Below, one piece after another: positions 1-64,000 of a stretch of 64,000 nucleotides of DNA. Origin of the DNA: Halichondria panicea (Eukaryota; Porifera; Demospongiae; Suberitida; Halichondriidae); contig NC_087388.1 in assembly GCF_963675165.1 (NCBI RefSeq), positions 4,531,047 to 4,595,046 of the forward strand, written 5' to 3'. Below the pieces are notes generated by a model, which was not told where the DNA came from, did no database searches, and was given only the letters and a program-made list of their open reading frames with translations. The translations under genes were made by a program, and so were the position numbers. Position 1 is the stretch's first letter. Each line of letters opens with the position of its first letter.

Positions 1-927
1 CCCCTCCCACCTTCGGGCTGTTGTGTGAGTAGAGAAAAAAGTTGACCCCCCTAGGACCTGCTTAACGTTAGTCTGCAAGTAGAGAAGGGCAATTAATGAC
101 CTTATTACTGTGGTTCTAGCCAGGCTACATAGATAGAGGATTGGAACTGGAAGTAAATCCTCCAAGTACCATCCTGTTTCCTACATGAATAAGTCATGAG
201 AATTGTTTTGCTTTCTGTAAAAAGTTCGTGAGCAGTTCTGTTGCTCATAAATTTTCATCTCATACTTACGGCCATTTGGATCAACAAAGCACTTAGTTAT
301 ACAGCCTTAGCTATATCATATAATAAGGACACTGCAAGCATGCGGCATAAAGAAGCGCTCTGTGTACTCACCACATAGCCTCGACACCAGCCGTTCGTTA
401 TCTGAAAGAACGCCTGGTCAAGTTCCAATGTAGCACTCGTCCAGCTGAGTCAGCGTTTTATAGCATCATAATGATATTCATGGGTAATACACCTTGGGCG
501 GACCTTGTGCAGGCAATTACCGGTCCAAGAAATTCCTTTCATTGGGGTAGCTTTTAGATGTGTATATGCAGTTTTGCGGGACTTACAAATTAGACACGTG
601 AATCGCTTCCGTTTCCAATCCCTCTTCCTCTTCTGTACTATGTGGTTAGAATGTCAACTGTGGTCAATTCCACTGGGGCAATAAACTCGTCCACTAGGAC
701 ACTCGTATATAGGCAATTGTCTGATCCCTTTCTGGCTCAATGTTTGGGGATGCCGTGGGCGAGTTTAAACCATACACCTAGTGTAGTACGTACCGTTTGT
801 CTGTCCATTTCTCTCTCTATTGTGGGCACATATGACTGTATATAGGGAGTACATTAAATTCACTTTGCATGGCTCTACGATAATTAAAGTCCCTCCCCCC
901 CCATGCACATGTCACACATGTTCTCAG
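1..927. other. No gene recognised upstream of sulfurtransferase copy 1
   Basis: I see no supported coding region here. The N-terminal exons expected for the sulfurtransferase that starts at 928 are not found in this stretch, so they lie before the window or have been lost. Short open frames here show no family signature. Confidence 0.5.
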
Positions 928-2134
928 ATGGGCATCAGTAACGACACTCATGTGGTCGTCTATGACAACCATGCCAAGTTTGGATTCTACTCTGCCGGCC
1001 GAGTCTGGTGGATTTTCAAGGTGAGTATCATGGGTCAGTGTATAGTTATGCATCGATCTATAGCCCCTTTTTTTTTCTGTGTACAAATGCCTAATCATTC
1101 TTTATCACCCCTTAGACCTATGGCCATGTTAACGTGTCGATCCTGGATGGAGGTATCCCCAAGTGGAAGTCCAACGGGTATCCCACAGTCTCTGGACCAG
1201 AGCCTCAGTACACGCCCACCACCTACAAGTCGATCTTTCACCCCGAGCTTGTACGAGACTATGAGGCAATGATGAAGAGTAGGGAGTCTAACACTGAGCA
1301 GGTCAGTGTATGTAGGTGTGTGCATGTGTGTAATTTGCACTTCTCTGTTGTATATAATAGGCTAACTGTTTTCTGTGTTGACTTATGGTCTTATTTCTAT
1401 AAAAAGGCTGTTTTATTGATTTTTAAAGATGTCATAAACCATGCAGTCAGCGTATGAAATCAAGATTTGCAAATTTGTTACCAGCAGTTTCAACCACCAA
1501 TGCACACTTTTCTAATTCAATACAGGTTGTTGATGGCAGGCCTAAGGGACGTTATGATGGCACTGCCCCCGAGCCAAACCCTCGTATTAATAGTGGTCAC
1601 ATGATCGGAAGCACCAACCTTCCCTTCATGGAGCTGACCAACAAGGAAACCATGACCTTGAAGAGTCCAGCTGACATTAGGAAGGGTAAGTGGATTTTAG
1701 TTTCCTAATTTGCTCTGAAGACGTTTGTTTTGTTGATGTTTTATAAATTGCTGCATTGTCGTAAGTTTTGAGTTCTGAAACGACCTGTGCAGTCTTTGAG
1801 TCCTACAAGATTGATATGGACAAGCCGATGGTGTTGACTTGTGGTGGAGCTGTGGTAGCTCCTTTTGTGAGTTTTGCCGCTTCTCTCGTTACTGGAAACA
1901 TCACACCTGTTTACGACGTGAGTGTTTAATGTGATTGCTTTCATATTTCATTCAAGATCGTGATATTGCATGCATGCACGAAGCTACACATGGTAAACGA
2001 AATATATTATTATACCTATACAAACACACATGCACTCGTGCACACACCCTCAGGGCTCGTGGGGTGACTGGGTGCGTAAAGCTCCTGTCGAAACAATGAA
2101 ACTTGGGGTCAAAGGAGAAGACATGCCAAAGTGA
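928..2134 (+). CDS. MPST: 3-mercaptopyruvate/thiosulfate sulfurtransferase, copy 1 (5' partial)
   Basis: Five exons are seen: 928-1020, 1116-1301, 1526-1685, 1793-1917 and 2054-2134 (stop TGA 2132-2134). All have GT-AG borders and phases that join cleanly, giving about 214 residues. They cover the end of the N-terminal rhodanese domain (GISNDTHVVVYD, RVWWIF, SILDGG), the linker, and the C-terminal catalytic domain (DGRPKGRYDGT, SGHMIGS, NLPFM, YDGSWGDW). The active-site loop is CGGAVVA; small residues after the Cys resemble MPST (CGSGVT) more than rhodanese TST (CRKGVT). Enzymes of this family transfer sulfur from 3-mercaptopyruvate or thiosulfate to thiols or cyanide, in mitochondria or cytosol. 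The N-terminal roughly 80 residues are missing, because exons equivalent to 4443-4521 and 5066-5232 of copy 2 are absent upstream. The first exon begins with ATG, but that is an internal Met following an acceptor AG. Substrate preference is inferred. Confidence 0.85.
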
Positions 2135-3075
2135 ATCCAAGACTGCTGCAGATGAGCTTAATTAGATAAACACAACTCCGTTTATAATTAGTATGGATAC
2201 TTTAACTTTAAAAAACTGTTTATATATAGGGAGCAAAATAATGTTGAAGATATTATTGTCATTGAAATCTATCTGTCTGCAATTAATGCATGCATGGTAT
2301 AGTCATTTTTACATGTACAATGCATGTCAGGTGTGTCATACAGGACTTAAAAGTAGAGGGGGAAATAAGGCATGCAGAACTGAGAATGTATATGGCTATA
2401 GGGGAACCCACAACCCACTTAACAGCTACATAATTTATTAAGGTCACTATAATTGGACATCTCTTACAAACTACATCAAGCCTAGTCAGAAAAAGTATAA
2501 TTTATTCCTCGATATAATTATCATGAGCGGCTTTTCTCGAGGTCAACGCACAGCTGGCCTCGTGTATCTCTGCTTCTGAAAAAAGTTGGTTTGACCTAAA
2601 AATAACGTTTACAAATAATTAGTGACATTAATTAGCTAAGGTCAAGTTGTTCTCCAGCTTCACGTACCTTTGGCCATTTTTTTCCAAACTTAATAAAATG
2701 ATCTGTACCAAGACTGAATTGACATTTTAGATATGGATCTAGATCTGTCCCAGCAGCTAGCCATGCTAAAATTAGTCATTATACCATTTCACTGATGAAG
2801 TACCTATACTGCAGCCTGGGATCGAGGCTAAATAATTATTTATCAGGGCATTATCATAATTATGTACACACCATACGTCTTTACTGTATCAAAGCTTTGC
2901 TGCCGGTTAACAAATTATACTTAATAATAATTATCACACAGATATAATTTTATATACAGTAACCCGTTGCCGCCTATAGCTCTAGGCCCCTCGGATTAAT
3001 ATTGTTCTCAGCTTATTTTTTTAGTTGACTGTGGTGACATTACATTCATAATACACTGACTGTTCAATGTTCTAG
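2135..3075. other. Intergenic, no gene seen
   Basis: AT-rich sequence between sulfurtransferase copy 1 and the TRAF fragment. The only notable item is one half of a TAGCC-type repeat end near 2813-2833 (cctgggatcgaggcta), the terminal motif of the transposon family described at 45948-47035. Confidence 0.4.
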
Positions 3076-3590
3076 TTATTGCATTCCAACCACGGTTTAT
3101 GTTCGGGCACATCAACTGACACTCGAAATATCAGAGTATCGTTCTTGAGATAATATTATTGATAGTTGTTTCCAGGCACATAATCAAGCATCGAGTGAGC
3201 TATAAATTGAGGATAACCCATTACCATTTGGTCAGCTGAGAATGCAATATTCATTCGATAATGGTTTTTATCTTCGAGTAGCTCAATTGTAATCGTTCCA
3301 GGAAATGGCCATACAAGGGAATCGTCATTCCTTCCTTCTTTGAGATGTGCATATACTGAGACATAATAGCCTGTTAGACTCGCAAGCCGTCACTGTTGCA
3401 GGCGAACAGTACGCCTGCAACAGTGACGGCTTGCGAGTCTAATAGCCTGTAGCATCTCCATAACCACTAGCAACGACACTTATGCTTATTTTGTAGCCTT
3501 TGGCATAATTATATTGATGGAGTGTGCATGGTAACCAGAGTGTTCTGTTCTTTTTTTTCTATCAAACGATAGGCGGGCGGCTTTTCTCAT
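3076..3590 (-). pseudogene. TRAF-type MATH domain fragment (pseudogene)
   Basis: On the - strand this stretch is a diverged copy of the C-terminal MATH domain of the TRAF gene at 15415-18191: nucleotide similarity is continuous (for example the segments encoding the SVYAH, EHKPWLEC and HYR regions). It has an in-frame TAA in the segment matching the DKNCQYLKND part of the intact gene, is cut by a 67-base foldback element at 3375-3441, and has no RING or zinc-finger exons nearby. The closing codons after EHKPWLEC end in TAG, so the 3' end of the old reading frame is present. It is best read as a decayed partial duplicate, not a gene. Confidence 0.75.
3375..3441. mobile_element. 67-base foldback element with 9-base target duplication
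   Basis: About 30-base perfect inverted arms (TAGACTCG... ...CGAGTCTA) surround a 7-base loop at 3405-3411. The element is flanked by direct copies of atagcctgt at 3366-3374 and 3442-3450. It interrupts the TRAF fragment; the paralogous segment near 15770 lacks it. Ends resemble the TAGCCTCG family at 53503 and 45948. Confidence 0.85.
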
Positions 3591-3598
3591 TATATAAT

Positions 3599-3739
3599 AG
3601 TTATAGACTGAGTCCAAGGTCTCTATGGGGTTTTGAGATCTGAAGGCCCGAGGCTGTAGCATCTCGAGCGTAGCGAGGGTGCTACTAAGGGCCTGAGGGT
3701 CTCAAAACTCCATAGTGACCGTTGACGAGGCCTATAACT
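3599..3739. repeat. Imperfect hairpin repeat with GC-rich core
   Basis: Inverted arms agttatag...ctatgg(g/a)gttttgaga enclose a core with cccgagg and gcgaggg motifs. Similar cores occur in hairpins at 42099, 50044 and 50842, although the arms are unrelated. Confidence 0.6.
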
Positions 3740-4354
3740 GATTTAGAATAGTGCTAAGCAAGCTAGGCTATATTAACACAAAGAAGACTCTGAAACCAAG
3801 AGTTTCTACAAGCCTCAAGCAACGTTAAAGCTTTGCTCTGGCTAGTCTACATAAAAAAACTCACATTGATGAAGGCAGTTTCTGTTTCTTGAGAATCACA
3901 CATTGCAAATAAAAGTTGCTATTGTCATAGTAGTTAGCTCTGCACTAGAGCACTAGCTATTGTAGCTGCAAGAGAGAGATAAAAGCTGCAAAGCGGCACT
4001 GCAGAACGCAAAACTTAAAAAAAATTAATTTTTAATGATGCACTGTATCATCGTTACTATGACTTCAACATAAACTGTGTGATGTTGCCATGTTCCATAC
4101 AAGTTAATCTTGACATCATCTTGCCTGTAGGCATAATCAGTATAATAGACCTACTTAGAAGACCTCAGGTCCATAAGTGAAATAATGGACCTCTCAGTGA
4201 CCTATCAGATTGCAGTATTACTACAAGCATTTTCTAAGTCAGGTTATCAATTTCACCTTATGAATCTCATTATTTTACACTATTAGTACCGCATGGACCA
4301 TTATGCGCATGCGTAGTAGAAATAATGGGATAGAAATCCAAAAGAATAAAATCT

Positions 4355-4647
4355 GATGCGGGCGGTGGACCGAGTATCACTTGGAGTGGCCTAACTATAC
4401 TGATCCTTTCTCAACTGTTCTAGTTGCTGCAATTATTCTGCAATGTGTTCTCCCCTTGTCTCTTGTGAATGGCTGAAGGAGCAGCTTGTAAACAAGAACC
4501 CCAACATCAGGATTCTGGATGGTAACAAAAATAATTAATATTGAATATTATCTAGAGTGTAATTAGGCCACTCCAAGTGATACTCTGGTTTCTGATCCAC
4601 CGCCCGCATCGGGACCAGAAACCAGAGTGTCACTTTGAGTGGCCTTA
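4355..4647. repeat. Palindromic repeat and an inverted half-copy flanking a sulfurtransferase exon
   Basis: 4564-4647 is a palindrome (arms with ggccactccaagtgatactc; loop ccaccgcccgcatc). 4355-4394 is a half-copy in opposite orientation. The first coding exon of sulfurtransferase copy 2 (4443-4521) lies exactly between them. Confidence 0.65.
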
Positions 4648-7340
4648 TGATAGAGAAGAGAGTCAAGCATTGGTCAGTGTGCAAATTCCAAGCTTGTGAC
4701 AGATACAGGAAGTCACGTTACTCTCCGCATACATCTGATGTACAGTATGCCTACGTTCGATACTCTCTCTCTATCATAAATTCTTGTATGAATATATATG
4801 CCAACATAATTATTATGCTATTAAAGAGTGGTACACTCATGCATGGTAAGCATCATATATATACCCATTCTCTTCTACATCATTGTTAGTCTTTCATTAC
4901 AGTTCACCGAGGATTAGCCTTGTGTGTAAGTGCATGCCCGATGTTGTAGTGTTCTTATAAGAATGGGAAATTAACTAGTTTCCCGGCCCCTAAGTATATG
5001 AGTGATTGAATAGCTCTATAATGCCATAAAAATTATTGGTTGTGATGCTGCATGCCTCCCTCCAGGAACATGGAACCAGCCGGCCTGGAAGAGGAATGCT
5101 CAACAGGAGTACCTGGATGGTCACATTGAGGGAGCTGTGAGGTTCGACATTGGCACAGTGTGCGATAAGGACTCACCCATCCCCGGCCTTACATTGCCCA
5201 CAGATGCACAGTTCACTGAGAATGTGCAAAAGGTATGCTCGTTAGGTTTCTAGCTAATCATTGTATGGATCAAAGGTATAATTGTAGCTGTCTGACCATA
5301 CACAGCCCAGGTACTGCTAACTGCCATATACACCAGGTGGTCAGTTTACTCTGAGTTCGTGTGGAAATTAGATTAATACCTTCAGTGATCATAAACAGAG
5401 CTATGATCATAAACAGAACTTGGCTTCACCACGTACGTGTTTGATCAGATTACTCCACATATAATCCTGATATACCGCCATGCATAGTTCAACTACCGGG
5501 CCGTAAAGAAATCATTAGCGCTTACTTGACTATATATATATATATAAGCAGCTAGCACAGCCATGCTCAACGGCAGATGTTTTGTTCGAATTGAAGCGGT
5601 TTTCCAATTATGCGGAGGAAATTTAAGCTAATTTCGTTATATATGAGCTAGCTAGCTTGTACAGTGCATATATAATAGCTGGTGATTATCTATAATTATA
5701 GTACGACTCTCTGGGCACGCTGCATTACCATGCTGAGAGAATGTGAGACCATTTTTGTTCCAGTTCCTGGTCAATATGAATGACATAATAATCATTATGA
5801 GCCCGGATTAAATGTTGTAATGAACTGTAAAATTAAACTGTGAACTGTAATATGATATATATCCAAGTTAGGGTTGCCTGCTTGCCTAGCTCAATGCTCA
5901 CTTTCTAGCTAGCTATCGAGTCATCTCTGTCACAGCGACATCCGGTTACTGGGTGGGGCTCGAAAATGACTGCATTATTAAGCGCATTCTAGAATATAAG
6001 CGTATATAGAGCTCTGCTATTGACCCCATGAGCGCATTGATCAGAGGCCGCGGCTACTAAATGTTTAATTTTGCTGGCAGAGGAGGCTACAATTCGACGA
6101 GTGAGAGGCCACTGTTCAAGAGAGGCGTTTATTAGCCCCAGCTAATTTAACAACCTTTAGTTTGTCATCAAAAGTTATTTTTATCTGCACAAACTCAATG
6201 TCTGCCATGAGAAAGTCTTTCAAAAGCACCAACAAGCTGCTACGTACCTATAGCTAGCTGCTCTAACCATAGATACTGGTATCATGGTTGCCACGTGCAG
6301 AGCATAGCCTCAAAATTCGCTGAGGCTGCTATTTGAGAGCGGCTTCTATTGCACTAAAGATGCATAGGCTGTATAGGGAGGCTATATACTATTACATTTT
6401 GAGTGCGGCCTTTATACAATCAACATAACGTGGAGGGTGCAAGGTAAAAACAGGAATGCTCTTACGACATGTACTAGTAAGTGTTTTTCTATTATTGTAG
6501 AAGGAAAGGCTCGGGCGAGGCTGAGAAGGGGTTTGATAAGAGCACTGGAATAGTGGGGGTGGAGGTGGACCCAAAGAAGCCTATCACTCCTGTGAATTAA
6601 GGGATATATATTTGTGCTACCCACTGCCCAGACGTTGTTTGTTTATGGTTGTGTAGTAATACTATAGATAATGAGTTGTACATTCCTAACTACAATGTTA
6701 GATAGAAACAGGAATGCATTGTGGTGGTGTTGCCATGCATATTTATGCCTCGGTACGCGCATGCGCAAGCAAGGTATACGGTAGTGTGTGTTGGATTCTT
6801 CTTGCAACCAATAGCGGTACGTTATACTGTATCTATATACAACGCTACTTTATATATAGTTGTAAGATAATTATGCTATAATAGATCACGGTGACTTCAA
6901 ACCGAGGGTTTAGCACTTTAGTGCTCTAGTTTGTTAACTTTAACAGATTGCATTGTCGTTAAGTATTGAGTTTATGAACTTAAAACGACCCGTGCAGTAT
7001 TTGAGTCCAACAAGATTGACATTGACAAGCCGATGGTGGTGGGCTGTGGGGGAGGTGTAGTATCTCCCCTGGTGAGCTTTGCCGCTTTTTTCGTTACGGG
7101 AATCATCACTCCTGTTTATGATGTGAGTATATAGGTATACATGTATTAATTTGATGTGATACACATGCATGGTTGGCTCTCAGAGTTTAGAATACAGCAC
7201 AAGCAATTTCGTTCCATATAGATACCTATATGCATACACACACACACACACACCGTCAGGGCTCGTGGGGTGACTGGGTGCGCAGAGCCCCTGCCGAGAC
7301 CATGATGCTTGGGGTCAAAGGAGAAGACATGCCAAAGTGA
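4443..7340 (+). pseudogene. Sulfurtransferase copy 2, first and last exons only
   Basis: Four exons are recognisable: 4443-4521 (ATG start; MCSPLVSCEWLKEQL then RILD), 5066-5232 (GTWNQPAWKRNAQQEYLDGH, ending FTENVQK), 6998-7122 (C-terminal catalytic exon with loop CGGGVVS) and 7260-7340 (YDGSWGDW...; stop TGA 7338-7340). Splice signals of each are intact and the first two join in phase. The middle exons equivalent to 928-1685 of copy 1 were not found between 5233 and 6997. Exon 2 ends in phase 0 while the exon at 6998 needs one carried base, so direct joining would shift the frame. It is therefore most likely a deleted gene; alternatively exons 1-2 and the last two exons belong to different rearranged copies, or exons 1-2 splice to something unseen. 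Confidence 0.65.
6039..6345. repeat. GATCAGAGGCC-type interspersed repeat
   Basis: About 300 bases beginning tgatcagaggcc and ending near gagagcggctt. An inverted relative lies at 9650-9997 and a nearly empty short copy at 14625-14665 (both ends, little interior). It looks like a non-autonomous DNA transposon; no coding capacity is visible. The rest of 5233-6997 shows no gene. A 45-base motif at 6744-6790 (tatgcctcgg...atgcgcaagc) recurs at 45445-45490. Confidence 0.55.
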
Positions 7341-7565
7341 ATCCGAAACTACTGCATGATGATCTCTATGTAGATGAACACAGCTATATATATTATATAG
7401 ATATTCCATAAGCTGCATTTCTACCTGGAAAAATAGTCTATTGTTATTCTATGGCTGGCCCCGCTGCATGAGATTTGTCTTGAGGTTATGATTGTAAGCG
7501 GTACAAAGTGACCGTTGAACAGCTGCTCTATATAATTAAATGATCCGTTGGTGATGCCTCCTCCA

Positions 7566-7806
7566 GGAACATGGAACCAGCTAGCCCCGATTCCAGGCCG
7601 CACTTCTTCTGAGAGTAGCCAGTAGGAGCTAGGCTAGGAACCAGCCAGCCTGTAAGAGAAATGCTCAACAGGAGTACCTGCATGCATGGATGGTCACACT
7701 GAGGGAGCTGTGAGGTTCGACATTGCCATGTGTGTGACAAATAAAGACTCCCTCCTCCCTCTTACACTGCTCAAAGCTGCACAGTTCACTGAGCATGTGA
7801 AAAATT
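7566..7806 (+). pseudogene. Sulfurtransferase copy 3, exon 2 remnant
   Basis: This is a decayed copy of the 5066-5232 exon: GAACATGGAACCAG, then the segment encoding QQEYL, HTEGAVRFDI and QFTEHVK. It is broken by a 55-base insertion at 7582-7636, a stop after the CCAGCCTG segment (tgtaagag) and small indels, and the splice donor after the last Lys codon is lost. No other exons of this copy were recognised downstream. Confidence 0.75.
7582..7636. mobile_element. 55-base TAGCC element with 9-base target duplication
   Basis: Begins tagccccgattccaggcc and ends agctaggcta. It is flanked by perfect 9-base direct repeats ggaaccagc at 7573-7581 and 7637-7645. Sulfurtransferase copy 2 has the uninterrupted sequence (ggaaccagccggcctgg) at the same place. 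Confidence 0.85.
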
Positions 7807-8599
7807 TACTAATCACGTGTATATTTATTACATCATTATACTATACCACTGTGACTAATTTCTGGTTCTATATTATATCTAGCAACTAGATCTACCCTGA
7901 AAAGGAGTTGTACAAGTGCAGTACTTTGTGTATGATGAGGAAATATAAATAGAAGTGTATATAGCGGCGATTAGAAACGGGAATAGAACCCACGAAAATT
8001 TCTGCTGAGGATATAAAAGAAGCGCACAAAAAGAGAATTAGAGTCTACTATAGACTTAAAATAAGTAACACAAAAACAATGAGGCAATTCACGTAATTTT
8101 CGTGTAGGGTGGTTAACCCACGAAAACAGTGAACATTTCGTATTATACGGTTCACCTTCACCTGCATGCAGCATAATTTCTGCTCCTTAGACATTATTGG
8201 GAAACACACACCATGCAGTTACATTAATATAATATAATATATAATTATTATGTCATAATTATGACATGTGTAATGTGTGTACGTACTTTCCAGTATAAAT
8301 AAAACGCAATGCTTGTTATTAATTTTTGCATTCAAGCAAGCATAATCACTACTGAATTTCATTGGTAAAATAATCATGCAGACACATGAAAAAAACCATT
8401 GCTGCTGCATGCATTGCATAACAATAATATAGGCTACGTAATTTAATTAATACTGTGTGTATAATTATGATGTATATATAGCTAGTATATCCTAATAAAA
8501 ATTATTGTACTAAGGTTGCACTAACAGCTGCTGGAATTGTAATTATTTGCTGTTCAATGCTATAAAACTGTATACATGAAAGGAAAAACCATAGGCATT
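7807..8599. other. Intergenic, no gene seen
   Basis: AT-rich sequence between the sulfurtransferase remnant and the receptor pseudogene. No family signature was recognised on either strand. Confidence 0.4.
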
Positions 8600-9649
8600 T
8601 AGCACATCGTTAATGTTATAGAGCATTATAATTGTAGTAATTTCTTCACTGAGGTCATAGGCTCCGTTGTTCTTAATAATTGTCAGAGGGTAGCCTGACA
8701 GAGGGTCAATCGTGACATAGTGATGAGCGTCTTCAGTGAGCGGGGGTTCACAGTCACATTCTGCATTAATATTATATCAAATCAACATATAAAAGGTGCT
8801 CAGTAAAGCATTCATCCCATGCGTTGATATTAAACGAAGACGATTAACATTATGGAATGATCATGAATCTAAGCAACAATTAGATTTTTGTCGTCTTCGA
8901 AGATTGCCTACAAGTTTCACCTATTATTATAAGTAGCCTATTATTTTCAACCACTGTCTCATTAGCAGTTAAAACAGTCCATGAAAGCTAGTGTCTAGTT
9001 CGCTTAAACAGCTCATTTTTGAGTCCACACACACAAACCGACACACCAATCACTCTACGCCTGGTTGCGCACGCACGAGGTAATTTTAGTACACGTCACT
9101 ATAATTATAAGACTGATAATTATGTATGATTATATACATTTACACCTCATAATCACAATTTGTATTGATCCTTTAAACATTATAAAGTATACACACTTAC
9201 TGAGCTGCTTCGCCTCTTGAATGGTGTTTAGTAGCACCATATTGAGCTCTGTGTAGCCAGAAATGAATGTCAGTAACTTGTCCACAATCGCAGACAGTTG
9301 GGAAAAGTTGGCCTCTCTTCTGGGTCTTCTCTCCAACACTTTCGCATCACATCATCATAACTGTATAATGTGTGAGAATAATTATGGTAGGATGTATACG
9401 GTCAACACGATCAAATGAGCGCATTGCAGCCAGCTCTATGCATGCAATCTATATACCTACCCTCCCAACCAACGACATAGCACTATAATTATATAGGAGG
9501 GGGTGGGCTTGAATACAGTGCTCAATGCAACTGCTATATAGTAATTAATACAAGCAGATAATTAAGTTCTCAACACAGAGTGTATATACACATGTATATA
9601 ATTATTATAATGACGGTATAATTATGCGATCAGAGGCCACTCTTGTATA

Positions 9650-9997
9650 AAAGCCGCTCTCAAATTAGTAGCTTTTTTGCTAGCAAAATGAAACATATAA
9701 TTATAGTATAGCCGCTTTCATATAGCCTCAGTGAACTTTGACTCTAACATTTCTGCACTGTATAGCAGCCATATTAATACTATAGCAGCTAGCTACAAGT
9801 AGCTATAGGTAGCAGCTTGTTAGTGCTTCATGAAGACTTTCTCATGGCAGAGTTCGAGTTTATGCAGGTAAGAACTTTTGATGACAAACTTGAATTAGCT
9901 GGGGCTAATAAACGCCTCTCTTGAACAATATGGCCTCTCTCGAATTGTAGCCTCCTCTGCCAACATTTAGTAGCCACATGCAGCCTCTGATCAAGCA
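9650..9997. repeat. GATCAGAGGCC-type repeat, inverted copy
   Basis: It starts with gccgctctca and ends cctctgatcaag, with long stretches matching the reverse complement of 6039-6345 (segments near tttctcatggcag and ggggctaataaacgcctctc). It occupies the place where copy A's kinase exons should be. Confidence 0.55.
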
Positions 9998-12900
9998 TAT
10001 AGTATTACGGTATATGCTCAAAACTTTGTTAGTATAACCATGCAAGGCTTAATTATTTCATTGCTCCAATGCCAATTATAGGCGTGGGCCATGCATGCAA
10101 TAAATATGGCGATAATGCACTGGAATATGGTTTCCACCCACAGTGTTCTTTTATATTATTGTGCATGTACATGTAAAAGCTGCATGTAGTCTAGTATATA
10201 TAGTATAGTGCCACACATCGATCAGTATAATTATATAATAGCACTGGAATGCTTTATATTTAGCGGTCGGTTAAAACATGCAGATATAAGAAAAACTGAA
10301 ACTTATTAACGAGTGCAGTATTGCCATCCACAGGTAATATTTCCTCTTGAGTCCTCCTGTATAAAGATGCAATTTTGATGATTGAACAGCTATATAGACT
10401 ATAAGTATAAACTACCTATTAGACACAATACCCAATTGCAAGATATGTTCATGCATAGCAATTGACACAGTCTTCCTCCGAGAGTTCAGATAGAAACAGA
10501 CGAACACAATCATCAGCACACATATGACTATAACAACCCCTCCAAAAACACTCGGGATGATGATCTCCAGTGGAAGTCCAGCCGCAGAAACTGTGTAAGT
10601 CAGTCGCTGGTCTAATATTTGAGCAATGTTGCTCCCAATTTTCACCTGAAGAGGATATATAGTAACACAATTAAATGTACAATAACTAACTTGTATGGTG
10701 GCTGGGTTATCCCCTCCCGGGGGCTGCAAGGGGGCGGTACAGATGACTTTACTCCCTCTCAAGCTGCCAGGTGCCTTGATACACTCCTCCCCTCCTATAC
10801 TATCACTCGTATCTCACTGGTCTCCACTGAGTCGAGATCATACGGTAACAATAGGGTCACTATGCTGGCTATAGCACTATTGTACCGCAATGCCTATGAG
10901 GGTCTTCTCTGTGCCACTGATGACCTCTTGAGAACTCTCTAGTCTAAAGTTAGATGGATCTGATTGGACGCTGATAGGGAGGCATGCTTGTGTAATGAGT
11001 GGAACACCATCAGACATCAGGGCATAGTCCAATGGGATCAGTGAGGTTGTTGTCAGACTAGGAGTCAAGCATGTGATGGTTGTATTGTCCACAACACTGC
11101 AGTTGCTCCTCTGCAGGGGAGAACACATAGCGTTTACCACTAGTTGGGCGGAGCCCAACCACGACTATCAAAAAGAGTGGTTGAGTATCATTATTTGTTT
11201 CACTGGTACTTTTCATGTGTAGGCAGAGTGAATATTGTGAAAGAGGCACAGCCAGCAAAAATACGTATCGTGTAGAGAATATAAGTGCGAAACTTTCGAG
11301 GCGCTAGCTGTTTTCAATGGTTAGCAATCCTCATGAAGATTACATAGCTAATGGCAGATGCAACGTGCATTGACATACCGTATAGCGTGAAATGTATTCA
11401 ACGCGAAATGACAGTTAAGTGCCTCAGTGAATATTTATATAATTATAAGACTTACCCTAAGGCGCCTTTTCAAAGACCAGGGAAGGCACACATAATATTA
11501 TAAGCACACCAAATTGGTAGCTGTAGTGGAACAAAAACATGCATAGTACTGATACCCAACCATACCCTTCGCGTTGGTTGGACTCTGCCCAACTATGGTG
11601 ATACAGTGTTTTCAAAGGAACAATTGTTAAGGAATTAGTCAATTGAATGTTCAACATAATTATGTAACGACATATATATAGTATGGTGGGTTTTTGCTCT
11701 GCTAAAATTTCTAGTACCATAATTATTACTGGAATATTTTGCGGATGAGCCAAATCAGCAGAAAAGTTGACCCTTTTGCGATCTAACTATTGCGTTCTGG
11801 CAAGAATCGTGTGTATTATAATTTAGGTTTTGCGATTTTACTGTTGCGAATTGATCAACTCTCGCAAACTTCGCTATGTTTGATGCTGTATGCACAAAGC
11901 TTGCGGCCCTCGAAAATGTCCCGGGCCGCTATATTCGGTATAGTTGCTGGCTCACCAGAGGAGCCCCCATTGGCTGGTAGACCTCCAACACACAGGCTGT
12001 TGTACCACGTCCAAGTGCACTCCAGTGAAGTTAAGTATGCATGATGCCACACTGGGTATGGTGTTACTAGGAGACATGGCAGTCACATTGGGATTGTTTT
12101 GATAATTGAAGACTACTCTTGGATTGCTGACTCTGGCAGCATCAATTGTTACCACTACCACTAATGCGTCGGAGGCGAGGTTTGCTGCTGAGGTCTTGCA
12201 ACGAATCTCTTCAGACTGGATAGATCTGCAGGGAAACGTTTGAAGACTGTCAATATATACAGTCACTTACAGTATGCTGCAGATGTAACTTGACCCGCTG
12301 ACCTCTAGAGAGACTCCAGTATCCTCCTGGTTGCCTACGTCCAGCCCAGTTCCTATCACAGCCACTGTGGTTCCCCCGGTCATAGGTCCAAAGGTCGGAG
12401 TAACACTGTTGACGATAGAATCCACTGCAATGAAGGAGCCGGCGCTTACGATGGCTACTCTAGAACCAATGGTCAGAGAAATCTCTTTGAGTCCTCCAGT
12501 TATGAAGTTAGTGGTCTCACAGACAAACTGGTGCCATGGTATATAACTAATGTTGAGGGGAGTGCAGGCCACACCTCCTAATGTTAGGGCAGAATTCCGA
12601 ATGTCGGCAAAGGTCCCTCCAAATTCAATGCCCATCACAGTGATTGCAGTGCCACCCTCAACTGGTCCTGTGGGTGTATAAAATACACTCTAGGTTTGTA
12701 TCGATCCCCACATAGCTATAAAATAAAAGGCTTTAAAAAACATGATAGACACTTCAAATGCACGTCAATACTGTGATCGTCAATGATAGTGATATTAGAG
12801 GTATACGCTCACTGAATTCTTACCTGACATTGGAGTGAATGAGTTGATGACAGGGGGAGGAGGATTTCCCCCCTCAGTAAAATTGTTGGAGCACTCTTGC

Positions 12901-13008
12901 ATCACCTCACAACTATCCTCACACCACCCACATCTGAACTCTGACCCCATTCTGGCCGCAATACATTCTAAATATCCACTGACAAAATCACTACAATTAT
13001 ACAATTTC

Positions 13009-13010
<2 letters not shown>

Positions 13011-13082
<72 letters not shown>
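13011..13082. repeat. (TG)n microsatellite at a splice acceptor
   Basis: About 36 TG units directly abut the PSI3 exon of copy A, so on the coding strand the intron ends in a long CA tract followed by CAG. A second TG tract lies at 14193-14257 in the same intron. Confidence 0.9.
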
Positions 13083-13083
<1 letters not shown>

Positions 13084-14188
13084 CTTGATCGGGAGACCAC
13101 AAGATGGGTCCCCCGTACAAGTGGGGGACCCATCTCGTTCTTAGAGGGTATTGTGTGTTTAAACGTTCCTATAAAATGGCTTAGTACAGTGTGGATTGTA
13201 AGTTGTGAAACAGCTTGGAGATGATTAAATACCATGCAGGGTGTATATTACTAAATGTGAATGCTGCTACGATTGGAGTGACTTATTAATATACCAGAAA
13301 GGATTACATCATAACTTTGTACCTAATTAAATTTAAAAATGCTCCGGCCAGCTCTTATATGCAAGATTTCCCCACTCTTCGAAAAGAGCTTGTTGCCACT
13401 GGGTTAGACAACTGTGAACCGTCAACCCGACTGGCGAACCAGTCCCGTGCATAGCACGTTGTGTGTTTGAGAATGGTATATACAGAAGTATAGGGGGTGG
13501 GATCGAGCTTTCCGACACATAATTACTGACTCAGCCTAAAACTTAGAAACAGCTCAAAGTTATAAATGCAATCCAATCTGTATCTAGGTTATTTTGCATA
13601 TAGTCTATCACAGTGTGTCTACATTATTTTGGGAAGCTCTTCAGTAATAGTTAAGGGACTATAGAAAAAAAAAGGAAACAAAAGAACAAACAGCACAAAA
13701 CCATACTGGTAGAAAAAAAGCAATCAGATGCCCGACCTTGAGAGTCGAGAATGATGGGTTAAAGAGTCTTTAACGGTGCACTAACCCTCCCCACTCATCT
13801 GTTGCATTCAGAACGACTAGTATACTCAATAATTATTGTAAGCTACTCACTTGGGGCCATGCTGATTGTAAGCTATATTCACATTTGAGGTAATGCTGAC
13901 ATAAAGTATAGAACTTATCTTAGACTTGATATTGGCTGCTGTAATACTTCAACTTAGCTTGTGCATGGCTGTGTACTTGTGTAAACTAAATCTGACCGAC
14001 TTTGAGGGAGGCTTAATTTATAAGGTACATGCAGGCCTGTATTGTCTGGGCCAGGTTTTGTGGTGGTAGTATCTGATAATGGGGACGGGTATTCTATGTG
14101 GTTCTTCTATATAGGTGGCAAGAACAATCATGCTCATTAATCTCTAATTTTGAATTAGCACAAGGCATTAGTCAAAATAAATAGATAG

Positions 14189-14228
<40 letters not shown>

Positions 14229-14624
14229 ATGTGTGTGCGTGTGTGTGTGCGTGTGTCTGGAGTGGGGCCGATGCAATTATGAATTATCTGTAAGTACGTT
14301 GTTTAGACTATTGAATGTGTTCTGCACGTGAAAAGCTAACCTTTGCGTTCTGGTAAGGATTGTGATGTCATACAAGTATATTTGGAAACGTGCATCGAAA
14401 TGACACCATTAATTTTATTTGACAGATATATAATATTACCTGAGATTTGTTGCATATAGTGTTGCTCAGTGTGTGGTTGACTTCATTGCCCGTCCAGGTT
14501 ACCATGACAACCAAATGGGAACTGCCAACCCCAGCGGGAAGTGTGAACTGTACACAGAATCGTCAGCTAGTATGTCCATATGCATTACTTAATCAGGCAT
14601 AATCATATAAGTATACTTGATCAG

Positions 14625-14665
14625 AGGCCAAATTAACTGAAGCCGCTCTCAGAGAACATTTCACC
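14625..14665. repeat. Short GATCAGAGGCC-type element
   Basis: tgatcagaggcc is followed closely by gaagccgctctca, the two ends of the repeat family at 6039 and 9650 with almost no interior. Just after it, 14668-14700 is a perfect hairpin (atagattgaagag / ctcttcaatctat). Confidence 0.5.
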
Positions 14666-15414
14666 ATAGATTGAAGAGTTAGCTCTTCAATCTATGATTT
14701 CACAGAGCAAGTGCTGAAGGTGTGCTATTTGATTTGTATGACACATTGTGACAGTGTAGACTAGCACATTATATACGTGCATGGATGTTTCGCAATCCCA
14801 GAAATGGAAAATGTGAATGTAGTAGCATTCCATATCACTCTGCATGTACTAGCTAGACAGCTATATTATATACCGTATAGCGCGAGGCACTTATATTTCG
14901 TGGATTGGCCTCTAAAAGCTATTTCGTTGCACAATGTCTGCGGAATGACTGCTTACCGGAAGCCACGCCTTTAAATCTTTGCATGTTATAGCAGGTAATT
15001 CTAATTAAAGACAATTTTTGCGGACTTAATTTTCGTGTAGGATTCTAACCCACGAAATCCGCGAAAATTACACCCCTCGAACATTTCGCGCTATACAGCT
15101 ATGCAGTATGTGATGTTGAAATCAGTTACGTACAGTGGAACTTCCGATTGCGAATAGTATATAGTGAAGACACGTACTTTGGGATATTTTGGGGGTGGAA
15201 GCACTCTTCTGTTTACAACGCAAAAGACAAAGAACTAAAAGAAGTACAAAAAAAGAATGATTTACATACATGCATGTAAATGTTCTAGAGCTATAATAGC
15301 TAAAATAAGTAACACAAAATGTAACACAAAACAATGAGGTAATATCACCGATATCTATCTATATATACATGTCAGTATACATGTATAAAAATATCAACTT
15401 GGTTTTATAGTAGG

Positions 15415-18191
15415 TCAGGTACAGTAGACACTATTAAAGTCTTTACTGCACTCCAACCACGGCTTGTGCTCGGGTAAATCAACTAACACTCGAAATACTA
15501 GAGCATCGTTCTTAAGGTACTGGCAATTTTTATCGGTCGTATAGTCAAGCTTTGAGTGCGCTATATATTTTCGAATACCCCATCCTGTGTTGATTGCACC
15601 GTCTACAACTCTCTGATTGTGGTCTGCTGGGACCGTTATAATCAATTGATAATGGTTCTTATCTTCTAGTTGATTGAGTAGCTCAATTGTAAGCGTTCCA
15701 AGAAGTGGCCATATTAGGATATCGTCATACTTTCCTTTTTCAATATACGCGTATACTGAGACATGTGAACCTTTACCGTCTCCATCACCATTCGAAAGGA
15801 CACTTATGCTCATTTTGTAACCTTTAGAATAGAATGATGGACGATAAGTTGAGTCATTTTTCCTTTTTGTACTAAACGTTGGTACCATGAATGTGAATCC
15901 TTTGTTATTTATCGATTTAGCCACATTTTGCTTTAGTTTTAAGACAGTGTCAATTGTAGCCTTCAAATGGAGTTGGTTATTTTCTTCGTGTGTCTTGAGA
16001 TCTTTACGAAGTATTTTCTCTTCACACCCAACATCAGCATATTTGCACGGAATTTTTGTGTAGTCACATATGTCAGAATGGCTAGAGGCATTGCTACGGG
16101 GAAATCGTTTGTGACAATCTTCGTTCGGACAATCGACGCTCACCCCGGGACAAGTATCAAGATGTTTACCAACCCTCTCTTCATATTCACCTGATTCCTG
16201 ACAATGTGGGCACTTGAATAATCGCCGGGGACATTTGCTAGTGAGATGGTCTTCAAGATTCTGTTGACGAATGTTGGTTATCTTTTCCCCTTCGGTTTCC
16301 ATACATCCATTGGGACATTGTACTAGCTTGTAGTCACATGACTGGAGGTGCTCTTCCATTAACTGAAGCTCGTCGATCCACTGGCAACCACTGTCCACGT
16401 TTGTGCACTTTACTTTCAGTGCTTTGATCTCTCGAGTACCTGCGTGCATGTAGTTGACATTTCATGTGTCTATATAATCTAGATCTAAAACAGTACGTCA
16501 TGCAATACAGTCTTTAATAGCAGGGCCGTAAGAAGATTTTTTAGGTGGGGGGGCAGAAAAAAGGAATAGACCCTTTCCTTGCGACGCAGGGGGGGTCTGG
16601 GAGGGGAAATTCCCCCTCTCGTCTCGCCAGAGGCGAACTTTTTAAATTTGTATGTTCTCAGAGATAAACAGGAGAAAGATACATAATGCATGTGAGAGCT
16701 ATAGCAAAATAGTTTATTTGACGTGTGTTAGTGGAAGCAAAGTCACGAGCAACTGCTGCAAAGTCAAGCGAATCAGTTAGCAACTTGTGTATATAAAGTA
16801 AGAACAGACGCTGGGGATTCATCGAGCTTCGTAAGAAGAGGTCTTAGTTCGCCTACCTTCTTCATCATGGGCAGGCTGAGGTATACTGAAGAGAAAAAAG
16901 AACGAATACTCCTTGTGCCACAGTGAGCTCTAGCTATACAGTGCATCCAGTCTAGTAGTATACCAAAAATGCGTGAGTATAGTTGTACTTAAATATCTTA
17001 TGATTGCTAAGAAAACCTGCTGATACCATTGTGTAGGCGAATGAATAAGCTACAACATATCCAAAGTTGTTTCCATGACAACGTAAGGTGGTGGGTTTGT
17101 GGTGATTAATAAAACAGTACCCAATTGTTATAGTGGGTAATCGGTTATATAGGGAGAGAAAAGGCTAACGGTTTCCGGCTAAGGTTTGGAACTTTGTCAC
17201 TTAAATATCTTATGATCCGCAGTGCTCAAAATTGCTAGTTTTTAGTGCCGTTTCGGTTAGGGAGAGATTTGAAGAAAATCTTACGGCTAAGGTCTAAAAA
17301 TTACACGGAGTAAGCTTGAATAAAATTAATTGTCTGACTTTTGATAAGAAAATTTTTTCCAAATATACTTTAGTTCTGGAGATAATTGATGTTACGTACA
17401 TTTTGCATTGCTGGGTAGCTCAGAGGCATCAAGAGAATCTACGTTTTCTCAAGCAAACTGAGTTACGAGTTGGGGCCTAGAATCAGAGAAGTCCAGCAGC
17501 CTGCTTGAAACGTAATTTGAAGGCATTCAATCATCCTGAAGTTGCCCTGGGTCACTGTAATCGTGCTGCAGCACAACTGGAAACTCCCCAGGCCCTTGTG
17601 AAGCAGCTCTCTATGTGTATCTTTTGTGTACTCACTCTGTGCACTTTCTGTGTACAAATTTCGATTACTGATTAGTATAAAATATTAAAAATATTATTTT
17701 ATAAATATTATTGCCGACCACAAATACAATGAAAGTTTGACGCATGCGCAGACAACTAGTACCAGGCCTAGTTGTTCGCCTAACCGTTATAAAAGCGAAA
17801 ACTCGGCCTGGAATCGAGGCTAAAGTGTTATCTGCTGACTCTGCAGAGGAGCCCCACCCCATTTCACTGTCTGAAAACCGGGGGGCTCTGACCCCCTGGT
17901 TTTCAGAGTGGGGGGTGGGCAGTTGCCCCCCCAGCCCTGGCCCTATAGTATGTGATGTTCTTAGCGTTTTTTCTTACTCTTTTTGTCATTGAAGCTATTC
18001 CCAGCAATCCTGCATTGAGGGCACTTGTCAGATCTTTTCTTGTGCTCAGAGAGACAGAGTGTGCAGTAGACTCTCCCACAGCAGTCCATTTGTTGAGGGT
18101 CTTTGGCCACAAGTGTGCAAATCAGACATATCAAAGAATCTGGAGGCTCACTTGCAAATTGTAGATCATAGCCACCTAGTTGTAGAGCCAT
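15415..18191 (-). CDS. TRAF-like RING, zinc-finger, MATH domain protein
   Basis: Two exons, 18191-17978 and 16439-15415, join in phase through GT-AG borders (donor gtaaga; acceptor after atgcacgcag), giving 412 residues. The ATG at 18191 begins MALQLGGYDLQF. Residues about 20-60 form a RING finger (CLIC, CCGRVYC, CLSEH, CPQC). TRAF-type zinc fingers follow (CTNVDSGCQW, HLQSCDYK, CPNGC, CPHC, HLDTCPG, CPNEDC, CKYADVGC). The end is a MATH/TRAF-C domain (FYSKGYKMSISV, HVSVYAYIEKG, WPLLGTLTIELL, DALVFRVLVDLP). This is the classical TRAF layout, although the coiled coil between fingers and MATH is short. TRAFs link receptors to NF-kB and stress-kinase signalling and can act as E3 ubiquitin ligases; that role here is inferred. 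The 1.5-kb intron carries the repeat at 17405-17822. Confidence 0.9.
17405..17822 (-). repeat. Copy of the TAGCC-family long element (one end)
   Basis: About 400 bases match the reverse complement of 45948-46340, including the terminal block ctaaccgttataaaagcg and the end ggcctggaatcgaggcta at 17822. The opposite terminus was not found, so this is a truncated copy inside the TRAF intron. A further possible element end (cagggccgtaagaagatt) lies at 16523. Confidence 0.7.
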
Positions 18192-19646
18192 TTCTTTGTT
18201 GGCACTAGTCTATAGCTTTATTCTGGTAACCTTTATCGGCATGCACACAGTGCTTTATTCTCAAGGCTATCTATGGTTTATTAAAAGTCACATGACATGA
18301 TTCTGTATTTAATTATTGCTCACTCCTCACTCTCACAAACCTGGCAGTGTGTTTGCTTCAATGCCTGTCAGTGTGTTCTATAAGCCATGACACAAGTTAA
18401 TAAACACACCCTCTCAGACTAGATCGGCATCATATATATACCCCACTGTCTCCGGACCATGCAGAGCCTCGATTAGTACCTGCTCACTACCTATATATAG
18501 CCGACATTTCAGCCTAAGCTCGTAAGACTACGAGGCCATGATAAACTAAGAACTGAGTCTAAGTATAACACTGATCTGAGCACAGGTCCAGGTCCAACAA
18601 CGACGGTGCATGTGCATAATGATTAGTAGATCTATATACCTTGTATAAGAGTTTGAATTTATCTGGTAAATAATGCACTACTAGATCTAGCTAGAATATA
18701 CGAATGACTTCTGAGGACCAGTCTGTGTCTGTTTACAGGTTATTCGACCAAAGATTGTGTTTGCATTGGTCAAATCCATTATGTAAGTCTAGCGAGTGAG
18801 GTTGACGGTTGAACGGTATTATCATCCATAACAAATGCAAAGCATACATGCAGCTACTTAAACAACAGTGAATTAAAGTGAAGGGATTACACAACAAATA
18901 CAATTCAGTAATACATATACTGTTATCGTCCATGTATATATACATTCATGCAACATGTCACACTTAGAATGTGTGCATGAGGATGATGCTCGAGGTTATA
19001 CGTGCATGACGCATGAGCGTATACGTAGCGAACGTATTTACTCAACTGAGAGCATTAATTATTGCATCATTCAAGTGCACCAGCAAACACGTTATAGCTA
19101 CCGAAGTGTTTCATTTCTGAACATGAACCTGAAAAATTAACCTGGTCAAGCTATATATTTCAGATTTAGCTAGATGGCTGGATGATTTGCATGATAGAAA
19201 AAAGTGTGCAATAATTATAAGAACTTGTTGATTAGTGCATGTGCATGTAAGTACCCCTTTCCCATCATAAAATTAATCACCATGAACCACCTAGCAATTG
19301 ACCACCCCTACTAATTATAACGATTGTTTTATAAATGGTTACTTATAATTATACGCATTGCTTGTTATTTGCATTTGTGCGAGAAATTTTAACATGCGCA
19401 TGAGATCACCACTGAATTTCATTGGTAAAATAATTATGCAGACAAAAAAAAAACCATCTAACAATAATATAGCTAGGCTACGATAATACTGAGTGTATAT
19501 TTGTGATGTGTATAGTATCCAAATAAATTATTATACCAAGGTTGCACAGACAGCTGCTGGAATTGATTATATAATTATTCGCTGTCCATTGCTATAAAAC
19601 TGTACCAGGGGAAAACCATCGACGTTTACTCCATTGTTATCGAGCA
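18192..19646. other. Intergenic, no gene seen
   Basis: Region between the TRAF start and the receptor B stop codon. It would hold the TRAF promoter and the receptor 3' UTR. I recognise no coding family or RNA gene. Confidence 0.4.
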
Positions 19647-22600
19647 TTAATTGTCTGTTGTAGTAATTTCTTCACTGAGGTCGTAGGCTTCGTTGTTTTT
19701 AATAATTGTCAGAGGGTAGCCTGACGGAGGGTCAACATAGCGATGAGCGTCTTCAGTGAGTGCGGGTTCACAGTCACATTCTGCATTAAGATTATGAATA
19801 TTAATAACAATAAAAGATGCTCAGTAAAGTATTCATCCTGTCCGTTGATATTAAACGAACACAAAATTGACATTATGGGGAAGGATCATGAATCTATAAA
19901 AGCAACGATTATATCGATTACAGTGGCGTAGGAAGATTTTTTGCAATGGGGGGGCTGATAGTAGTCTGGCCACGCCCTCCCCAACTGCAAAGACTGAAAG
20001 AGGCTGGAATTCGAGACTAGGCTCACAGATCAATCATTATCTCTGTGGTAGATCTATCGCTTTGTACTTTAGACTTTTGAAACCTAGCCCATCATTGAAA
20101 TAATCACAGTTTTAGCTAGCTGGCTGCAGCCAGCATCCTGTAGCTAAGCTAGCTCAACAGTTTAAGCTAAACATTGCTCTCCAACAAGGGGGGGCTCCAG
20201 CCCCTGGAGCCACCCCACTTCCTACGCCACTGGATTAGTTTTTTGTCGTCTTCGAAGATCGCCTACAAGTTTCAACTATTATTATAAGTAGCCTACTGTC
20301 TCATTAGCAGTTAAATCAGCTAGCTAGTCCACGAAAGTATCTAGTTCGCGAAAACAGCTCATTTTGTGTCCACACACACACACAAACCGACACACACACA
20401 CACACACCAATCGCTCTACCCCTGCTGCATACAGCACGAGGTAATTATTAGTACACTATATAAGACTCCTGGAAGTGCATGGGTATATACATTTACACCT
20501 CACAATCACAATTTGATCCTTTAATTACACACTTACCGAGCTGCTTTGCCTCTTGAACTGTGTTTAGTAGCACCATATTGAGCTCTGTGTAGCCAGAAAT
20601 TAATGTCAGTAACTTGTCCACAATCGCAGACAGTTGGGAAAAGGTTGGCCTCTCTTCTGGGTCTTCCCTCCAACACTTTTGCATCACCTCATAACTGTGT
20701 GAGAATAATTATAGTGGGATGCATAATATACATTCAAAACAATAATCAAATGAGCGCATTGCAGCCAGCTCCGTGAATTACTCAACACAGAGCGTTTATA
20801 TAATTATGCACATGCACTCACATCTCGGTGTCACAGGCTGCATTAAGAGGTCTCTTGAGTCTCTGCCCCTCCCCCAGCAGCTGGATGAGGGACAGCGGGT
20901 CTACGGCAGGATAGGGGGTCCGTCCTCCATTAAAGACCTCCCACACAGTCACACCATATGACCACTAGGAACATGAACAAAAATTACATGATATTTTCTT
21001 TATATGCATGCATCAGTCTATGTACTCACCACATCAGTTTTCTCTGTGAAGATGGCATCGTTGAGACTCTCCAATGCCATCCATTTGAAGGGCAGCTTCA
21101 CATTGGCTCGGTCGTTCTGTCTGAAGTAGCCGCTAGCATAGACATCCTCAGCCAGACCAAAGTCCCCCACCCTGACACCCCCTCCCGAGTCCAGCCTGTA
21201 TATATAGGAATGTATATACAAGATGAAACCACACTGCATGTGGCCCATGAATTGTACACATGAACTATATAATGTAAGTACATATTTATCCAGTGTGTGT
21301 GCATTATTGACTTGGTGTTGCTGATTTTATCGATGCCATTGGATATAGTAACAAATGCTCTCCAAATTGTATAATTATTGTGGTGTATTCTAAGCAATAA
21401 ACATTGCATGCGTATATTATAGTTACTAGCTTTATTATAGTGACTCAGAGTTTTTTCTGTACACACTGTCAATGGTCCACCACTCACATGCAGTTTCTGG
21501 CTGCAAGATCTCGATGGACGAATTTCTGTTCACCCAAGTAGGCCATTCCCAGTGCTATCTGACGGCACATATTTAGTAGCAGTTTCCTTACTTGTAGAAT
21601 CTGTATGGAAAATATGACAGCTTCCTTAAACAACGGTCCTGATTTTTAACCGAGGTCTAAAAAGCTCTCACTCTTTTGTATTTTCCATGATATACTTTAA
21701 TTATACTCAGTGCTCAGTATATTATCCACAACGCTTAGAATTAACGCCAGATATATCTAGATCACTATTATAGCTCTCTGACACTGGTCTCTCAGTTTTA
21801 CACTTTGCATGCACTGATCGGCTAATACTGCATGAGAGCTATTTCCTTAACCCATACAGGTCAGTTCATTGGGTTTGTACAAACCACCCTTCCAGTTAGT
21901 TTATACACGATCTATATTAAGGTGACATATTTTCGCGTGTATTAATTTCTGCTATTTCTGCGAATGGAGTAAAATCGCAAAAATTAGTACTCGCAAATAA
22001 TTGGCCGCCCTCTTGTTTAATGTATCCAGATCGACATTCGCAAACAATTATACCAGCAAAATGTACAAAACTGTAAAAACGCAAACAAATCTACCTGTGA
22101 AAATATGTCACCTTAAGGTATACTGATTCCATAGCTATACATGTAGCTGCACTGTCATAACAACACAAGTTCTCTCTGCATGATAAGAGGGTGGGGCTGG
22201 CTACTGGCTGAGTCAGCTATATAGTCTAGATCAGCCACACAGTCGAGGTAATCTTTTCCTAGATCTGCCCTTGTACTGACACTGTACAAATAAAGTACCA
22301 CACACCTGATCAATGTCACAGTCATCGTTCAACTCAAGGCTGCTCCTCTCTCTCTTAAGATAGTCAATGAGGCTCCCGTTTGCCATATATGGCATCACTA
22401 TGGCAATGCCGGGGCCAGCATCGAGACACACCCCAATCAGGGACATGACGTAAGGATGGTTGAAGTCATGCATTTTGTTCACCTCACACACCATGCTCTG
22501 AACATCAGACATTGAGAATAGACCTGTAGAGTATCAAACAGCTGGTAATTCAAAATAGTTGTGGTTTTCGTGGTTGAAGCTCTGACCACGAATATTTTAC

Positions 22601-25600
22601 CCATGAATGAAGCGACATTGCCTACCTTCACCTACAGTGCAAGCAGCAACCACGAAAATGACTAAATATTGTTCAACCACGAATATTTTGCCCCCCCCCC
22701 CAAATTACCTGCTATACAGGCGATATTACGTGTGTTGACCATAAATTGTAATCTATAGGGAGCATAAATGTTGTATAACCGACAGTCATTAGATTAACAT
22801 AACACTATAATATACATAAGTGGCTGACAAGTGACAACACTGTATTAAGCTACATGAAATTGTACTGTTTAATAGTGATGTCACCTTTTAATGTCTTCAC
22901 GGCGACCCCTTGCATAGGAACTTTGTTCCAGTCTGTCAGGACACCCTTGTACACAATGCCAAATTCACCTGTATAGTGACATCCCATAAATGAAGTATAA
23001 ATGTACATCTTTGTCTATACCTTACCTTGTCCAATTGCAGTACTGGAGAGCTTCAATTTTGAGGCTGGTATTTTGAATGAGTCTGGGATGGACTCAGCAA
23101 TCTCAACAAGTTCTGATTCTGTGCATGGTGAGTTAAGATTATAGATTTTAGTCTGACTATTAGTATATAATTATGGCATGGCACGAGTATACAAATAATT
23201 GGAGTGACGTAATGCCAGAGGGTATTACACTTATAGGCCTTGGCTATAGATTATGCTCGAGACATTGCACGCATTATTATCTCAATTTAAACCATGAGTT
23301 CAACATTTAGACCCCAGAATATCAATCAACAGTATATAGGTACATGCATGGTGTTTTTTGGAATGAGGGATGTTGATACTATAATTTCTCAGTTTACAGA
23401 GATCTCAGAGTATCAATAACAGTGTGCATGCAGAGCAATAACAGAGGTAACACGCAGTACTGTTTGGAATGCAAATTCTTTAATTTCAACCATTCTAAGC
23501 GCCGTGTCTTTTCGGTGCATGCGTGCCAGTTACAAGGCTGTAGTAGATTATGCTTGGGACATTGCCTCTCAAAATAACAGCCTATTATTCCCGTATTATT
23601 TCTCAGTGTAAACCACGAGCACGCACAACATAGCACCAATTCAACTAATGTGAGCTACTATACTTAGTCGTAATACCTATACTACTGACTCAATACTGAT
23701 CGACCTGTGTTTCCAAAGCCTGCATGCATAGGTCTCATGATAAAGGTGTCTATTATGCCAACATAATTGTTTCCCAAACGTGCCTATAATTATAATTTTT
23801 ATATGCTCAAAATTTTGCTAGTATAACCATGCAAGGCTACTTGCTGCAGTGCCAATAATTATTATAGCAGTCGAGGGTCGTGTAATGCATAGCAATCATA
23901 ATAATGTATAGTGCAATGCAGGTTTCTACGCATGGTTATGTGTTATTGTGCATGTAAGCTGCATGTAGTATAGTATAGTGCAACACATCAAATATATATA
24001 ATAGCACTGGGATGCTTTATCTTTATAGCGGTCATTTAAAACATACAGATGAAACTTACTAACAAGTGCAGTATTGCCATCCACAGGTAGATCTAGTATT
24101 CCCTCTCGAGTTCTCCTGTATAAGGATGCAATTTTAATGATTGAACAGCTAGACTATAAGACTTAGTTTAAACTACCTATTAGCCACAATATCCAAGATC
24201 TGTTCATGCATAGCAATTGGCACAGTCTTCCTCCGAGAGTTCAGATAGAAACAGACGAACACAATGATCAGCAGACATATGACCATGACAACCCCTCCAA
24301 AAACACTTGGGATGATGATCTCCAGTGGAAGTCCAGCCGCAGGAACTGTGTAAGTCAGTTGCTGGTCTAATATTTGAGCGATGTTGCTCCCAATTTTCAC
24401 CTGAAGAGGATATAGTAACACAATATTAAGCTACAGTTTCTCACTTGTATGGTGGCTGGGTTTTCCCCTCCCGGGGGCTCCAAGGGGGCGGTACAGATGA
24501 TTTCACTCCCTCTCAAGCTACTGGGTGTCTTGCCACACTCCTCCCCTCCCACCGTCACTCGTATCTCACTGGTCTCCACTGAGTCGATATTATCACCCTG
24601 AATACATACGGTATAACAATAGGGTCAGTGTACCGGCTATATGTACCACAATGCGTATGAGCATCTCTGTGCCACTGGTGACCTCTTGAGAACTCTCTAG
24701 TCTAAAGTTGGATGGATCTGATTGGACGCTGATGGGGAGGCGTGCTTGTGTGATGAGTGAAACACCATCAAACATCAGGGCATAGCCCAATGGGGTCAGT
24801 GAGCTTGACGTTAGGTTAGGAGTGGAGCACATGATGGTGGTATTGTCCACAACACTGCAGTTGCTCCTCTGCAGGGGAAGTATACATAACATTTACCACT
24901 AGTTGGACGTAGCCCAACCACAGTCGTTAAAACAAGTGGTTGAGTATCATTCACTCGTACTTGAGGCAGAGTATGAATATTGTGATCGTGTAATATCTTG
25001 ATAGCTTGTAGATGCAGGCAAGAGCTCTGTCAGAGCTGGTAGAGAAAGTAAAAGGGTGCGCGCTGCAGCCAGGTTTAGCTATAGTATAGAGGCAGCAATA
25101 ACTAATACCGTATATCTTCTTATCGGACACTAAATTATCCTGAAAACTTTTCTAGATATAGCACATGAAGTAGTGCGAACTTTTCGCTGTTTTCGAGGGT
25201 TAGCAATCCTGATACTAAGGGAGACCATACTTCATTAGCTAGTAGCCTATACACTAGTAGATACGTATATGGCAGGAAGCTGTTGCTGCATCTCTATAGA
25301 GAAATACAATCAGCTCGTCTTAATTTCCAGCTAGGCTGTATTGAGCTATAAGTTTTCTCATTTGAACGCAGCAATCAGAAATGTTCTACAGTGGAACAAA
25401 AACGTACATATAGTATACTGATACCAATGCAACCATACCATATACCCCTCGGTTGCCAACTATTGTAACACAGTGATGCGGTCAAGGGAAAAATTGTATT
25501 TCAAACAAAATGTGTGTTCAACATAATATTATTATGTAACGACACAACATTTTCTACATGCAGGTATGGTGGGCTTTTGCTCTGCTAAAATTTCAAGCAT

Positions 25601-28600
25601 GCACAAACCTTACAAAAAAACACTTCACGAACATTTAAGCCTCGAAAATTACCTGGGCTGCTATTCGGTTAGTTGCTGGCTTACCAGAGGAGCCTCCATT
25701 GGCCGGTAGACCTCCAACACAGGCTGTTGTACCACGTCCAAGTACACTCCAGTGAAGTTAAGCGTAATGCCTCCACTGGGAATGGTGTTGCTAGGAAACA
25801 CAGCAGTAACATTGGGGTTGTTACAATAAATGAAGACCACTCCTGGATTGCTGACTCTGGCAGCATCAATGGACACCACCACTAATGCAGCAGAAGTGAG
25901 GTTTGCTGCTGAGGTCCTGCAAAGAATTTTCTCAGACTGGACAGATCTGCAGGGAAAGGTCTGAGCATTGTCTGTTACTCAATATATACAGTCACTCACG
26001 ATATGTTGCAGACGTATCTTGACCACTCGCTGATCTCCAGAGAGACTCTAGTGTTCTCCTGGTTACCCACGTCCAGTGCAGTCCCACTCACAACTACTAC
26101 AGTTCCCCCCGCCATGGGTCCAAAGGTCGGAGTCACCCTATTGATAGTAGGATCCACTGCAGTGAAGGAGTCAACGCTTACGATGGCTACTCTAGAACCA
26201 ATGGCCAGAGAAAACTCTTTGAGTCCTCCAGTTACAAAGTTGGTGGTCTCACAGACAAACTGGTGCCATGGTATAAAACTAATGTTGAGGGGAGAGCAGG
26301 CCACGCCTCCTAATGTTAGGGCAGATTTTTGAATGTCGTCAAAAGTCCCTCCGAGGTCATTTCCCATCACAGTGATTGCTGTACCACCCTCAACTGGTCC
26401 TGTGGGTGTATACAATACAGGTTTGTTATCCTCCTAGCTATAAAACTATAGTAAAAGGTTTCAAAATAATGATAGACACTTCAAATACTATAATTGTCAA
26501 TGATGGTATCAGAGGTAAAATGCAGTACTGTATGCTCATGTATTCTTACCCGATATTGGAGTGAATAAGTTGATGACAGGGGCAGGAGGATTTCCCCCCT
26601 CGGTAACAAAGGTGCTAGAACATTCCTGCATCACCTCGCAACTATCCTCACACCACCCACACCCAAACTCTGACCCCATTCTGGGCGCTAAACAGTCTGA
26701 ATATCCACTGGCCAAATCACGACAATCATACAATGTCACTGTTGTTGTGTGTGTGCATGTGGAGTGGGGTACAGAAAAGACTTGTGTACATGTATCTATA
26801 TATATTGTATCTAGTCTATGTTTTCGTTTGTTTAGATACAATTCTAGTACTAGAACGTCTTCTGCGCGTGAAAAACTTTTTCTAATGAGCCAATTTTAAA
26901 ATAATCAGCAGACTTTGTGATCTAATCTTTGCGTTCTGGTAGATTGTGATGTCAAACAAGTATTGGTATATCAATTTTATTTTTGAAGAGATAAAAAAAT
27001 TGCAAAATCGCATGCTCGCAAAATATTTGTAAATTATCGAGAGATGACATTAGTACCTGAAATTTGTTGCATAGTGTTGCTCAGTGTGTGGTTGACTTCA
27101 TTACCCATCCAGGTTACCATGACAACCACATGAGAAGTTCCAACCCCAGTGGAAAGTGTGAGCTGTACACAAAATCGTCAGTATGTCCATATGCATTAAT
27201 TAATCAGGCATAATCATGTACAAGTGTGGGAATAGTGACTTCACTGACTGACATGCAATCCTCTTCATTACAGAGCCTATATTGTGTACCACATTATTCA
27301 GGTGACATTGTCAACACTCACTTGTCCACTGCCCACTGTACACAGGATGGAGCTCTCGTTCTCGTACCGAGCTGTCAGATTAACTCCATTCACAACACAA
27401 AAGTACTCAAAACCATCCGTCTATGCATGAGAAAGCCATGGAACAATGGAGGTACAAAGGTTATGCGACTTACGGGGGCGATGAGGTGCCTGGTTGTCAG
27501 TCGAAGGTCCTGGGCCACCCTTACTGGTTGAGTGTACACACCAGAGGGGGGCGTGTCCAACAGGGGGCACTCAGCAGTGAAGTCATTACCTCCAGACACC
27601 TGTACAGATGATGTATATGTATAGTGCAGGTCACCAAGATCACTCAGCTCACCTGTAGGAAGTGAGATACATTCCTGCAAGGAGCCGATGTGCCACCGCA
27701 CTGCTTGTTGAGGTTACACCATCCACACGGACTGTTGAGCCCGAGGCAATCCTTACAGCTGTAGAGAATATAGATACAGCCTTATCTGTAAGTAGGACGG
27801 TATAGTCAGTCTGAGTCATGCATGCATATACCTCGAGACAGAAAGTTTATTTTGCAAGCTAGAATTAAGCCTAGAAACTGTTATTTTGCAACCGTTGATT
27901 ATTTAAAACCAGCAGGCGATCCTCGAAAGGCTGTAAAAACAATGCTGATCTCATTGTAAATTCACAATCACTGATTCTATCACTCTATATGTTGCTCTCA
28001 ATTACAATCCGCGTGGATAAACTTAAGTGTTGGTACGGTAGATGCTGAGCAAGAGAGACAGGGAGCCTCCCTCAAAAATGCGTGCGGTAGCAATGTGACT
28101 TTATTAGGTGTAGCCTTGGTTTGCAAAGTGGTTCCTTGTACTGCAGACTATTATACTATCAAATCTATATAATTATAGTTGGCACTGCAGTGCAGTTATA
28201 GTCAAGCTGTTTATAAAAGACAACTTATAGGTCTACAGCTGCTCAGCTATAGCTATATCAGTCTGAGAGTGACTTCCATCAGCCAATATGGCACATAGAT
28301 AATTAATTTGCCCATAGGTCAGGAGGTACTTGAGCACCCTCTGCTAGATCCGCCCCTGGGGTATAGACATCAATTCTAGGCCACAGAGAAAAGAGATTAG
28401 TGGCCTACTCTACAGACGAGTAGGGAAGACAGGGGCGTAGCCAGACTTTTGAGACAGGGGTTTCTTCAGAAAAATCAGCGGCGCGATAGCGCCGCGAAAT
28501 TTTGTGGCCACGCCCACTTCCGGTACCACACCCTCTTGATTGGGGCACACCTACTGTTTATTGACTATTGTTCATGACTTTTTTACATGTTTGTGAGAAG

Positions 28601-31600
28601 CTAGCTAGCTATAGACGTAACATACTAGGCATGCAGGTGCCAATTGTGTATTGCTAGTCTAGCTGAGCAACAATTAAATGTCATTTACCTGAGAGGTTTC
28701 ATGTGGCTGAAATTGTTCTAAACTTGTACACTTCCTGAATAAAGTTGTGCTTAGAGCTGAGTCTGAGAATACTGGAGCATTCAGGATTGATACTAGATCT
28801 AGAACTTAAGTCTTGGTCTTCTTTGTTTGAGGTAGCTAGCTAGCTGAGACTAACTACCTGAGACAAAGCCAAACACGGTGCTGCTCTGATTATTGATTTG
28901 CAGCCACGTGTGAAAAGATGGGCAGGGCTGCATGATTTCAATTATAGGGAGCCCTGCCCAATTTTCTCAGCAGCTCCTGGGGGGGTTTCTGGGCAACCAG
29001 GAAACAATGGTAGCTACGCCCCTGGAAGAGAACAAGGTGTGTGATTGCAGCACTTCAATTTAGTGCCGCATTAAAAGTGAAGTTCTGCAATCATACCATC
29101 CATTGTTTTTACAACCCTACTCGATCCGCACCCACAAACATTAATTATGCATGTACAATACTGAACATAACACACACGACGTGGTAAGTGCTCTGCTATT
29201 ATTTTTTAGTGGCACGGTGAAAATGGTACTAAACATATGCGATCAATGATTGTGGAGCTTAAGCGTATTATGAATACCTTTCTCCTGCTGAGCACCTGTA
29301 GATAGTGAGTGCTTGGTTGGTGATGTCAAATGGCTTATTGAACAAAGAGCTCTGAAAGCCCAGGCTGATGTTTGCAGTCACTCCAGGGTAGTCAGGCATC
29401 AGTCCTTCAATATCACAATGGAACACTGTTCCAGGGGTGACCTCAACAGCTGGTACTATGAATGGTGGGAAACGTCTTTCACTGTCTGCCAGATGACAGG
29501 ACATGTTTTCTCCAGGCAGACGATCAGGAAGGCCGGGGGAGGTCAGAGTCACTGTGAGCTGTGGGGGTCAGTTTATGATCAGACACATGTCAACCATATA
29601 CAAAGCATGCATGCATGCCTTACCTCGTTAGCAAGAATCGCAGAGTCAAGCACAAGTTGCATAGGGTCCACAGTAGCAGCAGTAAAACAGTTGGCATTAT
29701 CTTGTGTCCATCTACTGGAAAGACTGGAGTTCTGACACTGGGTCTGACGAGAGCACTTGTTCTCCACCACACACCACCCACACAGCGGGTTGAGGTCATT
29801 GGTACAACTGGTACAGTCTATACGCTGAGAGCACTCCTCAATCGGTACCTGGAACACCTGTAGAGAGGGGAGTCGGGGATGTAGATAGCTTAATTAGGTT
29901 TGCAAATGGCAAAATTACAGCTTAGGTTTGCCAATGGCAAAATTACAGCAGGAAATGTTTACTAAATATTTTCATATCCTCAGAGTATATGCATGTGTAG
30001 ATCAATGTTTCACAGTGATGTCTACAGTACGGCCCCAATATACGAAGAATGGCAATATAAGCTTTAACTCACAGAGTCTCTAGTGACTGCTGTGATGTAG
30101 TTCAGTCCCTCCTGCCATGACAAATGAAATACATCAGAGGTCACTGGCTGATTGTAGAATGAGCTATCAGTGTCCAGGGTCAATGTACCACTGACATCGT
30201 ACTGTGGAGAGACAAACAATGCCATAATTACACTAATCATGGCATGACTAACCATATATCTTCTAATTTATCGGACAGCAAAAAATGGAAATTGTCTGGG
30301 TATAATTATATAATCATATAGAGCACGTGAAATGTCCGGAATAATTAGAACAAGCATGAGCTTGCCGATTTTAATAAAACAGTGTGCGACTGAATAGTTA
30401 CTAGCTATCTAACACTAGCTAATCCTCAAAGCTATCTAATTGCATGCAGCACTCTTGCTGGCTATAAAGATACTTTGCATGGTTAGGGTTAGGGGTTAAG
30501 GTTTGGTTGCTCGGTATGTATAACTCAAGGTATTGTCTGGATATTTATTAAAGCACCAGAGTGTCCGCTGTATTAGAACATCGAAACCAGAAAAAGTCAC
30601 AGTCCGGGATATTAGAAGTGTCCAAAGATATTATACGGTATATATATATAGCTGAGTCAGCTGACTCAATCATGCACTTACTCCTCTTATCTTCGAATCA
30701 TCAGTTGCCACAAATATTAAAGAGAACTGTTCCACCTTCACAGCTACTGAAGCAATAGGGACAAGACTGTCTTCGAAGTTGATACGAACTGGTGCTATTT
30801 TGTCAATACCACCATTTGGAGTGAGAAGGCCGACTGGACTGGGTGTGTCACATCTGTCTTCAGTTACCTGGAAAATAGAATTGTTATGTTAGAAGTATAC
30901 CAGTAAATATACAAACCTGAGGCTGGGGCAAGGTATCGCAGTTTTCTGAGCCTGTTTTCCATTTTAAGCCAATTTCTTCTCCAACAGTACGTGACACAAT
31001 GCAAGAGTTATATTTAGTGTCTATAGCTTCATCGACAGCAGTGATATTGACCAGACAAATAGAGTTAGCACCGCCGTAACAAATATTTATGACAGCAGTG
31101 GGCCCAGATATTCCACTGAAGTCCTCCACTAATGACACTGCACACAAACAAGTATCTTCAGTGATCCCCTGAAAGCCGCAATCGAACCCCAGTTCATACA
31201 AAGCAGTCACTCCACAGGTACTTGGGCCTCCACAATCAGGCAGGTTGCAAACACGTAGCAGTCTTATAGCCTGTGCACTAACAGGTCGGAAGTCAACGAC
31301 AACATAGTATGCAAATTCACCACTCACAAAACCACCATATGCGTAGAATTGTCGTTCAAAGTTACTAACTCCAAAAACAAATTCATTGCGCGTGCCTGAT
31401 GGATTTTTATCAGACGATCTACTAAACCCCTCTCCAAACTGTTGCAGTGCCATCTCATTTTCTGCTCCAGATCCAGTGAAGAAAGTGTCTCCTGACGCAA
31501 TGATAGCTGCTCCATAATCAAGAGCTACTATAGCATCACTGACACTCCTGATGGGACCAGCACTGAGGTTGCTTGCATTGTAGAGAGAGCAAGAGAGATC

Positions 31601-31888
31601 ATCTAAACACACCACCAACATCCCAGTAGAGCTCAGGGCCAGTCCTTCGTTAATAACAGCATCTCCTAGATCAACTCTCTCTTCTTGTATTAGCTGAGCA
31701 TTCAGTCTATACAGGTAATTGTCTGCAGCAAGAAATGTTCTCCCAGTGGAGTCCACTTGCAATCCTGGGAGATTGTCAGAGTCATCAACGAAATCAAAGG
31801 AGAACGATTGTGAATGAGCTGCTCCTTGCAGAACAAACAAAGCTAGGAAACCCACTAGCATAGCCATCTCTATATTCTGTATAAACAT
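19647..31888 (-). CDS. Receptor tyrosine kinase with plexin-type ectodomain, copy B (intact)
   Basis: Twenty-four exons join in phase: 31888-30917, 30867-30682, 30201-30073, 29857-29624, 29558-29278, 27758-27653, 27599-27474, 27420-27322, 27162-27057, 26738-26550, 26399-26000, 25946-25685, 24868-24647, 24597-24445, 24400-24177, 24115-24060, 23118-23026, 22968-22885, 22523-22306, 21600-21488, 21195-21030, 20964-20822, 20694-20537, 19780-19647 (4854 nt, 1617 residues). Order of domains: signal peptide ([19 protein letters not shown]), Sema to about 430, PSI1 (CTSC...CGWC), IPT-like segment, PSI2 (CKDCLG...CGWC) near 602, linker, PSI3 near 748, then several IPTs, transmembrane helix near 1180-1205, juxtamembrane, kinase about 1270-1560. 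Kinase motifs: [45 protein letters not shown]. The short tail has tyrosines in RYVDP and EAYDLS. Inferred role: a cell-surface receptor signalling by tyrosine phosphorylation; the ligand is unknown. Confidence 0.92.
19921..20232. mobile_element. CAGTGGCGTAG element, 5-base target duplication
   Basis: 312 bases starting cagtggcgtaggaag and ending cttcctacgccactg, flanked by gatta at 19916-19920 and 20233-20237. It lies in the last intron of receptor B. Copy A keeps the empty site near 8880-8890 (acaattagatttttgtcg). Confidence 0.9.
28430..29024. mobile_element. CAGGGGCGTAGC element, 5-base target duplication
   Basis: 595 bases starting caggggcgtagcc and ending gtagctacgcccctg, flanked by gaaga at 28425-28429 and 29025-29029. 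It sits in the intron of receptor B between the PSI1-side IPT exon and the PSI2 exon; copies C and D lack it there. No coding capacity seen. Confidence 0.88.
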
Positions 31889-32672
31889 CTATATTGTATA
31901 TAGCCACTATTAATAATGAATACTTTATATAGGTCTACACTGAATACATTCCTATGTGAAAATTGTGTCTCTCCACACAGAAATGAGCTCATGAATTCCT
32001 GAAACACTATACTAATGCAGTGTGTTTTGTTATTGTCTTGTGCCTATAGAATGCACGTCCTTGGTCTATGGACATCTTTACCGAATATCAATCGGTATAT
32101 AGGTTATAGTCTGGGCCCAATAGTATATCTGACAGTAGTGTGTCTCGGTATCTACATTCTGGTTAGCATTAGGACTGTAACTTTTGTTTAGAATGATTGT
32201 ACAATTGCCAATCATTATAAGAATGCCAGTAACAATTACATATAATTATGGCTGTGTCAACATGGTTCGTATTACACTGTGGCATTGAGTAAGTAAGTAA
32301 GTGTGGTCCAAGTTCAAAAGCAACAGAGCACTATAGCGAGTAATTTTCATGGGGTAAACATTTCATTTACCTTGACTGTGAATATTTTTTGTGAGTAAAC
32401 ATTTCATTTGACTTTATTGCCTGCACTGCATTGCATGCGTTAATTCCAGTAAACCACGCCTAGGTTTTTGCGGGGAAATTTTTCGTGGAGGTCAGCTTGC
32501 CCACGAAAATAACTAATTTTTACATAGCAAAAATTATACCAGCTGCACAATAATTAATTAGAATGCTGCTAACAATTATCATGCAGGTACTTTGTACAAG
32601 TAATAGTTGTACCATGGATATCAAGGGTGTATTGGATTTGTACTACCAAGGGCAGTTCTATGTATTCCCTGA
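31889..32672 (-). promoter_or_regulatory. 5' flank of receptor B, conserved with receptor D
   Basis: The reverse complement of this region matches the D flank in two blocks (49629-50042 and 51761-51982), then again the last 25 bases before the ATG. The conserved length suggests that the gene and its promoter region were duplicated together. I see no certain TATA box; tatataaagtatt about 45-55 bases before the ATG is a weak candidate. Confidence 0.6.
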
Positions 32673-34198
32673 GGGCTTTTAAATCATGTAGAAACTTCCT
32701 AAACAGTGTCTAACTATTATTTGTATCAATGATGATTAAGTGTACAGTATACACTGCTCAGCTTGCATGTATAGTGAAATGTACTGTGCACATTGAGGAC
32801 TCTATCTTTAAGAGAGTTCCGACGCAGCGCTATACTCTACCCAGGAGCAGTACCACGCATCCACCTTCCTCTATACAAACACAAAACGTAACCAATATAT
32901 AGCATGCCAGAGGTTATATATAAATGAGCTGAGCTATGACAATTATGTGCATGGTCTTGTTTAACTGCTTACGTCCTCGCTAAAATTTTCCTCGCTAAAA
33001 TTTCAACTTTGCTACCTCGCTCAACTCTGTGCAGATTTCTGCCCTAAATTTTAGTCTCCTTTTCCTCCCTTGGTAAGCCACCCAGCCAAACCCAATACCC
33101 TAGTGAAACCCCCTCCCTTTTGGTTAACATTTTCAGCAGCCTCAAAGTAGAAATCTCTTGGAACTGCAGGATGACACATTACGACGTAATTGGTACTTTA
33201 TACACCCTCGGCTATACCGAATACTGAACCTGCCACATAACGTCTCAGGAGACCCTAAAATCTAAGAACACGGCCTTTTTTCGAACCTCAGTTAGAGATG
33301 TTAAAGCTTTTGCCGCCTCTCCCCCCTTAAAAAGCCTTCACACAAATTTTGGAGACAGGCGCACCCAAATTTGCACTATCACGAGGGGTAAGGGAAATTT
33401 TACAACATGCCTCGCATTTTAGCAACTTGTGTGCATGCTATCTGTGACATTTATTTACCACTGTGCAAGGTACATGTGCTCCTGTTGATGCGGAGGTATC
33501 AGCTGTAGCCACACAAAGACAGGCTATATTTGGATGTTCATTCTTGGAAAACAAATTTTGAACTAGATCTAGCGTAGTTTACACATTAACAAACACGTTG
33601 ACCTCCTGGTGACTATGTACACACTTGCTCATACAATATTGCACATGCTTTAACTCATTCCCTGCTACGTTTTAATATGTCGTACAAGTGTGTACATGCA
33701 TAGTTACCAGGAGGTCAACATGTTTGTTAAATGTACCTTGTGGGAGTGATGATGTTTTCTTGTGCTGTGTAAACTACGCTAGATCTAGTTCAAAATTTTT
33801 TCCAATGCATGTACTCACACAATGTATACTACTGTACTTCACAGTGCCGTAAAAAGTCAGTGAACTGGAGAAAAAGTTGTCCAAGAAGACATGCATGCAC
33901 AGTTAAACTGTTTGCAGAGGTTAGGGTAGACATACAACTGCTATAGAAATTACCTTATCATTGTGGAATGAATTCCTTGTATCATGTATTATGAAAGGTA
34001 CGCTAATTAAAATTGCAAACAACCATTGCATTGTGTAAACACTTTGATACTGCATGCATGTGTACATGTATGATGTATAAAGTATCTAATGGTAACACCA
34101 ATTATTGAGTTGTATTACTACTCTACCGGAAACACGTACATTCGGCCTTTACCTCATAACTATTATAGTTATAGCTGTGGTAGTAATTAATTTATTCC
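32673..34198. other. Intergenic between receptors B and C
   Basis: No gene seen. It holds the long hairpin at 33547-33803. The C stop codon is at 34199-34201. Confidence 0.45.
33547..33803. repeat. Long two-part hairpin repeat
   Basis: Outer arms (ttttgaactagatctagcg / cgctagatctagttcaaaa) and inner arms (gttgacctcctgg / ccaggaggtcaac) pair, with about 33 extra bases in the right arm between them. It looks like an inverted-repeat transposon that later gained an insertion. No target duplication was recognised. Confidence 0.7.
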
Positions 34199-37100
34199 CT
34201 AGCTGAGGTCGTACATTCTGTTTTTAATTGTTAGCGGATAACCTGACGGAGGGTCGACATAGCGATGAGCGTCTTTTTGATCAGTAAGTGTGGGTTCACA
34301 GTCACATTCTGCAGTTAAAGAAAATCGTAATCAATTATTGTTGGACATGCAAAAGCCATTCCAGATGATGATAATTATACAAGTTGTACGTTAGTCAACT
34401 CTATATAGTTATAGGACTCTCGAAAGTGGGTATTATTTTTGTAAATGATCTATATTATTATATAGCTACTAGATAGTAGCGGTACTAAATAGAAAAAGTA
34501 GGCTAATATTATGTCCATAGTAAGAGCTATAAACATTGTTCACAAATTAAACTCAGGATAAACGTTTCAAAACTTACTGAGCTGCTCCACCTCTTGAATT
34601 GTGTTCAGTAGCACCATACCGAGCTCAGTATAGCCAGAAATGGAAGTCAGTAGCCTTTCCAAAATGGCGGACAGTTGTGAGAAGGTTGGCCTCTCCTCGG
34701 GATCCTCCTTCCAACATTGACGCATCAATTCACAACTGTGTGAGGATAGAGTGGTATATACGGTCAGTTGGAATGAAAAGATAATCAAATGACTACCCTC
34801 CCGGCCCCCAATCTATCCCCTCGGAGGATTGCAGCCAGCCCCAATAATTTACCTGTCCCCAAACCAACGACAGAGCTCTGCATACATGGGATAATTACTA
34901 GAATCGATATCATCGCTGAATATACTGCTCCACGCAACTATTGTTGACGTATATAAATTATACTCAACAGAACTCAAGAGTGTACACTCACATCTCGGTG
35001 GCACAGGCTGGGTTGATAGGTCTCTTGAGTCTCTGCCCCTCCCCCAGCAGCTGGATGAGGGACAACGGGTCCACGGCAGGGTAGGGAGTCCTTCCTCCAT
35101 TGAATACCTCCCACACAGTCACACCATATGACCACTGCATGGGCGTATGGACAAGAGGTAACAGTAACAATTGATAAATCAAATTTAAGGTTAAGTCAGA
35201 AACATCCATTTCATATGGGGTTGAGGTTAGACAATGCTTGTAATAGGGCATATCTCACGGGAAGCTCTGCTATGCAATTCATGATAAAATTATGATAGTA
35301 GCTAAATGAAAGAGGAACAAACTGAATAGGATCACACAGTTGACTTGTCCTGTTGGAAGTGTGATGTGTATATATAATTATAGTGTTAGTAATCAGATCC
35401 ACGTTTTTTGTGAGCTTATAATTATATAATTATACTGTTTTGCTTCTCTTTTATCATCTGTAAGAACCACATAGATATTCAAGTTAGGAACTACTCAAGA
35501 GACATGCACTAATACTACAGTATAACTCTTTCAGTGCTTATATACGTTGTACTTGCAGTTGCAGTACGAGATGGCCTGAACACTTTCTTTATTGCTCACC
35601 CCTTCAATCCACTGGTCATACTAGGCATATGGATTGTTTGCTTCTCCTATTAGGGTCACGTGAGCGCCCATGGGAGGTACCCAACCCACATCCGTTACAG
35701 ACATACAAACAAGGGGCGTAATTAAGTGTGTAGCATGTGATCTTTAGGCAGTATATGCGTCTATATACCATGCAGCACTGGCTCACCACATCGGTTTTCT
35801 CTGTGAAGATGGCATCGTTGAGACTTTCCAAGGCCATCCATTTGAAGGGCAGCTTCACATTGGCTCGGTCGTTTTGTCTAAAGTAGCCACTAGCATAGAC
35901 GTCTTCAGCCAGACCAAAGTCCCCCACCCTGATACCCCCTCCCGAGTCCAGCCTATAATAAAAATGTGATTGCTGTCTAATTATATAATTATAGTAGTGC
36001 ATTCTATATATAAGCAAATAATGAATTTTGCATGTAATAATTATGTACACATGCACTGTCGATGGTTCACTCACATGCAGTTTCTGGCTGCAAGGTCTCG
36101 ATGGACGAACTTCTGTTCAGCTAAGTAGGCCATTCCCAGTGCTATCTGACGGCACATCTTTAGAAGTAATTTCCTTACTTCCAGAATCTATGCAATGTAT
36201 TCGTACTTGGTGCTCTTATTTTTGACCCAGCTCTGAAAAACCCCACCACCTCCTCTATTTCTATTGAGACTATACTCAGCACTATCCCCACAACACTCAC
36301 ACTAATAAATTGAACAAATCTTACTTGTTATAAAAAACATCAGTTGTGAATAATCAGTCATGCATGTATACGTAGTTAACCGTGCATGTAGTATAGCTAT
36401 AATTATTGCATGCATTGTGATGTATATGAGCTGTTGTGGATTTTATTGAGGATAAAGAGGCTGCAGAGTCAAGGAGTTGAGCACCCACTGCCAGATCTAG
36501 GCTGGTCAAACGGTGAAGTGAAAGAAATTGTGGGGTCACAGAATTCTGATTGCGATAGCAAAAGGGAATGTAGTCAGCTTCCTCCACAGGCCTCGAGAAA
36601 AAGGAAGTGGGCGTAAACACCAGGAGGGTGTAGTGTGCTTCCCCCCCCACTATCACAAACTACACACTAAGTAAAGCTCAGCTCCACCCGTGCACCTCTC
36701 TGTTGCCGGGAGACACCCACACAATACTCATACTATAAACGTATCTCTTCATACTTACCAGCATGCTGGTAGTTGGTAGATACTGAAAGCTATTTCCTTA
36801 ACCGGCCGGGCCGTAATTAACACACCTGATCAATTTCACAGTCAATGTCCAGCTCCAGACTGCTCCTCTCTCTCTTGAGATAGCCAATGAGGCTCCCATT
36901 GGCCATATATGGCATCACTATGGCAATGCCGGGACCAGCATCTAGACACACCCCAATCAGGGACATGACGTGAGGATGGTCGAATTCCTGCATCTTGTTC
37001 ACCTCACACACCATGCTCTGAACATCTGACAATGAGAACAGACCTGCAGAGTAGAGAATGACTAACGGACTAATCAGAAATGCGAAGTTGTGTGTGTTGT

Positions 37101-39232
37101 ATTGTTAGTAATTGGCCAGTAATTAATAGAACATAGTACCTGACAACGAAAACAAGCTATACATGTTTGTATTGTGGTTAAATGATGTCACCTTTTAGTG
37201 TCTTCACAGCCACCCCCTGCATAGGTACATTGTTCCAATCTGTCAGGACGCCCTTGTACACAATGCCAAATTCACCTGCGCAGTGCATGCATGACATCCC
37301 ATATAATGAAATGCATATCTTTGTTTACCTTGTCCGATTGCAGTACTGGAGAGCTTCAATTTTGAGGCAACTATTTTCATTGAGTCTGGGATGGACTCAG
37401 CAATCTCAACAAGTTCTGATTCTGTATAATAGGTCAGTTAAGATTGCATGTAACAGAGACTAAGGTGAGAATAAGAAAGTATACTGAAACTTACTAACGA
37501 GTGCAGTATTGCCGTCTACTAGATCTACCTCCTGACTTCTCCTGTAATGATGAAAATATTAAGATGATTGCATGAATAGCTGTAAACTAAGTTCACCTAT
37601 TAGCTACGAGCTCCATGATCTGCTCATGCATAGCAATTGACACGGTCTTCTTCCGAGAGTTGAGATAGAAACTGACAAAGATGATCAGCATTACACACAC
37701 TACCACTATAGCCCCCCCAAAAACACTCGGGATGATGACCTCCAGTGAAGTTCCAGCAGCCACAGGACTTGTGTACGTCAGTTGCTGGTCTAATACTTGA
37801 GCAATATTGCTCCCAATAGTCACCTGAAGGGGCATGCACAATAACAGCTAGAGTTCAATAGTCACTCACTTGTATAATGGCTGGGTTTTCTCTTTTCGGT
37901 GGCTCCAAGGGGGCGGTACAGATGACTTCACTCCCTCTCAAGCTGCCAGGTGTCTTGACACACTCCTCCCCTCCCACTGTCACTCGTATCTCACTGGTCT
38001 CCACTGAGTCGAGATTATCACCCTGAATACACATACGGTATAACAATAGGGTCACCATGCATGCTGGCTATAGCACCATATGTACCGCAATGCGTATGAG
38101 GGTCTCTGTGCCACTGGTGATATCTTGTGAGGTTTCTAATCTAAAGTTGGATGTATCTGATTGGACGCTGATGGGGAGACGTGCTTGTGTGGTGGGCGGG
38201 ACATCGTCAAACATTAGAGCGTAGTCCAATGGGGTCAGTGAGGCTGTCTTCAGGGTAGGAGTGGAGCATGTGATGGTTGTATTGTCCATAGCACTGCAGT
38301 TGCTCCTCTGTAGGGAGGGACAGTGCATCATGTACTGTATCTATTTTTGAGGGAAAACATCTAGAACAAGCCACAAAAATACTCAGTCATGAAAACAATA
38401 ATAAATTTACAACTTCGACACAAGTGGCTGCAAAAATTTCAAAAACGTCGCTATGTGTGACCATCGAAAATTATCTGCTATATACGATATAGCTTACCAG
38501 AGGAGCCCCCATTGGCTGGTGGTAGACCTCCAAAACAATCTGTTGTACCACGTCCAAATTCATTCCAGTAAAGGTCAGTGTGATGCCTCCACTAGGAATG
38601 GTGTTGCTAGGAAACACAGCAGTCACATTAATTAGGGTTGTTACGATAACTGAAGACCACTCTTGGATGGCTGGCTGACTCTAGCTGCATCAATGGACAC
38701 CACCACCAAAGCATCGGAGATGCAGTTTGCTGCTGAGATCCTGCAATTAATCTCTTCAGACTCGATAGATCTGCAGGAAAAGTTTGTAGCTATAGTATTA
38801 ATAATATTATCAAGTAGTGAGTAGGGTTGGGTCGAAAACAGCAAAAATGCCCCCTCTGGATCTCACCCAAGAAGCAAGACAAAGTTATTTTGAGTTTATA
38901 TATCTGTTGCCCATAATTATCATTTGTGACATTTGTGTGAAATATGAACTGAATTGAACATTGTATGAAAAAGTTATAAGAACAGCAAAACAACAAAAAC
39001 AACAACTTTTTGTCATTCTTCTCCTCAGGGTCTTCAGTGAGATAATTTAGAGAAGTGTAGGTCCACAGCACAAACTAGTGACATATTACTGTTCTCAGTA
39101 GCCTTGGGTACCGTAGTGCAGTAACTAATCTATTTCCTTCGAAGTTAAATTTGCTACGGTGGAAGCTACGCCCTCTTTAATGGGTGTAGAGGTGAGGTCG
39201 CCATTGTTTACCTACTGAGCATGCTCAGACAT

Positions 39233-39354
39233 CAGAGGAGGTACGACATCCGCGTGTCATCCGCATGTCTTTAACACACACATTCCGAACTTTGACCTAA
39301 GGAATGTGTGTGTTAAAGACATGCGGATGACACGTGGATGTCGTACCTCCTCTG
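39233..39354. mobile_element. 122-base foldback element with 9-base target duplication
   Basis: Arms of about 54 bases (cagaggaggtacgacatcc... and its complement) with one mismatch, 14-base loop. It is flanked by ctcagacat at 39224-39232 and 39355-39363. It lies inside an intron of copy C. Different ends from the TAGCC family but the same architecture. Confidence 0.88.
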
Positions 39355-39810
39355 CTCAGACATAGCAAAAAGCACGGCCACGCCCCTCTTATCTTAGCAA
39401 TCACTTGAGATCTATAGCAACAGTGGTGTTTTGAACTGTCGATTCTTACCGCTCCAGTTAATGCTATCCGCAAGTTAAGCCGGCCTGGTTGACAAGCTCA
39501 TCTAATATTCTGAGGCTCTGAGCTGAGCTCCTTAAGCATATGAATTATTGCTACATGTACTGATTGTACAAGACCAAGAACTTTATGATAATTATCATGA
39601 CAGACACAAACTGCAACATTCTGCCTGCATATAGAAATTCAGTACAGCTAAGCATCTGAGTTAGCTGCATCAACATTCATAGTAAAGGTGGCAATGGCAC
39701 CTACTGATCTAGCTAGCACCATAGGCTATGCTGATACCTGTGAAGAAAAAATGTACAAACAAATGTAAAAAACATTTGTGAAAAAATAATGGTGAGAAGT
39801 ACGTATAGGG

Positions 39811-39879
39811 TAGCCTCGTTCCCAGGCCGGAGTCGACCTAGCGTTCAATTGGAGACGGATCGGCCTGGGAACAAGGCTA
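39811..39879. repeat. 69-base TAGCC-ended repeat
   Basis: Starts tagcctcgttcccaggccg and ends cggcctgggaacaaggcta. The flanks share only taggg, so a target duplication is not convincing. A larger degenerate member with similar ends is 43721-44053, also without a clear duplication. Confidence 0.65.
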
Positions 39880-40105
39880 GAAGTAGGGTTGCATCGGCTA
39901 TGGTTGCATGTTGGATGAGCTGCTCAAATACCAAAAAGGACGTGCGGAACACAAATATGGGTACTAATTATAACCCTAAAAGAAACACCTAATACAAAAC
40001 GTCATTAGTTAAAATAGTGTATGTGGTCTCCTCACTTATAAAAGTTAACTCTCTTAGACTATTATAATCATAAATAATGCATGCAGTGAAAAAAGTTTAC
40101 AAAGA

Positions 40106-40667
40106 AGTGTAAAAAATATTTTGTGAAAAAATGGGAAAGAGTAGGGTTGGAAGAGCATGTGCACTGAAGTAACAAAAAGTTCGAAAACAAGATTGTGGGT
40201 TGGTATAGTCTTTGCATGCTCTAACTAGTTGGGGATGGGGATCAATCATTTGCGATCTTTAACAGTTGGGTCCAGCACTACTTCGAGTTTGGGTGGGCAG
40301 GGCTCATCTGTAGAGTCTCAACTCAAATTTAATAATAATTACACACCATGTGTATCGATGCTGGTCCCTGGCGGAAAGAAAAGTTCGAAAAAATCCTCAT
40401 TCAAATGCGTCATTCTTATATCGAAACACATGCAAGTTGATGGTCAAATAGGGGATCGAGCGCCTCGCATAAAGAAAAAGGTGTAACGAGAAGTAGTGCT
40501 GGACCCAACTGTTAAAGATCGCAAAGATTGATCCCCATCCCCAACTAGTTAGAGCATGCAAAGACTATACCAACCCACGATCTTGTTTTCAAACTTTTTG
40601 TTACTTCAGTGCGCATGCTCTTCCAACCCTACTCTTTCCCATTTTTTCACAAAATGTTTTTTACACT
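40106..40667. mobile_element. 562-base inverted-repeat element
   Basis: Arms of about 180 bases (40106-40285 and 40487-40667) are near-perfect complements, for example gtagggttggaagagcatg and ggacccaactgttaaag. They enclose about 200 bases. The element ends about 22 bases from the donor side of the IPT exon at 40690 in copy C. A related end block occurs at 39735-39790, so the insertion may be larger or nested. No coding capacity. Confidence 0.8.
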
Positions 40668-42098
40668 TGTAAATTATAGTATCACTCACGATATGTTGCA
40701 AACGTAAATTGACCCACTGATCTCCAGAGAGACTCTAGTGTCCTCCTGATTACCCACGTCCAGTGCAGTCCCCCTCACAACTACTGCAGTTCCCCAGCCA
40801 TGGGTCCAAAGGTCGGAGTCACACTGCTGACAGTAGGAGCCACCGCAGTGTAGGAGCCACCGTTTACAATGGCTACTCTAGAGCCAATTGTCAGAGAGAA
40901 GACTTTTGACCCTTCTGTTATCCAATTGGTTGTCTCACACACAAACTGGTGCCATGGTATGTAACCAGTGTTGAGGAGAGTGCAAGCCACCCCTCCTAAT
41001 GTAAGGGTAGAGTTCTGAATGTCGAAAAAAGTTCCTTCGAAGTCAGTACCCATCACAGTGATTGCTGTACCACCCTCAACTGGTCCTGTGATGTAGTCAA
41101 TGTATATAATCTATCATACTTGAAACGCCTTTTATACTGGACTGTGACTATACACTACATGTTGACAATCATGCAGTGCATGTGCATGTGTACGTAAAAC
41201 GGTATAGAGTAATGATAATAATGTAGGTGATAATAATTATATACTATACGCTCACTGCATTCTTACCCGACATTGGAGTGAATGAGTTGATGACAGGGGC
41301 AGGAGGATTGTTCCTCTCAGTAATGAAAGTATTGGAGCACTCTTGCATCACCTCACAACTACCTCCACACCACCCACATGCGAACTCTGACCCCATTCTG
41401 ACTGCAATACATTCCAAATATCCACTGGCCAAGTCACGACAATCATACAACGTCACTGTGTGTGTGGGTGTGGGGTGAACTAGTAGATTGTCTGGAAGTG
41501 TCTATCCACATTATTTAATTAATTGTTGACAGATAATTATAATGGTATACCTGACATGGTGTTGCTCAGTGTTTGGTTGATATCATTCCCGTCCAGGTTA
41601 CCATAACAACCACAGGGAAACTTCCAACACCAGGGGAAAGTGTGCCGAACTATATAAACCAAATTTTCAGTAGGCACAATTATGAATGTGTTTACATGAC
41701 TGTGTGCATTATTTAATCTGCATAGCCGCACGAAGAACTGTTCCAGCTGTAACTGTTACGTGTTGCAATGCTGATAGCTTCTAATTGTATAGGCTTCTAG
41801 CTTATAGCCATATTCACAATAGCTAGTTTGATGCCAGAAGCATGCAGCAGCCATAATTATTGTGAGACTTCTGTTTCGTTAAGCTCCTCTTCCATACACT
41901 CTTGCTCTAATTTGTTTCTTGGAAACAATAATAATTTACATTAATTAATTTTATTTCGGATTGTTGCATTTTGAGTGGGCAGATTAAAGGAAACACTGTG
42001 CCAATATCTGCCATATGGCACAGGTCAAGCCTTGAACTGTGTCCTATAAAAGGAGTGATGTGTACACGGAAAGGAATGCACAAGGAATGCAACAAATC

Positions 42099-42240
42099 AG
42101 TTGTTACACAGCTCACTCGTGCGCACATTGGATATATTGGCTCAGTAGTGCACTTGCCCTCGAGGCCTGCGGCCCTCGGGCCTAAGTCACTACTGAGCCA
42201 ATATATCCCATGTGGCACTCATGCATGTGTCACAACTATA
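42099..42240. repeat. Hairpin repeat with GC-rich core
   Basis: Arms containing ggatatattggctcagtagtg pair across a core with ccctcgagg and gccctcggg. It lies in a copy C intron. Confidence 0.75.
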
Positions 42241-42390
42241 ACATAATTATACATTATATACAAACTACTGTTGTATACACTCTAACATTTTGGAGCGAAG
42301 AAAAATGCCGAGGCGTATTAATTAGCACAGCGGAACTTGCAACATTCATGTATACATGTTAATCAAGCACGTAATTGTGTACAAGTATCT

Positions 42391-42590
42391 ATTGTGACAA
42401 ACAGTACAAGCGATCCTCTTCATTCCACAGTCACATAAGCTAACTTATTAAGTATGTATTGTGACAAACAGTACAAGCGATCCTCTTCATTCTACAGTCA
42501 CATAAGCCAACCATCACAAACTTATTAAGTATCTATTGTGACAAACAGTACAAGCGATCCTCTTCATTCCACAGTCACATAAGCTAACAA
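42391..42590. repeat. Tandem repeat, three units of about 63-78 bases
   Basis: Three copies of a unit containing attgtgacaaacagtacaag and cctcttcatt, separated by cttattaagtat. It lies in a copy C intron; copy D has one related unit near 60270-60310, suggesting local amplification in C. Confidence 0.85.
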
Positions 42591-43044
42591 TCACATAACT
42601 AGCAATGAGGCAGAGGAGGCCCTTGCCTCCTGTACTATTGAACTTCGAGTGTCATGTGACTCATCTCACTATAGCTTTTAATAGCTCTGGCTAGCTAACT
42701 TCTGGATATAGAATGAGCAGAAAATGATCGATCAGCTCTTCACTGACTGTGTTGTTGATGTAGAAAAGAGAAGAGCAGGTAAATAGTTTACTGCCATTTG
42801 CATCCACTTCTATGCGATAATTAGTGGGTATAGTTTCTGGTTAATATTTTGCGGGGGCATTGCCTCTTTCCCGTAAATTTCTAGTTACGCCCCTGTAACC
42901 AGTAAAATACTCACTTGTCCACTGCCCACTGTACACAGGATGGAGCTCTCGTTCTCATACTGAGCTGTCAGACTAACTCCATTCACTAGTACTCAAAGCC
43001 ATCCGTCTAATGGAGAGGGAAACTATGGAACAATCAGATTATGA

Positions 43045-43351
43045 CAGTGGCGTAGCCAGGATTTTGGAAATGGCAGGGCTCAAATCGGTTGAGCAGGGCC
43101 AGAGCAGGCGCTGAATAACATGGAATTTTACCTAAAAAAAAGGTAATCACTTTTCCTCAGCAGTCAGCATGCGTATTAGATGGCCCTTCCCACATTTCCA
43201 TTGAATGACATCATTCTAGTAACTATGCATGCAGTATATGTACAGTGCAGAATAGATTGACAAATCACGGTGATTCAAGCTGAGTTGGAGTTGATGGAGC
43301 ACAAAAGGGGGGGGCTCTAGCCCCGTCAGCCCCCCTCTGCCTACGCCACTG
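43045..43351. mobile_element. CAGTGGCGTAG element, 5-base target duplication
   Basis: 307 bases starting cagtggcgtagccagg and ending ctgcctacgccactg, flanked by tatga at 43040-43044 and 43352-43356. In an intron of copy C. Same family as 19921-20232. Confidence 0.9.
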
Positions 43352-44811
43352 TATGATACATGTGTCATGTGACTCACGGCGGGTATGAGGTTCCTGGTGG
43401 TCAGTCGAATGTTCTGGGCCACCCTTACTGGTTGAGTGTACCCACCAGAGGGGGGGCGTGTCTAATAGGGGGCACTCAGCAGTGAAGTTGTTGCCTCCAG
43501 ACAACTGTACAGAGGATGTATAGAGATAAAGGTCACAGTGAGCTTACCTGTAGGAAGTGAGATACATTCCTGCAAGGAGCTGATGTTGCACTGCACTGCT
43601 TGTTGAGATTACACCATCCACACGGACTATTCAGCCCAAGGCAATCCTTACAGCTGTAAACAACGTTAACTGGTTATATTATTATTGATGATGTTCTTGA
43701 TTTGTCTAGTTAAATCATTTTAGCCTCATCCCCAGGCCGGCTGTCTCTATACACTGTAAAAGAAAGCACACTAAATCGTCGTGTATTTCACACATCGCAC
43801 ACTTTTTAATGTGCATACTCAGCACACTTCAGTGTAAAGTAACGCTAGGTCTTCAACTAGGTCTGAGGAAGATTATATCAGAGCATTCACTGTTTTTCAG
43901 TTGGCGAATTCCAATGACCAGTAAAACTGATTGTTTATATAATATTATGTGTGATATTTCTCCATAAAAGCTGCTGTAATCACAGAAATAGCTCTGTCCT
44001 AGCTATAGCTACACAGGCCTTGGATTGAGAAGTGCGGTCTGGGATCAAGGCTAGCTATAGATACTAGGTCTAGGTGGACTGGTATAGCTATCACGTTGTG
44101 TCAAACAAGAAGGCCTTCCTCAATGAATGAGTTGTTGAGCATCAAGTCCTGTGTGAAGGAAGGGACATTGTGGTTGCCTAAGGTGCTACCAGTTGTTGCA
44201 GACAATGAACATGGAACCATTTAACCACAAAGATTGACTAGCTATACACACATAATTTTAATAACAATTGTATAATTATTAATTTTATATTCAGTTATGG
44301 GTGGATACCTTTCTCCTGCTGAGCAATTGAAAATGGTGAGTGCTTGGTTGGTGATATCGAATGGCTCATTGAGAGAGCTCTGAAAGCCCAGCTTGATGGT
44401 TGCAGTCATTCCAGGGTAGTCAGGTACCATGAGTCCTTCAATATCACAACTGAACACTGTTCCCGGCATGACCTCAACAGCAGATACTATGATGGGTAGG
44501 AAACGTCCTTCACTGTCCGCCAGATGACAAGAGATGTTCTCTCCAGGAAGGGGGTTAGGCAGGCCAGGGGAGGTCAGAGTCATTGTGAGCTGTATAGGAG
44601 TAAGTTTATCATGATATCATGCAGACAATTAACTACATCAGCTTTACCTCAGTAGCAAGAATCTCAAGGTCAAGCACAAGTTGCATAGGCTCCACATGCA
44701 GTAGCAGCAGTGAAACAGTTGGCATTGTCCTGTGTCCATCTACTAGAAATACTGGAGTTCTGGCACTGCGTCTGACAAGAGCACTTGTTCTCCACCACAC
44801 ACCACCCACAC

Positions 44812-47107
44812 CAGGGGCGTAGCTTAATGGTTTCCTAGTTGCCCAGAAACCCCCTTGCTTGCTGAAAAATGGGTGGGGCTGATCATGTGCTGAAGCATTG
44901 ACCACGAGTAGATTAATATCCAGTCTGTATTTATTGTGCCTATAGTATTAGTTACCTTCTGCAATCCAAGATAAGAGACCAAGATCAGCCCAGTTCCTCT
45001 ACTACTGCTCAGAGTCAGACTCCAGACTGTATTTTACAGTGTATACTACTAATGGCTGGAGACTAGCAAGAATATGGATTGATATCTAGCCTGGATTTAT
45101 TTCAATGCCTATTATTAATACTAGTTTAGCTTCTGCAATCCAAGATAAGAGACCTGATTGTCAGCCCAGTTCCTCTACTGCATGCTCAGACTCCAGACTG
45201 CATGTATATGCAGTCTCACCACAATCTGATTCTCAGCCACCAACCTCAGAGCTCATGCCAATGGTACTGATCCTGGTAGTACATTTGTACTTACAACTAT
45301 AAAGTTTAGGAGATGAGGCCGAGGAGAACTGAAGCTATGACTTATCAAAATAATTATGCAGCCATAAGGGGTGTAACCGGCACAATTAAGGGGCGTGGCA
45401 ACGGAAGTGGGCGTGGTCTCAGATTTTTCGGCGCGCCGCCTTATTATGCCTCGGTGCGCATGCGCAAGCGAGGTATACGGTAGTGTGTTTGTGTGTCTGT
45501 GTAGACTGCTACAACTGCTCAAGGATGAATCAAGTGCAAGTAAGAGTTTCTATAGGCTTCTAGTCATGTTTACTTGGATTTAAATTCGTGGATTTGCAAA
45601 ATAATGCTTCGTTCTCGAGTTATGCCTAGTTTTGCTTACTTGGAATGCCATTGCAGCCTTTTCAGAAGAGCACGTAGCCAAACTTGTTTACCGAGTGTTG
45701 CTACTCTACTTAGTAGTTAGCTCTGCACTAGAACGCTTAGCTATTGGTAGCTGCAAGAGTGAGAAGAGAGCTGCAAGGCTCTGCTAATGCAGCCATTAAT
45801 TTTAGACTTGAACTTTTGGCATCAATCGTTTTTAACAACAATCATGGTCGATCATTACTCACTCTCAGAGTTTTTGCATGCAAACTAATCATGTGTATTA
45901 GTAGGCTAGCTTTATGTTATGTAGCTTTGGCATCTCCACCGAGGCATTAGCCTCGATCCCAGGCCGAGTTTTCGCTTTTATAACGGTTAGGCAAACAACT
46001 GGGCCTGGTACTAGTTGTCTGCACATGCGTCAAATTTTCATTGTATATTTGTGGTCGGCAAAAATATTTAATAAATCAATAATAGAAATTTGTACACAGA
46101 AAATGCACAGAGTGAATACACAAAAGATGCACATAGGGAGCTGCTTCACAAAGGCCTGGGGAGTTGCCAGTTGTGCTGCAGCACAATTACAGTGACCCAG
46201 GGCAACTTCAGGATGATTGAATGCCTTCAAATTACGTTTCAAAAAGATTTAGCAGGCTGCTGGACTTCTCTGATTCTAGGCCCCAACTCGTAACTCATTG
46301 CTTGAGAAAACGTAGATTCTCTTGATGTCTCTGAGCTACCCAGCAACGCTCGAATGAGCAGGTCATACTCCAGTCCTGTGTCTGTGAGTATAGGACAATA
46401 TTAAAAGAAACCAAAGACGGTAAAACCCTTACCTCAAACTGTCCAGTCTCGTCCGTTAGTATAGCCAAGAGGAGCACTGTTGGGATAGCTGGATATTAGC
46501 CATTGCTCCTGTACAGAGAAGTAGACATTTTAAATACGTGTAGATCTATACATATTAAATTTCTCGGTTATAGTGTCATTGTCGACGAGCTGATGATGGC
46601 AGCACCAAGTTCTCTAGCTCACACTCTTCACTTGATCCACCATATTAATGATGAAACTATAGTCTACCTACATTCTTGCCAAACATGAACAAGACTTGAT
46701 AGCATAGCCGGCCATAGGGCCCACACAAAAATATCTGACCTTAACAAGCTTGACAAAGCTTTATACCTCTTCCCTTGTTGTTCAGTCTTCAGAATAAGCT
46801 TCAGAGAAGAGAGAAGCTTCAGCTAAGAGCCATTCCAATCGATTCCAATAATGATAAAACGGGAACTGACTTCTAGTACACGATAGTACACGAATATAAA
46901 TGTCACGAAAGTGAACGAGAATATCCATTCGTCAGAATCTGACGAACGATTGACGCATGCGCAGACAACTAGTACCAGGCCCAGTTGTTCGCCTAACCGT
47001 TATAAAAGCGAAAACTCGGCCTGGGATCGAGGCTACCGAGGCATCAGCACCTTCGGTGCTTTCATTCCTTCAGAAACCCCTTTAGTAAATGTCTAGCTAC
47101 GCCCCTG
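44812..47107. mobile_element. 2.3-kb CAGGGGCGTAGC element inserted in the PSI1 exon of copy C
   Basis: Starts caggggcgtagc, ends gctacgcccctg, flanked by cacac at 44807-44811 and 47108-47112. Removing it and one duplication rejoins the PSI1 exon as in B and D. It carries the nested TAGCC element 45948-47035. Short open frames inside show no transposase I recognise. Confidence 0.9.
45948..47035. mobile_element. 1088-base TAGCC-family element, 9-base target duplication
   Basis: Terminal inverted repeats of about 90 bases (tagcctcgatcccaggccg outermost) are flanked by perfect ccgaggcat copies at 45939-45947 and 47036-47044. It is inserted within the 44812-47107 element, so it arrived later. The left 400 bases match 17405-17822. 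A 60-codon frame at 46477-46295 (-) is open but unrecognised. Long repeats and 9-base duplications suggest a Mutator-like superfamily; this is inference. Confidence 0.88.
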
Positions 47108-48394
47108 CACACAACGGGTTGGGGTCATTGGTACAACTGGTACAGTCTATACGCTGGGAACACTCCTCTATGGGTACTTGGTACACCTTCAGAGGGGGAG
47201 GTAAAATGAATAGGGTAGAACATAATTATACATGCAAGCATTAACTCACCGAGGTATAAGTGGATACTGTGATGTAGTTTAATCCCTCATGCCATGACAA
47301 ATAATAATGTATATACATATCAAAATAAGTCACTGGCTGATTGTAGAATGAGCCATCAGTGCTCAGGGTCGATGTACCACTGACATCGTACTGTGAAAAC
47401 ACAATACCATTATACTAACTGACTCAACTATGCAGCACTTACTCCGAGTATCCTACTATCACCGGTTACAACAAACACAAAGGAAAACTGCTCCACCTTC
47501 ACAGCTACTGAAGCAACAAGGTTTAGGTTGCCAAAGTTAATACGAACTGGTGCTATTAGATCAATACCACCATTTGGGGCGAGAAGGCCGACTGGACTGG
47601 GTGTGTCACATCTGTCTACTGGTATCTGGAAAATGACAGTGTGCATGTGAATTACTATAGTAAAAATCTAGGCATACATAAAAGTAAAATCTGTGAGAGA
47701 CTGAAAGCCACAATCGAACCCTAGTTCATACAAAGCAGTCACTCCACAGGTACTTTGTCCTCCACAATCTGGCATGTTGCAAATACGTAACAGTCTTACA
47801 GCTCGTGCATCAGCAGGTTCACTATATCGACGACAATAAATTATAGTAGGCAAATCTACCACTCACAAAACCACCAAATGCATAGAAGTATCGTTCAAAG
47901 AAATCAACAACATTGCGTGTGCCTGATGGATTGTTGTCGGAAGATCTATTGAACCCCTCTCCGAATTGTTGCAGTATCATTCTCTTTCCCCCTTCATCCT
48001 CCATTGTTCCAATGTAGAAAGTGTCTCCTGATGTAATGATAGCTGCTCCATATCCAAGATCTCCCACTATAGCATTACTGACACTCCTGATAGGACCAGC
48101 ACTGAGGTTGCTTGCCGCGTTGTAGACAGAGCAAGAGAGATCCTCTAAACACACCACCAACATCCCAGTAGAACTCAGGGCCAGTCCTTGGTCAATGACA
48201 TAAGATCCTAGATCAACTCTCTCCTCTTGTATTAGCTGAGCATTCAGTCTATACAGGTATTTGTCTGCAGCAAGGAATGTTATCCCAGTGGAGTCCACTT
48301 GCAGTCCTGGGAGATTGGAAGAATCTTGGAAGGAGAAATATTGAGAATTAGCTGCTCTTCGCAGCAGAAACAAAAATAAGAGTGACAATAACAT

Positions 48395-49527
48395 AGCTCT
48401 ACCTCTTAGTCTATTCTAGCATGCAGTCTGCCCTAATACCCCCAACTTTTTAGAAATACATACCACAAGTATTTTAATGGTTCATAAGGATGACATCACA
48501 AAAACATTGATAATGAGATTCATAATGATGCACCCTATACAACTCTCAGATTGTAGTGAAGGGTGATTTTTCTGAATTTCCAAAGCTCATAACACAGACC
48601 ATTAATTTTTACTGAACTAGAACTTGTTACTAGGAGACAAATTATCAATATGGAATGTATTGACTCAGCAAGTTTGGACTGGATTGAGATAGTGTGAACA
48701 GCTTGCACAAAAATTCAAAGATAGCTCATTCTGAATAGTCTCTGGTGTCATCCTTCTTAATTGTTCAATCAATTTTTAGCTTGCTACGTCGATGGTGAAT
48801 AGCTTGCTCAAAAATTCAAACTTTCCGCAATCGTTTAACACAACTTTATGCTAGTTTGACCCAAATTCGTATTTTAAAGTGTTTATCCTGTCTTCTTATT
48901 ACATATTTCAACTTTCATAGCTCTAAAAACCTTCAGAAACAAATAAAAACTGCTTCATTAATATAATTCATGAGGCAACTTGTAGCACTTTCTGTCTTAA
49001 AACATTTGGGGTCTTAGGGCAGATCGATAGCCTCGAATCCAGGCCGATTAAAATACGGCCTGGTATCTATTGCATAGTTAATTAATCATAGGCGTGGTCC
49101 ATACACGCCCATGTACTATCTACTACAGTGCATCCAGCTTAGAGAGTAGATTACCACAAATGTGTGAGTGGCTGTACTTAAATGTTGAGGATGATTGGAA
49201 CCTTTTTAAGAAATGGTGCTGATACCATTGTGTAAACAGCTAAGGTCTCAGACTTCATAAGATAATTGTTGAATGGTTTAGGTATCCTGGCTATCCTTCA
49301 TGGGTCTTATAATTATGTTCACAGTGCCTATAATTCTGGTTTTCAGGTGTACTTTTGGTTAGAGTGAAAAATTAATAGCTTAGCTTTCAAATTTCTGTAA
49401 TAAGTTTACAGATTAAATGGGCTACATTTTGATACCAAGAACATCCTCTATGCTTATTCCATTGCTGAAAAAACTACAAATTTTACTACTTTCTACAGTT
49501 TTGATGACATCAACAGCTGCAAACCAT
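48395..49527. other. Intergenic, repeat-like, no gene seen
   Basis: It contains a TAGCC-type fragment at 49028-49068 and a block at 49110-49240 similar to 16930-17040 in the TRAF intron. No coding family recognised. Confidence 0.4.
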
Positions 49528-49624
49528 AAACCAATGACGCTCTAATCAACCACATAAGTGGGCGTACAAAAACTGTACGCCCACTCTTAATTAAGCATGT
49601 GGTTGATTAAAGCGTCATTGGTTT
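49528..49624. repeat. Hairpin repeat at the edge of duplicated DNA
   Basis: Outer arms (aaaccaatgacgc...caaccacat and complement) and an inner perfect hairpin (agtgggcgtaca / tgtacgcccact). It abuts the point where similarity to the receptor B 5' flank begins (about 49629). Confidence 0.75.
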
Positions 49625-49628
49625 GTGT

Positions 49629-50042
49629 AAGCCCTCGGGGGAATACATAGAACTGCCCTTTGTAGTACAAATCCAATACACCCTTGATACCCATGGTACA
49701 ACAAAAACCTAGGCGTGGTTTACTGGAATTAACGCATGCAATGCAGTGCAGGCAATAAAGTCAAACGAAATGTTTACTCACAAAAAATATTCACAGTCAA
49801 GGTAAATGAAATGTTTACCCCATGAAAATTACTCGCTATAGTGCTCTGTTGCTTTTGAACTTGGACCACACTTACTTACTTACTCAATGCCACAGTGTAA
49901 TATAATACGAACCATATTGACACAGCCATAATTATATGTAATTGTTACTGGCATTCTTATAATGATTGGCAATTGTACAATCATTCTAAACAAAAGTTAC
50001 AGTCCTAATGCTAACCAGAATGTAGATGCCGAGACACACTAC
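49629..50042 (+). promoter_or_regulatory. Distal part of the receptor D 5' flank
   Basis: Matches the reverse complement of about 32140-32672 upstream of receptor B, nearly base for base (for example atagaactgccctt and gaacttggaccacac). It is separated from the gene by two insertions. Confidence 0.6.
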
Positions 50043-50043
50043 G

Positions 50044-50166
50044 TATTAGTTAATGTACAGTGTAGAGGGGTTTATGACAGTAAACCTCCCGACTACGAGG
50101 GCGTAAGCCCGAGGGGGAGGTGTGGTTTATTGTCATAAACCCCGAGGCACTGTGCATTAATTAATT
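50044..50166. repeat. Hairpin repeat with GC-rich core
   Basis: Arms ttaatg(t/c)acagtg and ggggtttatgaca pair; core contains cgagggcgtaagcccgaggg. Confidence 0.8.
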
Positions 50167-50841
50167 GATATATGTCCCATCTGATTGGCTGACTGGTTGC
50201 TATGCATCAAGCTTGCATGACTACCACATAGCAACACTATTCAAACAAGAAGACAGTAGGAAAAGAGAGCTCGTCCACACCACATACCAGGGCTGCTGTA
50301 CATGTCCCTCAAATCCTTGTGCAGCCTGGACAGAATATGAGCAGCCAGCCCTGCCTTCCAAGCGAACGGTACAGAGCCTCTCCCCCTCTCTGTTCAATTA
50401 GTCAGCCCCTCCCTCCACTTACTGCGCAGCAACCAGCCAGGAAGAAACAACACAGCTAGCTCTAGACGGTGTCTAGACCAGCTCTCTTCAGCTATGCCAG
50501 GCTAGTAGGCAAGCAAAGGTAAGCTTAAAATAGCCACTCCTATATTATTACTAAACTGGCTTCTTTTTATTTAAATACAGAAGCTGAACAGGCGTAGTGC
50601 AGTACTAGTGCTAGTGAGCAAGGCTCAGCCTGAGCCCTAGCCCTCTCCCAGAGTGTCTCTAAAGCAGCTCCTTCTGCAAGCACACAGCAGAATTTTTGAT
50701 GAACTAGTCTACAGACTACACCCTCTGTCTCTATGTTTTCATTTATGACATTTTGTTTCTCATGCAAGACATTTCCATTCATCGAAAACACCATTAATTT
50801 TATTTTTGCTGCATATGCTTGAGGTGCCAATTTATGTTATG

Positions 50842-50954
50842 GTTAGAACATGGGCATGAGGTATCTATGTGTTATAGTGTCCCAAAGCTCGAGGGCTTTA
50901 GCCCGAGGGATGAGGGACACTATAACCATAGATACCGAATGCACATGTTCTAAC
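50842..50954. repeat. Hairpin repeat with GC-rich core
   Basis: Arms gttagaacatg, ggtatctatg and ttatagtgtcc pair; core contains ctcgagggctttagcccgag. Confidence 0.8.
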
Positions 50955-51203
50955 TGATTTAGATCCCAAAACCTATTGGCTACTAAAAATGCACTAGCTT
51001 AGCAACAGTCAACCTATATAAACAGCCAACCTAGCAACTGCATCATTATTCTTTTGAAAACTAATATCTGAAGTTGGCATCTCTGTGTCTCTACTAAGTC
51101 TGTGGTCTCTATTCAAGTCAACCCGTACCCTGTTCCTCCACCTCAGTTTGATGGACAAAATTATAGTCCTAGCTAGCTCCACCCACAAAACGGAAACAAC
51201 CAG

Positions 51204-51492
51204 CTCCTCCCCCAGTTTTGCAGCAAACAAGCCCAGCACACTTCCCAAGAAACAAGCGGCTTGTACTACTCTCACAAAGCGAAAGGAAGACACCTAAGCT
51301 ATAATTTGCAGCAAACAAGCCCAGCAAACGAGCGGCTCCTATACTACTCTTGAAAAAAGCGAAAGGAACTTTAGGAAGAAGCCAAAGCTAGAATCCCAGC
51401 ACTTCCATACATCCAGCTCCTCCCCCATGCAGCCTTGCAGCAAAAAAGCACAGCACACTGCCCAAAAAACGAGCGTCTCCTACTACTCTCGA
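51204..51492. repeat. Degenerate tandem repeat, about three units of roughly 100 bases
   Basis: Repeated blocks with gcagcaaacaagcccagca, aacgagcggctcctac and tactctcg. No open frame spans the repeat consistently. Confidence 0.6.
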
Positions 51493-51760
51493 ACAAAGCC
51501 AAAAAAAAAGAAACTAGAGCTTCTCTCTTTCATTCTAGTTCTGTTATTATATTGCATCTAGCTACAATAATTTTTATGTTATTACATGTGTATCTTCTTG
51601 TAAATCACAATACAATGTACAATGTTGTAGTTTGTAGCCCAGAGCAATCTATAGTACCGGTACTATAGCTCATAGTTCCCTGCTAAATACACTCAAATGG
51701 GATCTAAGACAGTTAAACCCCACTAGACTACATGGCAAAAGTGTAGTAGGTGGGAAATAT

Positions 51761-51982
51761 TGTCAGATATACTATTGGGCCCAGACTATAACCTATATAT
51801 ACCGATTGATATTCGGTAAAGATGTCCATAGACCAAGGACGTGCATTCTAATGATATATATAGGCACAAGACAACAACAAAACACACAGTGCATTAGTAT
51901 AGTGTTTCAGGAATTCATGAGCTTATTTCTGTGTGGAGAGACACAATGTTCACATAGGAATGTATTCAGTGTAGACCTATAT
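51761..51982 (+). promoter_or_regulatory. Proximal part of the receptor D 5' flank, displaced
   Basis: Matches the reverse complement of about 31925-32140 upstream of receptor B (for example ctattgggcccagactataa). The sequence that should join it to the ATG is 5.4 kb away at 57373. Confidence 0.6.
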
Positions 51983-53216
51983 CTCTTTCCTTGGCAATCT
52001 GTTGTAGAAATTACAACAACGGTAACGAATCGTTATGATGAATTAGATGAAGTTGTATGTGAGCTCCTCCCTGACAAACAAACTGTAGTCTAGGTAACGG
52101 CCTTATCAGTCAAGTAGGCTAAAAATCTGTGTCCTTTGATGTAAGCTTTGATGTCTCTTTGTGCATATGTAGTTAAAAAAAAAAAAGAAACCTTTGACTA
52201 GCTAGGAAGAGTAGCAGCAGTAGTAGTAGGAAGAGTAGCAGTAGTAGTAGCAGTGCAAGCAGGACTAGACTAGATTAAAAAGTTGGTGGAAAGAATAACT
52301 GACCGTTTGGACGTCACCTGGCTGCCAGACTTTCATCTCGACTCTTCCCCCTGAGTAGCTGGCCTTTCTCTAAGCCACAAAACTGAGCAAGAAGCTGAAG
52401 AAGCAGCTAGACAGAGACATGTACCTAGCCTTGAGAATTGGGAGGCGTGGCTCAACTAGTTAGCCCAGCCCAGAGGAATTGTTACCGTGGGTACTGAACA
52501 ACCGTAGAAGTAGGGCTACCCCTGGCTTTACTGAATTAACTAGCTGTGTCTGCTGTCTAGTTGGACCAGATTTAGCTAGATAATGGGGTAGAGAATAGTT
52601 GAGCGGTGCTGTGTGTAGCTTGAACTGTACTGGCTGGCAAGAATCTAGTAAGCACCCTATGCACTGATAACTCGTCAGAATGGAGGGTATGTTCTAGGGA
52701 TCTGGACAGCTGTACATCCAAAGGAGCCAAGGAGTGCCAATCATCTTCTCCCAGTCTCTGACACGCTAAACAAAACGAGCTAGAACTGGGAGTCCCAGCT
52801 AGAATTGCTAGCCGGATCTAGACTAATAGAATGACATGGAGGCGTGGTGAGGCCGGTGTCACAGGACACGGCCTCCCCCAGGACAGGAGCTCCGGGGGGG
52901 GGGGGGGGTTCCGTCCTTAGGATAAATCCTCCCCCCGGAGTTTCTGTCCTAGGACAAAAGCTCCTACCCCAGGACCAGAGCTCCCCCATTCTGCGGTGCA
53001 GGTGAAAGTCAGTCCACAGGTAATCTGAGAGGACTAGTCTAGGCTACGAAGTAAACAGCCATAGACAAAGCCTAACTAGATGCAATAGATTCTGTATCTA
53101 TTATGTTATAGATCTCAATACTCAATATATACAACAATGCAAGAGAAAGAAGTACAATAAATATAACCAAAAGTGCACAAATCATAAAGTGATGCAACCA
53201 GAACAAAACCAATTAC

Positions 53217-56148
53217 CTACTGGTTCTTTGCGAATTTTGGCACAGCGATAGTGATACCACTCACTACATTTGTCACACATGACCATATCCTCAAAAGAAT
53301 CCGGTCTCTTGCACATGCAGTATTATTGTAATGGCAATGGTTTGTGGTGTTGGTCTTTTGGGCATCACTTTCTTTGTGCGAGGGAACCGTGAGAGTTTGC
53401 CCTTCTCAAAGCACTTAATGAGATGTGCTCTCATTTTGGCCTCATCAAACACTAGAGAATCCACATTATCGTTCATAGCAGCGTGATATGCAGCAGCAAT
53501 GCTAGCCTCGATCCCAGGCCGAGTTTTTGCTTTTATAACGGTTTTGCCTAACCGTTATAAAAGCGAAAACTCGGCCTGGGATCGAGGCTACAGCAATGCT
53601 AAATAGTCCGCAGTTGTTAGCACCCTCTTGCTGCTGGAGAGCCACCACAGAAATTAATAGCCCATTGCATTGAATTAATGGGCTATACACTTGTGCTATC
53701 TGGAGCTCAGTACTTGGGGAAAGCGTTCCATTGAAGCAGCTGTCGTACAAATACAGTTCACCCTTAAACAGAGAAGTGGCAATCCAGTGCTGTCGTTCTT
53801 CAACAAAGAAGATTTGCACAGCTGCACGTGTACAAGTAAAATTATCATAATTACATAAACGTTGTCTTACCTGGGCCTTGATTATTGGAAACTGGTGGAA
53901 ATGCCTTTAATTGGGCCAAGAGAGTATTATAGCAGCCTTCAAACTTAAGGAATTGCATCGATAATAACTGGTGGGCTGCACGCATATGCTTGTCGGAGAG
54001 CATACCACCTATTGCACTCAACACTTGTTTGTCAAAGAGGTTTAGATCTAGGGTCTTCAGCCACATCGTTCCCTATAATCATATACACAGAAGTCTAAGA
54101 ATTGTACAAGATATATACACAGCTTATACAGAATATTCTACCAAGAAAATAGACATGTTATGATAATTATATATTATTACCTGACTCTTTTGTTTCTTCC
54201 TAGGAGGTGACTTGCAAGGATCTTTTGTGTCAAGAGGACGCTTATCACGCTTATCTTGCTTTTGAGAGGGTAGGTCAGGCTTTTGAGAGGGTAGGTCAGG
54301 TTTTTGAGAGGGTACATCAGGCTTTTGAGAGGGTACATCAGGCTTTTGAGAGGGTAGGTCAGGCTTTTGAAAGGGTACATCAGGCTTTTGAGAGGGTATA
54401 TCAGGCTTTTGAGAGGGTACATCAGGCTTTTGAGAGGGTATATCAGGCTTTTGAGAGGGTAGGTCAGGATTTTGAGAGGGTACGTCAGGCATTCGTTTAT
54501 TCTTAGGAGGTGATTTGACTGGAGAAGAGTGGTTGTCTTCAGAGCCAGGAAGAGTGTTTTCTTCATCGTTGGTTTCTGTAAAATGTTTTAAGCATAATTA
54601 TATAGCAAGGAACACGACAGAAGGAGGTTATTGCTAGCCACACTTTACCTGGAGAGTAGTATTCCTTTAGCAGTACCCCATTGGAACACTTTTTCAATAC
54701 TTTGCCGCTCCCAGACTGCAACTCGTATCTACCCTTGTCAAGGATCTTATGGACAATATATGGACCTTTCCAGGTGCAGTCCATTTTCCCTCCCATTCGA
54801 TGAGAATTGGCCATATTCTTTAGCATGACACTGCTGCCAACTGGATAACTCTACGACAAAAATGGAAAAAATAAGCTAAAGTTTGCTATATAAAATAATA
54901 CCTTCAAAGAGTTATGCTTGTTGTCATACTGCTGCTTCTGTTTTTGCTGTGCAGCAGCAATGTTCTCCTTGGCATTGAGGTGACAGCGGTCACGAATTTC
55001 CATCAACCTTCGGAGAATTCCATCCATGTCTTCTCCGTCTTCTTCATTTTCAGTCTCCTCTCCACTCAATTGGTCAGCATCTCCTCTATCTTCTATAGCG
55101 TCGGCACCATCTCGTTGATCCATATCAAAAGTAACAGCTTTCCGCGGGTGGCGATTGAACATTAGGAAAAAGGGTGTGTACTTTGATGACGCCTACAATC
55201 AAAAAATAACATATGCATGCATGATATAATAATTAAAATTTTACCTGTTTTGATATGCGATAGGCATAAAGAGCAGCAGAGAGATGCTGATCCCAGTCAT
55301 CAGTACTAGAATCGATTACCTTCTTGAGAGTGTTCACTAGAGTCTGGTTGAAGCGTTCATCAAGGCCATTTGTTTGTGGGTGGTAAGCACTTGATACGCA
55401 GTGCTGTATGTCAGTCAACTGAAAAAGTCGGGTGTTGATTTCGTTGACAAACTCTCTTCCTTGGTCTGATTGAATCACTTTTGGCCACCCATGCCTGCAA
55501 AATGTGTCAAACAGAAATTTTGCTACACCTTCTGCTGATTTTGATGGGAGTGGGGCAGCCTCAGGCCACTTAGAGAAATAGTCTGAAAGGGTGATAATGT
55601 ACTTGTTTCCAGAGCTTGTTTCAGGTAGAGGTCCTACCAAGTCAATACCAACTCTGTACCAGACCTTTGTCACAGGGATGGGGTGTAGTTCTGCTCTGGG
55701 CTTCTGTAGTTGGTGATTCGTTCGTTGGCATTTGTCGCAGTGCTTGCAGAGCTGTATGACGTCAGCATGTAGGCCTTTCCAGTAGAAATCCTGAGCAACC
55801 TACATGCATGAAACAGATATAATTATACTTTATAAGATATGATGATAAATATACCTTTCCATAGGTCTTGTCTCTCCCAAAATGCATCCCATCCAGTCCA
55901 TCGTGGCACATGTTTAGTATCCTGCTTTTCTCCTCTTGCTTCACCACAACTCTTCTCATTCTATGCATGCCAGTGCTGTCCTTCTCAGGCAGGTATAAGC
56001 ATTGTTGCTGCAGAGCATATCTTTGAGCTTTGTCTCTTATACTTCTCTTGTCATTAGTGGAAGGCCCATCTCTGTATTTCTTCTGGCCAGCATTGCTGGC
56101 AGCAGTCTTGTACAGCAGTATGTCCTCATACTCTTGTTGAGTAGCCAT
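53217..56148 (-). CDS. Ginger-like transposase: H2C2 finger, integrase, GPY/F-like, Ulp1 protease, PHD finger
   Basis: Seven exons with GT-AG borders: 56148-55855, 55799-55245, 55192-54902, 54850-54649, 54575-54181, 54072-53871 and 53821-53217. Phases join through the first six and into the seventh. Order: zinc-binding region (MCHDGLDGMHFGRDKTYGK, then CKHCDKC), retroviral-type integrase core (GIDLVGPLPET, SDQGREF, AYHPQTNGLDERFNQ, so D-D-E residues present), PFFLMFNRHPRKA, an SH3-like GPY/F region (WKGPYIVHKIL), a six-residue tandem repeat, then a Ulp1/C48 protease (HWIATSL, YDSC, NNCGLFSIA) and a PHD finger (CMCKRPDS, MVMCDKCSEWYHYRC) at 53222-53329. Introns and accessory Ulp1/PHD domains fit Ginger DNA transposons rather than gypsy retroelements; no reverse transcriptase or LTRs were seen. 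A foldback at 53503-53590 shifts the frame after the catalytic Cys, and the PHD lies in another frame, so this copy is probably inactive. Confidence 0.75.
53503..53590. mobile_element. 88-base TAGCC foldback in the Ulp1 domain, 9-base target duplication
   Basis: About 41-base arms (tagcctcgatcccaggccg outermost, then ttttataacggtt) nearly perfectly complementary around a tiny loop; flanked by cagcaatgc at 53494-53502 and 53591-53599. Terminal sequence matches the ends of the 1088-base element at 45948, so this is an internally deleted relative. Confidence 0.92.
54240..54495 (-). repeat. 18-base coding tandem repeat in the transposase linker
   Basis: About 14 units of an 18-base repeat encode the hexapeptide P-S-Q-K-P-D-type (with V, I or L preceding). 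It lies between the integrase C-terminus and the Ulp1 part, is proline- and charge-rich, and is probably disordered. Confidence 0.9.
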
Positions 56149-57397
56149 TCTGATTGCTAACAGTCTATATATTTCGCATGCACGCGCACGCTTATTATAA
56201 CCCTTTCCTTGCCATTCGTGAAATCTGGAACAGGAGCGTCTTTAGGTCGATCAATTAGTGTGGATCCGGCCTCACCACGCCTCCAAGTCATTCTATTAGT
56301 CTAGATCCGGCTAGCAATTCTAGCTGGGACTCCCAGTTCTAGCTCCTTTTGTTTAGCGTGTCAGAGACTGGGAGAAGATGATTGGCACTCCCTGGCTCCT
56401 TTGGATGTACAGCTGTCCAGATCCCTAGAACATACCCTCCATTCTGACGAGTTATCAGTGCATAGGGTGCTTACTAGATTCTTGCCAGCCAGTACAGTTC
56501 AAGCTACACACAGCACCGCTCAACTATTCTCTACCCCATTATCTAGCTAAATCTGGTCCAACTAGACAGCAGACACAGCTAGTTAATTCAGTAAAGCCAG
56601 GGGTAGCCCTACTTCTACGGTTGTTCAGTACCCACGGTAACAATTCCTCTGGGCTGGGCTAACTAGTTGAGCCACGCCTCCCAATTCTCAAGGCTAGGTA
56701 CATGTCTCTGTCTAGCTGCTTCTTCAGCTTCTTGCTCAGTTTTGTGGCTTAGAGAAAGGCCAGCTACTCAGGGGGAAGAGTCCAGATGAAAGTCTGGCAG
56801 CCAGGTGACGTCCAAACGGTCAGTTATTCTTTCCACCAACTTTTTAATCTAGTCTAGTCCTGCTTGCACTGCTACTACTACTGCTGCCTACTGCTGCTAC
56901 TCTTCCTAGCTAGTCAAAGGTTTCTTTTTTTTTTTTTAACTACATATGCACAAAGAGACATCAAAGCTTACATCAAAGGACACAGATTTTTAGCCTACTT
57001 GACTGATAAGGCGGTTACCTAGACTACAGTTTGTTTGTCAGGGAGGAGCTCACATACAACTTCATCTAATTCATCATAACGATTCCTTACCCATTGTTGT
57101 AATTTCTACAACAGATTGCCAAGGAAAGAGATACTAAAGCCTTGACAGGTTTTTGACAGGGTACATGTACCCGGATGATATATCCTGGGGGCGGGGATTC
57201 TGTCCTAGGACGAAACCACCGGGGGGGGGGGGGAGGCATTGTCCTAAGACAGCAGGCTCCGGGGGAGCTGTCGCCCGGAGGTTCTATCCTATGACACCGG
57301 CGGATCCACACTAATTGATCGACCTAAAGACGCTCCTGTTCCAGATTTCACGAATGGCAAGGAAAGGGAAAGTTAATAGTGGCTATATACAATATAG

Positions 57398-60300
57398 ATG
57401 TTTATGCAGAATATAGAGATGGCTATGCTAGTGGGTTTCCTAGCTTTGTTTGTTCTGCAAGGAGCAGTTCATTCTCAATCGTTCTCCTTTGATTTCGTTG
57501 ATGACTCTGACAATTTCCCAGGATTGCAAGTGGACTCCACTGGGAGAACATTTCTTGCTGCAGACAATTACCTGTATAGACTGAATGCTCAGCTAATACA
57601 AGAGGAGAGAGTTGATCTAGGAGATACTGTCATTGACGAAGGACTGGCCCTGAGCTCTACTGGGATGTTGGTGGTGTGTTTAGATGATCTCTCTTGCTCT
57701 CTCTACAATGCAAGCAACCTCAGTGCTGGTCCCATCAGGAGTGTCAGTGATGCTATAGTAGCTCTTGATTATGGAGCAGCTATCATTGCGTCAGGAGACA
57801 CTTTCTTCACTGGATCTGTAGCAGAAAATGAGATAGCACTGCAACAGTTTGGAGAGGGGTTTAGTAGATCGTCTGATAACAATCCATCAGGCACGCACAA
57901 TGAATTTGTTTTTGGAGGTAGTAACTTTGAACGACAATTCTACACATATGGTGGTTTTGTGAGTGGTGAATTTGCCTACTATGTTGTCGTTGACTTCCGA
58001 CCTGTTAGTGCACAGGCTATAAGACTGCTACGTGTTTGCAACATGCCTGATTGTGGAGGCCCAAGTACCTGTGGAGTGACTGCTTTGTATGAACTGGGAA
58101 TCAATTGTGGCCTTCAGGGGATCACTGAAGATACTTGTTTGTGTGCAGTGTCATTAGCGGAGGACTTCAGTGGGATATCTGGACTCACTGCTGTTATAAA
58201 TCTTTGCCAAGGTGGTAGTAACTCTATTTGTGTGGTCAATATCACTGCTGTCAATGAAGCTATGGACGCTAAATATGACTCTTGTATTGTGTCCCGGACT
58301 GTTGGAGAAAAAGTTGGCTTACCATGGAGAACAGGCTCAGATAACTGCGATACTCTGCCTCAGCCTCAGGTTTGTATTGCCTACTTGCATACTCCTATAA
58401 CATAGAAATCATTTTCCAGGAAACAAGGAACAGATGTGACACACCCAGTCCAGTCGGCCTTCTTATCCCAAATGGTGGTATTGAAATAATAGCACCAGTT
58501 CGTATCAACTTTGGAGACAGTCTTGTCTCTTTTGCTTCAGTAGCTGTGAAAGTGGAGTATTTTTCCTTTGTGTTTGTGGCAACTCATAATGAGTTAACTA
58601 TAAGAGGAGTAAGTGCAGTTCTGTTGAGTCAGCTATATATTGTGTATAATCATGGTATTGTTTGTCATTGTCACAGTACGATGTCAGTGGTGCATCGACT
58701 CTGGACCCCGATAGTGCATTCTACATTCAGCCACTGACCTCTGTTGTATATCACTTGTCATGGCACGAGGGACTAAACTACATCACAGCAGTCACACAAG
58801 ACTCCGTGAGTTAAAGTTTGCATGTATATGTCCTACCCTATCTGTCTGCCTCCCCTCTGTCCTCTGTTAGGTATTCCAAATTCCGATTGAAGAGTGCTTC
58901 CAGCGTATAGACTGTACTAGTTGTACCAGTGACCTCAACCCGCTGTGTGGATGGTGTGTGGTGGAAAACAAGTGCTCTCGTCAGACGCAGTGTCAGAACT
59001 CCAGTCTCTCTAGTAGATGGACACAGGACAATGCCAACTGTTTTACTGCTGCTACTGTGGAGCCTATGCAACGTGTGCTTGACCCTGAGATTCTTGCTAC
59101 TGAGGTAAGGCAGTGGCTTGTGTATATAGTTGTGTCTGAGATCATATAAACTGACCCCACAGCTCACAGTGACTCTGACCTCTCCCGGCCTGCCTAACCC
59201 CCTTCCTGGAGAGAGCTTCTATTGTCATCTGGCGGACAGTGAAGGACGTTTCCCACCCATCATAGTACCAGCTGTTGAGGTCACCCCGGGAACAGTGTTT
59301 AGTTGTGATATTGAAGGACTGGTACCTGACTATCCTGGAGTATCTGCAACCATTAACCTGGGATTTCGGAGCTCTTTGCTCAATGAGCCATTTGATATCA
59401 CCAACCAAGCACTCACCATCTACAGGTGCTCAGGAGGAGAAAGGTATCCACCTACATGAATATTAAATACAGGACAAGTTTAGTTTTCCAGTATAATTAT
59501 AAGCTCATAAATACAACTCCCACAAATAAAATGATTGAAGATTATCACAATATAAATTGCAGTTTGTCTGCAATGTGTAGCCAGGCCGAGTTTTTGCTTT
59601 TATATATCGGATGGGAAAATAACCTGGCCTGCAATATATTGCATCCGGGTGTGTCTATAGCAATATAGTAAACTGCGTAGTAAAATAAATGCATGTACAC
59701 TAAAAACATTAAAAAGTGCGACGACTTAATTAGTATGCTCAACACACTTAAGAACATTGTCTATAGAGAAAATACGATAATTATGTCTTTATGACACCGT
59801 TGTATACAGCTGTAAGGATTGCCTTGGGATAAATAGTCCGTGTGGATGGTGTAACCTCAACAAGCAGTGCAGTGCAACATCAGCTCCTTGCAGGAATGCA
59901 TCTCACTTCCGACAGGTGAGGTTATGGGGATCTGTATCTCTATACATCCTCTGTACAGGTGTCTGGAGGCAATGATTTCGCTGCTGAGTGCCCCCTATTG
60001 GACACGCCCCCCTCTGGTGAGTACACTCAACCAGTAAGGGTGGCCCAGGACCTTCGACTGACCACCAGGAACCTCATCTCCCCTGTAAGTAACATGACCT
60101 GTATATCTGATTGTTCCATAGTTTCCCTCTCCATATAGACAGATGGCTTTGAGTACTATTGTGTTGTGAATGGAGTTAGTCTGACAGCTCAGTATGAGAA
60201 CGAGAGCTCCATCCTGTGTACAGTGGGCAGTGGACAAGTGAGTATTTTATGTGATTGAATTATCCAGTGGAATGAAGAGGATCGCTTGTACTGTTAGTCA

Positions 60301-63300
60301 CAATAAATACTTGCATGTATTACGTGCCTGATTAACATGTACACGAATGTTCCAAGTTCCACTGTACATGTGCTAATGCGCCTCGGCATGTTTTACTTCG
60401 CTCCAGAATGTTAGAGTGTATAGAATAGGACATTAGTTTGTAAAGTAATGCATAGTTTTTTAAAATAAGTGTTCTATAATAATATATTCAAAAAACAAAT
60501 TAGAGCAAGAGTATAATACAGTGTTATGAAAGAGGAGCTTAGTCTCATTGAATGGCTGCTGCATGTTTCTGACATCAAGCTAAGATAAAAATGGCTAGAA
60601 GAAGCTATTAGTTTTTGTTGCATCATTAAATAGTTACAGCTGGAACAGACACAAACACAATCAGTATTAAATAATGCACACAGTCATGTAGATCTACTTG
60701 TCCTAATTAAATAATAGCATGCAAGTATAATTGAATTAACATCCTGAAAATTTGTAGTTCGGCACACTTTCTCCTGGTGTTGGAAGTTTCCCTGTGGTTG
60801 TTATGGTAACCTGGACGGGGAATGATATCAACCAAACACTGAGCAACACCACGTCAGGTATACCATTATAATTATCTGCCAACCATGATTATTTGAATAA
60901 TGTGGATAGACACTTCCAGATAGTCTAGACAATCTACTAGTTCACCCCACACCCACACACACAGTGACGTTGTATGATTGTCGTGACTTGGCCAGTGGAT
61001 ATTTGGAATGTATTGCAGTCAGAATGGGGTCAGAGTTCGCATGTGGGTGGTGTGGAGGTAGTTGTGAGGTGATGCAAGAGTGCTCCAATACTTTCATTAC
61101 TGAGGGGATAAATCCTCCTGCCCCTGTCATCAACTCATTCACTCCAATGTCGGGTAAGAATGCAGTGAGCGTAATATACGTACCTATCATTATGCGTACA
61201 TACAGCATGTGATTGTCATATGTATAGTGTATAGATCTATCATACTTGCATTACTAAGCCTTTTCAACTTCATGAGCTTATAGTAAGTATGCTTAACTCA
61301 CTATTTATCGAGGACATACAAAATTTATACATACTCAATCCTCAGGACCAGTTGAGGGTGGTACAGCAATCACTTTGAGGGGTACTGACTTCGGAGGAAC
61401 TTTTATCGACGTTCAGAACTCCATTCTTACATTAGGAGGCGTGGCCTGCACTCCCCTCATCACTGGTTACATACCATGGCACCAGTTTGTCTGTGAGACC
61501 ACACATTTTTTAACAGAAGGGTCAAAAGACTTCTCTCTGACCATTGACTCTAGAGTAGCCATTGTAAACGGTGGCTCCTTCACTACGGTGGATCCTACTG
61601 TCAGCAGTGTGACTCCGACCTTTGGACCCATGGCCGGGGGAACTAAAGTAGTTGTGAGGGGGTCTGCACTGAACGTGGGTAACCAGGAGGACACTAGAGT
61701 CTCTCTAGAGGTCAGCGAGTCAAACTACGTCTGCAAAATATCGTGAGTGATACTCTATATAACACAAAGCTCAAACTTTTTTCTGCAGATCTATCGAGTC
61801 TCAAGAGATTTGTTGCACTACCTCAGCAGCAAACCTCACCTCCACTGCTTTGGTGGTGGTTTCCATTGATGCTGCCAGAGTCAGCAATCCAGGAGTGGTC
61901 TTCAGTTATCGTAACAATCCTAATGTGACTGCTGTGTTTCCTAGCAACACCATTCCTAGTGGAGGCATCACACTGACTTTTACTGGACTGGACTTGGACG
62001 TAGTACAGCAGCATGTGTTGGAGGTATACCAGCCAATGGGGGATCCTCTGGTAAGCTATCATATATACTGGTAAGCTATCATATATATAGCCGGTAATTT
62101 CGATGGTCAAACTTTTTGATTGACATTTTTGCAGAGAACGACGCCCCACGTACTTGTGTCGAATATGTTGTGTCGTTATTGTGTCCCTCCCCTACAGAGG
62201 AGCAACTGCAGTGTTGTGGACCATACCACCATCACATGCTTGACTCCTAGTCTGACAACAACCTCACTCACACCATTGGACTATGCCCTACTGTTTGATG
62301 ATGTCCCACTCATTACACAAGCACACCTCCTCATCAGCGTCCAATCAGATCCTTCTCAATTTAGACTAAATAGTTCTCAAGAGGTCACCAGTGGCACAGA
62401 GACGCTCATACGCATTGTGGTATGTATTATTAGCTAGTACACTGACTATACTGTTATCGTGTGTGTATATATATCCATGCAGGGTGATAGTCTTGACTCA
62501 GTAGAGACCAGTGAGATAAGAGTGATCGTGGGAGGGGAGGAGTGTACTACGACACCTAGTAGTTTGAGAGGAAACGAAATCATCTGTATTGCCCCCTTGG
62601 AGCCCCCGGGAGGGGAAAACTCAGCCGTCATTCAAGTGAGTGACTATTAAACTGCATATAAGCTATATACTGTCCCTTCAGGTGAACGTTGGGAGCAACA
62701 TCTCTCAAGTATTGGACCAGCAACTGACTTACACAGGTCCTGTGACTGCTGCAGTTCCACTGGAGATCATCATCCCGAGTGTATTGGGGGTTATAGTGAT
62801 GATCGTGTGTGTAATGCTGACCATTTTTGTCTGTGTCTATCGGAACTATTGGAGGAAGACCGTGTCAATTGCTATGCATGAACAGATGATGGAAATCGTG
62901 GCTAATACGTAATAATTATAGTGTATAGTCCGTAGCTGTTCAATTATCTTATTCATTTACAGGAGAACACGGGAGGACATATTTCCTGTGGATGGCAATA
63001 CAGCACTCATTAGTAAGTTAAGTTCTATATTATAGTTTGCACTGATAATTATATTCACTGACCCACAGAATCAGAACTTGTTGAGATTGCTGAGTCTATC
63101 CCAGACTCAATCAAAATTCCAGCTTCCATATTGAAGCTCTCCAGTACTGCAATTGGACAAGGTAAAGAAAGAATGATGTGTAAAATAAATTTACAGGAGA
63201 ATGTAACTATAATTATAATTATACAGGTGAATTTGGCGTTGTGTACAAGGGAGTCCTGACAGACTGGAACAATGTACCTATTCAAGGGGTGGCCGTGAAG

Positions 63301-64000
63301 ACACTGAAAGGTACGATTTCATAGCTAGCTTAATTAATATACACTTAGTCTGTTCAGCGACTAACTTTATGTTCTATACATGCATGCATGGTTATCATTC
63401 ATGAATTTATTCTTTTCACTATTATTATTATACTTATAAGAGATTACAATTTCTGCAATTATAACCGCAGTTCTTGTCTACCTTGCAGGTCTGTTCTCAT
63501 TGTCGGATGTTCAGAGCATGGTGTGTGAGGTGAACAAGATGCAGGACTTTGACCATCCTCACGTCATGTCCCTGATTGGGGTGTGTCTCGATGCTGGCCC
63601 TGGCATTGCCATAGTGATGCCATATATGGCCAACGGGAGTGTTATTGGATATCTCAAGAGAGAAAGGAGCAGCCTTGAGTTGGATGATGACTGTGAAATT
63701 GATCAGGTGTGTATAGCTTAAAATCATGTCAGTATCTAGCCTTGTCTGCATGTATGGGTGTCTCAGCAGAGAGGTGAGTGCAATTAAGGGGCTGATTAGT
63801 GTGTGTGTAGTTATGAGGGAGGACAAAGGTGCACACTACACTCCCATCTTCTACCGTAGTCAAGATTATTTACCTCCAATTTACTCTTCAACGGTTAATT
63901 TAACCAGCCTAAGAAAAAGAGTATTCAATTTGAGGATTATGGAGATAGTCTCATTATATGAGGAAGCTCTTGACATTTTGTACAGATTTTGGAAGTGAGG
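57398..64000 (+). CDS. Receptor tyrosine kinase with plexin-type ectodomain, copy D (3' partial)
   Basis: Nineteen exons join in phase: 57398-58369, 58420-58608, 58677-58805, 58871-59104, 59163-59443, 59810-59915, 59959-60084, 60139-60237, 60758-60857, 60965-61153, 61346-61742, 61789-62050, 62198-62419, 62483-62635, 62682-62908, 62963-63012, 63069-63161, 63227-63310 and 63489-63706, encoding 1377 residues before the window ends. The layout equals copy B: signal peptide, Sema, PSI1 (CTSC...CGWC) near 435, IPT-like segment, PSI2 near 602, linker with DLRLTTRNL, PSI3 near 746, IPTs, transmembrane helix near 1175-1205, and the kinase N-lobe ([31 protein letters not shown]). The exon carrying HRDLAARN should follow beyond the window. 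The ATG is chosen from identity with B's start. The composite transposon ends 25 bases upstream, so its promoter may be altered. Confidence 0.92.

Follow-up and report, generated by a model that had tools for sequence, protein, structure and literature searches.

The window analysed here, a stretch of 64,000 nucleotides from the sponge Halichondria panicea, is part of contig C12, which is 6,759,720 bases long, in a genome of 131 Mb and 39 contigs. Comparison of reading frames across the window revealed four related loci, A to D, with a shared block order, while Rfam and tRNA searches of the window gave no matches. The features of gene B and of its three companions are as follows.

19647..31888, minus strand: gene B, a receptor tyrosine kinase with a plexin ectodomain, 24 exons and 1631 amino acids (exon-chain model, Pfam, protein matches)
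29834..31888, minus strand: diverged Sema domain preceded by a signal peptide recognised by eye, in exons 1-3 and the start of exon 4 (plexin-profile alignment; no Pfam Sema)
29687..29833, minus strand: PSI1, residues 438-486 (PSI search, Pfam)
27588..29279, minus strand: PSI2, residues about 601-640, in two exons (Plexin-A1 alignment)
26629..26733, minus strand: PSI3 core, residues 763-797 (Plexin-A1 alignment)
24338..26580, minus strand: IPT/TIG domains, residues 814-1190 (four TIG stretches by Pfam)
24218..24325, minus strand: residues 1195-1230, a transmembrane helix identified by eye with the start of the juxtamembrane segment, where plexin similarity stops
20628..23041, minus strand: tyrosine kinase domain, residues 1289-1557, with [15 protein letters not shown] and the YASGYF loop
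19647..19780, minus strand: C-terminal tail exon with YVDP, YPLT and YDLS
8633..14567, minus strand: copy A, partial, with the Sema-PSI2 exons unmatched and 41 of 290 kinase codons
34199..48394, minus strand: copy C, same exon order, PSI1 exon broken by an insert of about 2.3 kb with inverted ends
57398..64000, plus strand: copy D, same order, kinase running on beyond the window end

The model of gene B was obtained by an exon-chain search that scored conservation against the other copies in the window and kept GT-AG sites and reading phase. It runs on the minus strand from 31888 to 19647, corresponding to C12:4550693-4562934, and returned exactly the coordinates and the 24 exons that a first-pass annotation had proposed. 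All introns are GT-AG, other types being disallowed by the search, and the frame has no internal stop. The initial run also contained tiny exons of 8 and 10 bases and a false one near 24.9 kb, all of which vanished under a stronger penalty. The product is composed of a signal peptide, a diverged Sema domain, three PSI domains, IPT/TIG domains, one membrane helix and a tyrosine kinase, without a plexin GAP. Gene B is not a chance product, since copies C and D repeat the order of its exons and dN/dS against them ranges from 0.13 to 0.51. For the kinase the ratio is 0.13 against copy C and 0.18 against copy D, and for the ectodomain segments it is 0.22-0.51 against the same copies; judged by these ratios, purifying selection acts on both halves of the gene. 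Copies A and C are damaged, and the model of copy C contains many spurious exons and detours round the insert; its kinase alone entered the trees described below.

A profile search with Sema, PSI, IPT, RasGAP and kinase models, which the first-pass annotation had suggested, found in gene B the kinase (residues 1289-1557, E 6.5e-80), four TIG stretches, in agreement with the several IPTs expected, and two PSI stretches, and neither Sema nor RasGAP. Human Plexin-A1 aligns to residues 275-1071 in a single piece (E 1.1e-59) across PSI1, PSI2 and PSI3, and so runs through the third PSI, which is absent among the Pfam stretches; the match to MET is confined to residues 765-1158. The PSI domains, predicted at about 435, 602 and 748, start at about 438, 601 and 763, two of them recognised by Pfam and all three by the Plexin-A1 alignment. 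One motif had been misplaced: gene B reads DLRLTTRHL, and the DLRLTTRNL ascribed to it occurs in copy D. The Sema domain calls for more caution. Pfam gives no Sema in gene B; likewise it gives none, and only two PSI, in P0008, the RasGAP plexin of H. panicea, and because this true plexin also goes without it, the missing match is not evidence of absence. A profile of seven plexin-type sequences, gene B exon 1 included, aligns over positions 77-553 with residues 112-689 of Drosophila PlexA (E 1.3e-27), which upholds the Sema assignment by profile though not by Pfam. Another profile, built on sponge Sema sequences, found P0008 and one of the 11 other Sema-bearing proteins searched, a mite MET (E 2.7e-9). 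Fish MET, plexin-B3, P0020, the Pinctada Met-LP and the five RON rows went undetected, and none of 18 reversed controls was matched.

The cytoplasmic part is the canonical tyrosine kinase that had been described, Pfam giving neither an RBD nor a GAP family for the protein, and its catalytic motifs are present ([20 protein letters not shown] and the YASGYF loop). By single domain its best PDB scores are nearly equal, 218 bits for MER, 217 for MET and 214 for RON; EGFR tops the list by total score only, because its chain has two kinases of 160 bits each. The union of a plexin ectodomain and a tyrosine kinase in one receptor is borne out by the gene model, by Pfam and by the Plexin-A1 alignment. 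At the level of sequence, the model of gene B is confirmed: it encodes a receptor with one membrane pass, whose ectodomain is that of a complete sponge plexin and whose tyrosine kinase replaces the plexin GAP.

The ectodomain was compared with P0008, which carries Plexin_RBD and Plexin_cytopl by Pfam where gene B has its kinase, and which shares with gene B the plan of the ectodomain. When the protein was walked along its gene at C12:6.73 Mb, 12 exons were placed ahead of the masked part, and 11 of the 12 comparable exon ends lie within about 1.3 residues of an exon end of gene B. For the twelfth, at residue 745 of P0008, the alignment shows a shift of 14 residues, at a point where gene B has extra residues. 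The comparison concerns end positions, not phase by phase, and the ends are precise to about a residue because the walk extends each exon greedily. Identity between the two proteins is 66% in Sema, 81% in PSI1-PSI2, 65% in linker-PSI3, 56% in the IPTs and 24% at the membrane. Judging from the 11 shared ends, the ectodomain of gene B is a sponge plexin gene; MET is much more distant from it than the plexin of the same sponge. In the ectodomain tree (33 of 34 rows, P0069 being dropped for low coverage, and the rows of P0009-P0011 including unrelated N-terminal parts) the Halichondria rows group together at 100/100, as do the Ephydatia rows at 100/100. Within each sponge the GAP plexins nest among the plexin-kinases, P0008 with P0006/P0007 at 92/99 (not starred) and Ephydatia P0048 with P0049 at 100/98. 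The ectodomain of the Pinctada Met-LP (P0070), the sole Met-LP compared, falls outside the sponge rows. The plexin GAP family PF08337 has six matches in the genome, all of them outside the window, at C12:6.48 Mb and C12:6.73 Mb.

Receptors of this kind are numerous on C12. A genome-wide PSI search gave at least 42 matches, at least 37 of them on this contig. Among the kinase matches listed, 33 on C12 cover the exon around query residues 58-135, and for 29 of these a PSI of their own lies within 12.5 kb upstream in the same orientation; 7 of 37 PSI and 4 of 33 kinase matches among those listed stayed unpaired. In a control with the listed matches, any PSI within 12.5 kb was found upstream for 31 of 33, downstream on the same strand for 17 and on the other strand for 2. 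The pairing is thus partly due to the dense tandem array, since 17 of 33 also have a PSI downstream. By this count C12 carries at least some 29 plexin-kinase loci with PSI and kinase in gene order; several are damaged, copy C among them, and the figure is therefore one of loci rather than of intact genes. Seven H. panicea database proteins (P0001-P0007, 1505-1610 amino acids), annotated as plexin-A2-like, plexin-B1-like or hepatocyte growth factor receptor-like, agree with gene B in their kinase, TIG and PSI domains and are 71-79% identical to it; among about 8000 candidates scored per search, these seven paralogues were found and no protein more than 90% identical. They do not appear to derive from copies A-D, to which their tblastn pieces show a mean identity of no more than 80%, with stretches past exon ends counted in; the nearest such pair, P0002 and copy D, is separated by 0.12 in the ectodomain tree.

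Other Halichondria receptors share the kinase and differ in what precedes it. P0009-P0011 have Sushi, SRCR, Calx-beta or IgGFc-binding domains followed by a PSI3-IPT-membrane-kinase part in common with gene B, and P0012-P0014 consist of IgGFc-binding, Sushi and kinase domains; in these last three, and in Amphimedon P0017, Pfam gives no plexin part. Where gene B has Sema to PSI2, the SRCR/Sushi/IgGFc receptors (P0009-P0014 and P0017) have other N-terminal ectodomains, yet their kinases belong to the same clade (P0011 is absent from the kinase trees).

Kinase trees were built with 49 rows, with 51 (adding TYRO3 and RET) and with 57 (adding H. panicea loci from both strands). The 49- and 51-row trees hold only the forward frames of 30 H. 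panicea loci, the minus-strand loci being absent, and the 57-row tree holds 14 of the 30 kinase loci, the others giving short exon frames. The Pinctada Met-LP, whose kinase is long and partial, Physella and P0028 were removed as long branches; L009 is out of the two smaller trees and restored in the largest; the partial kinases P0011, P0016, P0066 and L026 stand outside. The reference families are few, and Amphimedon plexins lie outside the comparison. The 24 sponge kinase rows form one clade at 100/99 in the 49-row tree (100/99 or 100/100 across trees), and within it the kinase of gene B lies with those of SRCR, Sushi and IgGFc-binding ectodomains. MET/RON, 10 rows in the 49-row tree, form a separate clade without sponge rows (99/94; 97/93 with 51 rows, 99/95 with 57). 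A group of plexin-type kinases with MET/RON that leaves out the IgGFc-Sushi and Amphimedon SRCR kinases costs 80 log units and is rejected (AU p 2.9e-8 with 49 rows, 3.7e-41 with 57). In the separate trees that had been proposed for the two halves, the ectodomain goes with the sponge's own plexin and the kinase stands beside MET/RON, not within it.

A second set of sponge proteins came from Ephydatia muelleri, to which identifiers prefixed Em were presumed to belong. It comprises plexin-kinases (P0049, P0062-P0065), shorter Sema-PSI-kinases (P0015, P0016, P0059-P0061) and GAP plexins (P0047, P0048, P0050, P0051, P0067-P0069). The kinase EMCRGX_G027190 and the plexins G027193 and G027197 bear nearby locus numbers, and their contigs are equal in length. 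In Ephydatia, similarity of P0062 and P0049 to the plexin P0048 extends past the membrane as far as AEECKR, after which they continue into the kinase and P0048 into its GAP, whereas the match of gene B to P0008 stops directly after the membrane and the next segment is common to P0009 and partly to P0012. The position of the seam between plexin and kinase therefore differs between Ephydatia and gene B, which suggests separate joinings, although gene conversion could also shift a seam.

The architecture itself is already known. Met-LP, a full plexin ectodomain with a kinase, was defined in 2019 by Junqueira Alves et al. in Lophotrochozoa and Echinodermata (PMC6374515). In that survey, Met and Met-LP are reported solely from bilaterians, the first acquisition of a kinase by a plexin is put in the line to Bilateria, and the Met-LPs are called polyphyletic; for Amphimedon it lists two full plexins, along with four whose cytoplasmic part is short (PMC6374515). 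The occurrence in sponges appears to be new: among the listed titles and abstract openings of the open literature, subscription papers and preprints excepted, no report of sponge plexin-kinases was found. Gene B resembles Met-LP in its complete plexin-type ectodomain, single membrane pass and cytoplasmic kinase in place of RBD/GAP, and it is multiplied, with at least 29 C12 loci in Halichondria, as Met-LP is in a starfish, which has four, one adjoining a plexin gene (PMC6374515). It differs in occurring in a sponge, in its kinase of the sponge clade and in an ectodomain near the sponge's own plexin. With MET/RON it shares Sema, PSI, IPT, a kinase of the same neighbourhood and, in human MET, the sequence WMALESL; it departs from them in its three PSI (by alignment), against one PSI and four IPT described for MET (PMC6374515), and in a kinase that lies outside the MET/RON clade.

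The first-pass annotation had left two origins open, a lineage-specific fusion and an ancestral link between the plexin and MET families. Taking into account that: (i) 11 of 12 exon ends are shared with the sponge's plexin; (ii) the kinase belongs to a sponge clade, and (iii) a clade of plexin-type kinases with MET/RON that omits the IgGFc-Sushi and Amphimedon SRCR kinases is rejected, the former is favoured and the latter weakened. We propose as most likely a joining in the sponge lineage, convergent with Met and Met-LP and perhaps more than one, with exchange between copies. The source of the kinase would have been a family of sponge receptor kinases, close to MET and TAM and coupled to many ectodomains, and its joining to plexin would have taken place inside sponges, apart from Met and the bilaterian Met-LPs and probably separately in the Halichondria and Ephydatia lines.

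A single joining, in an ancestor shared by Halichondria and Ephydatia, is possible though doubtful; the ectodomains would then have become species-specific through later gene conversion from plexin copies, and exchange would have stripped the IgGFc-Sushi kinases of their plexin part. The trees disagree on it: a constraint uniting the plexin-type kinases of Halichondria and Ephydatia lowers the likelihood by 10.9 log units and is tolerated in the 49-row tree (AU p 0.144), whereas the 57-row tree speaks against it (p 0.017). Exchange between plexin and receptor copies could yield both the species-specific ectodomains and the shifted Ephydatia seam, and the nesting of GAP plexins among plexin-kinases is in its favour. 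So is the uneven silent divergence between gene B and copy D, which differ at 19 of 187 four-fold sites in Sema and at 102 of 475 in the rest (p 0.0005), a pattern that fits exchange between copies. The planned test for conversion between gene B and the plexin, however, was not significant (18 of 82 four-fold sites in the PSI1-PSI2 exons, 89 of 276 in other ectodomain exons, p 0.076); the split into an N half (53 of 222) and a C half (54 of 136) gave p 0.0019 and was picked post hoc. A single joining is further opposed by the differing seams and by the IgGFc-Sushi kinases of Halichondria, which pair with its plexin-type kinases, P0009 and P0010 included, at 98/95 (49-row) and 99/96 (57-row), the Ephydatia rows remaining outside this pairing (99/95, 49-row).

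We hold it unlikely that one plexin-kinase at the base of animals gave rise to MET/RON and to the sponge receptors, the sponge kinases moving later onto SRCR and other ectodomains. MET/RON and the sponge receptors would, with similarly low probability, be two surviving lines, of which the sponge line retained the full plexin ectodomain and swapped it with GAP plexins. A common origin with Met is suited by the sponge kinase clade as a whole being sister to MET/RON (94/83 with 51 rows, 98/90 with 57) and by the near-equal MER, MET and RON scores, but two other placements stand: the sponge clade outside MET+TAM (AU p 0.17 with 51 rows, 0.12 with 57) and sponge kinases with TAM to the exclusion of MET (0.45 and 0.21). 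The nearness of the ectodomain to the sponge's own plexin and the restriction of Met and Met-LP to bilaterians in the survey also argue against it. That gene B is a recent pseudogene or unexpressed is quite improbable; the damaged copies A and C and the lack of a protein more than 90% identical among the candidates scored would agree with it, against which stand the frame open across 24 exons, the low dN/dS of the kinase and the preserved catalytic motifs. Two separate adjoining genes, or an artefact of the joined model, are extremely improbable given the identical order in copies C and D and in seven database proteins, the ectodomain exon ends backed by P0008, and the 29 of 33 PSI-kinase pairings among the listed C12 matches.

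Plexins are receptors for guidance cues. Drawing on general knowledge of plexins and of MET, we infer that the Sema domain of gene B would bind a semaphorin or a similar cue and that the ligand would rearrange or dimerise the ectodomain. The kinase may then phosphorylate itself, probably in trans, at the activation loop and tail tyrosines, and the phosphorylated tail tyrosines would recruit SH2 proteins, so that cues read by plexins would also enter tyrosine-kinase signalling. Taken as a whole, a receptor kinase with a plexin ectodomain, signalling from cue to kinase and joined within sponges apart from Met and Met-LP, is the explanation that we consider probable.

Two demosponges other than Amphimedon carry plexin-kinases, in Halichondria as a large one-chromosome family; the combination of a plexin ectodomain with a receptor kinase has consequently been reached several times or is far older than thought. 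In an animal without nerves, cues of the semaphorin type may thus act through a kinase in addition to a GAP, and the idea that Met-type signalling started from a rewired plexin becomes open to testing. The Amphimedon models Plexin-A1 to A4 may merit re-examination. Four Sema-family matches were found in the genome, none on C12 and one on C15 with an adjoining PSI match, and these loci are candidate ligands. According to PMC8242945, an H. panicea plexin-group receptor and a Sema-domain gene rise 6 h after LPS.

Copy A, related to gene B (the plexin-ectodomain receptor tyrosine kinase), is a fragment retaining the linker, PSI3, the IPTs, the membrane part and the final exons, with 41 of the 290 kinase codons left, and none of the exons from Sema to PSI2 was matched in it. 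Across the membrane part it differs very little from gene B (dS 0.10, 90 codons compared).

14567-8633, minus: copy A, fragment
16461-15418 and 18209-17961, minus, between copies A and B: TRAF-type zinc fingers and MATH domain
47110-44820, about 2.3 kb: insert in the PSI1 exon of copy C
54258-54490: 21-bp tandem repeat, 11 copies
56241-55236: retroelement frames, integrase core and H2C2 zinc-finger

Copy C, a further related locus, seems to have been struck by a DNA-transposon-like element, because the insert has the termini CAGGGGCGTAGC and GCTACGCCCCTG, is flanked by a short repeat and has related pieces elsewhere in the window (17405-17823 and 53503-53591).

Modular exchange takes place inside the plexin-kinase receptor family: the database proteins P0009-P0011 carry Sushi, SRCR, Calx-beta or IgGFc-binding domains in place of Sema-PSI2 while retaining PSI3-IPT-kinase, the kinase of P0011 being incomplete. 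Plexin-kinase loci are densely arrayed, in both orientations, at 5.18-5.58 Mb of contig C12.

The TRAF-type zinc fingers and MATH domain, upstream of which lies a weak RING frame, likely constitute a TRAF-like gene. The tandem repeat sits within an open frame and encodes PSQKPD-like repeats.
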